Below are positions 1-64,000 of a stretch of DNA of 64,000 nucleotides, in pieces. Made by a program: the position numbers and the translations under genes. Numbering within the stretch: position 1 is the first letter of the stretch; each line of letters starts with the position of its first letter. Below the pieces are notes generated by a model. It did no database searches, was not told the DNA's origin, and saw only the letters and a list, made by a program, of their open reading frames with translations. Source of the stretch: Bacteroidetes bacterium GWF2_29_10 (GTDB taxonomy: Bacteria > Bacteroidota > Bacteroidia > Bacteroidales > GWE2-29-8); the NCBI GenBank assembly GCA_001768555.1, contig MEOD01000079.1, forward strand, positions 1 to 64,000, written 5' to 3'.

Positions 1-420
1 AATTACAACCGCACCTGCTTGGATTATTGCACCTTCACCAATAGTTATACCAGGAATAACTAAAACGCGACTGCCAAACCAAACGTTATCTCCAATATTT
101 ATTTTCTTTTTAATAACAACAGCGTCATAAGGCAATGTTTCCCCTTCGTAGTTGTGATTTTGAGTAATCATCATACATTCAGAGCCAGAATGGAAATTGT
201 CTCCGATGTAAACGTCTCCATGTCCAATAATCTGCATTCCATTAATGTTTACATTTTTACCAAAAGTAACTGTTTTGTATGGGATTGAGAATTTTCCATT
301 AACGTGTATTGGTAGTTTGTAATCCTTTAACTTCAATTTTGCAATTTTAGTATAATAGGCTCTTATTAAACCACTTTTAATATTGTAAATTAGTTTTCTT
401 ATTTTAGAAAATAAAATCAT
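1..420 (-). CDS. Hexapeptide-repeat O-acetyltransferase, C-terminus outside the window
   Basis: The reverse strand reads from an ATG at 418-420 through 140 codons without a stop to the window edge, so the 3' end is missing. The protein starts with a short basic amphipathic stretch. From about residue 55 it carries the I-G-x-x-x hexapeptide repeats of a left-handed beta-helix acyltransferase (HGDVYIGDN, KINIGDNVWFGSRVL, PGITIGEGAIIQAGAVV). The segment ITQNHNY supplies the His expected at the acetyl-CoA active site. It resembles the maltose/colanic-acid/capsule O-acetyltransferases (Maa/WcaF-type), which move acetyl from acetyl-CoA onto a sugar. The sugar acceptor cannot be told. Surface polysaccharide synthesis is the usual context, but the neighbours that would show this lie outside the window. 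Confidence 0.8.
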   Translation of the reverse strand, partial: MILFSKIRKLIYNIKSGLIRAYYTKIAKLKLKDYKLPIHVNGKFSIPYKTVTFGKNVNINGMQIIGHGDVYIGDNFHSGSECMMITQNHNYEGETLPYDAVVIKKKINIGDNVWFGSRVLVIPGITIGEGAIIQAGAVVI

Positions 421-516
421 ATTGGTCAAAGTATTTAAAAAGTGCAATTATACAATATATTTTCACATATTCAACAAAAAATGTATTTCTCTGATTATGA
501 AAAATATTTTATAAAA

Positions 517-553
517 AAAACACCTCACTTGTAAAAAACAAGTAAGGTGTTTT
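517..553 (-). terminator. Rho-independent terminator of gapA
   Basis: A near-perfect inverted repeat (ACACCTTACTTGT / ACAAGTGAGGTGT on the minus strand, 7-nt loop) is followed on the minus strand by a run of eight T. It sits 30 nt past the gapA stop. The remaining sequence between the acetyltransferase and gapA (421-516) shows nothing recognisable. Confidence 0.85.
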
Positions 554-583
554 ATAATTTTAATTTATTTTACAATGCTTTTA

Positions 584-1594
584 TTATAATTCACTTATTT
601 TTTTAGCTAAGTCAACTAATCTGTTAGAATATCCAGTTTCATTATCATACCAGGAAACTACTTTAACAAATTTTTTATCTTCCCCAACAACAGCAGTTAA
701 TTCTGCGTCAAATATACTTGAATATTTATTTCCAATTACGTCAACAGACACAATTGGGTCTTCACAAAATTGAAGAATACCTTTTAATGATGTTTCAGAA
801 GCTTTTTTAAACACTGCATTTATTTCTTCTGCTGTAGTTGCTTTTTTAACACTAAAACTAAAGTCAGTAATAGAACCATTAATAACAGGAACACGGAAAC
901 TAGTTCCACCGAGGTTGCCTTTTAAATGAGGTAATATTTTAGTAATAGCTTTAGCAGCGCCTGTTGATGTAGGAATAATAGAATTAGCAGCAGCTCTAGC
1001 TCTTCTTAGGTCTTTATGAGGTGCGTCAACTAATCTTTGATCTCCAGTGTATGCATGAGTAGTAGTAAGAAATCCTTTTTCAACACCCCAATTATCGTCA
1101 ATAATTTTCACTATTGGAGCTGCACAATTTGTAGTGCAAGAAGCGTTAGAAATTATTACATCCGATTTTGTTAGAATTTCATCATTAACACCAAGTACTA
1201 CTTGCTTAATATCGTCACCTTTAGCAGGAGCAGATATGATAACTTTCTTAGCACCAGCTTTAATGTGAAGAGATGCGCTTTCGCTATCTAAAAATCTACC
1301 AGTAGATTCAATAACAACATCAACATCAAGAGCTTTCCAAGGTAAGTTTTGAGGATCTTTTTCAGCGTAGATTTTTATTTTTCTTCCGTTTACTATCATA
1401 CCTTCATTATCAGAAAGTATTTCATTTTTATTCACGCCATGTACGGAATCGTATTTTAATAGATGAGCGAGTGTTTTACTGTCAGTAAGATCATTTAACG
1501 CTACTATTTCAAATTGAGGATTATTAATCATGGCATTAAAGGTAACCCTACCTATTCGGCCAAAGCCATTAATAGCAACTTTTATTGTTTTCAT
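584..1594 (-). CDS. gapA: Glyceraldehyde-3-phosphate dehydrogenase, type I
   Basis: The product interconverts glyceraldehyde 3-phosphate + NAD+ + phosphate and 1,3-bisphosphoglycerate in cytoplasmic glycolysis and gluconeogenesis. At 336 residues it is full length. The Rossmann motif NGFGRIGR is at 9-16. The active-site block SNASCTTNCAAP carries catalytic Cys153, and His180 lies in TTTHAYTGDQ. The conserved RRARAAANSIIPTSTGAAKA block follows. The segment VALNDLTD after the second strand fits the NAD-preferring class; this is family knowledge, not proof. It is monocistronic, with a good promoter upstream and a strong terminator downstream. No PGK or TIM gene is adjacent. Confidence 0.97.
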   Translation of the reverse strand: MKTIKVAINGFGRIGRVTFNAMINNPQFEIVALNDLTDSKTLAHLLKYDSVHGVNKNEILSDNEGMIVNGRKIKIYAEKDPQNLPWKALDVDVVIESTGRFLDSESASLHIKAGAKKVIISAPAKGDDIKQVVLGVNDEILTKSDVIISNASCTTNCAAPIVKIIDDNWGVEKGFLTTTHAYTGDQRLVDAPHKDLRRARAAANSIIPTSTGAAKAITKILPHLKGNLGGTSFRVPVINGSITDFSFSVKKATTAEEINAVFKKASETSLKGILQFCEDPIVSVDVIGNKYSSIFDAELTAVVGEDKKFVKVVSWYDNETGYSNRLVDLAKKISEL

Positions 1595-1631
1595 AATATT
1601 ATAATATTTTATGGTAAATTCAAAATATTTA

Positions 1632-1661
1632 CAAACCTACAGTTTTTTTTAATACAAACAA
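1632..1661 (-). promoter_or_regulatory. Bacteroidota-type promoter of gapA
   Basis: On the minus strand TTG (1661-1659) is followed after 19 nt by TAGGTTTG (1639-1632), matching the Bacteroidota -33/-7 pattern TTG-N19-TAnnTTTG. The -7 box lies 38 nt upstream of the ATG. Confidence 0.6.
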
Positions 1662-1769
1662 TTTTTTTAATTAAAAAACACTAGCTTAAATCATGTATGT
1701 AATAGGCATCTATAAAGGGATATAGATTAAACATAAAAAAAAAGTTAAAAAAATGTAAATAAAATAATC

Positions 1770-1798
1770 TTGAAAGTTTAATTAATTATTTACTTTTG
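1770..1798 (+). promoter_or_regulatory. Promoter of rpiB and the LutB-like gene
   Basis: TTG at 1770-1772 and TACTTTTG at 1791-1798, separated by 18 nt, fit the Bacteroidota promoter pattern. The box lies 68 nt upstream of the rpiB start. Confidence 0.5.
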
Positions 1799-1865
1799 TT
1801 TGTTTAAAAGGTAATAAGGATTACAATAGTTTCGTATTATCAAATATTAAGTAAAATTAGTTTTA

Positions 1866-2318
1866 ATGAAAAAAGGGTTGTTATTTGTATCTATAGGTTG
1901 TGATCATGCAGGATTTTTGTTAAAAGAGAAAGTAAAAATGTTGTTTACAGATGAAAAGCACTTTATTCTGAACGATTGTGGAACTTTCAGTGAGGAATCA
2001 GTTGATTATCCTGATTTTGTTCATCCAGTAGCTAAGTCTGTAAATAAAGATGAGTCAGATTTAGGGATATTAATTTGTGGCAGTGGCAATGGAGTTTGCA
2101 TGACTGCAAATAAATACCCTAATGTACGAGCGGCACTTTGTTGGACAAATGAATTGGCTGAATTATCAAGAGCACATAATGATGCAAATATTTTATGTTT
2201 GCCAGCGAGGTTTGTGAGTGAAGAATTAGCAATAGAAATGATTAATACTTTTTTAAATACAGAGTTTGAAAGTGGAAGACATTTAAAGAGAGTGATGAAA
2301 ATTAACAATATTTTATAG
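1866..2318 (+). CDS. rpiB: Ribose-5-phosphate isomerase B
   Basis: This is a 150-residue RpiB/LacAB-family isomerase that interconverts ribose 5-phosphate and ribulose 5-phosphate in the pentose phosphate pathway. The substrate-binding motif GCDHAG is at residues 11-16. Cys71 in CGSGNG corresponds to the proton-transferring Cys of RpiB. The ELSRAHNDANIL block holds the second conserved His. The usual E. coli motif is CGTGIG; the N in CGSGNG is a minor variant. Only four bases separate the stop from the ATG of the next gene, so the two are probably cotranscribed. Some RpiB paralogues act on allose or galactose phosphates, so exact substrate is inferred. Confidence 0.93.
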   Translation: MKKGLLFVSIGCDHAGFLLKEKVKMLFTDEKHFILNDCGTFSEESVDYPDFVHPVAKSVNKDESDLGILICGSGNGVCMTANKYPNVRAALCWTNELAELSRAHNDANILCLPARFVSEELAIEMINTFLNTEFESGRHLKRVMKINNIL

Positions 2319-2322
2319 TTTT

Positions 2323-3663
2323 ATGACAACTGAAAAGCATCAATACAGTAAACAAGTAGAGCAAGAGGTATTAAACTTAAGGAAGAATATTGATAATCAT
2401 AATTTTCAGTTTAGAGGAGCGTTACGTCAATTTGTGAATAAAGAGCAATCGAATAAACGCTTGGATTTTATAAAGTCAAAATCAATTGATGATTTAGATA
2501 GAAACATTGCTGATTTTGAAGTTAATTTTATAAATAGGGGAGGTAAAATCGCATGGATAAATAGTAATGAAGATTTTACACTAGAGTTAAATAAAATAAT
2601 AAAGCAACATGTTTCAAAGAAAATAGCGAAGCATAAATCAAATATAATCAAAGAATTCTCTTATGCAGAAGAGCTCTTTGAGCGTGTTTCCAATGTTAGT
2701 ATTTCAGAGATAGTGTCAGACAAGTTATCAAATCATTTGGTAAACCCATTGATAGAAGCAGATACTAAAAACATCCATTCATTTCTTAATGATAAATATC
2801 ATATACCTTTAACTGTTACAGAGAATGAAGTTTCTGAATTTTTAAGAACAGAAATCAACAAGATTATAGATAATACAGACATATCCATTTCAGAAGCAGA
2901 TTTTTTATTTGCAGATAATGGTTCTATTATTATTTCTGAAAATGATGGAGATATAGGCCTTTCTATATCAAAGCATAAAATTCATATTGTTATTGCAGGT
3001 ATTGATAATATATTCCCAACAATTAAAGAGTCGGAGTTTTTATTAAGCATGTTGTCCACTTATAGATATGGGCGAAAAGTCAATACATCAAACTTTATTA
3101 TTTCAGGAGTTAAACAACCAGAAGAAAGTGAAGGAATAGATGAATTATATTTATTTTTAGTTAATAATTACAGAACTGAATTACTTGCAAAGCCAGAGCA
3201 AAAGAAAGTTTTAAATTGCATTAAATGTGGCATTTGTCAAAATGTATGTCCTGTATATAAAACGATAGGTGACAGTAAATACAATGCAATTCAAACAGGA
3301 CCAATCGGGTTATTAACTACACCTTATTTAGATAAAGAAAAGACGTCAATATTATATCTTTGCTCATTGTGCGGCAAATGTTCTAATATTTGTCCTGCAG
3401 GAATAAATATTCCAAAACTAATATTGTATGATAGGCGTGATTTTTCAAACTTACCAGAATATTCAAGAATAAGAACAGCAATTAAAATATATAGAGCTAC
3501 TTATCTGAATAATTGGGTGAAAAATTATTGTCCAAATAGAATTAAAAAATGGATAAAAGATCTTTTGTTAAAAAAAATGATGCGATCTCCAAATTTAAAT
3601 GATTACAATAATATAAAGTTACCAAAAAAGAATTTTAATCAAATAGTCGGAAAAAGGATGTAA
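2323..3663 (+). CDS. LutB-like iron-sulfur protein (lactate utilisation family)
   Basis: The 446-residue protein has an N-terminal LUD-type domain (about 60-260) and a C-terminal ferredoxin region with two complete [4Fe-4S] motifs. The first is Cys299, 302, 305, 309 (CIKCGICQNVCP), the second Cys347, 350, 353, 357 (CSLCGKCSNICP). This is the architecture of LutB/YkgF, the electron-transfer subunit of the LutABC L-lactate dehydrogenase. No lutA (CCG-domain) or lutC gene lies next to it, so partners must be elsewhere or the protein acts in another electron-transfer role. It follows rpiB by 4 nt and is probably in the same transcript. The last 75 residues are basic and unassigned. Confidence 0.8.
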   Translation: MTTEKHQYSKQVEQEVLNLRKNIDNHNFQFRGALRQFVNKEQSNKRLDFIKSKSIDDLDRNIADFEVNFINRGGKIAWINSNEDFTLELNKIIKQHVSKKIAKHKSNIIKEFSYAEELFERVSNVSISEIVSDKLSNHLVNPLIEADTKNIHSFLNDKYHIPLTVTENEVSEFLRTEINKIIDNTDISISEADFLFADNGSIIISENDGDIGLSISKHKIHIVIAGIDNIFPTIKESEFLLSMLSTYRYGRKVNTSNFIISGVKQPEESEGIDELYLFLVNNYRTELLAKPEQKKVLNCIKCGICQNVCPVYKTIGDSKYNAIQTGPIGLLTTPYLDKEKTSILYLCSLCGKCSNICPAGINIPKLILYDRRDFSNLPEYSRIRTAIKIYRATYLNNWVKNYCPNRIKKWIKDLLLKKMMRSPNLNDYNNIKLPKKNFNQIVGKRM

Positions 3664-3749
3664 TTCGGACTATCTGTATAATCAACCGTTCACAACCTAT
3701 TCAAAAAAAATATTTATACAAATAGTTTATAGTATAACTCTAATTGTTG

Positions 3750-3757
3750 TAATTTTG
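3750..3757 (+). promoter_or_regulatory. -7 box upstream of serine acetyltransferase
   Basis: TAATTTTG matches TAnnTTTG, 41 nt upstream of the ATG at 3799. No clear -33 TTG was found at the expected spacing. Confidence 0.4.
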
Positions 3758-3798
3758 CAGAGTTTAAATAATAGTAGGTTATTAAATTATTATAAAAA

Positions 3799-4698
3799 AT
3801 GGAAGAAGAAATAGAAGATATATTGCAAAACACAGTAAACAAATTGTGTAAGCCCGATTCTTATAAAGATGTTTTTCATGGTACATTAAACAATGTTCCA
3901 ATGCCATCAATTTTGGCGTTAAAAGAAATTGTCGAATTACTTAGGGAAACAATATTTCCAGGATATTTTGGAAATCATAGTGTTAAAAAAGAAAACCTAT
4001 CTTACTACATAGGAGTTAATATTGATAAAATATACCGATTACTTAGTGAGCAAATAAAGAGAGGTATTTGTTTTGAAATGTGTGATATAAAGAAGCATAA
4101 TAATAGTTGCACAGAATGTGATAAGATTGCAGAATCTAAGTCTCAAATTTTCATTTCAAAAATTCCATTGATAAGGCATTTGCTAACAACTGATGTTCAT
4201 GCTACATTTAATGGAGATCCTGCTGCTAAGAATTATGGAGAAATAATTTATTGCTATCCAGGCATAAAGGCTTTAACTAATTATAGAATTGCACATGAAT
4301 TATTGAAATTAGATATTTCATTAATTCCTCGAATGATTACAGAATTAGCTCATTCGGAAACAGGAATTGATATACATCCAGGTGCAAGTATTGGTGAATT
4401 TTTTGCAATTGATCATGGCACTGGCGTTGTGATTGGAGAAACTAGTGTTATTGGTAAGAATGTAAAGATTTATCAAGGAGTAACTTTGGGAGCCAAAAGT
4501 TTTCCATTGGATGAGCAAGGTAATCCAATAAAGGGAGTTCCACGTCATCCTATTATTGAAGACAATGTTGTGATATATTCAGAAGCAACAATATTAGGGC
4601 GAATAACAATTGGGAAAGGTTCTATTGTTGGAGGTAATATATGGGTTACAAATGATCTTGCACCTAACTCAAAGATAACACAATCAACGCCAAAATAA
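3799..4698 (+). CDS. cysE: Serine O-acetyltransferase (EpsC/CysE type)
   Basis: This enzyme transfers acetyl from acetyl-CoA to L-serine, the first step of cysteine synthesis. An N-terminal helical domain (1-160) leads into a left-handed beta-helix with the diagnostic blocks HSETGIDIHPGASIGEFFAIDHGTGVV split at 185-211 and IGETSVIGKNVKIYQGVTLGA at 212-232. Asp205-His206 form the catalytic pair of the family. The protein is 299 residues, in the long EpsC-like class. Four cysteines at 91, 95, 104 and 107 (CX3C-X8-CX2C) in the helical domain are unusual and could bind a metal or sense redox state. Its stop lies one base from the convergent cysteine desulfurase gene, so there is no room for a terminator. 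No cysK is adjacent. Confidence 0.92.
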   Translation: MEEEIEDILQNTVNKLCKPDSYKDVFHGTLNNVPMPSILALKEIVELLRETIFPGYFGNHSVKKENLSYYIGVNIDKIYRLLSEQIKRGICFEMCDIKKHNNSCTECDKIAESKSQIFISKIPLIRHLLTTDVHATFNGDPAAKNYGEIIYCYPGIKALTNYRIAHELLKLDISLIPRMITELAHSETGIDIHPGASIGEFFAIDHGTGVVIGETSVIGKNVKIYQGVTLGAKSFPLDEQGNPIKGVPRHPIIEDNVVIYSEATILGRITIGKGSIVGGNIWVTNDLAPNSKITQSTPK

Positions 4699-4699
4699 A

Positions 4700-5851
4700 C
4701 TATGTTATAGGGAACTTAGCTATTATTTTCTTTAATGTTTCTATGACGTAGTCTATTTCATCCACTGTATTATATTTTGAAAAAGAGAAACGTACGGTTG
4801 GGTAATTATCACCCTTACGAAGAATATCAATAACGTGTGATTTTTTATTTGAACCAGAAGAACAAGCGCTGCCAGAAGAAGCTGCAACGTTATTAATATC
4901 TAATAATTCGAGAAAAGTTTCATTGTTAATACTTACTTTAAAAGAGACATTTACAATATTGTATAATCCTTTATTGTCTGAATTGGCATTAAACTCAATA
5001 TGATGTTCAAAGTTTTCATTAAGTTTACTAACAAAATATCTTTTTAATGAAGCAATATAATCTTGATTATGTTTTAAATTATCAAAAGCAATTTGCATTG
5101 TTTGCGCCATAGTTGCAATACCTAAAGTATTTTCTGTCCCACTCCTAATATTTCTTTCTTGAGCACCTCCATTGATTATTCTTTCTATAAGAATATTGTC
5201 GCTTTTAAAAAGAAATCCAATTCCTTTTATGCCATGGAATTTATGAGCCGAACCTGCTGCCATTGAGATGTTCGACTTTTGGAAGTCAATATCATATTTT
5301 GCTATTGTTTGCACTGTGTCACAAAATAGAAAGGCATTATTTTTCAAGCAAACATTGGTAATATCTTTTAGAGGAATAAGTGAACCTGTTTCATTATTAG
5401 CATGCATTAGGCATAATAATGACTTAGGTTTGCATGATAATAATTCTTCTATATGATTAACGTCTGGTTCCCCATTCGTGTCAATATTTAAATAGTCAAC
5501 ATTTATGTTAAAATATCTTTTCAAAAAATTTATTGTATTTAAAACGGCATAATGTTCTAATGGCGACACTATGACGTTTTGCACCTCTTTGTTCTTTAAA
5601 ACAAAACCTAAGATGCCAATATTAATTGCTTCTGTTGCAGAGGATGTGAATATTATTTCTGAAGGATTAGCATGCAATAATTTTGCAATAATATTTCTGC
5701 TTTCTTCTATTAGAACTTTTGTTTTTCTACCTTCTAAGTGAATAGAAGAAGGATTGCCATAATACATATTTATTATGCTCTTTGAATATTCCAATACATC
5801 GTCATCTGTTTGAGTTGTTGCGGCATTGTCAAAATAAACATTCATCATCAA
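4700..5851 (-). CDS. Cysteine desulfurase (NifS/IscS family)
   Basis: This is a 383-residue PLP-dependent class-V aminotransferase fold enzyme. It removes sulfur from L-cysteine as an enzyme persulfide for Fe-S clusters or thio-cofactors. The N-terminal YFDNAATT is diagnostic. Lys204 in SAHKFHGIKG forms the PLP Schiff base, and Cys330 in SSGSACSSGS is the mobile-loop sulfur-accepting Cys typical of the IscS/NifS group rather than SufS. The start could be any of the three leading Met codons (M1-M3). No iscU/nifU gene is near. It lies 77 nt downstream of the Fe-S-rich redox operon on the same strand, with its own possible -7 box, so it may serve both that operon and general cluster assembly. 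Confidence 0.92.
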   Translation of the reverse strand: MMMNVYFDNAATTQTDDDVLEYSKSIINMYYGNPSSIHLEGRKTKVLIEESRNIIAKLLHANPSEIIFTSSATEAINIGILGFVLKNKEVQNVIVSPLEHYAVLNTINFLKRYFNINVDYLNIDTNGEPDVNHIEELLSCKPKSLLCLMHANNETGSLIPLKDITNVCLKNNAFLFCDTVQTIAKYDIDFQKSNISMAAGSAHKFHGIKGIGFLFKSDNILIERIINGGAQERNIRSGTENTLGIATMAQTMQIAFDNLKHNQDYIASLKRYFVSKLNENFEHHIEFNANSDNKGLYNIVNVSFKVSINNETFLELLDINNVAASSGSACSSGSNKKSHVIDILRKGDNYPTVRFSFSKYNTVDEIDYVIETLKKIIAKFPIT

Positions 5852-5898
5852 TCAAGTTTCAAAAGTTATTAATAATCATTTTCTTTGTTATAAGAAAA

Positions 5899-5906
5899 CA
5901 AATCTA
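5899..5906 (-). promoter_or_regulatory. -7 box upstream of cysteine desulfurase
   Basis: The minus strand reads TAGATTTG (TAnnTTTG) 48 nt upstream of the start at 5851. No convincing -33 TTG is seen, so independent transcription is only suggested. Confidence 0.35.
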
Positions 5907-5928
5907 AAACTTTTTTTCTAAAATCCAT

Positions 5929-6426
5929 TTATATTTTATATTGTAAACTTCCATTTGGACAGGAAACAACACATTTTAAACATTTAGAACAAGTATAACT
6001 ATTACCAGGTTTTTGCATGTTTTTTTGATACAAACTAAATTTTTCTGGTTGCATTTGTACTACGTAACATTCCTTATCACAAATTCCGCATTTACTACAA
6101 TTGTTAGAGTCTATTTTTATGCTAAAAAATGAATACTTATTCAACCATCCTGATATCCATGCTATTGGGCAACCTATTTTATGATATTGGTACATTTGAT
6201 TCATTTTACTATTAGGGTTCATGTTCATAATGAGCTCCATAATTAATCCCATTGGGCATAACCATCTGCAAAATACTTTTCCAAAAACAATTCCTAACAA
6301 CACACCTACAAGCAAAACATACCAAAGCGAGATTTGATAACGAGATATTAATAAATAAATTACCGCACTCAAAACAGAAAGTATTAAAACTCGTTTATTG
6401 ACTAATATTTTTAATAATTTTCTCAT
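5929..6426 (-). CDS. NapH-like membrane ferredoxin with two [4Fe-4S] clusters
   Basis: This 165-residue protein has two predicted membrane helices (about 12-27 and 34-52). The membrane-edge motif FCRWLCPMG (Cys53, Cys57) typical of the NapH/NosR/CcoG polyferredoxin family comes next, then a soluble domain. That domain carries Cys110, 113, 116, 120 and Cys146, 149, 152, 156, enough for two [4Fe-4S] clusters. Family members pass electrons between the quinone pool and soluble acceptors. It is half the length of NapH, which has four helices. It is the last gene of a five-gene operon and follows the DUF302 gene by 4 nt. Its electron donor and acceptor are unknown; the adjacent thioredoxin-reductase-like flavoprotein is one candidate. 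Confidence 0.8.
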   Translation of the reverse strand: MRKLLKILVNKRVLILSVLSAVIYLLISRYQISLWYVLLVGVLLGIVFGKVFCRWLCPMGLIMELIMNMNPNSKMNQMYQYHKIGCPIAWISGWLNKYSFFSIKIDSNNCSKCGICDKECYVVQMQPEKFSLYQKNMQKPGNSYTCSKCLKCVVSCPNGSLQYKI

Positions 6427-6430
6427 AAAT

Positions 6431-6937
6431 CTAAAATATGCTAAATTTAAAATTCATAAACACTAATATATTTTCTACTTCAAGAGAAACTTTTTCAATT
6501 AATGTTTCAGTTTCACCTCCAAAAAGTTTACCCATAATTGCGCCATTTGCAGTTGATAAATAAACTTGTCCATCAGCTTTTTCATAAATAGCAAAAGCCT
6601 TAGGCATCATTGCGCCCATTGCTTTTCTGCTATCAGAACTAAGCATTTGAGATGCGTATTTTCCACTACAATATTTAATAATAGTGTACTTCCCTATTGA
6701 TTTCCCCCCATTTTCAATCACTTCTTTATTCATATCATAGGTAGTTACAACATGCCATTCAGGCATTGACTGTATTCTTTTTTCTACAATTCTAATTGTT
6801 TTTTCATAATCATAAGGACTTTTCATTTCCTTAATCATCATTTTTCCTGCAGAAATATTTATTACAATTCCTGTAAAAATAATTCCAATAAAAATTCCGA
6901 ATATAGTAAAAACTATAGCTATTAATTTTGTTTTCAT
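6431..6937 (-). CDS. Membrane-anchored DUF302-family protein
   Basis: The 168-residue product has an N-terminal hydrophobic anchor (about 5-30) and a DUF302-type domain (about 45-150). Recognisable features are the RIVEKRIQSMPEWHVV helix with a following strand, a central CSGKYASQML segment and an AIYEKADGQVYLSTAN strand. DUF302 has no firmly established biochemical role, although it often accompanies redox and sulfur-metabolism genes. Its place between a TDT-family transporter and a NapH-like ferredoxin suggests a periplasmic or outer-face accessory role. A single conserved Cys lies in YCSGKY. Function is not assigned. Confidence 0.65.
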   Translation of the reverse strand: MKTKLIAIVFTIFGIFIGIIFTGIVINISAGKMMIKEMKSPYDYEKTIRIVEKRIQSMPEWHVVTTYDMNKEVIENGGKSIGKYTIIKYCSGKYASQMLSSDSRKAMGAMMPKAFAIYEKADGQVYLSTANGAIMGKLFGGETETLIEKVSLEVENILVFMNFKFSIF

Positions 6938-6957
6938 TTTTAATTATTATTAACGAA

Positions 6958-7908
6958 TTAATCTTCTTCTATGCATATTTCCCCTTTATAAGCTTGTATT
7001 ATAGTATACCAAGCAACGATAGAAATTGCTGTTATAGCAATTAAAAATAAAGTTATTGCAATAACTTTAAAAAATAGTACTGGCATAATTTGATATGCTA
7101 TAGCAGAAGCTATAGTTGCTGCTGTAAGAGGAAATGTAAATGCCCACCATGACATAAAAAACTTAAGCTTAAAAAAACTTTTGTACATTACAATAAGTAA
7201 TACTATAAAAAAGTAAGTTATTAAAAGTAAGAATGCGGAGAAATTATCCCAGCTCATATTAATTCTCATATAAGAAATAAATCCCACAGCTGGAGGTGCA
7301 ATTATAATGAAAAATGTAGGTATAAATTTTTCTGGGAGTTGAGCATGAAATATTACTCTATATAGAAAAATTGTAAATAACACAATCCAAAATAAAAATC
7401 CCACAGCAAAATAAAAATACGAGATAATTAGTGGAGCAAAATCTACTCCAGTAACAGGAATAAGAATATTTCCGACAACAGGAATAAACCAAGCTGGGCT
7501 AAAATGTTGTATTTCAAAGTTATGTTGTATCCAAAATCTTATAGTTGCAAGCATAAGGATTGTGTGAAGAATAACACCCATCCACCATAATGGGATAGAC
7601 AATATAGGATAATAAGAATGAAATGCTATTGATAGTAAAAGAATAGAAATACTGATTGTTGAGAAAAAGTTAATTCGAATTCTATGTTTAAAATCTTTTT
7701 TAACTTCACTTGGATATAAAATAAATTTAGCACCATATAATATAACAAAAAGAAAAAACAATGAAATAACAAAAAAAATAGAAACATCAAAAAATACATG
7801 AGGCATCCATTGAAGATGATTAAATTTTCCAAAAATTATTGTTAAACCAGTAAGTCCCATAATTATTGAAAAACTCGTAATAGGGAAAAATTGAATTTTG
7901 TTTTTCAT
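6958..7908 (-). CDS. TDT/SLAC1-family transporter (TehA-like)
   Basis: This is a 316-residue integral membrane protein with about ten hydrophobic helices and very short loops. Family-like segments are HFSPAWFIPVVGNILIPVTG around residue 140-160 and SWWAFTFPLTAATIA around 255-270; the Pro and Phe residues in such helices line the anion pore in TehA/SLAC1. The TDT (tellurite-resistance/dicarboxylate transporter) family moves anions such as chloride, nitrate, sulfite (yeast Ssu1) or dicarboxylates. Substrate here is not determinable. It is 34 nt downstream of the flavoprotein gene in the redox operon, so a redox-active sulfur or nitrogen oxyanion is a reasonable guess. Confidence 0.82.
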   Translation of the reverse strand: MKNKIQFFPITSFSIIMGLTGLTIIFGKFNHLQWMPHVFFDVSIFFVISLFFLFVILYGAKFILYPSEVKKDFKHRIRINFFSTISISILLLSIAFHSYYPILSIPLWWMGVILHTILMLATIRFWIQHNFEIQHFSPAWFIPVVGNILIPVTGVDFAPLIISYFYFAVGFLFWIVLFTIFLYRVIFHAQLPEKFIPTFFIIIAPPAVGFISYMRINMSWDNFSAFLLLITYFFIVLLIVMYKSFFKLKFFMSWWAFTFPLTAATIASAIAYQIMPVLFFKVIAITLFLIAITAISIVAWYTIIQAYKGEICIEED

Positions 7909-7942
7909 TTATAGATTTATTATTAAAAGTGTAAAAAATATA

Positions 7943-8884
7943 TTATTGTTTAGCATTCTGCTTATGCAAATAATCGGAAGCAGATAATGCAGCGATAGTA
8001 CCATCTCCCACAGCAGTAGTAATTTGCCTAAAAAGTTTTACAATACTATCTCCTGCAGCATAAACACCTTTAATATTTGTGTTCATTCCTGGACCTACAA
8101 TAATTTCTCCAAATTCATTCAAATCAATCTTTCCTTTTAAAAATTCTGTATTTGGAATATATCCAATAAAAATAAAAACGCCATCTATTTTTAAATAATT
8201 AGATTCTCCTGTTTTTAAGTTTGTGACTCTAACTTTTTCAAGTTTTTCATTTCCAATAAATTCATTAATTGTAGATCCCATCATGAAATTTATTTTAGGA
8301 TGATTTTTTACCTCATTTATAGCATGTTGGAATGCTTGAAAATGATTAAACTGATGCAATATGGTTATTTTATTAACATATTTTGTCAAAGAAATAGCCT
8401 CTTCCAATGCCGAATTTCCACCACCAACAACAATTATGTCTTTATTTGTGAAAAAATCACCATCACATGTAGCACAATAAGAAATTCCTTTACCTTTAAA
8501 AAGAGCTTCTCCTATAGCATTTAAAGAACGTGGTCTTCCCCCAGATGCAATAATAATCGTTTTAGAATTATAAATATTTCCATCAGACAAAACAACTTTT
8601 TTTAATTCATCATTAAGATTTACATCTTTTATAGAAACATTTGATTTAATATTACATCCAAACATTTTTGCTTGCTTCTTCATTGTATTGGCTAGCTGGT
8701 AACCACTAACACTTTCTAATCCAGGGTAATTTGCTATTTCATGAGTAAATATCATTTGGCCCCCAATAGTTCCTTCATTTATTATTAAAGTTTTAATATG
8801 AGCCCTTGACAGGTAAATCCCTGCCGTTAATCCGGCAGGTCCAGCTCCTATTATTATTGCATCATAATAATTATTTGCATCCAT
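7943..8884 (-). CDS. Thioredoxin-reductase-like flavoprotein with altered NADPH site
   Basis: This 313-residue protein has all low-molecular-weight TrxR landmarks. They are FAD-binding GAGPAG (13-18), the redox pair Cys137/Cys140 in CATCDGDF, the second dinucleotide motif VVGGGNSALEEA, and a C-terminal GDSIVKLFRQ FAD segment. The NADPH 2'-phosphate motif HRRxxxRA of E. coli TrxB is replaced by H176-Q-F-N-H-F-Q-A183, so three of the phosphate-contacting arginines are gone. The enzyme may therefore use NADH or a ferredoxin or flavin donor. Five nt separate it from the upstream thioredoxin-like gene, its likely partner. The general annotation trxB is close, but specificity is doubtful. Confidence 0.85.
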   Translation of the reverse strand: MDANNYYDAIIIGAGPAGLTAGIYLSRAHIKTLIINEGTIGGQMIFTHEIANYPGLESVSGYQLANTMKKQAKMFGCNIKSNVSIKDVNLNDELKKVVLSDGNIYNSKTIIIASGGRPRSLNAIGEALFKGKGISYCATCDGDFFTNKDIIVVGGGNSALEEAISLTKYVNKITILHQFNHFQAFQHAINEVKNHPKINFMMGSTINEFIGNEKLEKVRVTNLKTGESNYLKIDGVFIFIGYIPNTEFLKGKIDLNEFGEIIVGPGMNTNIKGVYAAGDSIVKLFRQITTAVGDGTIAALSASDYLHKQNAKQ

Positions 8885-8889
8885 TATTT

Positions 8890-9246
8890 TTAATTTTTAT
8901 TTGGTTCTCCAAAATATTTATCAAGTATTATTATTACTTGAGACTTTGTTTGAATGCTTGATGTTGCTTTTACAACTTTCCCATTTTTATAATAAATTGT
9001 AAATGGAATACCCATGAAGCCTTGCACTTCTGGTAAATTTCTAATAATATTAGCTTCAAAACTATCAAATTCCATATCGCAAAACTTAACATGCTTATAA
9101 TCTTCTTCAAGCTCTTCAGCTATTCCATAAACGGGTATACACATAGGCCCCATACGACCACATATAACCATTACATTTTCATTTTCACTGATTATTTTTG
9201 TTAGAATATCAGCCGTTTCGATGTGTTTTAAATTTGTGTCTAACAT
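8890..9246 (-). CDS. Thioredoxin-fold protein with CX6C in place of CXXC
   Basis: The 118-residue protein has the length and strand pattern of thioredoxin. It has the buried segment VKFCDMEFD and the cis-Pro motif GIPFTIYYKNGKVV that matches the thioredoxin IPTLLLFKNG region. The active-site segment reads VICGRMGPMCIPV: Cys29 and Cys36 with six residues between, and Met where the nucleophilic WCGPC would sit. The nucleotide sequence 9129-9188 confirms the reading. Cys56 is a third cysteine. It is the first gene of the operon, directly before the reductase-like flavoprotein, so it is probably that enzyme's substrate. Whether it does disulfide exchange or carries another group is open. Confidence 0.72.
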   Translation of the reverse strand: MLDTNLKHIETADILTKIISENENVMVICGRMGPMCIPVYGIAEELEEDYKHVKFCDMEFDSFEANIIRNLPEVQGFMGIPFTIYYKNGKVVKATSSIQTKSQVIIILDKYFGEPNKN

Positions 9247-9306
9247 GATTTTTTAATAATTAAATAATTAAATTTTAACTTAAATCTTTAGTAAGATTAT
9301 GATATG

Positions 9307-9314
9307 CAAAGATA
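9307..9314 (-). promoter_or_regulatory. -7 box of the thioredoxin-like redox operon
   Basis: The minus strand reads TATCTTTG, an excellent Bacteroidota -7 box, 61 nt upstream of the start at 9246. No TTG lies at the -33 distance, which would suit an activator-dependent promoter. Confidence 0.55.
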
Positions 9315-9390
9315 CAGGCAATAAATGCGTTTATTTATTTTTAGGTATAGTAATATAACAACAATGTCGTTGAAATTGATTAACTTTTTT

Positions 9391-9406
9391 ATTGATTTTA
9401 ATCAAT
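9391..9406. promoter_or_regulatory. FNR/Crp-type operator between redox operon and regulator
   Basis: ATTGAT-TTTA-ATCAAT is a perfect 6-bp inverted repeat with a 4-bp spacer and contains the exact FNR consensus TTGATnnnnATCAA (9392-9405). It lies 15 nt upstream of the -7 box of the Crp/Fnr gene and about 77 nt upstream of the -7 box of the divergent operon. That placing suits autoregulation plus control of the operon. Confidence 0.7.
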
Positions 9407-9420
9407 GTACAAAATAATAC

Positions 9421-9428
9421 TAACTTTG
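9421..9428 (+). promoter_or_regulatory. -7 box of the Crp/Fnr-family regulator gene
   Basis: TAACTTTG matches TAnnTTTG and lies 25 nt upstream of the ATG at 9453. The -33 position is occupied by the FNR-type operator. Confidence 0.5.
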
Positions 9429-9452
9429 ACACTTAATAAATAACATAATGAA

Positions 9453-10148
9453 ATGGAAACAATAACCGAGAATGATAGTAAATTTATTTGTGATATTGAA
9501 GCTCCTTGTTTTAAAACATTATCGTCTGAAGAGATAGAGTTGATAAGAGGAAGTAAGACACAAGTATTATTTCGAAAAGGAGATAATCTTTCAAAGCAAG
9601 GAACATTTGTGTCTTATATTTTATTTATAATAAATGGTTTGGTAAAACAATATATAGAAGGAGGAAATACAAAGACATATAATCTTAGAATTATTAAATC
9701 TGGCGAATTTATAGGACTTTCGTCTGTGTTTACGAAACATACTTTTGATTATTCTGCCATTTCTTTAACTGATTGTCAAGCATTTATAATAGAGAAAGAT
9801 GTTATTACAAAAATTGTCAAGCAAAATAGCACTTTTGGATTTAACATTATAAAAAGATATTGTGAGCAAAACACAAACTTGTTTGATAGTATCAATCATC
9901 TTGTTTATAAGCAAATGAATGGGCGCATGGCTAACACATTAATATATATTGATGAAATAAAGATTGAAAATGAAAACATTTTTCAACTTCTTTCACGTAA
10001 AGATATTGCAGACTTTGCAGGGATTTCAACAGAAAGCGCAGTAAAATTGCTTAAAAATTTTGAAAAAGATGGATTGATTATGCTTAATGAAAAAGATATA
10101 AAAATATTAAATAAAGAAGCCTTAATGCAAATTAGGAAAAATGGGTAA
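9453..10148 (+). CDS. Crp/Fnr-family transcription regulator
   Basis: This 231-residue DNA-binding regulator has a cyclic-nucleotide-binding-type beta-roll (about 25-140) and a winged helix-turn-helix (about 165-225). In the latter, SRKDIADFAGISTESAVKLL is the recognition helix region. Its divergence from the redox operon and the consensus FNR box between them suggest it controls both. Two Cys lie near the N-terminus (Cys13, Cys19), with further Cys in TDCQAF and RYCEQ. This is not the spacing of E. coli FNR, so an oxygen-labile [4Fe-4S] is possible but not shown. Haem (CooA/DNR-like) or another ligand is equally open. Confidence 0.87.
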   Translation: METITENDSKFICDIEAPCFKTLSSEEIELIRGSKTQVLFRKGDNLSKQGTFVSYILFIINGLVKQYIEGGNTKTYNLRIIKSGEFIGLSSVFTKHTFDYSAISLTDCQAFIIEKDVITKIVKQNSTFGFNIIKRYCEQNTNLFDSINHLVYKQMNGRMANTLIYIDEIKIENENIFQLLSRKDIADFAGISTESAVKLLKNFEKDGLIMLNEKDIKILNKEALMQIRKNG

Positions 10149-10224
10149 TCGTCATTACTAAACACATATTTATGGCACTAAAATTGACGAACTTGAAATT
10201 TAAAATATAAAAAATGAAGATATT

Positions 10225-11481
10225 ATGACTCCTTCAACGATATTAAAGATATTTGTAGCCATATTCACTCTATTAATACTTATTACGATAGACTATCCTG
10301 TATATAAAAACATTAAGGATAATGTATTGCACAACAAAAAAAGATTATTCACTATTTTTAAAATACTGTATTGGACAATTAGTGGGACATCCTATAGCAT
10401 GCTAATAATATATTCGATAACTAGACCATACAAAATTCCAGCTGACTATTCTGAGATATTTATTATTATAAACAGCATTGTCTTTATTACATTTTTCTTT
10501 AAAATAATAGTATTCCTTTCGATAATGATAAAATGCTTGGTAAGTTTAATTATGCGAGTATTTAAGCTTAACAAAACCATTATTGAAAAAACAAAGCGAA
10601 CGATTGTAATTTTAGGAACCAGCATAGCTGATTTAATTTTTATCATTCTCTTCTATAATTTATTTTTTAGTGGACAGGATATAGTTATTAAAAGAGTAGA
10701 AATTAATTTGCCAGACCTACCTAAGTCTTTTGACAATTACAAAATTATTCAGATATCCGATCTTCATGCAGGCAGCTATTTGAATAATAAAATCATAGAA
10801 GACGCCGTAAGCATTATAAATAAAGAAAATGCTGACATGATTGCTTTTACTGGTGACATTGTTAATTTTCAGAGCTCAGAGATGAATGAATATTTGCCTT
10901 ATCTTAAGCGTTTCAAATCAAAAGATGGGGTATTTGCTGTTATGGGTAATCATGATTATGGAGAGTATGTTTCATGGGATACCTATAAAGAAAAACAAGA
11001 TGATGTTAGGAATATCATCCGTAATTATAATAAAATAAGCTGGAATATATTATTAAACGAAAACCGTATCATACGAAAGGGTGACGATTCGATTGCTATT
11101 ATTGGTTCCGAGAATTGGAGTAACAGTAAACGGTTTAAAAGCCCTGGTGATTTGAAAAAAGCAAAAAAAGGAGTTGAAGATGTTGGGTTTAAGATTTTAC
11201 TTTCACACGATCCTCAGCATTTTGAACTCAAAGTAATAAAAGAAAATAAAGACATACAATTAACTCTATCTGGGCATACTCATGCAATGCAATTTGGCAT
11301 TGACAACAAATACATAAAGTGGAGCCCTTCTAAATGGGCTTATAAATATTGGAATGGCTTGTATAAAGAAGGGCACCAATACATTTATGTAAATAGAGGC
11401 TTGGGGTATGTTGGATTTGCTTCAAGAATAGGGATGTTGCCTGAAATAACTGTAATTACACTAAAGAAATCATCTCAATAA
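10225..11481 (+). CDS. Membrane-bound calcineurin-like metallophosphoesterase
   Basis: The 418-residue protein has four predicted N-terminal membrane helices (about 5-25, 43-65, 75-110, 130-155) and a metallophosphoesterase domain. The metal-binding blocks are all present: ISDLHAG, FTGDIVN, MGNHDYGEY, LLSHDPQHF and LSGHTHAMQFG. This corresponds to the YkuE/YaeI family; related enzymes act on phosphate esters in membranes or lipid A precursors (LpxG). The substrate here cannot be told. The gene is 76 nt downstream of the regulator on the same strand and could be cotranscribed with it. Confidence 0.85.
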   Translation: MTPSTILKIFVAIFTLLILITIDYPVYKNIKDNVLHNKKRLFTIFKILYWTISGTSYSMLIIYSITRPYKIPADYSEIFIIINSIVFITFFFKIIVFLSIMIKCLVSLIMRVFKLNKTIIEKTKRTIVILGTSIADLIFIILFYNLFFSGQDIVIKRVEINLPDLPKSFDNYKIIQISDLHAGSYLNNKIIEDAVSIINKENADMIAFTGDIVNFQSSEMNEYLPYLKRFKSKDGVFAVMGNHDYGEYVSWDTYKEKQDDVRNIIRNYNKISWNILLNENRIIRKGDDSIAIIGSENWSNSKRFKSPGDLKKAKKGVEDVGFKILLSHDPQHFELKVIKENKDIQLTLSGHTHAMQFGIDNKYIKWSPSKWAYKYWNGLYKEGHQYIYVNRGLGYVGFASRIGMLPEITVITLKKSSQ

Positions 11482-11524
11482 ACGTCAGAGTATTTTATAT
11501 GCATTTAGATTAAAAAAAATAATG

Positions 11525-11543
11525 TACTTTTGACCTAAATTTG
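11525..11543 (+). promoter_or_regulatory. Two overlapping-range -7 boxes of purB
   Basis: TACTTTTG (11525-11532) and TAAATTTG (11536-11543) both match TAnnTTTG and lie 34-45 nt upstream of the purB ATG. Which is used cannot be told. Confidence 0.45.
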
Positions 11544-11576
11544 ACGTAAGTTTTTTGTAAAAAGATAATTAAAAAA

Positions 11577-12923
11577 ATGGACAACTTTGAATTATATGCA
11601 ATATCGCCTATTGATGGAAGATATTGGAAAGGTGTTGAGTCACTAAAAAACTATTTTTCCGAATATGCTTTAATACGTTACAGAGTACTAGTGGAAGTTG
11701 AATATTTTATTGCTCTTACTGCTGCTCAATTACCTAATCTGAAAGATATAGATAAATCGGATATAGAAACTAAGTTGCGCAATATATACATTAACTTTGA
11801 AGAAAGCTCTGCACTTCGCATTAAGGAAATTGAAAGAACTACCAATCATGATGTAAAAGCCGTTGAATATTTCCTTCGTGAAGAGTTTGAAAAAATAGGC
11901 ATCGCACAATTTAATGAATTTATTCATTTTGGATTAACATCTCAGGACATTAATAACACCGCTGTGCCGATGTCTTTAAAGGATGCTATTGAAAATGTTT
12001 ACGAACCTCTATTCAATGAATTGCTCAACAGAATTGAACAATTGGCAAAGGAATGGGACAAAATACCTATGCTCGCAAGAACTCACGGACAACCTGCCTC
12101 TCCAACACGATTGGGAAAGGAAATATACGTGTTCTACGAGCGTTTACAAAAACAAAAAGAATATCTTAAGGCAATTCCTTTTTCTGCAAAGTTTGGCGGA
12201 GCTACAGGGAATTTTAATGCTCATTATGCAGCGTTCCCTAACAATGACTGGATTGATTTTGCTAACAACTTTGTCAATAAAACTCTGAAATTAACAAGAA
12301 CTCGCACAACAACTCAGATTGAGCATTATGATAATCTCGCTGCATTGTTTGACGCAATGAAGCGTATCAATAATATTATCGTTGACATGAATCGAGACTT
12401 CTGGCATTACATTTCTATTGATTACTTCAAGCAAAAGATTAATAAAGACGAGGTTGGTTCTTCGGCAATGCCACATAAAGTAAACCCTATTGATTTTGAA
12501 AATTCGGAAGGCAATCTTGGTATTGCCAATGCTTTATTCGAACATTTATCAGCTAAGCTCCCTATATCTCGTTTGCAAAGAGATTTAACCGACTCAACCG
12601 TTTTGCGAAACGTTGGTGTGCCAATAGCTCATTCAATCATTGCATTCAAATCAACTCTTAGAGGCTTAAACAAGCTAATCATCAATAACAAAAAAATCGA
12701 AAACGATTTAAATGACAATTGGGCAGTAATAGCCGAAGCTATTCAAACCATATTACGAAGTGTTAACTATCCAGACCCTTATAATGCACTAAAACAATTA
12801 ACCCGAAATAACGAAAAGATTGATGCTACTTCATTGCAAACATTCATCAACAATTTAGATGTTGAAGAATCCGTAAAACAAAAACTTTTAAAGATTACAC
12901 CTTTTAACTATGTTGGAAAATAA
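11577..12923 (+). CDS. purB: Adenylosuccinate lyase
   Basis: The product catalyses two eliminations of fumarate in purine synthesis: SAICAR to AICAR and adenylosuccinate to AMP. At 448 residues it belongs to the E. coli-like long class. Family blocks are TTNHDVKAVEYFL (88-100), LARTHGQPASPTRLG with His170, and the fumarase/aspartase signature SSAMPHKVNPIDFENSEGN. That signature's Ser295/Ser296 lie in the mobile catalytic loop. Its own promoter boxes precede it. Its last 14 nt overlap the start of the next gene, which is unusual because that gene codes for an unrelated secreted protein. Confidence 0.96.
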   Translation: MDNFELYAISPIDGRYWKGVESLKNYFSEYALIRYRVLVEVEYFIALTAAQLPNLKDIDKSDIETKLRNIYINFEESSALRIKEIERTTNHDVKAVEYFLREEFEKIGIAQFNEFIHFGLTSQDINNTAVPMSLKDAIENVYEPLFNELLNRIEQLAKEWDKIPMLARTHGQPASPTRLGKEIYVFYERLQKQKEYLKAIPFSAKFGGATGNFNAHYAAFPNNDWIDFANNFVNKTLKLTRTRTTTQIEHYDNLAALFDAMKRINNIIVDMNRDFWHYISIDYFKQKINKDEVGSSAMPHKVNPIDFENSEGNLGIANALFEHLSAKLPISRLQRDLTDSTVLRNVGVPIAHSIIAFKSTLRGLNKLIINNKKIENDLNDNWAVIAEAIQTILRSVNYPDPYNALKQLTRNNEKIDATSLQTFINNLDVEESVKQKLLKITPFNYVGK

Positions 12924-14187
12924 ATTCAAGCTTTTCATTTTAATTTTACTCTCTATTCTTTATAAGGAGAACTATGCTCAAAATAAATTCAAATACGCAC
13001 ACCTTAGCGACCCAATTACCTTTAAAGATTCAATAGAGAAAAGATTTACAATTGAAGAGGTTGAAAAATTTGTTTATGCTGATTCAACTAATAATGTTTT
13101 GCTTGAAAATGGTTATGCCCAAGCTAAAATATCAAACATCGCCAAATGGGATGCAATCAAAAGCAACGCTATTCCTCAAAAAGTCACTGTTATTTTCACA
13201 AAGTATCCAAAAAATAAAGAAGACTGGATTACTAATTTTTACAATCTGCTTGGAAAAAGATTGATCGAACTTTACAAATTAGACTCAACTCTTAACTTTA
13301 AAAATATAAAATATCATATTATTCTTCAAACAGCTTGCAACACCGAAGAAGAAACTAAATCATTCTTCCACGGCATCAAAATAGACTATATCAATAAAAC
13401 ATCTAACGTGAGCTATGACACGCTTAAAGTTACCACTCAAACGGATGATTACTCAATGAAACTTATTCGAAATCTAACCGAAAAGAAGCCCGTCAAAGAT
13501 TCAACACTTTATAAAATCATACAAAGAAACAATGGTTGGAATAATTCTTTATTTGCAATGAATTACACAAACTCTTTCTTTAATGATGAAACGGTTACAT
13601 TAGTAATAAATAGCGTTATGCTATCAAAAGCAAACAATGCGACCGTTGACTATTTTGTTGTACTTTTTAACAAATCATTCGACCCCTTGGGAAGCAACAT
13701 CCCAGAGAAAGTCGAAAACGTGTATATCAATAGGTCTTTCAATGCACGAAGCTTTTCTAAAGAAATATCTTTAGCAAAAGAACAATACTCCCAGTGCGAA
13801 GCATTCATATCAAAAATGTTTTACGGCAAACAAAACATTAATAATGAAAACATAATCCTTATTGTCAATAACTATTTCGATTATGAATACCTATCTTTAA
13901 TCGACATGAATGTCCCCATGAAAATAATCGTCAAAAATGCTAAAAAATCTAATGAAATAAACCCTTTATACTTCCTCCTTGCTAAAAAAACTAACGCAAC
14001 AATTCACACAATCAACAAAGATTACAGCATAAGCGAAGTAAACAAATACTATGAAATTAGTAAAAAAAACGATCCAAATGTAAAAAAGATTGAAGCAGAA
14101 CTATTAAAAAAAAACATTAAACCATCCCCTTCCGTTCACCAAAAACATAAAAAAACAAAAGAATTATGTTGTCCTAAATTTAATTAA
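12910..14187 (+). CDS. Secreted protein of unknown function
   Basis: The 425-residue product starts with a signal peptide (hydrophobic 7-19, likely cleavage after NYAQ at about 24). I recognise no domain. The mature part alternates charged helices with strand segments such as VTVIFTKYPKNKEDW and KYHIILQTACNTEEETKSFF, and ends with a Lys-rich tail containing two Cys. The ATG overlaps the end of purB by 14 nt, and no other in-frame start with a signal peptide is available, so translation is probably coupled to purB. It lacks a lipobox and a T9SS tail, so periplasm is the most likely location. No function is assigned. Confidence 0.6.
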   Translation: MLENKFKLFILILLSILYKENYAQNKFKYAHLSDPITFKDSIEKRFTIEEVEKFVYADSTNNVLLENGYAQAKISNIAKWDAIKSNAIPQKVTVIFTKYPKNKEDWITNFYNLLGKRLIELYKLDSTLNFKNIKYHIILQTACNTEEETKSFFHGIKIDYINKTSNVSYDTLKVTTQTDDYSMKLIRNLTEKKPVKDSTLYKIIQRNNGWNNSLFAMNYTNSFFNDETVTLVINSVMLSKANNATVDYFVVLFNKSFDPLGSNIPEKVENVYINRSFNARSFSKEISLAKEQYSQCEAFISKMFYGKQNINNENIILIVNNYFDYEYLSLIDMNVPMKIIVKNAKKSNEINPLYFLLAKKTNATIHTINKDYSISEVNKYYEISKKNDPNVKKIEAELLKKNIKPSPSVHQKHKKTKELCCPKFN

Positions 14188-14236
14188 AACCACCAAAGAC
14201 AACAATCATATACCCTTTATTTTATTTACTTTTTAA

Positions 14237-14267
14237 TTGATTTTATTCTGAAAAGATATTATTTTTG
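14237..14267 (+). promoter_or_regulatory. Promoter of the ZIP transporter gene
   Basis: TTG (14237-14239) and TATTTTTG (14260-14267) with a 20-nt spacer fit the Bacteroidota pattern, 34 nt upstream of the ATG. Confidence 0.5.
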
Positions 14268-14301
14268 TAGAATAAATAAAGAGTAAAATAAACCCAGCAA
14301 T

Positions 14302-15102
14302 ATGACAACAGAAAATATATTAATTGCTTTTGGATTAACCCTCTTTGCAGGTCTTTCAACAGGTATTGGAAGTTTTTTAGCATTCTTTTCAAAAGGAAAT
14401 AGCCCCCGTTTTCTTGCAATGTCATTAGGATTTTCCGCAGGAGTAATGATATACGTATCAATGGTAGAAATATTTCAAAAATCCAAAATCGCATTAACTG
14501 GCGTTTATGGAGATTTTACAGGATACTTATACACAATAATATCCTTCTTCGCCGGAATTGCAGTAATCGCAATAATCGACAAGCTCGTCCCATCATACGA
14601 AAACCCTCACGAAATTAAAAGCATGAATGACACTGAAGCTGACAATAAAAACAAATTCTATCGAATGGGACTATTCTCCGCTCTTGCAATAACAATACAT
14701 AACTTCCCTGAAGGATTAGCTACATTTATTGCAGCACTGCAAGATCCTAAACTTGGCGTAGGCATTGCAGTTGCCATTTCAATACATAATATCCCAGAAG
14801 GCATTGCCGTGTCTGTTCCAATATACTATGCAACAAAAAGTAAGAAAAAAGCATTTGCATTCTCATTCGCATCTGGGCTTGCAGAACCCCTTGGAGCATT
14901 AATCGGATTTTTCATACTATTCCCTTTCATTAATGATGCACTACTCGGCTTTGTCTTTGCATCCGTCGCAGGTATAATGGTATACATATCACTTGATGAA
15001 TTACTCCCAACAGCTGAAAAATACGGCGAACACCATATTGCAATCTACGGACTAATTGCTGGAATGGCAGTAATGGCTATAAGTTTACTACTATTCGTTT
15101 AA
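14302..15102 (+). CDS. zupT: ZIP-family divalent metal transporter (ZupT)
   Basis: This 266-residue inner-membrane protein has about eight helices. The two paired metal-binding motifs of ZIP transporters are clear: [10 protein letters not shown] (His133, Glu137) and [12 protein letters not shown] (His162, Asn163, Glu166). The length and motif match bacterial ZupT, which imports Zn2+ and other divalent cations. A short charged cytoplasmic loop (100-120) precedes helix 4. It has its own promoter and stands alone, and no Zur- or Fur-like operator was recognised upstream. Confidence 0.93.
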
Positions 15103-15256
15103 AACGCGAATAAAATTAAAATATTAAATTATCAGAGGAAGTAAAAAAAAATAAAGATGTAATCTTAGATTGTTTTAAAATTTTATTCAGGTAATATTTA
15201 ATTTTCTCCCACCTACTTTATATATTTAAAATTATATTTAGTTAGTAAGGATTCTT

Positions 15257-15264
15257 TATTTTTG
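15257..15264 (+). promoter_or_regulatory. -7 box of the ECF sigma operon
   Basis: TATTTTTG matches TAnnTTTG, 57 nt upstream of the ECF sigma start. The rest of the 219-nt gap after zupT shows nothing recognisable. Confidence 0.4.
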
Positions 15265-15321
15265 TGTAACATTTTTTTTCTTTTTTAGTCTTATGATTTT
15301 AAAATGCAGAAAATTATATAA

Positions 15322-15819
15322 ATGACTGATTCAGAATTTAACAAGATTGTAGAAATGTATTCGGATAGTATATATCGTTTTGTACTAAAAAGTTTGAGGG
15401 ATAAAAATACTGCCAAAGATTTAATGCAAGATGTTTATGAAAGAGTATGGATAAAAAGACAAAATGTTAACATTGAAAAAGCAAAGTCTTATTTGTTTAC
15501 AACAGCTTATCATTGTATGATTGATTTAATAAAACAAAAAAATAGGTTTGTTTCCATAGAAACAGCTAATATTGAAAAAAATGAAACTGTGATAATTGAA
15601 AATAATTACAATAATATAAAGGAAATTATTGATGAACTTAGCAACAAATTGCCAGAAATTCAAAAGATGGTTTTAATGTTAAGAGATTATGAAGATTATA
15701 GTTATGAAGAAATAGGAAAAATAACAGGATTAACAGAATCACAAGTAAAAGTTTATATTTATAGAGCTAGGATTTTTCTAAAAAATAATTTAAAACGTTA
15801 TCAACATTTAATTTTTTAA
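15322..15819 (+). CDS. ECF-type RNA polymerase sigma factor
   Basis: This is a 165-residue sigma-70-family protein reduced to regions 2 and 4. Region 2 contains IYRFVLKSLRDKNTAKDLMQ and the DVYERVWIKR DNA-melting segment. Region 4 has the YSYEEIGKITGLTESQVKVY helix-turn-helix for the -35 element. It redirects RNA polymerase to a small regulon. The anti-sigma gene starts 2 nt after its stop, and an outer-membrane-protein gene follows, the usual arrangement for a surface-signalling or envelope-stress unit. The inducing signal is unknown. Confidence 0.92.
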   Translation: MTDSEFNKIVEMYSDSIYRFVLKSLRDKNTAKDLMQDVYERVWIKRQNVNIEKAKSYLFTTAYHCMIDLIKQKNRFVSIETANIEKNETVIIENNYNNIKEIIDELSNKLPEIQKMVLMLRDYEDYSYEEIGKITGLTESQVKVYIYRARIFLKNNLKRYQHLIF

Positions 15820-15821
15820 AA

Positions 15822-16895
15822 ATGAAAATAAATAGAGAGAATTACGAATCATTTTTTTTAGATTATATAGATGGTAATCTTAATCCAGAACTTTACAATC
15901 AACTAATTGTTTTTTTGGAAAATAATCCAGATTTAAAAGAAGAACTCAATACTTATTATAATATAAAATTAAGTAGTGTAAACTATTCAGGTCCAAAAGA
16001 TATTTTAACAAGATCTAATGAACATGGAATAAGCGATATTGATTTTAATCTTTTAAGATATATAGATGGAGAAATGAATGGAGAAGAATTAAACAACTTT
16101 ATCGCAAGACTCGAAAATGATAAATATTTGAAGAGGGAATTATTGTATTTAGAAAATGTAAAACTTGAAAAAGAAAAAATAATATACCAAGAAAAGAAAA
16201 AATTAAAAAAGAGCTTAATTATAAGTTCTCGTAATTTTTTATATTATGCTATTGGTGTTGCCGCAAGCGTATTAATAGTCATATTGTTTTTTAACCAAAA
16301 TACCAAAGAAGGATATATTATTAAAAAATTCGCAAATAACACTAAAAAAACAAATAGCATAAATAATAATGTTGATAGCTCCTCTATAAATAATGCCATA
16401 ATTATACAAAATTTATTAATAGCATCAAAAAACAACTCTTATAAAAAACAACATAATGATAATAAAGCAAGAAAGTTTAAACAATCTGACATTATAGAAA
16501 AAAAGGAAAGAATAAAATCAGAAAACAACTTTTATTCATTAAATAACACTGCGGATGCAAAAGACTCTATCCTTTTGCTTGCAAATACTAAAGATAGTCT
16601 GACTTTACTTGAAAACAATGCAATAGTAAATAATATATCAACAGAGTCTCTCCTTGAATTAAGCAGTTTAAAAGAAGAGAATAAATTACAAGCAAGTGAT
16701 TCATTAATTGCCCAAAATGAAAATACAGCGAAAGAATATAATTTATCTAAAATTTCATTTAAATCATTGCTTAACATCTTTAGAAAAAACAAAAATGCAA
16801 AAGGTAAGTACTATTTTAACATCCAATTTAATAAAGAATATGAAATAGCTTTGCTCGAAATTAAAATAGGAGAATTGCACATAATAAAAAAATAA
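15822..16895 (+). CDS. Putative transmembrane anti-sigma factor with duplicated N-terminal module
   Basis: The 357-residue protein has a cytoplasmic N-terminal part, one membrane helix (about 134-153) and a long Asn/Lys/Ser-rich periplasmic part without recognised domain. The first 130 residues contain two copies of the same motif: FFLDYIDGNLNPELYNQL with FLENNPDLKEEL, and NLLRYIDGEMNGEELNNF with RLENDKYLKREL. This helical motif is like that of Bacteroidota anti-sigma factors, and no zinc-binding HxxxCxxC is present. The position 2 nt after an ECF sigma gene supports the role. The periplasmic region may sense the envelope signal. Confidence 0.7.
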   Translation: MKINRENYESFFLDYIDGNLNPELYNQLIVFLENNPDLKEELNTYYNIKLSSVNYSGPKDILTRSNEHGISDIDFNLLRYIDGEMNGEELNNFIARLENDKYLKRELLYLENVKLEKEKIIYQEKKKLKKSLIISSRNFLYYAIGVAASVLIVILFFNQNTKEGYIIKKFANNTKKTNSINNNVDSSSINNAIIIQNLLIASKNNSYKKQHNDNKARKFKQSDIIEKKERIKSENNFYSLNNTADAKDSILLLANTKDSLTLLENNAIVNNISTESLLELSSLKEENKLQASDSLIAQNENTAKEYNLSKISFKSLLNIFRKNKNAKGKYYFNIQFNKEYEIALLEIKIGELHIIKK

Positions 16896-16977
16896 AAAAA
16901 CATACAATAAATGTAACTTAATTTTATTACAAAAAGTCTTACAACAAAATTAATAAAACATTAAATCACAAGCAAAA

Positions 16978-17823
16978 ATGAGAACTAATTTAAATTTTAT
17001 TTCATTGTTTTTTATAACAATAATAAGCATTACATCTGTAGCTCAAACAACAGGAGATAGTATCCCTGATTCAAAAAAAGACACAACTATAATTAGGTTA
17101 AACAAAAACACAATTTACATAATAAAAAATGAACATAAACAAACACAAATTAATGACACAATAAAAAATTATAAAACAAATAAATTTCATACTGCTTTAT
17201 CAATAAACGACCTTACATTAGGAATAAACGGATTGATTAATAACAATATAGAGTTAAGAGATATATCTGAAAATTTACAACAACAATATGGAAAATCAAT
17301 TAATTTTAAACTTAAATTTTTTACATTTAGTTACAAAAAAATTAGAGATGGACAAATTAAAATAGCACCAAACTTAAAATTAGGATTTGCAAGTCTGGAA
17401 TTAGAATATGCAAATTACAGATTTAATAGTAATTATAAACTTCAAACAAATACAAACCATTTAACATTAAAAGAAAATACCGAAAATGACTATTACAAAA
17501 ACAAACTCACTGTTAGCTATATTAATCTACCTGTAACTTTTAATTATAAAGTAAAAAAAACTCCTTTTGTATTCACTGCTGGAATAGATTGCGGAGTCAG
17601 ACTTCGTTCTCATACAAAAGTTGTTTATTATTCGGGTAATTCAAAAAACAAAAGAAAAGAGCACGATGATTTTAATTTAAATAATTTTAAATATGGTGTT
17701 ACAGCAGGAATTAGTTTAAAAAATCATTTTGGAATCTTCGGTAACGTATCTCTAAGCACTCTATTTAAAAGTAATCAAAATATTGATTTATATCCTTTTT
17801 CAGTTGGAATTAGACTGTTTTAA
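16978..17823 (+). CDS. Secreted outer-membrane beta-barrel-like protein
   Basis: The 281-residue product has a signal peptide (cleavage near SVAQ, residue 22) and a low-complexity linker. From about residue 60 it shows alternating amphipathic strands such as NFKLKFFTFSYKKI, LKLGFASLELEYANYRF and LTVSYINLPVTFNYKV. The aromatic C-terminal strand FSVGIRLF is typical of outer-membrane barrels. It is the third gene after an ECF sigma and anti-sigma factor and is probably cotranscribed with them. It could be the surface sensor or a regulon target. Nothing more specific is visible. Confidence 0.6.
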   Translation: MRTNLNFISLFFITIISITSVAQTTGDSIPDSKKDTTIIRLNKNTIYIIKNEHKQTQINDTIKNYKTNKFHTALSINDLTLGINGLINNNIELRDISENLQQQYGKSINFKLKFFTFSYKKIRDGQIKIAPNLKLGFASLELEYANYRFNSNYKLQTNTNHLTLKENTENDYYKNKLTVSYINLPVTFNYKVKKTPFVFTAGIDCGVRLRSHTKVVYYSGNSKNKRKEHDDFNLNNFKYGVTAGISLKNHFGIFGNVSLSTLFKSNQNIDLYPFSVGIRLF

Positions 17824-17858
17824 ACAAAAAAAAGAGACACCAAAGTTATGATGTCTCT
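17824..17858 (-). terminator. Terminator of the papain-family protease gene (possibly bidirectional)
   Basis: The inverted repeat AGAGACAxC...GATGTCTCT (17833-17858) has one mismatch and an 8-9-nt loop. On the minus strand it is followed by eight consecutive T, so it terminates the minus-strand gene that ends at 17896. The plus-strand T-run is weak, so use by the OMP gene is less certain. Confidence 0.7.
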
Positions 17859-17895
17859 TCAAAAATTGTAATTTTTATTTGAACAATTTTAATAA

Positions 17896-20800
17896 TTATT
17901 TTATTTGAACAATTTTTTTGATAACAACTTCATTGTTGAATATAAAACGAACAAAGTAAATATTGCTGTTGTCGTTATTCGATAAAGAATTTGTTATAGT
18001 ATGATTCCCTTCAGTTTCATATTTGTTTGCAATAGTGCTTATTTTTTGTCCTTTTAGGTCAAATAATTCAATAGTAACATTTCCATTTTGAGGAATGTTG
18101 TATTCAATTGAGAAGTTTTCATTAAATGGATTTGGATAAACATTAAAGTTGGAAGAGATACTCGTTTTGCTTGTAACATTTTGTTGAATACTTTTTGGTT
18201 TTAAGGTATAAAATTGTTGTATTCCACTAAAATTAGAATATTCTGTCCCTTCTACATTACAGAAAGCTCTTATTTGCCATTCGTAAGTTGATATTGGTAG
18301 TAATTGGTCTGCTTCATTGCAAACAGCGCAACCAATTTGTTGTTCCGAAGACTGCTCATTAATATTTATATACATCCATGCACCGTTTTGAATTCTCCAT
18401 CTTAATAAATAATGGTCAGCTTTTGGCACAGTATCCCATTTTAATATTGCATAAGTAATTCCAACTTCTTGAGATAAACTACTTATGTCTGCGCAACTTT
18501 GAGAAGTTGTGAATTTAAATAAGTTTGTAAAGTCGGAAATTGAGTTATTATTGCAGATAGTTCTTATTTGCCATTCATATTCCGTGTTAGAAGTTAAACC
18601 ATTTATGGTTGCAATGCGAATACCAGATGGTGCATTATAATAACTCCAAGCATCTGGACCTGCTTTTACTCTCCAGCGAATCATATATATACTATCATTG
18701 CTAACAGGAACCCAATTAAAAGTTACTTGAGTTGATTTTAAGTTGCTAACGTTAAGATATTCTGCTTGTGTGCATAAGGCCACATTGTTTGTTGTAAATT
18801 CACTTCCCACTAAATTTGTAAAGTCAGAGTAGAACCCTCCTACACAGAATTTTCTTATTTGCCATTCATATTCTGTATCTGATGTTAAATCCCCTATAAC
18901 TATTGACGATTGTCCTGCCGTTGCAGTATAGTATCTCCATGCTTCCGGCCCTGCTTTTACTCTCCAACGTACCATGTATGATACTGCATTGATATCATTT
19001 ATCCAGTTTAATTTTGCAGTGCTTGTTGATACATTATTTACAATTAGAGAAGTGGCGATGTTACATGTATTTGTAATTTCCTCCTGGGTTGTAAATATGT
19101 AGTCAGTCATACATGAATAAGTACTTGAATCCTTAAATTGTCTTATTTGAAAAACATATTCAGTATTTGCTTCTAATGAATTAATAAGAATAGAGGTATC
19201 CGATGAATTTATTGTAAAATATCTTGTCCAGGTAGATTCAGTTGTTTTCTTCATTCTTGCCATATAACTTGTAGTCTCTATGTTTCTATTCCAATTTAAA
19301 ACAATTGATTTGTTTGTATTATTTACCTCTGTTATATTTGATACTTCTGGGAAGTAAGCAGGTTCAAATAAACTCATAGTGTCTTTAGTATAACAGCCAT
19401 TTATACCAATTGCAGTAACAATATAATCACCTCCTGACAAATCATAAATGCTATCTTCAGTTGAGCCGTTTGACCATACATACATGTAATCTTTATTATT
19501 TCCAAGCATTATTACTGAGCCAAAGCCATCAAAACTTCCATTACAGGTTACTCTTCCTGTTGTGTTAAATGAACTTATTATTGGTAACTCATTTACTGTA
19601 ACAATAACAGTATCTTGAATAGTGCACGCACCAGTAGTTCCTGTAACATAATAAGTTGTAGTTGTAACTGGATTTACAGATATTTTTGCTGTTATAGCTC
19701 CTGTATTCCATAAGTATGAAGTTGCACCAGTAGCACTTAAAGATTTTATATCTCCAGCACATATAGTTTGGTCAGCTCCAGCATCAACACTACATGTCAA
19801 AATTTCTTGAGGAGAAGTATAAGCTCTAATACATAAATTTCTAGCATATGCAGTTCCTCCTCCAATAGCTGTCCATGAAGAAGAATTATAACTAATCCAA
19901 CACTTCTCTGTTTGTATAACTGGAGTGCAACCAGATGCAGATTCTGTTGTTAAAGGATAATTATAAGTAGGAGTAACATACTTTACTCTTATGTAAAAAT
20001 TATTGCCTGTGGATATATTCACGGAAGAAGGAAGATTAATAACATGATACCCAGGATAGTCACAAAAAGCAGATACAGTAGCTAAAATACCTGTGGTACT
20101 ATCTAGAACATCTATTGTAATATTTGCACCAGCACTGTTTATCCATGTTCCTACTTTATCAACTTTTTCATTTCCTTCTGCTGTAAATTTTGTTAACCCA
20201 TAAGCTATTGTATCATTGTAACCAAAACTTCCAGTCCACCCAAAATTATCATAAAAATACTGCTTTATTTCTGGATTGTAATCCATTTTTGTTGGAAAAT
20301 AAGCTACAGAAGTATTTACTTTTGTATCATTATATGATATGTAAAAATATCCTGATTCTCCCCAGTAAGTTCCCCAGCTATTTTTTATTATCCAAGCACC
20401 AACACCTCCTGCTGTAATTTTAGTATCATCCCAACCTACTAATAATACGGCATGATTTGTAGAATTAGAAGTAGCACCACCATAAAAATAAGTCTTGTCA
20501 ACAGAATTATAAGAAGAATCCTCCCAACGCATATTAGTGTATAAGCCCCCATAGTCAAGTAAAGCCTGCTTTAATATCTCTGGAGTATTTATTAGAAATC
20601 TCGCTTCCATAACAAAAGCTGCAGGTTCTATGTCTGGATTACAATCATGAACAGTTGTACTATATACATCAAGACTATCATAAACAGGACCTTTTAGTCT
20701 TGATAAATATGCCATAGATTTAAAATGATTACCACCATCACAAGGTGCACTAGTAAAACCATGGCAATTTTTTAAATTATTTTCAGATAAATCATAAGTT

Positions 20801-21180
20801 CCATAACCATTTTTTTTCCAATAAGATTCTATAGACCCCATTGTCGCAAAAGTCCAACAAGCACCACAAGAGCCTTGATTTTTAGGAGGTGTAACCAAAT
20901 CGTAGTCCCTTAAATCATAACTTTCAGGAAAACCTAATGTTTTAGGGGCATATTTTGCTCCATTTTTTATTATATAACTAAAATTAGGTTTTTCTGCAGA
21001 AGGTATTTCTCCTAATCCAAATCCATCCTTTGTTACGTTTGATGTTTGTATATATTCCACAAAATATTTATTTAAAGGGGCTTCTTGAGGTAAAATATTT
21101 TGAGAATAAAGCGTATTACTTATAATAAATAAGTAAGCAAATATGCTCAAGATTAACTTTGTAAACAATTTCTTTTTCAT
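17896..21180 (-). CDS. Modular papain-family (C1A) protease secreted by T9SS
   Basis: The 1094-residue protein runs: signal peptide (1-26), C1A peptidase (about 85-295), a lectin-like domain of the type that follows such peptidases (about 305-455), an Ig/PKD-like domain (465-530), and a SprB-repeat-like domain (540-607). Four fibronectin-III-like domains follow (about 608-698, 705-797, 803-892, 896-992), then the T9SS type-A sorting domain (1013-1094, starting VYPNPFN). The catalytic residues are all present: Cys108 in GSCGACW, His243 in TNHAVLLVGW and Asn267 in KNSWG. It should be an active secreted or surface-attached cysteine protease. The fn3 domains share a conserved ending (TEYEWQIR), which points to internal duplication. 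It is monocistronic. Confidence 0.9.
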   Translation of the reverse strand: MKKKLFTKLILSIFAYLFIISNTLYSQNILPQEAPLNKYFVEYIQTSNVTKDGFGLGEIPSAEKPNFSYIIKNGAKYAPKTLGFPESYDLRDYDLVTPPKNQGSCGACWTFATMGSIESYWKKNGYGTYDLSENNLKNCHGFTSAPCDGGNHFKSMAYLSRLKGPVYDSLDVYSTTVHDCNPDIEPAAFVMEARFLINTPEILKQALLDYGGLYTNMRWEDSSYNSVDKTYFYGGATSNSTNHAVLLVGWDDTKITAGGVGAWIIKNSWGTYWGESGYFYISYNDTKVNTSVAYFPTKMDYNPEIKQYFYDNFGWTGSFGYNDTIAYGLTKFTAEGNEKVDKVGTWINSAGANITIDVLDSTTGILATVSAFCDYPGYHVINLPSSVNISTGNNFYIRVKYVTPTYNYPLTTESASGCTPVIQTEKCWISYNSSSWTAIGGGTAYARNLCIRAYTSPQEILTCSVDAGADQTICAGDIKSLSATGATSYLWNTGAITAKISVNPVTTTTYYVTGTTGACTIQDTVIVTVNELPIISSFNTTGRVTCNGSFDGFGSVIMLGNNKDYMYVWSNGSTEDSIYDLSGGDYIVTAIGINGCYTKDTMSLFEPAYFPEVSNITEVNNTNKSIVLNWNRNIETTSYMARMKKTTESTWTRYFTINSSDTSILINSLEANTEYVFQIRQFKDSSTYSCMTDYIFTTQEEITNTCNIATSLIVNNVSTSTAKLNWINDINAVSYMVRWRVKAGPEAWRYYTATAGQSSIVIGDLTSDTEYEWQIRKFCVGGFYSDFTNLVGSEFTTNNVALCTQAEYLNVSNLKSTQVTFNWVPVSNDSIYMIRWRVKAGPDAWSYYNAPSGIRIATINGLTSNTEYEWQIRTICNNNSISDFTNLFKFTTSQSCADISSLSQEVGITYAILKWDTVPKADHYLLRWRIQNGAWMYININEQSSEQQIGCAVCNEADQLLPISTYEWQIRAFCNVEGTEYSNFSGIQQFYTLKPKSIQQNVTSKTSISSNFNVYPNPFNENFSIEYNIPQNGNVTIELFDLKGQKISTIANKYETEGNHTITNSLSNNDNSNIYFVRFIFNNEVVIKKIVQIK

Positions 21181-21570
21181 AAACAGATTATATTAATTAA
21201 TAAAAAACTGATACAAATTAACAAATTAACACAATAAAAACCAAATCTATTTTAAAATAAATGTGTTTTTAAGAATAAACCGTAAGTTTATCTATTTAAA
21301 TAAAGTATTCTAAAAATATAGACGAACATGTTTTAAATCATTTTTTTGTAAAATAAAAATTATTAAACAATGATTACCCTAATAATTGTAGTTAAATAAC
21401 ACAATAAATGGCATAAAACAAGACCTCTCCGTAAAAATATTACGCATAAAATACCAAGTGGATACACGTGTAGAAATATAAAATGTAAATTAAATTAAAA
21501 ACGAGTGTTAGCACTCTGTTTTATAAGTTAACCTTGCCGTAAATTTGCACAGATTTATAATCAAAATAAT
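21181..21570. other. Divergent intergenic region with promoters and two palindromes
   Basis: This 390-nt gap separates the protease and the chemosensory cluster. On the minus strand TAGATTTG (21249-21242) is a -7 box for the protease. TAAATTTG (21540-21547) on the plus strand is a -7 box for the first response regulator, 23 nt before its ATG. The perfect palindrome TACACGTGTA lies at 21463-21472. The inverted repeat GAGTG-TTAG-CACTC at 21503-21516 lies about 24 nt upstream of the plus -7 box and could be an operator. No short gene is seen. Confidence 0.5.
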
Positions 21571-22659
21571 ATGAAAAAAACAATAGCAATAATTGAAGAT
21601 GACCGTATAGCAAGAGAATCTATAAAAGATATCCTTGAAATAGAAGGCTACAATGTTCTTACTGCTAAAGATGGAGTAGAGGGATATCGTATTATTAAAG
21701 AATATATTCCTGATTTAATTCTATGTGATATTTCAATGCCTAAATTAAATGGTTATCAATTGTACGAACAATTACAAACTAAAAGTTCTCTTTTTGTAAT
21801 TCCTTTTATTTTTTTAACAGCTAAAGCTAGAAAAGAAGATATAAAAACAGGATTAAGGCTTGGCGTGGATGACTATGTTACAAAACCTCTTGATTATGAC
21901 GAACTGTTGGGAACAATTTCAAGACGTTTAAACAAAAGAGCATTAATAATTAATGAAACAGAAGAAAGATTTAAAATATTTTATGAAAATACTTTAACAG
22001 GTATATTTATTCTAGAAAAAGATAAAATAGTATTTGCTAATCCTAAGTTTTACAGTATTATTGGTTATGAAGTAGATGATCTTAATAATGAAGAATTGCT
22101 AAACATTATAGATTTAAAAAATAGAACTGATTTTATTCAAAATATAAATAATTGTTATAAAGGAATTGATAAAAATTTCTTTTCCGAATTAAATATAATT
22201 TCAAAAGATAAACAGTTAAAAAGGGTTCAGATTTTTGCAGGTATTTCCACAAAAAATGGGAAAAAAGTTATAGTAGGTTTACTAATGAAAAGTCATTATG
22301 AAAGCATTAATAATAAAGAAAAAATAGTTGTTGATGACTTAAAAATAACTAATAAACAAATAAAAATAACGGAAAATATAAACAACAAACAAATTGTTTG
22401 TATTCAATTAGCAGGAGATTTATCAATAAAAAATACTCAAAATATAAAAGAAAATATAATCCCAGTATTAAATAAATATTCAATATTTGAAATTAATCTT
22501 ATTAATGTTGAAAATATAGATCTAACATTTTTGCAATTATTATATTCTATTAAGAAAAAAATTGAAAAAGATAAGAAAAAAATTATATTTAATACTGAAA
22601 TCCCTGACGATATGAAAATGTTAATAGAACTTTCTGATTTTTACGAAATATTAAAATAA
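21571..22659 (+). CDS. Response regulator REC-PAS-STAS
   Basis: The 362-residue protein has an N-terminal receiver domain (1-120: acidic pair Glu9/Asp10, phospho-acceptor Asp53, Lys106 in TKPLD). A PAS-like domain (about 130-250) follows, and a C-terminal STAS-like domain (about 275-362) begins IVCIQLAGDLSIKNTQ. STAS domains of the SpoIIAA type bind anti-sigma or kinase partners, so output is probably by protein-protein contact and not DNA binding. The first 250 residues are closely similar to the next gene's product, which shows a duplication followed by a change of C-terminal domain. It is the first gene of a chemosensory cluster. Confidence 0.78.
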   Translation: MKKTIAIIEDDRIARESIKDILEIEGYNVLTAKDGVEGYRIIKEYIPDLILCDISMPKLNGYQLYEQLQTKSSLFVIPFIFLTAKARKEDIKTGLRLGVDDYVTKPLDYDELLGTISRRLNKRALIINETEERFKIFYENTLTGIFILEKDKIVFANPKFYSIIGYEVDDLNNEELLNIIDLKNRTDFIQNINNCYKGIDKNFFSELNIISKDKQLKRVQIFAGISTKNGKKVIVGLLMKSHYESINNKEKIVVDDLKITNKQIKITENINNKQIVCIQLAGDLSIKNTQNIKENIIPVLNKYSIFEINLINVENIDLTFLQLLYSIKKKIEKDKKKIIFNTEIPDDMKMLIELSDFYEILK

Positions 22660-22669
22660 ACTTAAATGT

Positions 22670-23698
22670 ATGAAAAAAATAATGATAATAGAAGATGACA
22701 AAACTGCAAGAGAATCAATTGTTGACATCTTACAAATGGAAAATTATGAAGTGTTTTCCGCTGATAACGGAAAAACTGGGTTAGAAATTTTAAAACAAAT
22801 TAATCCAGATTTAATATTATGTGATATAGCAATGCCTAAAATGAATGGTTATGAAGTTTATAAAGAAATTCAGGAAGATGACAATCTTTCTATTATTCCT
22901 TTTATATATCTGACTGCCAGAGCAGAAAAAGAAGATATTAAATTTGGATTAAGACTAGGTGTTGACGATTACATAACTAAACCTTTAAATTTTGATGAAT
23001 TATTATCAACAATATCAAGAAGACTAAAGAAAAGAGATAGAATAGTTAAAGAAACAGAAGAAAAATACAAAACTATATTCGAGAACAGTGTAACAGGTAT
23101 TTTTATATATAGCGAACAATCTACAATAAGCTATGCAAATTTAAAATTTTTAGACATCTCTGAATATGATGATTATTCCCAAATAGATGTTATTAATCTA
23201 TTCGACAAAGAAGAACAAAAAGAAGCTTTGTCAAAGCTAAATTCATGTTTGCTTGGAACAACAAAAAATGTAATTATGAACACAAAAATAATTACCAAAA
23301 CAAAGAACGTTAAACCTGTTCAACTATATGCTAGTCATACAGTAAAAGACGGCATAGATAGTGTTGTTGCTATAATCCAAGAAAGTGATTCTACTAATAA
23401 TTTTGACATAATCAAAAATAATAATCAAATTAATAAAATAGCACTTATTGTTGCTAATAAAGATAGTGTTAGAACTATGGTTATAAAATCAATGCTCGCA
23501 AGTGAAATAATTGATATTATTGAAATGAAAGATGAATTAAACTCAATAAAAAGCCTAGAGCAAGACGAATATGATTTAATTATAAGCGATATTGATATGA
23601 TTAGCACTGATGGAACTAGTTTAGTTAAAGAAATAAGAAAAATACAAATTTATAAAAACACCCCTGTAATAACATTTTCAACTCCCTTAAATTTTTAA
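22670..23698 (+). CDS. Response regulator REC-PAS-REC with shortened second receiver
   Basis: This 342-residue paralogue of the preceding protein has REC1 at 1-120 (Asp52, TKPLN), a PAS-like domain (about 130-245) and a second receiver-like domain from about 258. REC2 keeps YDLIISDID with possible acceptor Asp307. It stops at PVITFSTPLNF, before the last strand and the conserved Lys-Pro, so phospho-switching there is doubtful. No frameshifted continuation is visible in the 10 nt before the next gene. Ten nt separate it from both neighbours. Its role is probably as an adaptor or phosphate sink in the cluster; this is inference. Confidence 0.72.
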   Translation: MKKIMIIEDDKTARESIVDILQMENYEVFSADNGKTGLEILKQINPDLILCDIAMPKMNGYEVYKEIQEDDNLSIIPFIYLTARAEKEDIKFGLRLGVDDYITKPLNFDELLSTISRRLKKRDRIVKETEEKYKTIFENSVTGIFIYSEQSTISYANLKFLDISEYDDYSQIDVINLFDKEEQKEALSKLNSCLLGTTKNVIMNTKIITKTKNVKPVQLYASHTVKDGIDSVVAIIQESDSTNNFDIIKNNNQINKIALIVANKDSVRTMVIKSMLASEIIDIIEMKDELNSIKSLEQDEYDLIISDIDMISTDGTSLVKEIRKIQIYKNTPVITFSTPLNF

Positions 23699-23708
23699 TA
23701 AAAATATA

Positions 23709-24083
23709 ATGAAAACCCGTAAAGCATTAATTGTTGATGATTTCCTTAGCATACGAACTGTAATGAAAAGTATTTTAATTAGAGATAATATAGATGTTAC
23801 AACTGCTGAAAATGGAAAAGCAGCATTAGCTTTTACTGAAAATGAAACTTTTGATATTATTATTTCTGATTTAGATATGCCTATAATGGATGGACTAACT
23901 TTTTTCAAAGAACTAAGAAAAGATACAAAACATTTAAGCACTCCTTTAATAATACTAACAACTAATGCTGCTAATCAGGAAAGACATAAAAAAGATATTG
24001 AGCAAATTAATCTTTTTGCATGGATAATTAAACCTTTTGATTTTTTGGATTTTAGAAATATTGTAAATAAAGCTCTTAAATAA
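23709..24083 (+). CDS. CheY-like single-domain response regulator
   Basis: This is a 124-residue stand-alone receiver. The acidic pair is Asp10/Asp11, the phospho-acceptor is Asp54 in IISDLDMP, Thr lies in LTTNAA and Lys in IIKPFD. It has no output domain, like CheY. It is the likely phosphoryl acceptor of the CheA encoded directly downstream; stop and start overlap by one base (TAATG). Whether it targets a motor is unclear, since Bacteroidota typically glide and do not swim. Confidence 0.82.
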   Translation: MKTRKALIVDDFLSIRTVMKSILIRDNIDVTTAENGKAALAFTENETFDIIISDLDMPIMDGLTFFKELRKDTKHLSTPLIILTTNAANQERHKKDIEQINLFAWIIKPFDFLDFRNIVNKALK

Positions 24084-26260
24084 TGGATCAATTTCAAAAA
24101 ATATTTATAGACGAGGCTAGTGATTTAATTCAAAGTCTTGAATCATTAACTATAGAGATAGAAAAAGAGCCTGAAAACAAAGATATTATAGCTCAGGTAT
24201 TTCGTGTTATGCACTCTTTAAAAGGAGCAGCAGGAATGTTTAGTTTTCAAGTAATTAGTGATTATACTCATAATCTTGAAACTATTTATGACCAAGTTAG
24301 AAATAACATTATTAAAATAGATAAAGATCTTATAAATATTACTTACAAAAGTGTTGACCATTTGAGAAATTTATTATCAGATCCAAAATTGTCAGATAAA
24401 AATATCAAATACACCCATGAAAACTTGTTATCAGAAATTAATGATTTTATTAATTCGACAAATATTGATTATGATCAAATAGAAAATAATATCAAAAATG
24501 ATAACAAACTTGAAAATTTTAATAACACTTATTACATTTATTTCAAACCTAATGAAAACATATTTATTAATGGAACAAACCCTCTATTTATACTATCAGA
24601 TTTAAACGAACTTGGAAAATGCAAAGCATTCAAAAAAATTAACAATATTCCTCCACTTGAAGAACTTGAAGTTAAAAAATCATATTTTTCATGGGAAATA
24701 ATACTTACCACAAATCTCAATATAAATGAAATCAGAGAGGTATTTATTTTTATTGAGGATAATTGCGATCTAAATATAATTAAAATAGCAGATTGTAATC
24801 TTGTAGATGCCCCATTTTTAAATGAATTTCTAGAACACGCTCGATTATCAGATGTTACTATGGATATTGAATGGCTAAAAAATAGAGCTTTAGATTGTTG
24901 CTTAAATTATAATAACTCCAAAAATGAAGAATTTAAAAGTGGTGGAACTCAAATAGAATCAAATGATCAAAATATATTTACTATAAATGACAAAAATACA
25001 GACGAAAAATCACTTAAAGAAAAAATACGTTCTAATATAGATAACTCGGAAAACTATATCAAACAAACAACAAAATCTAATATAAAAGTATCTTCCGAAA
25101 AAATTGATGAACTAATGAATTTAGTCAGCGAACTGGTTACAACTCAGGCTGAACTTGGAGTACTTGCAAATCAAAGTGGAATAACAAGACTTACAACCGT
25201 TGCAGAAAATATTGAAAAAATATCAAGGCGTTTAAGAGATAATGCTCTAAATATATGTTTAATCCCTTTAGAAGAGGTAATCGTTCAGTTTAAACGCTTA
25301 GTTCGAAATCTTTCTATAGAGTTGAACAAAGAAATTATCTTTGTAACAGAAGGAACTGAAACCGAACTTGATAAAAGAATTATAGATAATATTCGTGAAC
25401 CTTTTGTTCATATTCTAAGAAATGCTATTGATCATGGAATAGAAGATACCCAAACAAGAATAAAATCAGGAAAACCAAAAGAAGGAAAAATAACACTAAA
25501 AGCATACTATTCTGGAGCTGAAGTTCATATTCAAATAATTGATAATGGAAAAGGTATAAATCCAGATGTTATCAGAAAAAAAGCCATAGATAAAGGAATT
25601 ATAAATAATTCAACAATACTTACAAAAAAAGAAATTTTAGAATTAGTTTTCCATCCAGGATTTTCTACTGCCGAAAAAATCACAGATGTTTCTGGACGTG
25701 GTGTTGGAATGGATGTGGTAAAAAGAAAAATTGAAGAAATAAAAGGAATCGTTGAAATTGATTCTGAAATTGGAATAGGAACTACAATTACAATAAAATT
25801 ACCATTAAGTCTATCTATAATAGACGCATTGTTAGTTAAGATAGGCTGTACTCATTTTTTAATACCTCTACAATATGTTATTAAATGCGATGAAGCTACT
25901 AATAAAGATATAGAAAATTCAATAAACAATAGATTGATTATTGATGATGAACCTATATCCTTTATTAATCTTAGACATGAATTCCAAATAAAAGAAAATC
26001 GCCCACAGATAGAACGTTTGATTATTGTCAAATATGAAGATGTTAAGTTAGCTTTGGTGGTTGATTCTATTGTTGGGGAACATCAGGCTGTTCTTAAGCC
26101 TCTTGGAGAAATTAAAGCGCATCAAGATATAATCTCTGGAGCAAGCATACTCGGAGATGGAAGTGTGGCTCTAGTTATTGACACTAGTAAATTGATAAAA
26201 TTCTATTATTTTAAAAAGAAAAAAGAAGTAATTAATATTAAATCAAATAACAATTATTAA
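24083..26260 (+). CDS. cheA: Chemotaxis histidine kinase CheA
   Basis: The 725-residue kinase has all five CheA domains. P1 (1-105) has phospho-accepting His44 in MHSLKGAAG. A P2-like regulator-binding domain (about 145-250) has PPLEELEVKKSYFSWEI, and P3 dimerisation (about 335-400) has ELMNLVSELVTTQAEL. The P4 ATPase has N box REPFVHILRNAIDHG, G1 IDNGKGI and G2 SGRGVGMDVV. P5 (about 560-715) docks CheW and receptor. Activity is controlled by the receptor encoded two genes downstream. Translational coupling to the CheY gene (1-nt overlap) and 3 nt to cheW show one operon. Confidence 0.95.
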   Translation: MDQFQKIFIDEASDLIQSLESLTIEIEKEPENKDIIAQVFRVMHSLKGAAGMFSFQVISDYTHNLETIYDQVRNNIIKIDKDLINITYKSVDHLRNLLSDPKLSDKNIKYTHENLLSEINDFINSTNIDYDQIENNIKNDNKLENFNNTYYIYFKPNENIFINGTNPLFILSDLNELGKCKAFKKINNIPPLEELEVKKSYFSWEIILTTNLNINEIREVFIFIEDNCDLNIIKIADCNLVDAPFLNEFLEHARLSDVTMDIEWLKNRALDCCLNYNNSKNEEFKSGGTQIESNDQNIFTINDKNTDEKSLKEKIRSNIDNSENYIKQTTKSNIKVSSEKIDELMNLVSELVTTQAELGVLANQSGITRLTTVAENIEKISRRLRDNALNICLIPLEEVIVQFKRLVRNLSIELNKEIIFVTEGTETELDKRIIDNIREPFVHILRNAIDHGIEDTQTRIKSGKPKEGKITLKAYYSGAEVHIQIIDNGKGINPDVIRKKAIDKGIINNSTILTKKEILELVFHPGFSTAEKITDVSGRGVGMDVVKRKIEEIKGIVEIDSEIGIGTTITIKLPLSLSIIDALLVKIGCTHFLIPLQYVIKCDEATNKDIENSINNRLIIDDEPISFINLRHEFQIKENRPQIERLIIVKYEDVKLALVVDSIVGEHQAVLKPLGEIKAHQDIISGASILGDGSVALVIDTSKLIKFYYFKKKKEVINIKSNNNY

Positions 26261-26263
26261 ATT

Positions 26264-26788
26264 ATGGATAACAAAGAAACAGAATACACTAAAGATTCGT
26301 ATTTAGCTTTTCGATTAGGTGGAGAGATCTTTGCCGTTAGTGTTCATAAAGTATTAGAAATACTAGAGTTACAAGTTATTACAAAAGTGCCACATACTCC
26401 TCAATATATGAGAGGAGTAATTAATATGAGAGGGGAGGTTATTCCTGTGGTTGATACAAGAATAAAATTCAATATGTCTGTAAGTGATGATACGGTAAGA
26501 ACTGTTATTATTGTTTTAGACTTATTCATTAAAAATAAAAAAGTAATCATTGGTGCTGTCGCTGATTCTGTTAAGGAAGTATTAGAAATAACAGAAGCTC
26601 AAATTAAAGATGCCCCTGAGATAGGTAGTAATTATAACACCGAATTTATTAAAGGCATGATTAAATCATCTGATGATAAATTTATTATGTTGTTAGATAT
26701 TGATGCCGTATTTGCATCAGAAGATATTGAACTAATAAGAGACATTAGCGATATAAATATAGTAAACACTCAAGTAAATAATTTATAA
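26264..26788 (+). CDS. cheW: Chemotaxis coupling protein CheW
   Basis: This 174-residue single CheW domain has [18 protein letters not shown] at the N-terminus, the typical [23 protein letters not shown] motif split over residues about 45-67 and a C-terminal [19 protein letters not shown]. It links CheA P5 to the receptor tip in a chemosensory array. It sits between cheA and the receptor gene in the same operon. Confidence 0.94.
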
Positions 26789-26799
26789 ATATAAATAAT

Positions 26800-26805
26800 A
26801 AGGAG
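26800..26805 (+). promoter_or_regulatory. Canonical Shine-Dalgarno site of the receptor gene
   Basis: AAGGAG lies 9 nt before the ATG at 26815. Most genes in this window have no such site, as is usual in Bacteroidota, so this one stands out. Confidence 0.6.
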
Positions 26806-26814
26806 AAAAGAATT

Positions 26815-29800
26815 ATGATTAACAACTTATCAATAAAGCTAAAACTTATAATAAGTTTTATAATAATGGCAATTTTAGCTGCTATAATTGGTTATATGGC
26901 CATTAATAGAATTAACATCATAAACAATGCTGATGCAGAATTATATGAGGTTGTTACCTCACCTCTTGGTAACTTAGTTTTTTTAGAAAGTAGTTTGCAG
27001 AAAGCAAGAATAGCAACGCGAGATATGATAATTGAAAATGAACCTAAAGAAATTGAGGAACATATATCTCAAGTGGAAGGTTATTTAAATAAAATGGATG
27101 AAGAAGCTGCTATATATAAAAAAAGCATACGAACAGAAGAAGGAAGAGCAATATTTAAAGCTTACCAAGACGCTAAATTAATCTATCAAAATGATTTAAA
27201 ACAATTATGCAAATTAGCATTATTAAATGACGATGTCGTTACTAATAATGAAATGGAGCATGGAGGTATTGCTAAAACAGTTATTGATGTTGACAAAGCT
27301 GTCAAGATGTTAGTTGATTTTAAGATAAATGAAGGAAGTATCATTAAGGCTGACAATTCATTAATTACAAATAATGCTATAAATTATATGATAATATTAA
27401 TTGTAATCTGTGTAATTTTAGCTATAACTTTAGGATTATTAATTGCTGCTAATATTTCTAAAATAGTCAAAACAATTATTAGTGAAGTAAATTCATTAGT
27501 TAATGCTGCCACAAAAGGTCAATTAGACAAAAGAGGAGCTCCAGAAAAAATTAATTTTGAGTTTAGAGAAATTGTTGTTGGCTTTAACAAAACCCTTGAT
27601 GCCGTTATTCATCCCCTAAATGTAGCAGCTGAATATATTGATAGAATAGGAAAAGGAGACGTGCCTGCAAAAATTACAGACAACTATAACGGTGATTTTA
27701 ATGAAATAAAAAATAGTTTGAATTCCTGCATTGATTCTATAAATCTATTAATAAGTGATATTAACGAAATCTCAGATGATATATCTATTGGTAAAATTAA
27801 CTCAAGAACTGATGTGAAAAATCACAATGGAGATTATGCAAAAATAATGCAAGGTGTTAATACTACTCTGGACACACTTGTATGGTTTATGGACAACATG
27901 CCAACACCTGCTATGATTATAGATAATGAATTTAATATTCATTTTATGAACAAAGCTGGAGCAGGTTTAGATAATAAAACAGGAAAAGAACTTACAGGAA
28001 AAAAATGTTATGATCATTTCAAAACAGGCGATTGCAAAACAGATAAATGTGCCTGTTATCGTTCAATTCAAAGCGGGTCAAGTGCAAGCAGTGAAACTTT
28101 AGCAAAACCAGGAAGTCACAGTTTAGATATTGCTTATAATGCAATCCCAATAAAAAATAAGGATGGGGTTGTTGTTGGAGCCTTTGAGGTTGTAATGGAT
28201 CAGACAGAAGTAAAAACTGCAATGCGTCGAGCTGAAAAAGTCAATAAATATCAAGGAAATGAAGTTAACAAACTAATAGATGGGCTAACAAAAATGTCTG
28301 AAGGTAATTTTGATTTTTCTATAGAAGTTGCCAATCCTGATGAAGAAACTCAAAAAGCATATGAAAACTTTGATGCAATTAACAATTCTGTTAAACAATC
28401 AATAAAAGCTATTTCTAATTTTGTAAATGACATGAACTATATGTCAAAAGAACATGATTTGGGCGATATTGATGTAGCAATAGATATAAATAAATTTAGA
28501 GGAGCTTATCAAAATATGGCAGATGGAGTAAATAAAATGGTTGCTGGTCATATCTCTGTTATAAAAAAAGCTATGGCTTGCGTTGCTGAATTTGGCAAAG
28601 GTAACTTTAATGCAGAACTAGAAAAATTTCCAGGAAAAAAAGCATTTATAAATGAAACTATAGAAGAAGTAAGACGCAACCTTTTAATATTTAACGTAGA
28701 ATTAGGAAATCTTATTGATGCAGCTAAAGCTGGAGAATTATCAAAAAAAGCAAATGCGGATGCATTTGTTGGAGACTGGAAAAAATTAACAAATGGAGTT
28801 AATGAAATAATCGAAAACATAATAAATCCATTAAATATTGCATCTGTCATGTTAGAGAAAATGTCAAAAGGCGATTTGACTGAAAAAATAACATCTGATT
28901 TTAAGGGCGATTTTAATAAAATAAAAGAAAGTTTAAACTCATTAAATGATGCATTATCAAGAATAATTGGAGAAATTAAAAGTGGTGCAGAAAGTGTCGC
29001 TTCTGCTAGTCAGGAAATGAGTTCTACAGCTCAAGAAATGTCACAAGGAGCATCAGAACAAGCTTCGTCTGCAGAAGAAGTGTCTTCTAGCATGGAACAA
29101 ATGGCTGCTAATATACAACAGAACACTGATAATGCACAACAAACAGAAAAAATAGCTCTTAAAGCAACTGCAGACATTGTTGAAGGAAGCAAATCAGTTG
29201 AAATTACGGTTAGTTCTATGAAAGAAATAGCTGATAAAATCTCTATTATTGGAGAAATAGCAAGAAAAACAGACCTGTTAGCAATAAATGCAGCCGTTGA
29301 AGCGGCTAGAGCTGGGGAACATGGTAAAGGATTTGCTGTGGTTGCTGCCGAAGTAAGAAAACTCGCAGAAAGAAGTCAAATTGCTGCTGATGAAATAAAT
29401 GAAGTGTCGAAAAATAGCGTAAATATTGCAGAACGTTCTGGAAAACTATTAGCTGAAATAGTTCCAGATATACAAAAAACAGCCAAACTTGTTCAAGAAA
29501 TTTCTGCAGCAAGTATAGAGCAAAATTCAGGAGCTAATCAAGTAAATTCTGCAATAACTCAATTAAATCAAGTAACACAACAAAATGCAGCTTCTTCTGA
29601 AGAAATGGCAACAAGTTCTGAAGAATTATCAAGCCAAGCTCAACAATTATTAGATACTGTTTCGTTCTTTAAAATAAATGATATTTTCTCAACTAACCAG
29701 AAAGTTAAAAAAGATATAAATATTACACATCAAAAGAAAGCGACTGTTTATAAATCAGAAAGAAATATACCAAAACAAAATGGTGTAAAAATAAATATGG

Positions 29801-29841
29801 GAAATATGCCAAGTATAGATGATGAGTATGAAAAGTTTTAG
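26815..29841 (+). CDS. Methyl-accepting chemotaxis protein with PAS and multiple HAMP domains
   Basis: The 1008-residue receptor has TM1 (about 10-30), an extracytoplasmic four-helix-type sensor (about 31-188) and TM2 (about 189-211). A run of HAMP-like units (for example [40 protein letters not shown]) is interrupted by a PAS domain (about 350-465) with a Cys-rich segment [20 protein letters not shown]. The MCP signalling hairpin follows, with tip [16 protein letters not shown] near residue 824. The protein ends in a flexible tail with EYEKF, matching the CheR-docking pentapeptide pattern x-aromatic-x-x-aromatic. The ligand is unknown. It is the last gene before a strong terminator. Confidence 0.93.
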
Positions 29842-29870
29842 TTTTTAGTGATTATAGTTAAGTATGACGA

Positions 29871-29908
29871 CCTGACAGAAAATAAATAGAAATCTGTCAG
29901 GTTTTTTT
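29871..29908 (+). terminator. Rho-independent terminator after the receptor gene
   Basis: CCTGACAGA (29871-29879) pairs perfectly with TCTGTCAGG (29893-29901), followed by seven T. The hybrid kinase gene starts only 24 nt later, so it needs read-through or a promoter inside or before the hairpin. Confidence 0.85.
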
Positions 29909-29932
29909 AGAAATGATAAATTTTAAATAATA

Positions 29933-31858
29933 ATGTTAGAAAATAAAACGAAAATATTAATAATAGAAGATGATCTAAACATCCTTGAAACAACTGCAGA
30001 GTATCTCTCATTAGAAAATTACAATGTTATTAAAGCAACAGATGGAGATGAAGGTATAAAAATGGCTATAAAACATTTTCCTGATCTTATTCTTTGTGAT
30101 ATTAATATGCCTAAAGTTAATGGATACGACGTTTTTCTAACTTTGCAAAACAATTACTTTACTAGCCTTATTCCTTTCATCTTCCTAACAGCAAAATCAG
30201 AAAAAGAAGATATTTTTAAAGGAATGCAACTTGGAGCAAATGACTATATTGTTAAGCCATTTAATTATGATATTTTGCTTAACACCATAAAAATACGTTT
30301 GCAAAAATATGGCAATTTAATAAATACAAATGAAGAAAAGTTTTCAGCTATTATAAAAAATTCTGCTGATTGGATCTGGATTTCTGATATGTATGGAAAC
30401 ATTACTTTTTCTAATGATGTATGCGAAGAAATTACTGGCTTTAATAAAAATAACATTCTTGGGAATACTATATTAGACTATATCCCTATATATGAATTTG
30501 CAGATATTAGTAGTAATCATAATACTAAATTCAATAAAGAAAAACTTAAAAATAATTTTGAACATGTAGTTAAAAGAGCTGATGGAACAAATGTAAATGT
30601 CGACGTTAGCACATCAATTATTCTTAATAATGAGAATAAAGTGGCAGGAATTGTGGGTACTCATAGAAATATAACAGCGAAAAAACAAATAGAGACTCTT
30701 GAAAAAAATATAGAAATAGCAAAAACAGCGTCTCTCTTAAAACAACAATTTCTTGCAAATATGAGCCATGAAATGCGCACACCTTTAAATTGTATTATTG
30801 GCATGCTTGATTTTATGTTAAAAACCGAACTTAATGATAAACAGTTAAATTATGCAGAAACTATAAAAAGTTTCTCAGAAACTCTTTTAAAGATTATTAA
30901 TGATATTCTTGATCTTTCAAAAATAGAATCAGGAAAATTTGATCTAGAAAATGTTAATTTTAAGGTTGAAGATATCTTTGAAAACTCAAAATCGGTATTT
31001 AATTCTTTAGTAAAAGGGAAAAATATAGAATTTGTTGAGGTCACTGATGAAGCTATTCCTGAGCATATATTTGCAGATAAAATGCGCATAAATCAAATAA
31101 TCACAAACTACATATCAAATGCAATAAAATTTACCGAAACAGGAACAATTACTATAAAATATACATTATTAAACAAATTAACTACTGACAATAAACTAGA
31201 AATAAAAGTTGAAGTAATAGATACCGGGAAAGGGATTAGTAACGAAAATATAGAAAAACTTTTTAATACTTATTCTCAATTAAATAATTCAAGAATAAAA
31301 AATGTTGAAGGAACTGGATTAGGATTATCTATCTGTAAAAAATTAGCTGAACTTATGAATGGCGAAGTTGGCGTTTATAGTGAAATTAATAAAGGTAGTA
31401 ATTTTTGGTTTACTTTTGAAGCAGAAAAAGTAGCTAAGTTTGAAGAAGTAATATCTAAAATTGACAATAATGATTTTGAAGGAATTAAATTAAATCTTAA
31501 TATCCTATTAGTAGAAGATAAATATATTAATCAAGCAATGACAAAACTTCTTCTTAAAGATGCTAATTGCCAAATTGATATTGCTGAAAATGGCCAAATA
31601 GCATTAGAAATGTACAAGCAAGATAAATATGATATTATTCTTATGGATATTCAAATGCCTATAATGGATGGTATTACAACAACTTCTATTTTAAGACAAA
31701 GATATAAAAAACTACCTCCAATTATTGCCGTAACAGCAGATGTAATTGATTTAGGTTCTAAAGAACTTACTAATAAAGGGTTTGATGATTTATTACCCAA
31801 ACCAATTACAATTGAGTCTATTTATACTAAATTACTAAAGTGGAAAGAATTTTTATAA
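29933..31858 (+). CDS. Hybrid histidine kinase REC-PAS-HisKA-HATPase-REC
   Basis: The 641-residue soluble protein has an N-terminal receiver (Asp56; VKPFN) related to the receivers of the first two cluster genes and a PAS domain (about 135-255). The dimerisation and phosphotransfer helix has His279 in NMSHEMRTPLN. The HATPase has GLGLSICKKLAELMNGEVGV, and a C-terminal receiver (about 500-641) has Asp572 in MDIQMPIMDG. No membrane helix is present. A receiver at the N-terminus suggests it is controlled by another kinase, perhaps CheA of the same cluster. It overlaps nothing and is convergent with the TPR gene 12 nt away. Confidence 0.9.
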   Translation: MLENKTKILIIEDDLNILETTAEYLSLENYNVIKATDGDEGIKMAIKHFPDLILCDINMPKVNGYDVFLTLQNNYFTSLIPFIFLTAKSEKEDIFKGMQLGANDYIVKPFNYDILLNTIKIRLQKYGNLINTNEEKFSAIIKNSADWIWISDMYGNITFSNDVCEEITGFNKNNILGNTILDYIPIYEFADISSNHNTKFNKEKLKNNFEHVVKRADGTNVNVDVSTSIILNNENKVAGIVGTHRNITAKKQIETLEKNIEIAKTASLLKQQFLANMSHEMRTPLNCIIGMLDFMLKTELNDKQLNYAETIKSFSETLLKIINDILDLSKIESGKFDLENVNFKVEDIFENSKSVFNSLVKGKNIEFVEVTDEAIPEHIFADKMRINQIITNYISNAIKFTETGTITIKYTLLNKLTTDNKLEIKVEVIDTGKGISNENIEKLFNTYSQLNNSRIKNVEGTGLGLSICKKLAELMNGEVGVYSEINKGSNFWFTFEAEKVAKFEEVISKIDNNDFEGIKLNLNILLVEDKYINQAMTKLLLKDANCQIDIAENGQIALEMYKQDKYDIILMDIQMPIMDGITTTSILRQRYKKLPPIIAVTADVIDLGSKELTNKGFDDLLPKPITIESIYTKLLKWKEFL

Positions 31859-31870
31859 ATTTGCATTTTA

Positions 31871-32485
31871 TTATTTAATACTTTTTAATCCTTCGTTTGC
31901 AGATGCATCATCAGGTTGAATAATTAACACTTTGTTAAACAACACGGCAGCTTCTTTTGTTTTCCCTAACTTAAAAGATGTCCAAGCAAGCATTAGCGTC
32001 GCATCATAGTCAAAAGGATAAAGATTTGCAACTTTTTCAAAATGTTTTAATGCATTTTGATAATCTTTATTACCATAATAAATATTTCCTAATCTATAAT
32101 TAGCGGTAGTATTATTAGGGTCAATCTTTAAAATATCATTATATTGTTTTTTTACAATTTCCCAATTACCAAGTGCTGATGCTGGCAATACTAATCCTAA
32201 TTTTGCTTCTATTGAATATGCTTTAAGCATTATTGATTTATTATAATAAGACGAAGATTCTGTAAAAAGTCCTGACATATAATAAAGCCAACCTAGTCTA
32301 AGGTTAATTTCATAAGATTTTTCATCATAATTTTTTTTGATTGCTTCTATAGCATTATTATATTCGCCTTTTTTCTCAAAAGCATAGCTGTTTTTAAAAG
32401 AGTTTGACAAGTTTTGAGCAAAAACATTGCTTGTTAATGCAATAGCAACGAAAAAAATAATTAGTCTTCTTAGTTTAGTTTCCAT
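31871..32485 (-). CDS. Secreted tetratricopeptide-repeat protein
   Basis: The 204-residue product has a signal peptide (cleavage after about residue 23, FAQ) and then about five TPR units over residues 30-200. Examples are YAFEKKGEYNNAIEAIKKNY, GNIYYGNKDYQNALKHFEKV and AWTSFKLGKTKEAAVLFNKV. TPRs bind partner proteins. It is the last gene of a six-gene operon and its start overlaps the previous gene by 16 nt, so it is probably made together with that outer-membrane protein and may form a complex with it in the periplasm. Confidence 0.75.
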   Translation of the reverse strand: METKLRRLIIFFVAIALTSNVFAQNLSNSFKNSYAFEKKGEYNNAIEAIKKNYDEKSYEINLRLGWLYYMSGLFTESSSYYNKSIMLKAYSIEAKLGLVLPASALGNWEIVKKQYNDILKIDPNNTTANYRLGNIYYGNKDYQNALKHFEKVANLYPFDYDATLMLAWTSFKLGKTKEAAVLFNKVLIIQPDDASANEGLKSIK

Positions 32486-33813
32486 TTTATACCTCCAAAT
32501 ATTAAGTAATCATTAAATAAAATATTGTTCTTTATTGTAAAATTTATGTTTTCAGGAACATTATTGTACATGAAAACATCTTTGTTAATTTGTTGAATCG
32601 TTAAAGATAGTTCAATTTTTCGAGAAGGATAGTAATATAATCCAAAATTTATTATTTGCTTTATTTCTTCATTTATATTGTTTATATTATAATAAAGATT
32701 TCCATTGTTTAAATTAAAAAAGCTATGATTTCCTTTTGATATATTTGCCTCACAATATAATTTTGTAAATAATTTTGTAACAATACCTATTTTATAAAGT
32801 CCTTTTGTTTCAAATTGGTTATTTAAAACCTGATATGTCCCAAAAATATTAGTATTTAAATTATTAAAAGGATATACATTTAAACTAAAACCTATCTGAT
32901 TATTTCTAAAAGAACTTGATTTGGCAAAAGAATAATTTATTTCTGGTTTGAATATGTTAATCTGTTTGTATATTTTAAACGCAAATAAATAATCATTGAA
33001 AGAACTTGATTGCGTTCTAAATGTATTTAAATCTAAAAAACTACTCTCCTTATTTGTTCTAAAAAAATGAAAAGAAGGTTCAATAACAATTTTTTTTAAA
33101 TTAAATGAACTTATAATTTGATAATCAATTATTTTAGTTTTTAAATTATCTATTATTGTATCAAATCCCCCTAAATGATAGTATTTGTTATTTTGTATCT
33201 GCATGTATGATAAAGAATGACTAATAATCATTTTTTTTATCCTATGACTAAATGTAGGATTAATAAAAGTTTTATTTGTAGAGTATTCCGATTCTAAGTA
33301 TGGAATGGCCTTATTAGAAGAAATAATATAGTTGTTGATTTTTGACATAGGCGAATTATTATCAATACCAATATATAATCCCGCTTCATTGTAATTATAG
33401 TTATTATTAAATTTAAGTGATTCGGTATTTCTACTTGTGTTTATCATGCTGTAATGCAGATATGATTTGTTTAAAGCTTCGTCTTTGTTGAATTTATACG
33501 CTTTAATAAAATTATTGCTTGCAGTAAAATACTTTTCTGTATTATAAAATGCTATGCCTCTTCTCATCCTTAGATAAAACCAATCATGTCCATTTTTTAT
33601 AGATTCCTTTGTAACTATTTTTAGAGAATCATATTTTCCTTCGGTTAATAGCCGTAAGCTAACGTTATCGTAGTATTTAAAGTCTTTTAAATACGTCGTA
33701 TATTCAGTGTTTAATGATAACTTTAATGTATTCAACGGCTCAAATATATCTTGAGGGAAAATTTTAATGGTAATAAAAAATAATATAAAGAAAAAAGCTG
33801 TTAATATTTTCAT
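32470..33813 (-). CDS. Outer-membrane beta-barrel protein with helical N-terminal domain
   Basis: The 447-residue protein has a signal peptide (cleavage near FPQ, residue 20). A short TPR-like helical region (about 50-125, WFYLRMRRGIAFYNTEKYFT) comes next, then a strand-rich region (about 145-447). That region has many alternating aromatic/polar strands and ends with YLIFGGIKWKLN, the sort of C-terminal strand seen in outer-membrane barrels. The helical-plus-barrel layout resembles YaiO-like proteins, but I cannot assign it with certainty. It follows the urea-transporter/M23 fusion gene by one base and overlaps the TPR gene by 16 nt. It may be the outer-membrane export or docking component of the operon. 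Confidence 0.62.
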   Translation of the reverse strand: MKILTAFFFILFFITIKIFPQDIFEPLNTLKLSLNTEYTTYLKDFKYYDNVSLRLLTEGKYDSLKIVTKESIKNGHDWFYLRMRRGIAFYNTEKYFTASNNFIKAYKFNKDEALNKSYLHYSMINTSRNTESLKFNNNYNYNEAGLYIGIDNNSPMSKINNYIISSNKAIPYLESEYSTNKTFINPTFSHRIKKMIISHSLSYMQIQNNKYYHLGGFDTIIDNLKTKIIDYQIISSFNLKKIVIEPSFHFFRTNKESSFLDLNTFRTQSSSFNDYLFAFKIYKQINIFKPEINYSFAKSSSFRNNQIGFSLNVYPFNNLNTNIFGTYQVLNNQFETKGLYKIGIVTKLFTKLYCEANISKGNHSFFNLNNGNLYYNINNINEEIKQIINFGLYYYPSRKIELSLTIQQINKDVFMYNNVPENINFTIKNNILFNDYLIFGGIKWKLN

Positions 33814-33814
33814 T

Positions 33815-35989
33815 TTATTTGTTGTCTATAATAAAGGAATAAAGAGTTTTATTCAAAATGTATGAATAATTTATTTTGTTATCTATAATCCCAATTTTGA
33901 AATTTATTTTCTTTAATGTGTTCCCTAATATTTTTACCGTAATTGATGACTCCATATTAATTTTCGAATTATTAAGATATTTCTCGCATTGATTGTATTT
34001 ACATTGATATTTACTTTTAGTGAAAATATAGAAAGGGGCAAAAATATCTTGGAGCATTAGCATTATTTTATTATTAAATAATGTTAATGGCAAACTATCA
34101 TCATATTCAATGTCTTGATAAAATGATTTTAATATTTTATAATTAGCAAGGAAAAAATAAAACAAATGTGATTTTTTATTTCCATAAAAAGAAGTGAACA
34201 TGAAAATGTTATCTGTATTTATGAAATAGGCAGAAGAGTTTGTTTCTCTGCAATAAATGTATGTGTTGTTATATGCATCAGTTAATATTTCCCACTCAAG
34301 GTTAACTTTATTTGTTGATAATACTATCAATTTTTGTCCAGGAGTAAAGTTGTAAGCTTTAATCATGGAACTGTCAGAAACAATATTCATTACCGTTTCA
34401 TTCTCTTTTGGTATATCAAATAATTTTAGTGTATATTTATTATCTGTTTTGACTATGTAATTTGCAATAGGGTAATAAATAGTTTCTGAACCTATGTGTG
34501 GATATTTTTGTAATTGAAAATGTAAATGTGGATATGGAGAACGACCTGAATTGCCAACATAACCAATAATATTGCCTTTTTTTACAATGTCGCCTACTTT
34601 TACCTTTATTTTATCTGTTCTTAAATGATTTAATGATGCATATAGACTTTCCGAATATTTAATAATAACTGCATTTCCCCAATTTTCCTCAATATTAACA
34701 TCGCCTATATTATTATCTTTAACACTATCTATAATCTCAATAACAAGACCATCTATGGGAGCTAGTACTGGTTTGTTATAACAATAATAATCATCAAGAA
34801 CAAGCCCCTCTCCTTTAAATTGATTATCTGTATTATCTACAATGTTAAAGTCTAAAGCGTATTGCCAATCTCCTTTATGTGTATGATTGCCATTATTGCC
34901 TTGCGATATTTTCCACTCCCCAAAAAATGGGAAATCTATTGGTGCATAAAAAAAGTTATTAAAACGTTTACTATTATTCACATAATTATACAAATTTTGT
35001 TCTGGAGAATAAAGCTGAATATGTGGTATTTTTATAAATTTATTCGAATGACCAGATCTTAATACAAATAAAAATAATAATACCGCCATATTAAATGGCA
35101 TTGAATAAATTGGTAATCCAAAGATTGACAATAAAGAGCTAAATCCAGAGAGTATTATGGATGTTATTGGAATAAAAAGAATTATAGTGAAAAAGGAACT
35201 TATATTTGGTATAGTAAAAAAGGAGCCTATCGCTATTGATGTAAGGATAAAATTAAAGCCTATATATAGATAATTTAAATGTGTAATATCTGCTCCTATA
35301 AACTTATAATAATTATAGGTGAAGAAAAAACCTACAATTGACAATAGAAAAGCTATTCTGGAATGAATTAACAAACCTATTGCTATTATCACTCCTGCAA
35401 TAATATTATATTGAAAAAGAATTGCCCCTAGTGATTTGAAATAGGTAATAATAGGAATTGGTATTGCTAAATTGTTTATTTGTTCATATAGTGATACTGC
35501 CTGAATGCCTCCTATTCCATATAAATCATTTAATACGTAAATTCCCCTATCACTAATTTCTAAACTCTTAAATTCATGTCCCGATAAAACAACAAGCCAT
35601 ATGCTTATCATAAAGGGAAAACTTAAATAAGGAAGTAAATATTTCTCTAAAATATTTTCAATAGTAATAGTGAAAAACAAAGTTAGTATAGACGCAAAAA
35701 TCAGAAAAAATACAAACTGAACATTAAAATTATACGAAACTCCTAAAGCCAAACCTATAAATACATTATTAAAACTATAATAACCATTTTGTATATTTGA
35801 CCTGTTAAATCCTAAAAGCAAAGACAAAGATACTGACGTAAATATGGCTATAACTCCAGCCAAACCTGAATAAACATCAAAAAATGAAACTATCAACAAT
35901 AATAACCCAAATATTTTATTCTTAGAAAAAAATATTTGGGAATAACTATTTAAAAAACTATTTAAAATGAAAGATAGTTGATGTCTCAT
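33815..35989 (-). CDS. Urea-transporter domain fused to an M23 metallopeptidase
   Basis: The 724-residue protein has an N-terminal urea-transporter (UT) domain of about ten helices (about 20-312). Its two internal repeats show as NNVFIGLALG (74-83) and LYIGFNFILTSIAIG (241-255). A peptidase M23/LytM domain (about 345-515) follows, with zinc ligands His371 and Asp380 in HKGDWQYALDF, His455 and the HLH pair 488/490, plus the KPVLAPIDG and GYVGNSG strands. The last 200 residues are unassigned and include CKYNQCEKYL. M23 enzymes cut peptidoglycan cross-links. The fusion couples a small-solute channel with a wall-active domain in one chain. Its gene is nine nt after the PLP-enzyme gene in the operon. 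Confidence 0.85.
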   Translation of the reverse strand: MRHQLSFILNSFLNSYSQIFFSKNKIFGLLLLIVSFFDVYSGLAGVIAIFTSVSLSLLLGFNRSNIQNGYYSFNNVFIGLALGVSYNFNVQFVFFLIFASILTLFFTITIENILEKYLLPYLSFPFMISIWLVVLSGHEFKSLEISDRGIYVLNDLYGIGGIQAVSLYEQINNLAIPIPIITYFKSLGAILFQYNIIAGVIIAIGLLIHSRIAFLLSIVGFFFTYNYYKFIGADITHLNYLYIGFNFILTSIAIGSFFTIPNISSFFTIILFIPITSIILSGFSSLLSIFGLPIYSMPFNMAVLLFLFVLRSGHSNKFIKIPHIQLYSPEQNLYNYVNNSKRFNNFFYAPIDFPFFGEWKISQGNNGNHTHKGDWQYALDFNIVDNTDNQFKGEGLVLDDYYCYNKPVLAPIDGLVIEIIDSVKDNNIGDVNIEENWGNAVIIKYSESLYASLNHLRTDKIKVKVGDIVKKGNIIGYVGNSGRSPYPHLHFQLQKYPHIGSETIYYPIANYIVKTDNKYTLKLFDIPKENETVMNIVSDSSMIKAYNFTPGQKLIVLSTNKVNLEWEILTDAYNNTYIYCRETNSSAYFINTDNIFMFTSFYGNKKSHLFYFFLANYKILKSFYQDIEYDDSLPLTLFNNKIMLMLQDIFAPFYIFTKSKYQCKYNQCEKYLNNSKINMESSITVKILGNTLKKINFKIGIIDNKINYSYILNKTLYSFIIDNK

Positions 35990-35998
35990 TTCTTTGTA

Positions 35999-37357
35999 TT
36001 ACAACTCAAATTTGTTTAAATGTTCTGGTGTTTGTTCTGAACGTTCAAATGTTTCTGATGTTTCCCGCTTTCTTACTATATGAACATTGTTTTGTAAATC
36101 AATCATAACTATATTTGGACGTAAATTAATAAATTGCATCCATTGAGTCATATTATAGGCACCTATATTGCTAATAACTAAATTATCTCCTTTGTTTAAT
36201 AATGGTAAATTAATACTTTCCCTTATTACATCTATATTCATACATAAAGGACCATACAAAACGGTGTCTTCTGTAAAATGTGAAAATGGTTGTGCTGGGG
36301 TAATTTTATGATCATACCAAAAGGATGTAAACAAAATATTGACGCCAACATCAATTATTGTTGCTCGCTTCCCACTCGTAAGTCTCTTATTTGCTATTAC
36401 CGAACCTATCAAAAAGGATGTGTCGTCTATTAACGCTCGGCCTGATTCTAATATTAATGTTGGAAGATTTTCTGGTTTTATATTCGAATTTATTAATGTA
36501 GAAGTTATTGCATCTGCATAATCATTAATTGTAGGATTTGTATCAACCCCTTGCAAAAAGGAACCTTTTAATGTGTTCTTCGATGTAAAACCTCCTCCTA
36601 AATCAATATATGATATAGTATGACCATATTTTGACTGAAGATTAAGGCTAAGGTCTATAAGTTTTGATGTTGCTACAGAATAAGCCATAGGGGATAAAAT
36701 AAATGTGCCTATATGACAATGTAAACCCATTAGTTCTAAATAATCATTTAGCATAATCTTATTTAAAGCATCCCAAGCCTGACCATTCTCATAATTAAAT
36801 CCAAACCTATCCCACATAGGATAAATACCACAATCCAAATTAATTCTAATAGCCACTTTAGCCTTCTTGTTGCAACCTTTTGCAATTGACATTAAACTAT
36901 ATAATTCATCAAGATGGTCTATATGAATTAATGAATCATTATTTATAGCTTTAAGTAACTCTTCATCTGTTTTATGTGGCCCATTAAATATAATATATTT
37001 TCCAGGAACTCCATTTTTTAATGCCTTATCATATTCAAATCCAGAAACAACTTCTGCCCAAGAACCTTCTTGATGAAAAACTTTACACACACTATCCAAA
37101 TAATTTGTTTTATATGACCAGGCAAATTGAACTTTTGGATAACGATCCGTAAAAGCTCGCTTTGCTTCATTTATGTTTTTCCTAATTAACCTCTCTGAAA
37201 TAACAAAAAGAGGAGAACCATATTCTTTAACAAGATCTTTTACTTTATTATTTTCTATTTCAGTCATTGGTAAATATTCTGTTCTTAAACCAAATTTATT
37301 TGGCATGCCTGTCTCTACTTTTTTTATTACAGGTCTCTCATAACTTAATTTTGTCAT
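35999..37357 (-). CDS. PLP-dependent fold-III decarboxylase (diaminopimelate/ornithine decarboxylase-like)
   Basis: The 452-residue enzyme has the alanine-racemase-type TIM barrel and C-terminal beta domain of group IV decarboxylases. Lys83 in AWSYKTNYL binds PLP. The blocks HCHIGTF, YIDLGGGFTSK, LILESGRALID and GPLCMNIDVI follow, with the substrate-side Cys at the last, and then NIGAY. The DapDC/LysA substrate signature is not matched exactly, so the amino acid is uncertain (DAP, ornithine, arginine or a peptide-bound residue). It lies 21 nt after an ATP-grasp gene and 9 nt before the urea-transporter fusion, a context unlike lysine biosynthesis. It is therefore probably a specialised enzyme. 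Confidence 0.82.
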   Translation of the reverse strand: MTKLSYERPVIKKVETGMPNKFGLRTEYLPMTEIENNKVKDLVKEYGSPLFVISERLIRKNINEAKRAFTDRYPKVQFAWSYKTNYLDSVCKVFHQEGSWAEVVSGFEYDKALKNGVPGKYIIFNGPHKTDEELLKAINNDSLIHIDHLDELYSLMSIAKGCNKKAKVAIRINLDCGIYPMWDRFGFNYENGQAWDALNKIMLNDYLELMGLHCHIGTFILSPMAYSVATSKLIDLSLNLQSKYGHTISYIDLGGGFTSKNTLKGSFLQGVDTNPTINDYADAITSTLINSNIKPENLPTLILESGRALIDDTSFLIGSVIANKRLTSGKRATIIDVGVNILFTSFWYDHKITPAQPFSHFTEDTVLYGPLCMNIDVIRESINLPLLNKGDNLVISNIGAYNMTQWMQFINLRPNIVMIDLQNNVHIVRKRETSETFERSEQTPEHLNKFEL

Positions 37358-37378
37358 AATATATCTATTAAAATAATT

Positions 37379-38431
37379 TTATAATTCGCCTAATGTTGAA
37401 ATTTGTTCCAGTTCCTCAATATCTACAATCATATCATAAGAATATCTTACAAACATCTTCCCCGTTTTATAGTGTAATGATGGTGATACCTTTTCTCCAA
37501 TGCACAACTTTAATAGCATTTCCGGAATATTGTTCCCAACTCCAAAGCTTAAATATATCCAAGCTGGGATGCGAGGATTGATTTCCAATAAATAGTAATC
37601 ATTAGTATCTTTCTTTTTTATAATTTCCAATTCAAAAGCACCTCGCCATTTAGTTTTATTTATAAAGTTTTGCGTTATATTTTTTAGATTATCATCTTCT
37701 ATAGAAACACCTGCCCATGCTTTACCTTTATCCGTAATATATTGTTTTCGCATAGATACATAAGAAATAAGTTCCCCATTGCCATCTCCAAGTCCTGTTA
37801 CGTTTAACTCTTGACCATCTATAAATTCTTGAATTATTATTGGTAAGCCCCATTTATTTGCTATTTTATTAAAGTGTTGTTGTGCTTGTTCTATATTGGA
37901 AGCTATGCTTGCATCATAGTATTTACCTTTAACTGCTATAGGAAAATTAATATTTGATGGAAGTTTATAAAATTCATTAGGAGAATTTATTGTATGTGAA
38001 GCAGGAACCTTTATTCCATATTTATCTCCAAAACTATTTAAATTAACTTTATGCCTTTCCTCAAACTGTTCTATAGTTGGTAAAAAAGTTTTTATGCCTA
38101 TTTCTTCTAATCTATCCTTTAGTTTTATAAAAGAATATAATTCTGCATCAAAATTTGGAATGATAACATCTATTTTTTCTATACTATTTACATGCTTAAT
38201 CCTTTCAAAAAGAACTTCCATGCCTGCTGAGGGATAAGGAATTTGATATGTTTTGTCTATTAAATCATGCATGAAAATACCTGGCTCTAGCGACTCATAA
38301 GCAAGACCTATAATTTTTGAATTAAAAATTTCAGATTCTTTTATACATCGTATTACGGGAATACCTGGACCTGGATTATCTATAGCGTTTAGACCCGTAA
38401 CAGCTACTGTGATTGACTTCCTTTTATTCAT
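37379..38431 (-). CDS. ATP-grasp ligase (carbamoyl-phosphate-synthase-like)
   Basis: The 350-residue protein has a pre-ATP-grasp Rossmann part (1-115, VAVTGLNAIDNPGPGIPVIR) and an ATP-grasp fold (about 120-320). The segments FPIAVKGKYYDASIA, IIQEFIDGQELNVTGLGD and YYLLEINPRIPAWIYLSFG supply the ATP/Mg2+-binding residues, including Glu and Asn of the EINPR motif. ATP-grasp enzymes make acyl-phosphates and join a carboxylate to an amine or thiol. The substrate is unknown. It is 3 nt after the PqqD-like gene, a pairing common in peptide-modification clusters. It is not a carbamoyl-phosphate synthase, as that is three times longer. Confidence 0.82.
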   Translation of the reverse strand: MNKRKSITVAVTGLNAIDNPGPGIPVIRCIKESEIFNSKIIGLAYESLEPGIFMHDLIDKTYQIPYPSAGMEVLFERIKHVNSIEKIDVIIPNFDAELYSFIKLKDRLEEIGIKTFLPTIEQFEERHKVNLNSFGDKYGIKVPASHTINSPNEFYKLPSNINFPIAVKGKYYDASIASNIEQAQQHFNKIANKWGLPIIIQEFIDGQELNVTGLGDGNGELISYVSMRKQYITDKGKAWAGVSIEDDNLKNITQNFINKTKWRGAFELEIIKKKDTNDYYLLEINPRIPAWIYLSFGVGNNIPEMLLKLCIGEKVSPSLHYKTGKMFVRYSYDMIVDIEELEQISTLGEL

Positions 38432-38434
38432 AGC

Positions 38435-38683
38435 TTATTTATCTAGTTCTATTACTAAATAGGCCTTAAGTAAAGATACAAAATCATAGTAATCTTTTTC
38501 AAAAGCTGTAGATTCTACTTCATATTTGTCCATTATATGATCTTTTATTGATTCGTAAGCCATTTCGGCTTTTAGCATATTGATTATCTCTACTCCCATT
38601 TGGTTTGTTGTAAATGACTCGCCCGAAACTGGATTAAATATAAATCCCGTATTACTTATTGCTATACTATTTTTTATTTTCAT
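38435..38683 (-). CDS. PqqD-like peptide-chaperone / RRE-fold protein
   Basis: The 82-residue protein matches the PqqD fold pattern. N-terminal strands form a hairpin (SIAISNTGFIFNPVSGESFT), then TNQMGVEIINMLKAEMAYES at the typical T/N-x-x-G-x-x-I-x-x-L position, then two helices ending LLKAYLVIELDK. PqqD and RiPP recognition elements hold a precursor peptide for a modifying enzyme. It is the first gene of the operon. I looked for a precursor peptide upstream on the same strand and found no open frame longer than a few codons, so the peptide is elsewhere or the role differs. Confidence 0.75.
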   Translation of the reverse strand: MKIKNSIAISNTGFIFNPVSGESFTTNQMGVEIINMLKAEMAYESIKDHIMDKYEVESTAFEKDYYDFVSLLKAYLVIELDK

Positions 38684-39086
38684 TTTATAGACAATTTTTT
38701 TATTTTTAAATATTAATTCTCAATCTTTGACAAACGAAAATAGTAAAAGGTTTAATCAAAAACAATATTATTTTTAAAAGAAAACTTTATATATCACATT
38801 ATCAATACAATTAAAAATAAAAAAACATGTAAATAAAAAAATGAAATAAACAAAATTCATCGACGTAATTACTAAGATAAATTGACATAATTATTAATAT
38901 AGATTGACATAAACCTTAATTTATCATTTTAAATTCTTGTTAATAATACAATAAAACTACATCTAGTGTGAAATATTTAGAGTTAAAATTGATAATTGGT
39001 TTTTTTGTTATTGTGTCATATTAAAAAGTAATGGCATAACTATTGATATTAATACTATTCTTTAAAAAAAAGTTTAATTTATTACT
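38684..39086. other. Divergent regulatory region between the PqqD operon and lon
   Basis: This 403-nt, very AT-rich gap has no gene. On the minus strand TTCGTTTG, 43-50 nt before the PqqD-like start, is a one-mismatch -7 box. Three tandem imperfect 22-bp repeats occupy 38859-38924. No clean TAnnTTTG box or heat-shock CIRCE element was found for lon. Confidence 0.45.
38859..38924. repeat. Three phased 22-bp imperfect direct repeats
   Basis: Units start at 38859 (ATCGACGTAATTACTAAG...), 38881 (ATTGACATAATTATTAAT...) and 38903 (ATTGACATAAACCTTAAT...). The shared core is ATyGACrTAA-N4-TAA at a 22-nt period, about two helical turns, so equal sites would lie on one face of the DNA. This looks like a regulator-binding array. 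Confidence 0.55.
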
Positions 39087-41513
39087 ATGTCAATTAATGA
39101 TTTAATAAAATACCAAATGATATCTGACAATATAAATGATGATTCGGATTTAATACCATTGATTTCTTTAGATGAAGATGATATGTTCAAAGTAGAAGAT
39201 GTCCCTGACATTTTGTCGTTGTTACCTTTAAGAAATACTGTATTGTTTCCGGGAGTTGTTATTCCAATTACAGTAACACGCGAAAAGTCAATAAAACTAG
39301 TAAAGGATGCGTATAAAGGGAATAAAATAATAGGCGTTGTTACTCAACGAAACAGTCAAATAGAAGAACCAAAACCAACTGATTTATTTAATGTTGGCAC
39401 AATTGCATATATCGTGAAAATATTGCAAATGCCTGATAGTACAACAACCGTTATTATTCAAGGAAAAAAGAAGTTTGCTATAAAAGATATCGTTGCTTCA
39501 AAACCATATTTTAAGTCAACATATACTATCTATAAGCAAAACAAACAAAAAAAGGATACAAAGAATTTTAGCGCTTTAATTTCTTCAATAAAGGATATTG
39601 CTCTAAAAGTAGTTAAGAACTCTCCTAATATACCTCCTGAAACAGCTTTCGCTATAAAGAATATAGAAAATAGCAACTTCTTGATTAATTTTATCTCTTC
39701 AAATATTAATATTGATATTTTGGAGAAACAAAATATGCTAGAAATTCAAGATGTGGAGGAGAGAGCCTTAAAAGTGTTAGAGTATTTATCTAAAGAGTTA
39801 CAGGTTATTGAACTGAAAAATGAAATACAATCAAAAGTAAAGATTGATTTAGATAAGCAACAAAGAGATTATATACTTCACCAACAGTTAAAAACAATAC
39901 AAGAAGAGTTGGGTGGATTGTCTTACGAACAAGAAATAAATGAGCTGAAAGATAGAGCAAAAGATAAAAAATGGAGTGAAAAGATTAAAGAATTATTCAA
40001 TAAAGAGTTTGCTAAATTACAAAGGATGAATCCTTCGGCAGCTGAATATTCTGTTCAAATGAATTATATTGAAACTTTGTTAGATTTGCCATGGAATGAA
40101 TATACTAAAGATAATTATAATCTAAAAAATGCAAAAGCTATATTGGATCAAGATCATTTTGGACTGGAAAAGGTTAAAGAAAGAATACTAGAATATCTTG
40201 CTGTTTTAAAATTAAAAGGAGATTTGAAATCACCAATCTTATGCCTTGTTGGACCTCCTGGAGTGGGGAAGACCTCTTTAGGTAAATCAATAGCGAGGGC
40301 TTTAGGTAGAGGTTATGTTCGAATGTCATTAGGAGGTGTGCATGATGAAGCAGAAATAAGAGGGCATAGGAAAACATATATTGGTGCAATGCCTGGTAGA
40401 ATAATGCAAAATATAAAGAAATCAAAGTCTTCAAATCCTGTATTTGTTCTTGATGAAGTGGATAAATTAGGCTCTAGTTCTGTGCATGGCGATCCATCAT
40501 CAGCCTTATTAGAGGTTTTAGATCCAGAACAAAACTATTCTTTTAATGATAATTATTTAGATGTAGAATATGATTTGTCTCGAGTTATGTTTGTCGCTAC
40601 GGCAAATAATCCCGGACTTATCCAAAGTGCATTACTTGATAGGATGGAGCTGATAGATATAAGTGGATACATAATTGAAGAGAAGGTAGAAATAGCAAAG
40701 CGCCATTTAATACCAAAGCAAATATCTGAACATGGATTAGAGAAAACACAAATATTTTTCAATAAGAATATATTGGAAAAGATGATACAATCATACACCC
40801 GAGAATCAGGTGTTCGAAATTTAGAAAGATTGATTGCAAAAATTATAAGAAATACGGCTAAGTTTATTGCTTCAAATGAGAAGTATAATCCGAAAATCTC
40901 ACTAGAAGATGTTGAAAGAATATTAGGACCAGAGCGATTCTTAAATGAACAATCAGAAAAAAATAATGCAGTTGGTGTTGTTACGGGATTAGCTTGGACT
41001 TCATTTGGAGGTGATATCTTGTTTATAGAAGCAAGCCAAAGTAAGGGTAAGGGAATACTTACAGTTACGGGTAATTTGGGCGACATAATGAAAGAGTCGG
41101 CTACGCTGGCTTATCAATATATAAAGTCGAATGCAGAAACATTAGGAATTGATTTGAACTCTTTAGAAAATACTAACATACATATTCATGTTCCTGAAGG
41201 AGCTACGCCAAAAGATGGTCCTTCTGCAGGAGTAACAATGTTTACATCTATTGTGTCAGTTTTGACACAAAAAGCAGTTAAGTCTAATTTTGCAATGACT
41301 GGAGAAATTACCTTGCGAGGGAAGGTTCTTCCTGTTGGAGGAATAAAAGAGAAAATATTAGCAGCTAAGCGATCAAATATTACTGACATTATTTTGCCAG
41401 CAGACAATCTTAAAGATGTTGCTGAAATTAGTGAAGTTTATATAGCAGGGTTGAAGTTTCATTATATAAAAAATATGATGGAAATTACAAAGTTAATATT
41501 TGCAAAGAAATAA
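39087..41513 (+). CDS. lon: ATP-dependent protease Lon
   Basis: The 808-residue cytoplasmic AAA+ protease removes misfolded and regulatory proteins. The N-terminal substrate domain (about 40-250; LPLRNTVLFPGVVIPI) is followed by a coiled-coil. The ATPase has Walker A GPPGVGKT at 389-396, then the GHRKTYIGAMPGRI and VFVLDEVDKLG blocks. The protease domain has the catalytic dyad Ser713 (KDGPSAGVTM) and Lys756 (GGIKEK). Length is normal for LonA. It is monocistronic with a terminator directly after. The three phased repeats upstream could belong to lon or to the divergent operon. Confidence 0.97.
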   Translation: MSINDLIKYQMISDNINDDSDLIPLISLDEDDMFKVEDVPDILSLLPLRNTVLFPGVVIPITVTREKSIKLVKDAYKGNKIIGVVTQRNSQIEEPKPTDLFNVGTIAYIVKILQMPDSTTTVIIQGKKKFAIKDIVASKPYFKSTYTIYKQNKQKKDTKNFSALISSIKDIALKVVKNSPNIPPETAFAIKNIENSNFLINFISSNINIDILEKQNMLEIQDVEERALKVLEYLSKELQVIELKNEIQSKVKIDLDKQQRDYILHQQLKTIQEELGGLSYEQEINELKDRAKDKKWSEKIKELFNKEFAKLQRMNPSAAEYSVQMNYIETLLDLPWNEYTKDNYNLKNAKAILDQDHFGLEKVKERILEYLAVLKLKGDLKSPILCLVGPPGVGKTSLGKSIARALGRGYVRMSLGGVHDEAEIRGHRKTYIGAMPGRIMQNIKKSKSSNPVFVLDEVDKLGSSSVHGDPSSALLEVLDPEQNYSFNDNYLDVEYDLSRVMFVATANNPGLIQSALLDRMELIDISGYIIEEKVEIAKRHLIPKQISEHGLEKTQIFFNKNILEKMIQSYTRESGVRNLERLIAKIIRNTAKFIASNEKYNPKISLEDVERILGPERFLNEQSEKNNAVGVVTGLAWTSFGGDILFIEASQSKGKGILTVTGNLGDIMKESATLAYQYIKSNAETLGIDLNSLENTNIHIHVPEGATPKDGPSAGVTMFTSIVSVLTQKAVKSNFAMTGEITLRGKVLPVGGIKEKILAAKRSNITDIILPADNLKDVAEISEVYIAGLKFHYIKNMMEITKLIFAKK

Positions 41514-41520
41514 GCTATGG

Positions 41521-41549
41521 GGGGTGGATTATTTAATCTGCCCCTTTTT
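41521..41549 (+). terminator. Rho-independent terminator of lon
   Basis: A 10-bp stem GGGGTGGATT/AATCTGCCCC (two G-U pairs) with loop ATTT is followed by five T, starting 7 nt past the lon stop. It stands out as GC-rich in AT-rich surroundings. Confidence 0.8.
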
Positions 41550-41574
41550 ATTTTAATAGGTTTTATTTAAGAAG

Positions 41575-42591
41575 ATGACAAAGGCATATTGGGAAAGTAA
41601 AATATTTGCTATAAAAGAAGACGATTTTCTTAGTTTCGCTTTAGAAGCGTTTGCTTTTCAAAAGAATAATAACCCTGTTTATAATAGATATTTAAAAGAA
41701 ACAAAGCAGTTTGAGAAAAATATTTCAGAATATTATCAATTCCCAACACTTCCAATATCATTCTTTAAAACTCATGATGTTGTAACGCCTAAACCAAATA
41801 CAGAGTCTTCTTCAACGCATGTATTTTTAAGCAGTGGCACAACCGATTCCTTTAACAGAAGCAAGCATATAGTATTAGATTTGAGTATTTATGAGAAAAA
41901 TATTTATAATATATTCAATAAATTTTACGGTCCAGTAAATCAATATTTTTTCATAGGACTTTTGCCTAATTACTTGGAAAATAAATCATCATCATTAATA
42001 CACATGGTTGATAAGCTAATTAAGCAAGGTAGGGGTGGTGCTTTTATTAATGAACTAGATGAAGTCATAATAAAAGTTAACCAGTTAACAGAAGCACATT
42101 GTAAGGTAGTTTTATTCGGTGTAGCTTATAGCTTATTAGACTTGGCAGAATACATGCAAAAAAATAATGTTAAATTTAATAACACTGAAAATATAATAAT
42201 TGTCGAAACTGGAGGCATGAAGGGGCGACGCAAAGAAATTACAAAAGAAGAACTTCATCTTATTTTACAAAAACAATTAAATATTGATAAATTACATTCT
42301 GAATATGGCATGACCGAATTATTATCTCAGGCATATTCATCAGAATGCAATAAATATTTATGTCCTCCACAAATGAAAGTGTTTATTACAGAGCTTAACG
42401 ACCCTTTTGCTATAATAAAAGAACCAAACAAAAAAGGAGTTATTAATATTATAGATTTAGCAAATATATATTCTTGTTCATTTATAAAGACTGAAGATAT
42501 TGGACAGATAAACAGTGATGGCACTTTCTCTGTAAATGGGCGTTTAGATTATTCTGACTTGCGAGGTTGCAACCTCTTAATGGATAGCTGA
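41575..42591 (+). CDS. LuxE/PaaK-like acyl-protein synthetase family enzyme
   Basis: This 338-residue member of the adenylating superfamily is related to LuxE. The ATP-binding loop is FLSSGTTDSFNRSKH near residue 82-96; later blocks are LHSEYGMTELLSQAY and the C-terminal VNGRLDYSDLRGCNL, as in AMP-forming enzymes. LuxE activates fatty acids and passes them to a protein. Bacteroidota carry many stand-alone homologues of unknown substrate. No luxCD partner is present. The gene begins 25 nt after the lon terminator without a recognised promoter, and the C-terminal lid domain is very short. Confidence 0.78.
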   Translation: MTKAYWESKIFAIKEDDFLSFALEAFAFQKNNNPVYNRYLKETKQFEKNISEYYQFPTLPISFFKTHDVVTPKPNTESSSTHVFLSSGTTDSFNRSKHIVLDLSIYEKNIYNIFNKFYGPVNQYFFIGLLPNYLENKSSSLIHMVDKLIKQGRGGAFINELDEVIIKVNQLTEAHCKVVLFGVAYSLLDLAEYMQKNNVKFNNTENIIIVETGGMKGRRKEITKEELHLILQKQLNIDKLHSEYGMTELLSQAYSSECNKYLCPPQMKVFITELNDPFAIIKEPNKKGVINIIDLANIYSCSFIKTEDIGQINSDGTFSVNGRLDYSDLRGCNLLMDS

Positions 42592-42710
42592 TAAATTATA
42601 AAAACATGTACTGTTTCATCGTATGTATGCCTTCAGTGCTCCGTTTGCCAAAACATTTATCAGACAGTATCTCACTAAGTGTGTAAACTGAAAAAGTTAC
42701 TCTAAATTTT

Positions 42711-42920
42711 AACTCCTCCAACGCCTTCCCGAACTCCTCCAACGTCTTCCCGAACTCCTCCAACGCCTTCCCAAACTCCTCCAACGCCTTCCCAAACTCC
42801 TACAACGTCTTCCCAAAATCCTCCAACGCCTTCCCAAACTCCTACAACGTCTTCCCAAACTCCTCCAACGTCTTCCCAAACTCCTTCAACGTCTTCCCAA
42901 ACTCCTCCAACGCCTTCCTG
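42711..42920. repeat. Minisatellite: ten 21-bp units
   Basis: Ten consecutive 21-bp units of the form AACTCCTmCAACGyCTTCCC + a/g fill exactly 210 nt. Variation is restricted to a few positions (c/a/t at 8, c/t at 14, g/a at 21). The array is C-rich on this strand in an AT-rich intergenic region. The minus strand reads as EEFGKAL heptads in the first units, but TAG stops occur in the units with CTACAAC, so it is not coding throughout. The flanks 42592-42710 and 42921-43095 show nothing recognisable. Confidence 0.95.
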
Positions 42921-43095
42921 AAATTATACTTTAAAACTCTCAAAATCAAACACTTTGCTTAATAAAATATCCATCAACGTAATTGATTGTTTTTTGATGT
43001 TTTGCCTTGCAATAACTTCATTAAGGCACTTTTATTACAACAATATATTGTAAATAAATATATTATAAAAGCGTTTGTCGAATTGTTAAATAGAA

Positions 43096-43581
43096 TTATT
43101 TAACGTTACTAGTTCTTTTAATTAGTTCTTCTTGAAGTTTTGCAACTCTTTGTTGGTATTTTTCTTGATTTATAGGCAATAAGTTAAAGCTTATTTCTAT
43201 AGTATTTCCATTATTACAAAATTGAATACCATCAGATAAGCTTTTTATTATGAATAAACCTGTATGGTTGTAGTTTTCATTTTTAGGATCTGTAGGGTCA
43301 GGAATATTACAAAAATCAAAACCTTTGCCTTCATCAATAACAGTAAAAGTAATTTTATTATCAGTGTTTGCAAATGAAATCGTAACACTTTTTTCTTCAT
43401 CTAATTTATTTCCATGCACAACAGCATTATTAAACGCCTCTGTTATTGCTAATAAAATATTTCCGTAATATGTTGAACTTATATGGTAATAGTCACAAAT
43501 TTCATTTATAAACTTTTCAATAATATTAACATTTTCTATTTTAGATTCAAGTTTTAATATATGCCTTGCCTTCTTTTTCAT
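43096..43581 (-). CDS. RsbW/SpoIIAB-like serine kinase-type ATPase
   Basis: The 161-residue protein consists of one HATPase_c domain of the anti-sigma-factor kinase type. N box AITEAFNNAVVHGN, G1 TVIDEGKGFDF and G2 NHTGLFIIKSLSDGIQF are visible. There is no His phosphotransfer domain, so it would phosphorylate Ser/Thr of a STAS anti-anti-sigma protein or bind a sigma factor. A STAS domain is present in the REC-PAS-STAS protein at 21571, a possible but distant partner. It lies 9 nt downstream of the large DUF4175-like gene and is probably cotranscribed. The C-terminal 25 residues are a charged helix. Confidence 0.82.
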   Translation of the reverse strand: MKKKARHILKLESKIENVNIIEKFINEICDYYHISSTYYGNILLAITEAFNNAVVHGNKLDEEKSVTISFANTDNKITFTVIDEGKGFDFCNIPDPTDPKNENYNHTGLFIIKSLSDGIQFCNNGNTIEISFNLLPINQEKYQQRVAKLQEELIKRTSNVK

Positions 43582-43590
43582 TAGTCTTCT

Positions 43591-46500
43591 TTATTTTGAT
43601 ATATTATTTAAATATTCGTTAACTTTATTTTTATAAAATTGATTAAATTGAGGAATTACATTATAAAATAATTCCAAATCAGTTTTTTTATTGTTGTTAT
43701 ACTCAAAAATCTCTTTAGGGTTACTATAATTTTTAACATTTGATTCATTAGATTCCCTTTTTTCTTCCATATCTCTTTCGTTTTCTGCTTTTTCAGCTTC
43801 AAGTAATTTTGTTAATATTTTTTCCTGACGAAAAATAGTATTATTATTTATCATTTTATTTAATATCTCTTTTTCGGTTTGTTCCATTTCTTGCATCATT
43901 TTATTTAATTCACTATCAGGTAATTTTCCCGCTTTTTTTATATCATTTTGCATTTGGTTTAGCATTTGTCTTATAGCTTCTTGTTGTGCCGCCATTCTAA
44001 CTAGTTCTTCGCTAAGAGAATTTCCTGGTCGTTTATTATTTTGACCTTGTTTTCCCATTTTGTTTTTAAGGTCTTCCAATTGTTTATTTAATGCCTCTTG
44101 AAGTTTTCGCGCGTTTTGCATTGATTGTTTTTTCCCTTCTTTCCCCCCTCCAGGTTTATTGCAACTGCCTGGTTTGTTGCATTTACCATTTCCTTTACTT
44201 TTGCTTTGCATTTGCATATTGGATTGCATTTTCTCGAGAGATTCGTTAAGCACGAGAGCTAAGTTATTGATAGAAGTCATCGCATATTGTTGCTTAGCAG
44301 AAGCGTTTCCAATATGTCTTTTAGCCATATTATCAATAGCTTGCTTCATATTGTTTTGAATGTCTGCAATTTCTTTATTGACGAAAGAGCTAATTTGTAT
44401 TTGTCTTTTACTTAGAGCAAAAAGAGAATCTTCAATCATTTTAGAATCTTCTTGAATTTCTTTTTGTTGCTGTATTAGTTTTATATATTCAGGATTAGTT
44501 GGAGAAGTTTTAGAAAATTTAAGCATAACCTCTTCTTGATTGAAAGATATTTTTAGCAAGTTATCTAGAATTTGTCGGAGGCTATTATAATCCTCAGCTT
44601 GGTTTTCTTGTTCAACTTCATCTTTATAATTATTTAAATCGTTTGCAGCACTTTCAATATCCTCACTCGCATTTTTTTGATTTTTTGCTGCATTTGAATT
44701 TTTATTTTTGCTTAAATTTTCTTTAGCATTACTCATTTCTCTTTTAGCTTTGTCAAGTTTATCTTCAAGTTTAGGGAGAGCTTTATTATCTTTTATAGAT
44801 TTACCTAATTCTTCTAATTTTTTAACATTATCTTTTGCTTCTTGAAGTTTATTTTCCAGATCTGTTTGTTGATTTGAGAGTTTTTCTTTATCCTCTTTTT
44901 TATTTAATGTATTTTCAGAAAGTTCTTTTTGTTTTTTTGCTAAATCGTTAAGCATATCTATATTTTCGTTAAGTTTATTTTCAAACTCAAGTTGTTTAAA
45001 TAGTTCCATGCTTCTATCTAGTTCTTTTTCTATATCTTTATTTGACAGTTTTATTTCATCAATTTTTTTTTGCAACTCATCTTTATTAAAATCTTTTGTT
45101 AGATCTTCTATTTTCTTTAAAAGGTCTTTTATATCATCCGTTAGCAACTTGTCAAACATTTCTTGTAACATCTTTTGTTTTTCTAACAAATCAGGGTCTG
45201 GTTCATTAATTTGTTGTTGTATTGCCATTCTGTTTTGAAGGTCTTTTTTTAGATTATTTACATTTTGTTTAACCTGATTATATTTTTCTATAAGGTTTAT
45301 TACCTTTTGTTTGTCTTCCCAGGATGTATTCTTCTTATCATACAAATTTTGATTAACAGCATCCATTTCTTTTTTCACCAAAGACAATTCTTTTAAAGAC
45401 TCTTTTATGTTTTGGTTTATATCATCATAGTTTTCTTCAAGATTCTTTTGTATTTCTTTCAATTCAGGTAAACGATATTTTATTGTTTCAGTTTTAGCAG
45501 ATTTGCTCCCATTAACAGCGTCATTATCCCAAACTTCAAAGTAATATTCTATATTGTCGCTTAAGTCAATATTCATATTGCTTAAGTCTATATAATGATA
45601 AAATGTTTGGCGATTAATTAGTTTGTTAATTTTAATTTCTTCTATATTAAATGTTTGTGATTTTTTATCATCTCGCCAATTGAATGTTAGTTTTTTAAAA
45701 CCATAATCATCAGCAATTTCTCCTTTAAAATAAATAAGTTTAAAATTAACACTATCTGTTTTTTGTTCAATATCAATAACAGGTTTTGCATCCTTTATTA
45801 CATTTATAGAGAATACCATTGAGTCATTGCAATTTACATTTACATTATATGGAACTATTGAATAAATAATGTTGTCTAAAGCTTTTGCCGTTGTTTCAAA
45901 ATAGTTTTGTTTAGAAGCTTTTAATATTTTATCAATTTTGTTAATTCTAAAATTTATACCATCAGTTTCTCTAGTATAAAACTTCCATGTAATATTTGTT
46001 CCTTCAGGTATAACCATATCACCTATATTCGCAATATTTTCGTCAGTTTTGCCTATATATGAAGGGTAATTAACAGTTAAAACAAAGTTCAGAATAATAG
46101 GCTTACTCAATACATTAATTTTATAATCAACTGAACGATATTCACATGATTCAAAGAAAAAATCTATTGAACTATTTAGGTTTTTTAATTTGTATTCAAA
46201 TTCTAGATTATTTTTTTTAATTAATTTATATGTTCCTATTTGAGTTTTAATGTAAACATCATTCGGAACTTCTGTTCCTATTAATTTTAGTTTAATTATA
46301 TAATCCTCATTTTGTAAAACGTTCAAATGTTTATTAAGCAATATAAACTTAAAAGGCATTGGTTTTTCAAAATGCTTATTATGTTGTACTATTCTTGTTG
46401 TTGGTTCGGTAATTACATTTGGAAATACAATCAATAAAGAAATAATAATAAAAATCGGAATTAGAGAATATTTAAAATATTTTAAAGTTGTTTTAAAATC

Positions 46501-46947
46501 TATTATTTTAATAAATTTTAGAGGTTTTATTAATTCTGTTTTTTGATTTATACTTTCGTTTATTAGTTCTTGGCTTCCTTGATTTTCATTTGCAAGCTCT
46601 TTTAATTGCAAAATGTTTATTAGTTTGTCTTGAACTTCTTCAAAGTGATTCCCTATTATTTCTGCAGCTTGATTATGGCTTATACATTTACCTATTTTAA
46701 ACAACTTAAACATCGGAATAAGTACAAACCTTGTTATTATGTAAAGATTGGCCGTAATAAATGCATAAAATAATATAGTCCTTACAATCTCGTTAAAACG
46801 CCCATAATACTCAAGTAAAGAGATGAAAATTAAGAATAGAACAAACACACTTATCCAATATATCAAACCCCTGTAAAGTTGGTTTTGATAATATTTACGA
46901 ATAAACTCGTCTAATTTATTTATCAATAATTGATAATTGTCATTCAT
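43591..46947 (-). CDS. Large membrane coiled-coil protein (DUF4175-like)
   Basis: The 1118-residue protein has two N-terminal membrane helices (about 24-44 and 56-80), a third at about 150-172 and an Ig-like strand-rich section (about 175-480). A very long charged coiled-coil (about 490-960) follows, then a Lys/Gly/Gln-rich low-complexity stretch (KGNGKCNKPGSCNKPGGGKEG region is interrupted by two Cys-Asn-Lys-Pro repeats) and a charged C-terminus. This is the layout of the DUF4175 family found widely in Bacteroidota, function unknown. An RsbW-like ATPase follows 9 nt later. A structural role at the envelope is likely, nothing more. Confidence 0.7.
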   Translation of the reverse strand: MNDNYQLLINKLDEFIRKYYQNQLYRGLIYWISVFVLFLIFISLLEYYGRFNEIVRTILFYAFITANLYIITRFVLIPMFKLFKIGKCISHNQAAEIIGNHFEEVQDKLINILQLKELANENQGSQELINESINQKTELIKPLKFIKIIDFKTTLKYFKYSLIPIFIIISLLIVFPNVITEPTTRIVQHNKHFEKPMPFKFILLNKHLNVLQNEDYIIKLKLIGTEVPNDVYIKTQIGTYKLIKKNNLEFEYKLKNLNSSIDFFFESCEYRSVDYKINVLSKPIILNFVLTVNYPSYIGKTDENIANIGDMVIPEGTNITWKFYTRETDGINFRINKIDKILKASKQNYFETTAKALDNIIYSIVPYNVNVNCNDSMVFSINVIKDAKPVIDIEQKTDSVNFKLIYFKGEIADDYGFKKLTFNWRDDKKSQTFNIEEIKINKLINRQTFYHYIDLSNMNIDLSDNIEYYFEVWDNDAVNGSKSAKTETIKYRLPELKEIQKNLEENYDDINQNIKESLKELSLVKKEMDAVNQNLYDKKNTSWEDKQKVINLIEKYNQVKQNVNNLKKDLQNRMAIQQQINEPDPDLLEKQKMLQEMFDKLLTDDIKDLLKKIEDLTKDFNKDELQKKIDEIKLSNKDIEKELDRSMELFKQLEFENKLNENIDMLNDLAKKQKELSENTLNKKEDKEKLSNQQTDLENKLQEAKDNVKKLEELGKSIKDNKALPKLEDKLDKAKREMSNAKENLSKNKNSNAAKNQKNASEDIESAANDLNNYKDEVEQENQAEDYNSLRQILDNLLKISFNQEEVMLKFSKTSPTNPEYIKLIQQQKEIQEDSKMIEDSLFALSKRQIQISSFVNKEIADIQNNMKQAIDNMAKRHIGNASAKQQYAMTSINNLALVLNESLEKMQSNMQMQSKSKGNGKCNKPGSCNKPGGGKEGKKQSMQNARKLQEALNKQLEDLKNKMGKQGQNNKRPGNSLSEELVRMAAQQEAIRQMLNQMQNDIKKAGKLPDSELNKMMQEMEQTEKEILNKMINNNTIFRQEKILTKLLEAEKAENERDMEEKRESNESNVKNYSNPKEIFEYNNNKKTDLELFYNVIPQFNQFYKNKVNEYLNNISK

Positions 46948-47100
46948 TTTGTTTCAATTCTGTTTGCGAAATTACAAATTTATAGTTTATTTAATAACGA
47001 CCTAAATAAATTTTATTTTATAAAATAATGTTTGATTTATAATGATTTAGAATTCTGTTTTCTTCGCTAATCAAAATCATCCCATTATACTACTAATTGA

Positions 47101-47368
47101 TTACCTGACGCAATCTCCTAAACAAGGTTTATAAAGCCAAGCTTGTAAATCAATTTTCTCAAAAAATTAAGTATTATAAAAACTAAAAGATTTGACAGAT
47201 ACAAATTGAATTATAATATAGCTTTTAACACTTTAAGAACAAGTATTATTACTAAAAACAGTCCATATTTATATCATTACAGCATTTCATGTTGTTCCTA
47301 TAAATGATTTTATGTAAAAACTTATTTATCTCTATGAAGAATATTTCAACTTCCCATCGGCTTTTATA
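47101..47368 (-). pseudogene. Decayed C-terminal end of an IS4-family transposase
   Basis: Reading the minus strand with frame changes gives YKSRWEVEIFF at the upstream end, then LVLKVLKA, then in one frame LSNLLVFIILNFLRKIDL followed by QAWLYKP and a stop at 47101-47103. These match the order and spacing of the conserved C-terminal part of IS4-type DDE transposases of Bacteroidota (YxxRWxVExFFK ... LSNLLxxLRxNLF..DLxxWL). At least two frameshifts and several stops show it is dead. No N-terminal part or terminal repeats are visible. Confidence 0.6.
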
Positions 47369-47439
47369 CTAATATATTTTACATTAAATAAAAGGAGCTA
47401 ATAACTTTTTGCTTTAACCAAAATCAATTTTTGATATAG

Positions 47440-47490
47440 AGCACATGTAAAGCACATATAAAGCACATATAAAGCACATATACAGCACTT
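47440..47490. repeat. 11-bp tandem repeat
   Basis: About four and a half units of AGCACATATAA (first unit AGCACATGTAA, fourth ending C) run head to tail. The 11-bp period is one helical turn. Confidence 0.85.
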
Positions 47491-47745
47491 TAATCTCGCT
47501 TTTAACTCTGTGCAATCAACCCGAAATCACATTTTATGCTAATAATCAAATGATTAACTATTAAAATTAACACATATTTACTTTTTGTTATTTTAAATAA
47601 TACATACATCATCAGCTTTAATTATCAATATATTAATTAAAAAAAATACAATGCGATAAAATTGATTATGTTTTTTTTTATTGAGAATAGATAATAGTTG
47701 TTTATTATTTTTGTTACTTTTGAGCTATTATAAGTTTATAAATAA

Positions 47746-50700
47746 ATGCAAGTAGATATCAAGAAGTTTTTCATTTTTTTAGTTTGTATTTTGATATTTA
47801 ACACTATTTGTTTTTCCCAAGAAACCTATTTATTTACACGCTATAAAACGATATATCCTCAAAAGAATGTTATTTTTGAAATAGATAGTTTGTCGATTAT
47901 TCCTAATTCAGTAATAATTTATAATGAAAATGGTGTTATCGTTGATACTTCTAAGTATGAATTAAAATGGATTAATTCAAAAATTAAAGTAAAAAATATT
48001 ATTCCTAATGATGACAGCTTATGGCTTATAACTTATAGTGTCTTTGAAATAGACCTAGGTAAAGATTTTTATGATAAAAGAAAAAAGAAACTCCCAGATG
48101 ATATAAAAGAATTTATTAAAGATGGGAAAGTGGCTCCAAAGGTATTTTTTTTTAATCCAAACGAACAAGAAACATTTAATCTGAGTGAAATACAAAAGCA
48201 AGGCAATATTTCCAGAGGAATATCCATGGGGAATAATCAGGATGTTGTTGTAAATTCAGGTTTAAACTTGCAATTCTCAGGCAACCTGACAGATGATATA
48301 AAGATTAATGGAGTTATTACTGATAACAATATTCCAATACAAGCAGAGGGAACCACGCAACAACTAAATGAATTTGACAAGGTTTATGTTGATGTAGAAA
48401 TAAAAGACAAAAACAAAATAACAATAGGAGATATTGAAGTTCAAGAAAATGCTCAATTCCTCAAATTTAGTAAAAAAATACAAGGAATTAATTATTCAAC
48501 AGACCTTTCCGATACTAATTATATTCTCAAAAACGATCTTTCTTTAGCTCTCAGCAAAGGAAAGTATGCAAAAAAAAACATAATACCTGTTAACGGGAAT
48601 CAAGGTCCATATAAATTAAGTGGAATGGATAATGAGATGTTTGTTATTATTCTTTCTGGTTCGGAGAGAATTTATATTGATGGGAAGCTAATAAAAAGAG
48701 GAGAAGAAAATGATTATGTAATTGATTATAACACAGGGGAACTTGTTTTTACAAAAAACTTGCTAGTAAATAAAGAAATGCGAATCATTGCAGAATATGA
48801 ATATATTGACAAAAATTATGTTCGCACAATGTATTTTGAAAAAATTAATTATCAAAATAAAAATATAAATCTTAATTTCTCTTTTTTCTCTGAGCAAGAT
48901 TCTAAAAACCAACCTATAAATCAAAGCCTAACAGATAAAGAAAAAAAAGTACTTAATAATGCAAGTGATGATTACAATTATGTTTACATAAAATCCATTG
49001 ACACAAATTCTAATTCAAGTAATCAAATAACATACATTCTTACTGATTCTTTGGATTATGATTCAGTTTTGGTTTATTCAAACGATAAAAGTATTGCCAT
49101 TTATAGTGCAACATTTGCTTATGAGGGGCTTAATAAAGGAAATTATATAAAAGAAAACAACATTGTCAATGGAACTGTTTTTCGTTGGGTTAGCCCTTTG
49201 AATGGAGTATCTCAAGGTGATTACGATCCTATAAAAGTATTATACGCACCTTTAAAAAAACAAATGGCCGAACTAAACATCAAATTAAATCCTCGTGAAG
49301 ATTTCCAAATAAAATGTGATATTAGTTATAGTAATTATGATAAAAACACATTTTCCAGCAATAATCTAAATTCAAACAAAGGCAATGCTGTAAACATAGG
49401 AGTTGATAAAACTTTCAAAAGTAATAATTGGAAGTATAAAACTCACTTTGACGCACAATATATAAACAAGTTTTTTTCGCCTATTGAAAATTTCAAACCT
49501 GTAGAATATAATAGAGATTGGAATATTACTTCGACTAAACTCGCAAATGAATATTCTAGTAATCTTAACTTTGTTGCAAATAACAAAAACAACTCTGTCA
49601 ACTACACTTTTTCAAACCTATTTAAAGACTCTTATAAAGCATTTAAAAATGATATAAAAAGCATTTATTCAGTAAAAACATTTAATCTCTCAACAGATGC
49701 TAGCTATTTAACATCTGATGATATTATTTTCTCTTCTTCTTATTTAAAATATAAACTATCCGCTCAAAATCAATTCAAATACTTCTCTGCTCTCATATCT
49801 TATGAAGAAGATGTTAATAAAATATTAGATAGTAATAATATTTTAAATCTTAGTAGTTTTAGATATAATACACTTAGCTCCGAATTTAAGAACTCTAACA
49901 TATCGCATCATAATTTAAATCTAAAACATAGCATCCGTACAGATTTGTTTCCTAATAATAAAGGTTTTTCTTTCAAATCAGTTACAAATGAATACAAAAC
50001 CGATTACCAGCTTATTAACAAAACTAATAATCAATGTAAAATTTCCGGAACATATAGAAACACTAATTATAAAGACTCTATAAATAATGAAGATTATCTC
50101 ATTAGTGGAATAGAATTTTCTCAAAAAACAAAAAACTCTGCAATACAATTTAACATGTATTATGAATTTGGATCTGGAATGGAAAACAAAAAAGAGTATA
50201 CTTTTATTGAAGTTGGTAAAGGAAAAGGTTATTACGCTTGGAATGATTATAATAAAAATGGCATAAAAGAACTTAATGAATTCGAATTAACTCAGTTTGT
50301 TGACAATGCTGAATATATTAAATTATACACTCCAACAAATGAATTTGTAAAAGCATATTATAATCAGTATACTCAATCTATAAACTTCTCTCCTGAAAAA
50401 TTTTCAAGATTAAAAGATAATAGAGCATATTCAATATATAAAAGATTCCAATTTTTGTCTGTTTTGCGAACTGATAAAAAATTAATTCAAGAAAACTTCG
50501 TGGATGCAATGAACCCTATTTATAAAAAATCATCAGATACTACAATATTAACAAACAATATAAACTATAAAAACACTGTATACCTTAATCGCAATAACGA
50601 AATTTATACAATTGATTACTCATTTGCAAAAGACATTAAAAAAAATATTATGCTATATGGGCAAGACGTTAAATGGGATAAATTTCAATCAATTCATTCT

Positions 50701-51201
50701 AGGATAACTCTAATTAAAAAAATTGATATTCATATAACTCATAAATATGGGACAAAACTTTATAATTCCGAATTCTTAAAAACTAACAATTTTAGAGTAG
50801 CATATGCTCAATCCGAATTTACGGCAGAATACATCCAACAAAATAAATACAAAATAAGCATAACATACCAATACACTCAAAAAGAAAACAATATACAATA
50901 CTATGAAAGACTAGCTTTTATCAACCAATTCTCACTAGAATACAGGCTAAATATTCTTAAAAAAAGCGAAATAAGTATTAAATTTAATACATTTGCAATA
51001 AATTATAACTCTGAAAAAGAAGATGCTTTAAAATACGAAATGCTTGAAGGGTTAAATAATGGAATTAACAACACTTGGTCGGCTGACTTTAGTCAAAATA
51101 TTGGAAAAAATTTACAATTTGTAGCAACCTATTCTGGCAGAAAAATCAACGATAGCAAAGTTATACATTGGGGATCTGTTCAAGCCAGATTATTATTTTA
51201 G
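47746..51201 (+). CDS. Giant outer-membrane protein of unknown function
   Basis: The 1151-residue product has a signal peptide (cleavage near CFSQ, residue 25) and a conserved-looking N-terminal half. This half has NISRGISMGNNQDVVVNSGL, GNLTDDIKINGVITDNNIP, ITIGDIEVQ and GSERIYIDGKLIKRGEEND followed by YVIDYNTGELVF. From about residue 500 a long strand-rich region ends in WGSVQARLLF, a barrel-type terminal strand. I recognise this as a family of very long surface proteins in Bacteroidota without established function; it differs from SprA in its motifs. The rnhA gene follows 6 nt later, an unexplained pairing. Function is not assigned. Confidence 0.6.
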   Translation: MQVDIKKFFIFLVCILIFNTICFSQETYLFTRYKTIYPQKNVIFEIDSLSIIPNSVIIYNENGVIVDTSKYELKWINSKIKVKNIIPNDDSLWLITYSVFEIDLGKDFYDKRKKKLPDDIKEFIKDGKVAPKVFFFNPNEQETFNLSEIQKQGNISRGISMGNNQDVVVNSGLNLQFSGNLTDDIKINGVITDNNIPIQAEGTTQQLNEFDKVYVDVEIKDKNKITIGDIEVQENAQFLKFSKKIQGINYSTDLSDTNYILKNDLSLALSKGKYAKKNIIPVNGNQGPYKLSGMDNEMFVIILSGSERIYIDGKLIKRGEENDYVIDYNTGELVFTKNLLVNKEMRIIAEYEYIDKNYVRTMYFEKINYQNKNINLNFSFFSEQDSKNQPINQSLTDKEKKVLNNASDDYNYVYIKSIDTNSNSSNQITYILTDSLDYDSVLVYSNDKSIAIYSATFAYEGLNKGNYIKENNIVNGTVFRWVSPLNGVSQGDYDPIKVLYAPLKKQMAELNIKLNPREDFQIKCDISYSNYDKNTFSSNNLNSNKGNAVNIGVDKTFKSNNWKYKTHFDAQYINKFFSPIENFKPVEYNRDWNITSTKLANEYSSNLNFVANNKNNSVNYTFSNLFKDSYKAFKNDIKSIYSVKTFNLSTDASYLTSDDIIFSSSYLKYKLSAQNQFKYFSALISYEEDVNKILDSNNILNLSSFRYNTLSSEFKNSNISHHNLNLKHSIRTDLFPNNKGFSFKSVTNEYKTDYQLINKTNNQCKISGTYRNTNYKDSINNEDYLISGIEFSQKTKNSAIQFNMYYEFGSGMENKKEYTFIEVGKGKGYYAWNDYNKNGIKELNEFELTQFVDNAEYIKLYTPTNEFVKAYYNQYTQSINFSPEKFSRLKDNRAYSIYKRFQFLSVLRTDKKLIQENFVDAMNPIYKKSSDTTILTNNINYKNTVYLNRNNEIYTIDYSFAKDIKKNIMLYGQDVKWDKFQSIHSRITLIKKIDIHITHKYGTKLYNSEFLKTNNFRVAYAQSEFTAEYIQQNKYKISITYQYTQKENNIQYYERLAFINQFSLEYRLNILKKSEISIKFNTFAINYNSEKEDALKYEMLEGLNNGINNTWSADFSQNIGKNLQFVATYSGRKINDSKVIHWGSVQARLLF

Positions 51202-51207
51202 AAAAAT

Positions 51208-51705
51208 ATGAACATTACTATTTATACAGACGGTAGCTCGAGAGGAAACCCTGGACCAGGCGGATACGGGACAATACTTATTGCGGGAAAACATTATAAA
51301 GAACTGGCTATGGGTTTCAGATATACAACCAATAACAGGATGGAATTGCTTGCTGTTATTGCTGGATTAGAAGCCTTAATTACTTTAAAGCAAGACGTAG
51401 TAATATACTCCGACTCAAAATATGTTGTTGACACTGTGTCAAAAGGATGGATATGGGCATGGATTAAAAATGACTTTAAAGGAAAAAAAAACAAAGACTT
51501 ATGGCTCCGATTTCTAAAAGTTTATAACAAACATAATGTCAGATTTGTTTGGGTAAAAGGACATGCTAATAACGAATTTAATAACAAATGTGATGTCCTT
51601 GCCGTGGAAGCTTCAAAGCAAAAAGACCTCCTTATTGATTTTGAATATGAAGCATCTTCCAAAAATGAAGAAGATAATAATTTGTACTCACAAGCAAACT
51701 TATAA
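51208..51705 (+). CDS. rnhA: Ribonuclease HI
   Basis: The enzyme cuts the RNA strand of RNA-DNA hybrids, removing primers and R-loops. The 165-residue protein contains the DEDD active site: Asp8 (YTDGSSRGNPGPGG), Glu46 (NNRMELLAV), Asp69 (YSDSKYVV) and Asp129 (NKCDVLA), plus the substrate-handle region KGWIWAWIKNDFKGKKNKDL. An acidic C-terminal tail of about 25 residues is added. It lies 6 nt after the giant outer-membrane protein gene and is presumably cotranscribed. Confidence 0.95.
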   Translation: MNITIYTDGSSRGNPGPGGYGTILIAGKHYKELAMGFRYTTNNRMELLAVIAGLEALITLKQDVVIYSDSKYVVDTVSKGWIWAWIKNDFKGKKNKDLWLRFLKVYNKHNVRFVWVKGHANNEFNNKCDVLAVEASKQKDLLIDFEYEASSKNEEDNNLYSQANL

Positions 51706-51798
51706 TCAAATTTTAAATAATATAAGCAATAACACTCACTTTTGGCTTAGTATGCAAAAAAAAAACTATAAAAAATTTCATTTTAAATAAATAACTAA

Positions 51799-51806
51799 TA
51801 ATTTTG
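51799..51806 (+). promoter_or_regulatory. -7 box of the T9SS protein gene
   Basis: TAATTTTG matches TAnnTTTG, 52 nt upstream of the ATG at 51859. Confidence 0.4.
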
Positions 51807-51858
51807 CCCTTTAAAACATCCATAATGGATTATTAACCCTTAAATTAATATTATTTAT

Positions 51859-53373
51859 ATGAAACAACTTAGTATCATTTTACTCTTATCAGTAATGTTT
51901 TTGCATGGTTTTTCTCAAAACAAAATTAAAAAACATGAGCTTAAATTCCCAAAACAAAGCAAAACAAAATTTCTAAAATCTAATGAAATGCTGCCTGACT
52001 CAAGTACTTATTTTTTATTTGACACAACAAATAATGTATGGGTGCAAAATTCTGCAGAATACATAGAATATGGGTGTGATAAATCTATAGTATATGCTTA
52101 TTATACAATGAATGAAAATTCAATAACAACAGCATATCGACAATATTATTACAAAAATGCTAATGGTTATGACACACTTTTACTTATAGAAAAAAATGTT
52201 GCAGGGTCATGGGTAGTATCCCAAAAATTGACATATACATATAATGCAAACAATGACGTCACTGAAAATTCTTATTCTATTTATGAAAATGGAGCTTGGA
52301 AAGTAAAGAATAAAACAACAACAACATATAATGCAAATAATCAACAAGTAACTTATTCCGAATGGACTTATAGTCAATATTCCGACGCCTTATATGAATC
52401 ATTAGTACAAACATTTACTTATACTGGGAATGCTATAACTCAAATTGATGTAAAAAATGTTGATAAAGATTGTGATGAAAGATATACTGATATAATATGG
52501 TATAATCAAGATAAATTCCTTTTTAGTGAACAGACTTACTCTAAAACTACTAGTATAGGAGCAAATGATTATGCGATAAATTACAAAGTTACAACTTCTT
52601 ATAATGCTTCTGCAAACATTTTAATCAATTATTATTACCTAACTGATGAAAATGGTTATCTTGAGAGCCTATACTCATTCAGAGATATATATACTTATGA
52701 TGCTAAAGGAAATATTCTAACATTAAAATTTGAAGGACTTGACGCAAATAGTTCTTGGGTAACTTTAACAAATGAAGTTTATTCATACACATACGACAAT
52801 AACAACAATATTACTCAAAAAATACAAGAATCTTATGATGATGGTGTTTTATTGGGAGCAACTAAAGAGGAGCCAAATAGATATGTTAGCGTTGCACCTT
52901 TTACCTTAGTTACAACATTAGACCAAACAATATCTGGAGGCGTTAGTGTTGTTCTAAATGCTAGTGGTGCTAACAAATATTTATGGAGTACGGGAGCAAC
53001 AACTTCTTCTATTAACGTTACCCCAGCAAATACCACAGTATATACAGTTACAGGAAAAATTAGTGGTTGTCAAGAAACAGCATCTATTGTTGTAACAATA
53101 TCTGGAGTAAAAAATATATCAGAAAAAACAAATACAATAAAAGTTTATCCTAACCCAACTGTTGATAATGTTAATGTAAACATATCTAATGAAAACAATA
53201 GCAACATTACAATAGAAGTAGTTAACGGTATTGGAGCTAGCATATACAAAAGCAACTCTAATGAAGCTATTATTAATAATGTTATTTCATTAGAAAAATT
53301 TAATGCAGGAATATATTTTATAAATATTATTCAAGGTACTAGTATATATACAGAAAGAATAATCAAAAAATAA
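51859..53373 (+). CDS. T9SS-secreted protein with YD-like repeats
   Basis: The 504-residue protein has a signal peptide (cleavage near GFSQ, residue 20). A repetitive Tyr/Asn-rich region (about 60-330) has units such as YTYNANNDVTENSYSIYENG, TTTYNANNQQVTYSEW and DIYTYDAKGNILTLKF, similar to the repeats of RHS/YD proteins. An Ig-like segment (about 350-412, KYLWSTGATTSSINVTP) and a T9SS type-A sorting domain (427-504, VYPNPTVDNV...) follow. It is probably attached to the surface or released. The Ig-like segment resembles that in the papain-family protease (SYLWNTGAITAKISVNP), so the two share module ancestry. Confidence 0.85.
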   Translation: MKQLSIILLLSVMFLHGFSQNKIKKHELKFPKQSKTKFLKSNEMLPDSSTYFLFDTTNNVWVQNSAEYIEYGCDKSIVYAYYTMNENSITTAYRQYYYKNANGYDTLLLIEKNVAGSWVVSQKLTYTYNANNDVTENSYSIYENGAWKVKNKTTTTYNANNQQVTYSEWTYSQYSDALYESLVQTFTYTGNAITQIDVKNVDKDCDERYTDIIWYNQDKFLFSEQTYSKTTSIGANDYAINYKVTTSYNASANILINYYYLTDENGYLESLYSFRDIYTYDAKGNILTLKFEGLDANSSWVTLTNEVYSYTYDNNNNITQKIQESYDDGVLLGATKEEPNRYVSVAPFTLVTTLDQTISGGVSVVLNASGANKYLWSTGATTSSINVTPANTTVYTVTGKISGCQETASIVVTISGVKNISEKTNTIKVYPNPTVDNVNVNISNENNSNITIEVVNGIGASIYKSNSNEAIINNVISLEKFNAGIYFINIIQGTSIYTERIIKK

Positions 53374-53401
53374 AATAAATTATTTTCTGTTTTTATAAAT
53401 A

Positions 53402-53447
53402 AAAAAAAACGTTCATCTTTCCATTAAAAAGATGAACGTTTTTTTTT
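53402..53447. terminator. Strong bidirectional terminator
   Basis: A perfect stem with core AACGTTCATCTTT/AAAGATGAACGTT and loop CCATTAA is flanked by a long A-run on the left and T-run on the right, so it works on both strands. It ends the T9SS protein transcript 28 nt past the stop. Confidence 0.88.
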
Positions 53448-53621
53448 ATTTAAATAATGAGAGTATTTTAACTAAGCTCTGCTGAAAAACACAGAACGTA
53501 TTGGTAGTTAATAAAATTGTTAATGACTTTCATTGAATAATTGCAAGCAAATTATTAATTTTGAGCAAAAGAGTTTGCTTTTATGATAAAAATACACTTC
53601 CATTAATCATATATTTCAATA

Positions 53622-53740
53622 GATGAATTCAAAATCCCATTTGAGATGCATTTGAATAAGAGTAATCGTTATGTTCAATTATTAGAACAGATTCTGGGAT
53701 AAATTTGTAGGGATTTATCTCAAAAAGTAAGAAACTATCT
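53622..53740 (+). pseudogene. Decayed N-terminal end of an IS transposase
   Basis: The plus strand reads FEMHLNKSNRYVQLLEQI, then after a frame change WDKFVGIYLKK. This resembles the start of IS5/IS1182-type transposases of Bacteroidota (xNRYVxLxxxIPWDxLxxxYxK). The frame breaks where IPW is expected, and stops follow, so the gene is dead. No inverted repeats were found. Confidence 0.45.
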
Positions 53741-53970
53741 TCTCTTGTGCAAAAAATCCGTTAAACCTTTCGATAAATTTGCTACTATTGATGAAAATGG
53801 GATACCACGTATATATTAGGCTTTTGTTGAATTATTACAAATCATTTTTAGTAAAATACCAAGTGCTTAGCCTGACGGTAATGTGATTATTATTTGATTA
53901 CGCTCTTTTTTCAAAGAGTTGGATGGGATTATTTCTTATGACGTTCTGAAAATTTATGGTTTTAGAAAAT

Positions 53971-55236
53971 TTAACTGCCAAAATCGTCAAAAGCAATGTT
54001 TGATTTAGGAACGCCTAAAGAGTCTAACATTTTGAATACAGAATCTATCATTATTGGTGGACCGCAAAGATAATATTCTATTTCTTCTGGTTCGGGATGC
54101 TTTTTTAAGTATTCTTCTAGAACAACATTGTGTATAAATCCTTTATATCCGCTCCAATTGTCTTCTTTTAGAGGTTCAGATAATGCAAGATTAAACTTGA
54201 AATTAGGGAAGTCTTTTTCTATATTTCTGAAATCACTTTCATAAAATACTTCTCTTAAAGAGCGTGCTCCATACCAATAAGATACTTTGCGATGGCTTTT
54301 GTCTGTATGAAATAGTTGAAATATTTGGGAGCGTAAAGGAGCCATTCCTGCACCACCACCAATGTAAACCATTTCATTTTTAGTTTTCTTTATATGAAAT
54401 TCTCCGTAAGGACCAGAAATCATAACTTTATCTCCTGGTTTTCTGGAAAATACATAAGAAGAGCAAATGCCAGGGTTTACGTTTTTAAATTTATTGTTTT
54501 TCTTATCCCAAGGAGGAGTTGCTATTCTTATATTAAGCATAACAATATTACCTTCGGCTGGATGATTTGCCATAGAATAAGCTCTATAAATAGGCTCATC
54601 ATTTTTCATTCTTAAATCCCAAATTTTGAGATTATCCCAGTCTTCTCTAAATTTATCTTCAACGATAATATCTTTAAAATCAACTTCACATTTAGGCACA
54701 TCTATTTGCACGTATCCTCCTGATTCAAAATCAAGAGTTTCTCCTTCTGGCAGTTTTACAATAAATTCTTTAATAAATGTGGCTACATTATTGTTAGACA
54801 CTACTTCACATTCCATTTTTTTAATTCCAAATATTTCTTTTGGAATTTCAATTTTCATGTCTTCCCTAATTTTTACTTGACATCCTAACCGCCAATTATT
54901 TAGTTGCTCTTTGCGCGAAAAAAAACCTTTTTCCGTTGGTAATATAGACCCGCCACCTTCAACAACCTGACAACGACACATACCACATGTGCCTCCTCCG
55001 CCACATGCCGAGGGTAGAAAGATTTTTTCATTAGAAAGAGTAGAAAGCAAAGAACTTCCTCCTTCAACTTCTATTTCTTTATCGTTATTTATTGTTATTT
55101 TAAGTTTTCCCGATGGAGCTAATTTTGATTTCGCAAATAATAGCAAGCCTACTAATATCAACATTATAAGCAAAAATACTATGATACTATACAATACTAT
55201 GTTTGTAATTGACACTTGAAGTAATATATTTTCCAT
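53971..55236 (-). CDS. nqrF: Na+-translocating NADH:quinone reductase subunit F
   Basis: NqrF is the entry subunit: it oxidises NADH with FAD and passes electrons to a [2Fe-2S] cluster. The 421-residue protein has one N-terminal membrane helix (13-35). The plant-type ferredoxin domain holds Cys78, Cys84, Cys87 ([11 protein letters not shown]) and Cys119. The ferredoxin-reductase module has FAD-binding [10 protein letters not shown], the NAD-binding [13 protein letters not shown] and the C-terminal [14 protein letters not shown]. It is the last gene of the nqrABCDEF operon, 9 nt after nqrE. Confidence 0.96.
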
Positions 55237-55245
55237 AAGTAATTA

Positions 55246-55863
55246 TTATAATTTTATTCCCATAAAACTCATAAAAGCAATAGCCATTAATCCTGTAATT
55301 ATAAATGTTATTCCTAGTCCACGTAAGGCTGGAGGAATATTCGAATAACTTATCTTTTCTCTTATTGCTGCTATTGATATTATTGCAAGAAACCAACCTA
55401 TACCTGAACCTGCTGCGTAAACAGTTGCTTCCGATATTGTTTGATATTCTCTTTCTTGCATAAATAAGGCGCCTCCAAGTATTGCGCAGTTTACTGCTAT
55501 CAATGGTAAAAATATCCCTAAGGCATTATAAAGGGGAGGGGAGTACTTCTCTATAACCATTTCTACTAATTGCACTATAGCTGCAATTACAGCTATGAAC
55601 ATTATGAAACTAAGAAAACTTAAATCAACTCCTTTAAAATCATCACCAAGCCAACTTAATGCTCCTGCTTTTAACATATAATTGTCTAGCAACCAGTTTA
55701 CGGGAACTGTTATTAATAATACAAATGTTACAGCAATTCCTAAACCAAAAGATGTCTTAACGGTTTTTGATACAGCTAAATAAGAGCACATGCCTAAGAA
55801 ATAGGCGAAAATCATATTATCTATGAATATTGACTTTACAAATAAATTAAATAAACTTTCCAT
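55246..55863 (-). CDS. nqrE: Na+-translocating NADH:quinone reductase subunit E
   Basis: This 205-residue membrane subunit has six helices and is homologous to NqrD and RnfA. The segments [18 protein letters not shown] and [12 protein letters not shown] carry the conserved Cys residues that coordinate the intramembrane iron centre together with NqrD. The N-terminal [14 protein letters not shown] matches NqrE. The gene lies 10 nt after nqrD. Confidence 0.95.
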
Positions 55864-55873
55864 ACTCTATATA

Positions 55874-56494
55874 TTATTTTTCTATCAAATTAGGATTGTA
55901 ACTTCGTTGAACCCATATTATTATTCCGATAATTATTAATGCCATTGGTGGAAGAATCATTAATCCATTGTTTTCGTAACCTAAATCATATAAGAATTGA
56001 GGTACAACTTGATAACCATATATTTTCCCAGAACCAAACAATTCTCGCAAAAAAGCTACTAAAACAAGGATTAATCCATATCCTATACCATTTCCTATGC
56101 CATCAATGAAGCTTGGAATAGGTTTGTTTGACATTGCAAAAGCTTCTAAACGACCCATTAGAATACAATTAGTTATTATAAGTCCCACAAATACGGATAG
56201 TTTCTTACTAACATCGTAAACGTAAGCCTTTAATAACTGGTCAACTATTATTACTAATGCAGCAATAACTACCAATTGAACTATTATTCTTATTCTTGAT
56301 GGAATAGTATTGCGCAATAAAGATATGATTAGATTTGAAAAACCTGTAACTATTGTTACTGATAATGCCATAATTAAGGCTGGCTTCATCTGAACTGTTA
56401 CAGCTAAAGCCGAACATATTCCCAAAACCTGAACTGTTATCGGATTACTCAGATTAAATGGGTTTTTTAATAATTTTATATTATCACTCGACAT
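55874..56494 (-). CDS. nqrD: Na+-translocating NADH:quinone reductase subunit D
   Basis: The 206-residue, six-helix subunit has the paired Cys-bearing helices LGICSALAVTVQMKPAL and LIITNCILMGRLEAF that, with NqrE, form the membrane Fe site. It is homologous to RnfE, but the operon content identifies NQR. The gene lies 12 nt after nqrC. Confidence 0.95.
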   Translation of the reverse strand: MSSDNIKLLKNPFNLSNPITVQVLGICSALAVTVQMKPALIMALSVTIVTGFSNLIISLLRNTIPSRIRIIVQLVVIAALVIIVDQLLKAYVYDVSKKLSVFVGLIITNCILMGRLEAFAMSNKPIPSFIDGIGNGIGYGLILVLVAFLRELFGSGKIYGYQVVPQFLYDLGYENNGLMILPPMALIIIGIIIWVQRSYNPNLIEK

Positions 56495-56506
56495 AATTAT
56501 AATTAT

Positions 56507-57214
56507 TTATTGTTTTAAATTCTTTTCTTTTTCAAAGTAACTACTATATAATGAAAGATTATCTTTAAGCATATGCGTGACCCCATCACTTGTTATCGTT
56601 CCACCTGAAATAGCATCAACTCCATGCATGTCATCTTTGTTCGCTCCTCCTTTTACTAGTTTGATACTTGTAAATACACCAGTTTCATCATAAATTTGCT
56701 TGTTAGTAAACTGAGCTTGAAAGCTTTTTGTATCTATTTCCGCTCCTAAACCTGGTGTTTCTCCTTTATGATCAAATATAGCTCCTTCAATTGTGTTATA
56801 ATCATTCTTTAACGCAATATAACCCCATATAGGTCCCCATAATCCTTTGCCTCTTAATGGAACTATAATATTTGTGTCTCCATTATCTTTAACACATATA
56901 AACAAAGGAAGTTGTCTTTCTGATTCTTTTTTCTTGTATTCCAATGGAATATCTATGGAAAATGCGTTTTCTACATTTAAAATTTCTCCATTAGAATTAA
57001 CTGCTATTGCAGATTTGATATATTTGTTGTATAACTCTTCTGCGTCCTTAACATTATTCTCAATATTAGCTGAATTAAGAATATTTTGCATCTTTTCAAT
57101 CTTTATATTATGTGATTGAATTGGCTGTAATTGTATTGCCGTAAACGATAATATTGCAGCTACAATAATCACTAATACTGATGAGTAAATAAATATATAT
57201 GTATTGCTGTGCAT
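56507..57214 (-). CDS. nqrC: Na+-translocating NADH:quinone reductase subunit C
   Basis: The 235-residue protein has an N-terminal membrane helix (8-28) and a periplasmic FMN domain. The flavin is bound covalently through a phosphoester to Thr206 in ISGGTITSDGV (consensus SGAT; here SGGT). The conserved GLWGPIWGYIAL and GETPGLGAEI segments are present. The gene lies 16 nt after nqrB. Confidence 0.95.
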   Translation of the reverse strand: MHSNTYIFIYSSVLVIIVAAILSFTAIQLQPIQSHNIKIEKMQNILNSANIENNVKDAEELYNKYIKSAIAVNSNGEILNVENAFSIDIPLEYKKKESERQLPLFICVKDNGDTNIIVPLRGKGLWGPIWGYIALKNDYNTIEGAIFDHKGETPGLGAEIDTKSFQAQFTNKQIYDETGVFTSIKLVKGGANKDDMHGVDAISGGTITSDGVTHMLKDNLSLYSSYFEKEKNLKQ

Positions 57215-57230
57215 AATTATTTGTATTTTT

Positions 57231-58397
57231 TTAGTTAATATTTTTCACTCTGTTTAATCGCCTATTAATATTGCTTTGAATAACGTAGTAGTCTATCAAT
57301 GGAGCAAAGGTGTTCATTAATAGTATTGAAAGCATCGTTCCTTCTGGATAAGCAGGGTTAAAAACCCTAATCATTATAGCAAAGAAACCTCCTAAAAAAC
57401 CATAAATGTATTTGCCTATACTAGTCTGTGCCGCCGTAACAGGATCGGTTGCCATAAATACCGCACCAAAAAGAAAACTTCCCAATAGTATATGATATAA
57501 AGGGCTTAGTTGCATAAATTCATTTACTGCAAATATATTAAATATAGAACTCATTACTACTCCTCCCAAAACAAATGAAAGCATTATTTTAAAACTCCCT
57601 ATTCTAGTTATAATTAAAATAAATGCTCCAATTAATATTGCAAACTTTGATGTTTCTCCTATTGAGCCTGGCACAAATCCCCAAAATAATGTCCATAAGT
57701 CTGGGATTTTATCAAAAGCACCATGAGCCGCATTACCTAATGGCGTAGCACCCGAAAACCCATCAACTACAGCCAATTTGTTTTTACTAAGCTCTGAAAC
57801 CCATATTAAATCTCCTGTAATCTTTGATGGATAAGCAAAAAATATAAATGCCCTTGACAATAAAGCTGGATTGAATATATTCATTCCTGTTCCTCCAAAG
57901 ACTTCTTTTCCTATTATTACAGCAAATATTGTTGCAATACTAACCATCCACAATGGCACATCAACAGGCATAACCAATGGAATTAACATTCCTGATACTA
58001 AAAATCCCTCGTTTACTTCATGTCCTCTTATTTGCGCAGCCACAAATTCAACAGCCAATCCAGAAACATAACTGACTACTATAATTGGAAATACTTTTAT
58101 AAATCCATTAAAAAATACTTCAAAAAAACTAACGTTATCTTCTCCTAATGATAAGAAATGAAAGTATCCTACATTCCATATCCCAAATAATAAAGCTGGA
58201 ATTAACGACATTATAACTATTGACATAGTTCTCTTTAAATCAATGCTATCTCTTATATGGCTTCCTTTATTGGTTACTTTATTGGAAACATATAAAAACG
58301 TCTCAAAGGCATCAAAGGTTGATCGTAATTTCTCAAACTTACCTCCCTCTTGAAAATTAGGCTTTATATTGTCTATTATTTTTCTTAGTTGTTTCAT
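57231..58397 (-). CDS. nqrB: Na+-translocating NADH:quinone reductase subunit B
   Basis: The 388-residue membrane subunit holds covalent FMN at Thr218 in GFSGATPLGN, plus riboflavin and the quinone-reducing and Na+-path residues. The cytoplasmic N-terminal extension (1-55) is typical. Conserved membrane segments include RGHEVNEGFLVSGMLIPLV, FGGTGMNIFNPALLSRAF and FGAVFMATDPVTAAQT. The gene lies 12 nt after nqrA. Confidence 0.96.
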   Translation of the reverse strand: MKQLRKIIDNIKPNFQEGGKFEKLRSTFDAFETFLYVSNKVTNKGSHIRDSIDLKRTMSIVIMSLIPALLFGIWNVGYFHFLSLGEDNVSFFEVFFNGFIKVFPIIVVSYVSGLAVEFVAAQIRGHEVNEGFLVSGMLIPLVMPVDVPLWMVSIATIFAVIIGKEVFGGTGMNIFNPALLSRAFIFFAYPSKITGDLIWVSELSKNKLAVVDGFSGATPLGNAAHGAFDKIPDLWTLFWGFVPGSIGETSKFAILIGAFILIITRIGSFKIMLSFVLGGVVMSSIFNIFAVNEFMQLSPLYHILLGSFLFGAVFMATDPVTAAQTSIGKYIYGFLGGFFAIMIRVFNPAYPEGTMLSILLMNTFAPLIDYYVIQSNINRRLNRVKNIN

Positions 58398-58409
58398 CTT
58401 TCAGTGATT

Positions 58410-59756
58410 TTAATTCATTTCTTTTCTGATTAAATCAATTCCTTCTCTCAATATAGATTGAATCTCTATCTTTGATGGACATATAAACTCACATAGAGCA
58501 AAGTCCTCTTCATCCACCTCGTATATCCCAAGTTGTTCCATTAAATCAATATCTCCAGCTAATGCAGCTTTGAGTAATTGCATTGGCATAATATCCATAG
58601 GAAGAACTTTTTCATATTGACCTGTCATAACGAAAGCCCTTTCTCCTCCATGAAAATTAGTATCAATTTTTAATTTTTTGTTAGGAAGTAAAGCAGACAA
58701 AAATGTTTTAGAAAAACTTAACTTATTAAGTCCTGGCAATGCCCAGCCTATCATTTCGTAATAATCTCCCTCCTCTATAATCGTTATCATATTATGATAA
58801 TAACCTATATAACCATCTTTTTCTATTTTTTCACCTGTAAGAACATTTCCACTTATTATTCTTACGTTTTGATTTTTCAAATTATCTTTAATGAGTCCTG
58901 CAATATTTGCTCCTATTGTAGTTTGAATATAGCAAGGTTTTGTTACTTCTGTTCCAGCTAATGCAATAAATGTTTCTGCACTTATTGTCCCATTGGTAAA
59001 CAAATATCCTATACGAATTATGTCCAATGGATATAAATACCATACAACTTCGCCCTTATTTATAGGTTTTGTGTGATGTATTTGTATCCCAACATTGCCA
59101 ACTGGATGCGGACCTTCAAATTTATTTACTATTATTTTATCTGAAGATAAATCTTTATATAAGCCTTTTTGTTCATTTGCCAAATTAATACCTAAATAAA
59201 TATTCCCATTTGTTAGAATACCTAATATATCTAAGCCTTTTCTGAAATATTTATAGTTGCTTTTTACATAATCATCAATGTCAGCCCCTAAAGGAGAACT
59301 GTCAAAGCATGAAACATAAATATCACGTGCAATATTTTCGGGATTAGCAATACATGAATATGGACGCTGACGAATAGATACCCATAATCCACTTTTCAAT
59401 AATATTTCTTTTACATTGTCAATATTATTTGTATTTATATCATAAGTAAGACTTTCATTGTTTTTGTCACTCTTTATTTCTATTGCCTCAATTCTTCTTT
59501 TATCTCCTCGCTTGACTCTTTCTACAACCCCACTTACAGGCGATGTAAATAGTATTTTTTCATTATTCTTATCATAGAAAAGTGCGGTACCTACCTTAAC
59601 AGTATCTCCCTCATTAACTAATAATTTTGGGGTAACATATCGAAAATTAGTGGGGCATATTGCGCAATAATCAGAATTATATATTATTACTTCTTTTTGC
59701 GCCGCTCCCTCTAATTCAATGTTATAACCTTTTTTTATTTTTACTAAATTATTCAT
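58410..59756 (-). CDS. nqrA: Na+-translocating NADH:quinone reductase subunit A
   Basis: The 448-residue cytoplasmic subunit caps the complex and helps form the quinone site. Recognisable segments are KKGYNIELEGAAQKEV at the start, VNKFEGPHPVGNVGIQIHHT, the TIGANIAGLIKD region and CEFICPSKIEIQSILREGID at the end. It is the first gene of the operon. Upstream (59757-59913) no clear TAnnTTTG box was found on the minus strand. NQR would pump Na+ and feed electrons into menaquinone. Confidence 0.95.
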   Translation of the reverse strand: MNNLVKIKKGYNIELEGAAQKEVIIYNSDYCAICPTNFRYVTPKLLVNEGDTVKVGTALFYDKNNEKILFTSPVSGVVERVKRGDKRRIEAIEIKSDKNNESLTYDINTNNIDNVKEILLKSGLWVSIRQRPYSCIANPENIARDIYVSCFDSSPLGADIDDYVKSNYKYFRKGLDILGILTNGNIYLGINLANEQKGLYKDLSSDKIIVNKFEGPHPVGNVGIQIHHTKPINKGEVVWYLYPLDIIRIGYLFTNGTISAETFIALAGTEVTKPCYIQTTIGANIAGLIKDNLKNQNVRIISGNVLTGEKIEKDGYIGYYHNMITIIEEGDYYEMIGWALPGLNKLSFSKTFLSALLPNKKLKIDTNFHGGERAFVMTGQYEKVLPMDIMPMQLLKAALAGDIDLMEQLGIYEVDEEDFALCEFICPSKIEIQSILREGIDLIRKEMN

Positions 59757-59913
59757 AAAAATATACTTTATTTTGAAAGGTAAAATTAAAAACTTTTATT
59801 TGATTATTTATGAATTCAAATACTTAAATTTAAAAATGATTATTTAAATTACATATTTTTCTTAATTCTCTAAGATAAAAAACAATAGTATTAAACTTTC
59901 TTTATGTTAGAAA

Positions 59914-60426
59914 TTATTTATATTCTTTATAAAGTTCTTCATAGTGGTCAGCGTTATCTCTAATGCCTTTTGCTATTTTTTCCATGTCAACTTGTTTTAT
60001 CTTTTTCGCAGGAATGCCTCCATATATCCATCCTGATTCAAGTTCACTTCCACTTGTAACTACAGCCCCAGCTCCAATAATTACATTCGAATTAACTATT
60101 GCATTGTCTAGCACAACAGCACCCATTCCAACTAAAACATTTTCATGTATAATGCACCCATGCACAATCGCATTATGTCCTATAGTTGTATAATCTCCTA
60201 TTTCTACTGGTCCTGTTTCTGGTGTGCCGTGTATTGTAGCATTATCTTGCACATTAACGCATTTACCTATCTTTATATAATTTACATCACCTCTTAAAAC
60301 CGCACTATACCAAATACTAGATTTTGATCCAATAGTAACATCTCCTATAATGGTTGCATTTTCAGCAACAAAAACATCATTATCCAGTATTGGCGTTTTG
60401 TCTTTAAACTTAATTATATTTGCCAT
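59914..60426 (-). CDS. Gamma-carbonic-anhydrase-like hexapeptide protein (YrdA/PaaY type)
   Basis: The 170-residue left-handed beta-helix protein has repeats such as ATIIGDVTIGSKSSIW and VEIGDYTTIGHNAIVHGC. The three zinc-binding His of gamma-class carbonic anhydrases, His66, His84 and His89, are in place. The short YrdA/PaaY-type lacks the acidic loop of Cam, so carbonic anhydrase activity is uncertain. A C-terminal helix ends ADHYEELYKEYK. It starts one base after the nadB stop, so it is in the nadB transcript. Confidence 0.85.
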   Translation of the reverse strand: MANIIKFKDKTPILDNDVFVAENATIIGDVTIGSKSSIWYSAVLRGDVNYIKIGKCVNVQDNATIHGTPETGPVEIGDYTTIGHNAIVHGCIIHENVLVGMGAVVLDNAIVNSNVIIGAGAVVTSGSELESGWIYGGIPAKKIKQVDMEKIAKGIRDNADHYEELYKEYK

Positions 60427-60427
60427 A

Positions 60428-62017
60428 TTATTTTAAAGTGTTAATTAATTTTACTAATTTAAATGGGTAATCAATATTGTAATGTAACCCTCTGCTTTCT
60501 TTTCTGTCCATAGCCATTTCTATTATTAAATAACCAATATTTATGGCATTTCTTAATTCGCATAGTTTGGGAAATAGTTTTGAACGTTGATAAATATCCT
60601 CTGTCTCTCTGTAAATTATTTCCAATCTATCTAAGGCCCTCTTTAATCTTAAATCAGACCGCACAATTCCAACATAGTTAGACATTATAGATTGTACTTC
60701 TTTCATGCTTTGTGTAATAAGAACCATTTCTTCATGCAATACTGTTCCTTCATCATTCCAATCCGGAATTTCTTCACAAAAAGGTACATTTTGAAATGTT
60801 TTAACCGCATCATTTGCTGCTGTTTCCGATATAACAAGTGCTTCTAATAATGAATTTGATGCTAATCTATTTGCCCCATGCATTCCTGTTGATGCGCATT
60901 CGCCTGAAGCATACAAATTTTTTATTGAGCTCCTTCCGTATTTATCAACCTTTATTCCTCCACATAAATAATGTGCAGCTGGAACAACTGGTATCATTTC
61001 TTTTGTAATGTCAATACCTATATCTAAACATTTTTTGTAAATATTTGGAAATTTATTTGTTAAATCTTCTTTGTCAATATTTGTGCAGTCTATATAAACA
61101 TAATCTTTCCCACTAATTTTCATCTCATTATCTATTGCTCGTGCAACAATATCTCGTGGAGCCAAAGAGCCTCTTTTGTCATATTTTTGCATAAACTCAT
61201 TTTTGTAAAAATCTTTTAATATTGCGCCATGACCTCTTAATGCTTCGGTTATTAGAAAGGAGGGGGTTTCTTTTGGATTATATAAAGCTGTTGGATGAAA
61301 CTGAACAAATTCCATGTTTTCAACCTGTCCTTTTGCTCTATATGCAATAGAGATGCCATCTCCAGTTGCAATAACAGGGTTTGTCGTGTTAGAATATATC
61401 ATTCCTATACCACCTGTTGCAATTAGTGTTTTCTTTGCTAATATTGTTTTTATACTATTGTTTGATTGGTCTAATATATAAGCTCCAAAACAAGTTTTGT
61501 TTGTTGAAATTCGTTTTACTTCTATTCCAACATGATGTTCTGTTATAATATCAACAGCAAAGTGATTCTCTAATACTTCTATGTTTTTATTTTGTTTTAC
61601 ACTTTCTATTAAAGCTCTCATTATTTCCGAACCAGTATTATCTTTATGGTGAATAATTCTGTATTCAGAATGCCCTCCTTCTCGTCCTAAATCATATTCT
61701 CCAGTTTCTGTTTTGTCAAAGTTAACACCCCATTCAATCAGCTCATTTATTAATTGTTTTGATTCTTTAACAACAAAATTTACAGTATCTATGTTGCATA
61801 ATTCATCTCCAGCAATAATCGTATCGTTTATATGCTTTTCATAACTGTCTGGTTGATACAAAACAGCTGCAATTCCTCCTTGGGCATAACGTGTATTTGT
61901 TTCATTTTGGGATACTTTTGATATAACACAAACACTTCCGTATTTTGCTACTTTCAATGCAAATGTAAGTCCTGCAATACCACTTCCTATAACTAAAAAA
62001 TCTACTTTTTTTCTCAT
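60428..62017 (-). CDS. nadB: L-aspartate oxidase
   Basis: This FAD enzyme oxidises aspartate to iminoaspartate with oxygen or fumarate as acceptor, the first step of NAD synthesis. The 529-residue protein has the FAD motif VIGSGIAGLTFALKVAK, then NTRYAQGGIAAV, and the active-site segments EGGHSEYRIIHHKDNTGSEI split over about 133-152 and VPAAHYLCGGI. The HGANRLASNSLLEALV block and a C-terminal helical domain follow. The HYLCGGI and GHSEYR features suit NadB rather than fumarate reductase. Partners nadA and nadC are not nearby. A minus-strand -7 box TACCTTTG lies 21-28 nt upstream. Confidence 0.94.
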   Translation of the reverse strand: MRKKVDFLVIGSGIAGLTFALKVAKYGSVCVISKVSQNETNTRYAQGGIAAVLYQPDSYEKHINDTIIAGDELCNIDTVNFVVKESKQLINELIEWGVNFDKTETGEYDLGREGGHSEYRIIHHKDNTGSEIMRALIESVKQNKNIEVLENHFAVDIITEHHVGIEVKRISTNKTCFGAYILDQSNNSIKTILAKKTLIATGGIGMIYSNTTNPVIATGDGISIAYRAKGQVENMEFVQFHPTALYNPKETPSFLITEALRGHGAILKDFYKNEFMQKYDKRGSLAPRDIVARAIDNEMKISGKDYVYIDCTNIDKEDLTNKFPNIYKKCLDIGIDITKEMIPVVPAAHYLCGGIKVDKYGRSSIKNLYASGECASTGMHGANRLASNSLLEALVISETAANDAVKTFQNVPFCEEIPDWNDEGTVLHEEMVLITQSMKEVQSIMSNYVGIVRSDLRLKRALDRLEIIYRETEDIYQRSKLFPKLCELRNAINIGYLIIEMAMDRKESRGLHYNIDYPFKLVKLINTLK

Positions 62018-62037
62018 ATAATTTTTAAATATAATAT

Positions 62038-62045
62038 CAAAGGTA
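62038..62045 (-). promoter_or_regulatory. -7 box of nadB
   Basis: The minus strand reads TACCTTTG (TAnnTTTG). A TTG lies 16 nt further upstream (62064-62062), shorter than the usual 19. Confidence 0.45.
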
Positions 62046-62233
62046 TAACATTTTTTTAATACAATGTTATAAGATGAAAATTTTTAAAGAAAAGTGGAAA
62101 TAAAGAATAGGTAAACCATTAAGCAAACTCTAAAAAAAAAATATTCCTTATTTCCCTTAGCTGTTTTATTGATAATGAAAATTAAAAATTAATAATAAAA
62201 AAATAATTATAAGCGTAGTTTAGTATATTTTTA

Positions 62234-62241
62234 TAATTTTG
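62234..62241 (+). promoter_or_regulatory. -7 box of the tRNA-Arg gene
   Basis: TAATTTTG matches TAnnTTTG and lies 17 nt upstream of the tRNA 5' end, a fitting distance for a short leader. Confidence 0.5.
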
Positions 62242-62258
62242 CAACATAAAAGTAATGA

Positions 62259-62332
62259 GGCCTCGTAGTTCAACTGAATAGAATATCAGATTTCGGCTCT
62301 GAGGGTTGGGGGTTTGAGTCCCTCCGAGGTCA
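62259..62332 (+). tRNA. tRNA-Arg (anticodon TCG)
   Basis: A full cloverleaf of 74 nt can be folded by hand. Acceptor 62259-62265 pairs with 62325-62331 (one G-U), the D stem GTTC/GAAT follows, the anticodon stem TCAGA/TCTGA is perfect, and the loop TTTCGGC places TCG at 62293-62295. The T stem is GGGGG/CCCTC and the discriminator is A62332. CCA is not encoded. TCG reads CGA and probably CGG. Position 19 is A and position 56 is T in place of the near-universal G19 and C56. Confidence 0.95.
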
Positions 62333-62360
62333 CTCTTTTTAATATTAGATATTTTCCTTT

Positions 62361-63260
62361 ATGACTATAGAAGCAACAAATTTAACAAAGTTATATTCTA
62401 CTCAAAAAGCTTTAGATAACGTTTCTTTTAAAATAAATAGTAATGAAATAGTTGGTCTTATTGGTCCAAATGGGGCTGGAAAATCTACATTAATGAAAAT
62501 AATTACTTGCTTCATTCCTCAAACCGAAGGAGAAGTGCGTGTATGTGGATATGATGTAACCGAAAATTCAATCGAAGTAAGACGTAATATAGGTTATCTT
62601 CCTGAAAATAATCCTTTATATTTGGACATGTATGTAAGGGAGTATTTAATGTTTATAGGCAATATATACAAAGTGAAAAATACAGAAAATGCTGTAAATG
62701 ATATAATCGGGCTAATAGGATTAGAAGTTGAAAAAAACAAAAAAATAGGAGCATTATCCAAAGGATACAAACAAAGGGTAGGGCTTGCTCAATCTATGAT
62801 TCATAACCCTAAAATATTAATACTTGACGAGCCTACATCGGGTCTTGATCCTAATCAAATAATTGAAATACGTAACTTAATTGTTAAAATAGGAAAACAA
62901 AAAACTGTTTTACTCTCAACTCACAACATGCATGAAGTAGAGACTGTTTGCGATAAAATATTACTCATAAATAAAGGCAAACTTGTTGCAAATACTAAAA
63001 CAGCTAATTTAGATGTTAACTCTTTAATTTCTACAATTATTGTCGAATTTGATAAAGAGTTAGATATTACAACTCTAAAAACAATAGAGGGTATAACAGA
63101 GGTTATTGCTATTAAAAAAAATACTTACAAAATAGTTGCTGGTAAAGAAGACATTCGATCTGAAATATTTGATTTTGCAGTAAAAAATAATTTGAAAGTA
63201 TTATCTTTAAACATGGAAAAACAAGACCTCGAATCCGTTTTCCATAACCTCACAAAATAA
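62361..63260 (+). CDS. gldA: ABC transporter ATP-binding protein, GldA-like
   Basis: The 299-residue ATPase has Walker A GPNGAGKST at 35-43, the signature LSKGYKQRVG, Walker B ILILDEP and the switch His in LLSTHNMHEVE. The N-terminal EATNLTKLYSTQKALDNVSF and the length match GldA, the ATPase of the gliding-associated GldAFG exporter of Bacteroidota. The C-terminal 80 residues form the usual regulatory domain. Genes for GldF/GldG are not adjacent, so the symbol is provisional; a generic ABC-2 exporter ATPase is the alternative. It begins 28 nt after the tRNA-Arg gene. Confidence 0.8.
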   Translation: MTIEATNLTKLYSTQKALDNVSFKINSNEIVGLIGPNGAGKSTLMKIITCFIPQTEGEVRVCGYDVTENSIEVRRNIGYLPENNPLYLDMYVREYLMFIGNIYKVKNTENAVNDIIGLIGLEVEKNKKIGALSKGYKQRVGLAQSMIHNPKILILDEPTSGLDPNQIIEIRNLIVKIGKQKTVLLSTHNMHEVETVCDKILLINKGKLVANTKTANLDVNSLISTIIVEFDKELDITTLKTIEGITEVIAIKKNTYKIVAGKEDIRSEIFDFAVKNNLKVLSLNMEKQDLESVFHNLTK

Positions 63261-63646
63261 AATTTTAAAACATTTATTGTAATATAAAGTATTCTTAAAA
63301 AAAACTATAAAATAGCTTTGAAACATTTAATAACCCAACGGTGCGACATCTTAGTCAATTTCCCTCAAATCCAACTTAAATAACCTAATCCCAAACTTAT
63401 TTGTTGTCTCCCCAAACTCCTTTGTGCTCCACCCAAACTCCTTTGCGCTCCACCCAAACTTATTTGTTGTCTCCCCAAACTCCTTTGTGCTCCACCCAAA
63501 CTTATTTTCCCAAAATTATCAAACGAACTTCACCGTAAGGCAATTATTAATTCTCAATAAAAACTATATTCATTTACTGATAATACCAAATTAATCAGTA
63601 TTACCTGTATTATATTATTAAAACAGTACCACTTATTTGATTTTCA
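63261..63646. other. 386-nt intergenic region between convergent genes
   Basis: Apart from the minisatellite at 63391-63507 the region is AT-rich without a gene, clear terminator or promoter. Confidence 0.5.
63391..63507. repeat. Minisatellite: five and a half 21-bp units of two types
   Basis: Units of exactly 21 bp alternate between type A (CCAAACTTATTTGTTGTCTC + C) and type B (CCAAACTCCTTTGTGCTCCA + C) in the order A B B A B and a partial A. The shared start CCAAACT and the 21-bp period match the array at 42711-42920, where CCCAAACTCCT also recurs. Confidence 0.92.
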
Positions 63647-64000
63647 TTAATACTTTGATAAGAAATTAGCTAGATTTTCATCTTTATCTAAGTTGAATTT
63701 TTTTCGTAATCTTGTTCTTGCTGTTTTTATTGAATCAGGGCTAATAAATGTAATGTTAGCTATTTCTTTGCTGGACATTGCTAATTTCAAAAAAGTAGAA
63801 AGTTTGAGTTCAGCTTTAGATAAAGTTGGAAAATCTTTAAGCAGGTTTTTATAAAAGTCGTTATGTAAATTTTCAAATCTAAATTTTAGTTCATCCCAAA
63901 TATTTTCAGAATTGTTTCTTTTTAAATCATCAATTAATGATTTAATATTGTTTTTATTAAAGTTAGAAAGTTCAGAATCATGTAATATAGTGCTTAAAGT
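63647..64000 (-). CDS. LuxR-type regulator, N-terminus outside the window
   Basis: The reverse strand gives 117 codons from the window edge to a stop at 63647-63649. The C-terminal part is a LuxR/GerE-like helix-turn-helix: FPTLSKAELKLSTFLKLAMSS, then KEIANITFISPDSIKTARTR with the recognition helix, then LRKKFNLDKDENLANFL. The upstream part is helical (DELKFRFENLHNDFYKNLLK). This combination is typical of Bacteroidota regulators with N-terminal TPR or sensor (two-component-like) domains, which would lie beyond the window. The start is not visible. Confidence 0.8.
   Translation of the reverse strand, partial: TLSTILHDSELSNFNKNNIKSLIDDLKRNNSENIWDELKFRFENLHNDFYKNLLKDFPTLSKAELKLSTFLKLAMSSKEIANITFISPDSIKTARTRLRKKFNLDKDENLANFLSKY

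Follow-up and report, generated by a model that had tools for sequence, protein, structure and literature searches.

A urea-transporter domain joined to an M23 peptidase, and its conserved six-gene operon, in Bacteroidota

Why would a urea-transporter (UT) domain and an M23 peptidase share one polypeptide? The question is raised by a gene on the minus strand, at 33815-35989, of the window analysed here, a stretch of 64,000 nucleotides from contig MEOD01000079.1 of Bacteroidetes bacterium GWF2_29_10. An earlier note on this DNA had read the product as a membrane channel carrying a wall-cutting enzyme, and doubted that urea is the substrate. We found no paper on such a fusion or its operon in the open-access literature that we searched, although the domain architecture itself is presumably listed in domain databases.

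One reading frame for channel, peptidase and tail

The gene is a single unbroken frame of 724 codons, and the claim that both domains lie in one chain is confirmed: the UT and M23 parts are joined in a real fusion. Both score above their Pfam cut-offs. The UT profile PF03253 matches residues 10-309 (35063-35962, minus strand) over positions 2-290 of 292 with E 2.9e-54 and 187.5 bits against a cut-off of 25, and is thus a full-length domain, with 10 transmembrane (TM) helices and two pore half-helices. Peptidase_M23 (PF01551) matches residues 405-495 (E 4.7e-15, 56 bits against a cut-off of 28.7) within a domain of about residues 351-499 (34493-34939, minus strand), which this match, the invariant residues and the fold support. 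An AF2 model computed with 32 relatives has a mean pLDDT of 88.9 and a pTM of 0.81 and shows both folds; Foldseek places the UT part with the Desulfovibrio vulgaris urea transporter dvUT (3k3g, E 2.9e-15, TM 0.83 on the target) and the peptidase part, which has a LytM-like fold, with M23 enzymes including EnpA (6smk, TM 0.77), ShyA, DipM and lysostaphin.

An artefact joining two genes at about residue 320, by frameshift or by assembly, was looked for and not found, and we give it a negligible probability. One genome (G005) does encode UT and M23 in two adjacent ORFs, which a frameshift in a T run has separated. In our sample of 396 genomes from across the Bacteroidota, however, 33 have a UT frame that runs on through M23, in proteins of 535-770 aa, and so do 79 of the 80 further loci; the frame recurs at 690-770 aa in dozens of independent genomes. 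These further loci are the best 80 of at least 540 relatives found by tblastn in GTDB genomes; they are mainly from Bacteroidota, with some from metagenome-assembled genomes of Chlorobiota, Ignavibacteria, Balneolota and Neomarinimicrobiota. An unrooted tree computed from 60 UT sequences separates the fused UTs from dvUT and the free UTs by a branch supported at 100/100, and by this measure the fused ones form one separate clade.

All four residues that the earlier note had named as metal ligands are present, and His371 (codon 34877-34879, minus strand), Asp380 (34850-34852), His455 (34625-34627), His488 (34526-34528) and His490 (34520-34522) each occur in 111 of 111 fusions. By analogy with LytM and lysostaphin, however, we take His371, Asp380 and His490 to be the zinc ligands and His455 and His488 to be the catalytic histidines, so that His455 is probably not a ligand. 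The protein shares its fold and invariant His/Asp set with the M23 metallopeptidases (lysostaphin, EnpA and ShyA, and LytM domains) but differs in having no signal peptide, in its H-x8-D spacing and in being fused to a channel. The peptidase is followed by a beta-rich tail domain without a known family (residues 508-724; 33818-34468, minus strand). Modelled alone, its roughly 215 residues give a pLDDT of 90.5; no Pfam family was found consistently among 65 members, and Foldseek gave no significant match, the weak LolA/YmcC-like matches all having E above 0.1.

The six-gene operon and its decarboxylase

The main clue to the function of the fusion is the conserved operon of six genes in which it lies. 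From upstream to downstream on the minus strand these encode a PqqD-like protein of 82 aa with a RiPP-recognition-element (RRE) fold (38435-38683; PF05402, E 1.4e-6), a 350-aa ATP-grasp ligase resembling carbamoyl-phosphate synthase, of the PRK12767 kind (37379-38431), a fold-type III PLP decarboxylase of 452 aa (35999-37357), the fusion, a 447-aa protein with a signal peptide, a TPR-like N-terminus and an outer-membrane beta-barrel predicted from its sequence (32470-33813), and a periplasmic TPR protein of 204 aa, also with a signal peptide (31871-32485). Almost all fusions in the sampled loci have this set around them, as do most of those in the 80 further loci where contigs are long enough, and the median spacings of -8, 21, 15, -10 and -13 bp include overlaps. 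Of the 396 genomes, 34 encode UT-M23, whether fused or split, and the ATP-grasp family occurs in these 34 and in no others; in a plasmid search, the matches listed for it were just distant relatives with 20-26% identity.

Homologues of the TPR/beta-barrel protein sit downstream of the fusion in most loci, with a recognizable TPR in 7 of 17 and one DUF2490 match; loci of the flavobacterial type encode a shorter barrel, of about 275 aa, after the TPR gene. The PqqD-like protein most resembles the recognition elements of lasso-peptide systems, the closest solved one being TbiB1 (E 3e-13). A RiPP precursor next to PqqD was considered and set aside, as no conserved ORF for a small peptide was found in the 700 bp upstream, though one may lie farther away, and a LysW-like carrier ending in a conserved acidic residue was rejected because the C-termini of the PqqD proteins vary. 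No Rfam element or riboswitch was found upstream of the operon.

Several loci depart from this arrangement. An extra gene of 259-315 aa adjoins the decarboxylase gene, before or after it, in L083, L075, L077, L106, L134 and L139, the copies in L083 and L075 looking alike. One genome appears to have a copy of the operon at each end of a single contig (L032; G124:C1:401-4959 and 3731818-3736375), with equal ATP-grasp scores, which may mean that the contig is circular with overlapping ends or that the operon is duplicated. In G005 the split UT and M23 genes are followed by repeats with gtcatgctgagc (L063:8200-8860), and barrel and TPR genes were not recognized there. Elsewhere in the window, a dense chemotaxis and two-component block lies beside the operon on the opposite strand (21571-31858), with a CheA-like protein (24083-26260), a CheW-like protein (26264-26788), a methyl-accepting protein of 1008 aa (26815-29841), a hybrid kinase (29933-31858) and response regulators. 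At 17896-21180 a gene encodes a papain-like (C1) peptidase of 1094 aa that has fibronectin-type repeats, ends in a sorting-like domain and is probably a type IX secretion substrate, and an apparent NqrA-F gene set for a sodium-translocating NADH:quinone reductase occupies 53971-59756 on the minus strand.

The decarboxylase profile scores best against N-citrylornithine decarboxylase (7kh2, 301 bits), followed by LysA (234), D-ornithine/D-lysine decarboxylase (160) and BtrK (145). Catalytic Lys83, Cys372 and His213 are invariant, and the CES motif of LysA is replaced by CMNID (C-M-x-x-D). The protein falls below the NCBIfam equivalog cut-off for LysA (224 bits against 297.9) and thus outside that family as judged by profile; it also falls below that for FslC (252 against 500), which is its nearest relative and no more. 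We rejected the idea that it is the organisms' LysA, on its sub-threshold score and because 10 of 12 operon genomes tested have a separate LysA above the cut-off. In the window's own genome, which is 92% complete, no LysA exceeds the cut-off and the operon decarboxylase is the best, sub-threshold match; a LysA role there is unlikely, although for want of a second LysA above the cut-off it is not fully closed. FigC, SbnH, AcsE, MccE and BtrK decarboxylate conjugated amino acids and do not act in polyamine synthesis (PMC7857480). Among these enzymes the operon decarboxylase is closest to FigC/FslC by profile score and keeps the catalytic Lys, Cys and His, but Ile375 aligns with the citryl-contacting His357 of FigC, an ATP-grasp ligase takes the place of the partner NIS synthetase of FigC/FslC systems, and, unlike in those systems, no siderophore genes were seen near the operon.

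The pore and its candidate cargo

With the urea transporters of the UT family (dvUT, Yut and SLC14) the fusion shares the fold, the 10 TM helices, the two pore half-helices and the slot phenylalanines. The latter (F27, F80, F190 and F243 in dvUT; F21, F73, F192 and F245 here) are kept in 96-110 of 110 distinct fusions, and both Asn residues of the pore helices are nearly invariant. The polar pore set of dvUT is incomplete, however. The acid of Glu187 is absent from all 110, with Ala in 91 of them, including Ala189 of the window protein (35423-35425, minus strand); Thr130 is replaced by Ser in 103, and Thr294 by Ser, Val or Ala in 107, both being Ser in the window protein, whereas Gln24 is kept in 96 and replaced in 14. 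All eight distinct free UTs keep Gln24, Glu or Gln at 187, Thr130 and Thr294. The fusion does not reach the NCBIfam equivalog cut-off for urea_trans_yut (138.7 bits against 274.6).

The fusion also differs from these transporters in having no link to urease. A urease alpha gene occurs in only one of 34 operon genomes, as compared with six of ten genomes with a full free UT, and the window's own genome, 92% complete, yielded none; a role in supplying urea to urease was rejected on the count for the operon genomes. Together with the loss of Glu187 these figures make urea an unlikely cargo, which strengthens the doubt voiced in the earlier note, and the fused clade has probably changed its cargo, if pore residues and gene content are a guide. 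Intact UT and M23 sites would fit a channel for urea or a similar amide with a periplasmic wall-cutting peptidase, linking nitrogen supply to wall remodelling. That interpretation nevertheless seems very improbable to us: urease is nearly absent, the pore is altered, the canonical UT topology would put M23 in the cytosol, and the biosynthetic genes of the operon are left unexplained.

A different explanation for the altered polar residues, and for the replacement of Gln24 in some fusions, is that the UT part no longer transports and serves as a membrane scaffold, or as a small-molecule sensor that gates the peptidase. We consider this improbable; the near-invariance of the four slot phenylalanines and of both pore-helix Asn residues suggests that the pore of the fusions may still work.

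Membrane orientation and a proposed role

UT proteins have 10 TM helices (PMC10541013), and the loop that connects their two halves is periplasmic (PMC2868824), so that both termini, and with them a C-terminal M23 domain, are expected in the cytosol unless the topology is inverted. The active site is complete, but the wall-cutting role given to M23 in the earlier note is therefore not supported as stated there and is possible only with an inverted UT; charge bias does not decide the matter. In free UTs the Lys and Arg residues inside exceed those outside by 4-8, whereas in fused UTs the difference averages 0.1 with the tails and -5.6 for the loops alone. These loops carry 7.7 Lys and Arg residues on the canonical outside against 2.1 on the inside, a shift absent from free UTs, and taken without tails they favor the inverted side in 99% of fusions. 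The split gene in G005 is uninformative in this respect, being a frameshift with no signal peptide at the break.

If the UT is inverted, both termini would lie outside and M23, in the periplasm next to the TPR and barrel proteins, would cut peptidoglycan or a peptide of that compartment, the UT acting mainly as an anchor or passing a cytosolic product. This arrangement would agree with the loop charges, with the signal peptides of the other two envelope proteins of the operon, with the exported LolA/YmcC-like folds among the weak, non-significant similarities of the tail, and with the nearest free M23 relatives, most of which, judged by eye, have export or lipoprotein signals. It is at odds with the description of UTs as N-in/C-in, with a charge sum near zero once the tails are counted, and with the AF2 model, which has no additional TM helix between UT and M23. 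Cysteine content also speaks against it. Cys makes up 1.07% of the M23 domain and tail, as against 0.19% of the operon's two exported proteins (TPR and barrel), and the two most conserved, Cys403 and Cys478, do not covary; this fits a reducing compartment, although the lack of covariation removes a disulfide as a test of the side on which M23 lies. We regard an inverted UT as possible, if on balance unlikely; the evidence is split and we lean slightly towards M23 on the cytosolic side.

The reading that we prefer, tentatively and at somewhat less than an even chance, is that the operon is a conserved envelope-spanning cassette for biosynthesis and release, with M23 in the cytosol and a small amide or amine as the product; instead of importing urea, it seems to make and release a small amide-type molecule. 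The cytosolic steps would begin with the ATP-grasp enzyme, which, with the PqqD-like protein as a scaffold, would join an amino acid to another group through an amide bond; the decarboxylase, acting like FigC on a conjugated amino acid, would then remove CO2. UT-M23 would be the inner-membrane module: the product would leave through a UT pore that has kept its slot phenylalanines and altered its urea-type polar set, and the fused peptidase would cut a peptide bond in a precursor or carrier and so couple release to passage. The periplasmic TPR and TPR/beta-barrel proteins may then carry or deliver the product outward.

This biosynthesis-and-release reading draws on the retention of overlapping genes in nearly all sampled loci, on the strict co-occurrence of the ATP-grasp enzyme, and on a decarboxylase with a C-M-x-x-D motif that scores nearer to 7kh2 than to LysA in genomes that mostly have a true LysA besides; the altered pore, scarce urease, separate UT clade and cysteine pattern are also consistent with it. 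Against it, a cytosolic M23 would be unusual given its mostly exported or lipoprotein kin, the fused UTs have no clear positive-inside pattern and their loops lean the other way, no precursor peptide was seen in the 700 bp upstream, and the variable PqqD C-termini lend a carrier role no support. A UT pore, moreover, would not let through molecules much larger than urea.

Known systems resemble parts of the operon. Butirosin synthesis has a similar trio of small protein, ATP-grasp ligase (which we take to be BtrJ) and type III decarboxylase in BtrI/BtrJ/BtrK, but its small protein is an acyl carrier where the operon has a PqqD-like protein, and the operon adds a channel, a peptidase and outer-membrane parts. 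In the C39-ABC exporters of RiPPs, too, a transport protein of the membrane carries a fused peptidase and is encoded near a PqqD/RRE protein, but this is an analogy only: the operon has no ABC transporter or C39 domain, no precursor peptide was found, and peptides could not fit through a pore as small as that of a UT. The pairing of a periplasmic TPR protein with a TPR/barrel protein is presumably analogous to outer-membrane exporters of the PgaA, PelB and AlgK-AlgE kind, although the operon has no glycosyltransferase or synthase and its barrel is a prediction.

A bolder proposal, to which we give only a minority chance, is that the operon is an envelope-spanning system for biosynthesis and export, of a class not yet described, in which the urea-type channel has been repurposed as an exit for a small decarboxylated amide, coupled to the action of the fused peptidase. 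Its UT part may also lie in the membrane the opposite way round from all UTs known so far. The UT family has stood for simple urea channels; the fused clade, with a changed pore, an intact peptidase site and an obligate biosynthetic operon, extends over several FCB phyla. If its product and cargo are found, this would reveal a new use for the UT fold, provide a natural set of pore variants for studies of selectivity, and explain the function of a cassette that about 1 in 12 of the Bacteroidota genomes sampled here carry.
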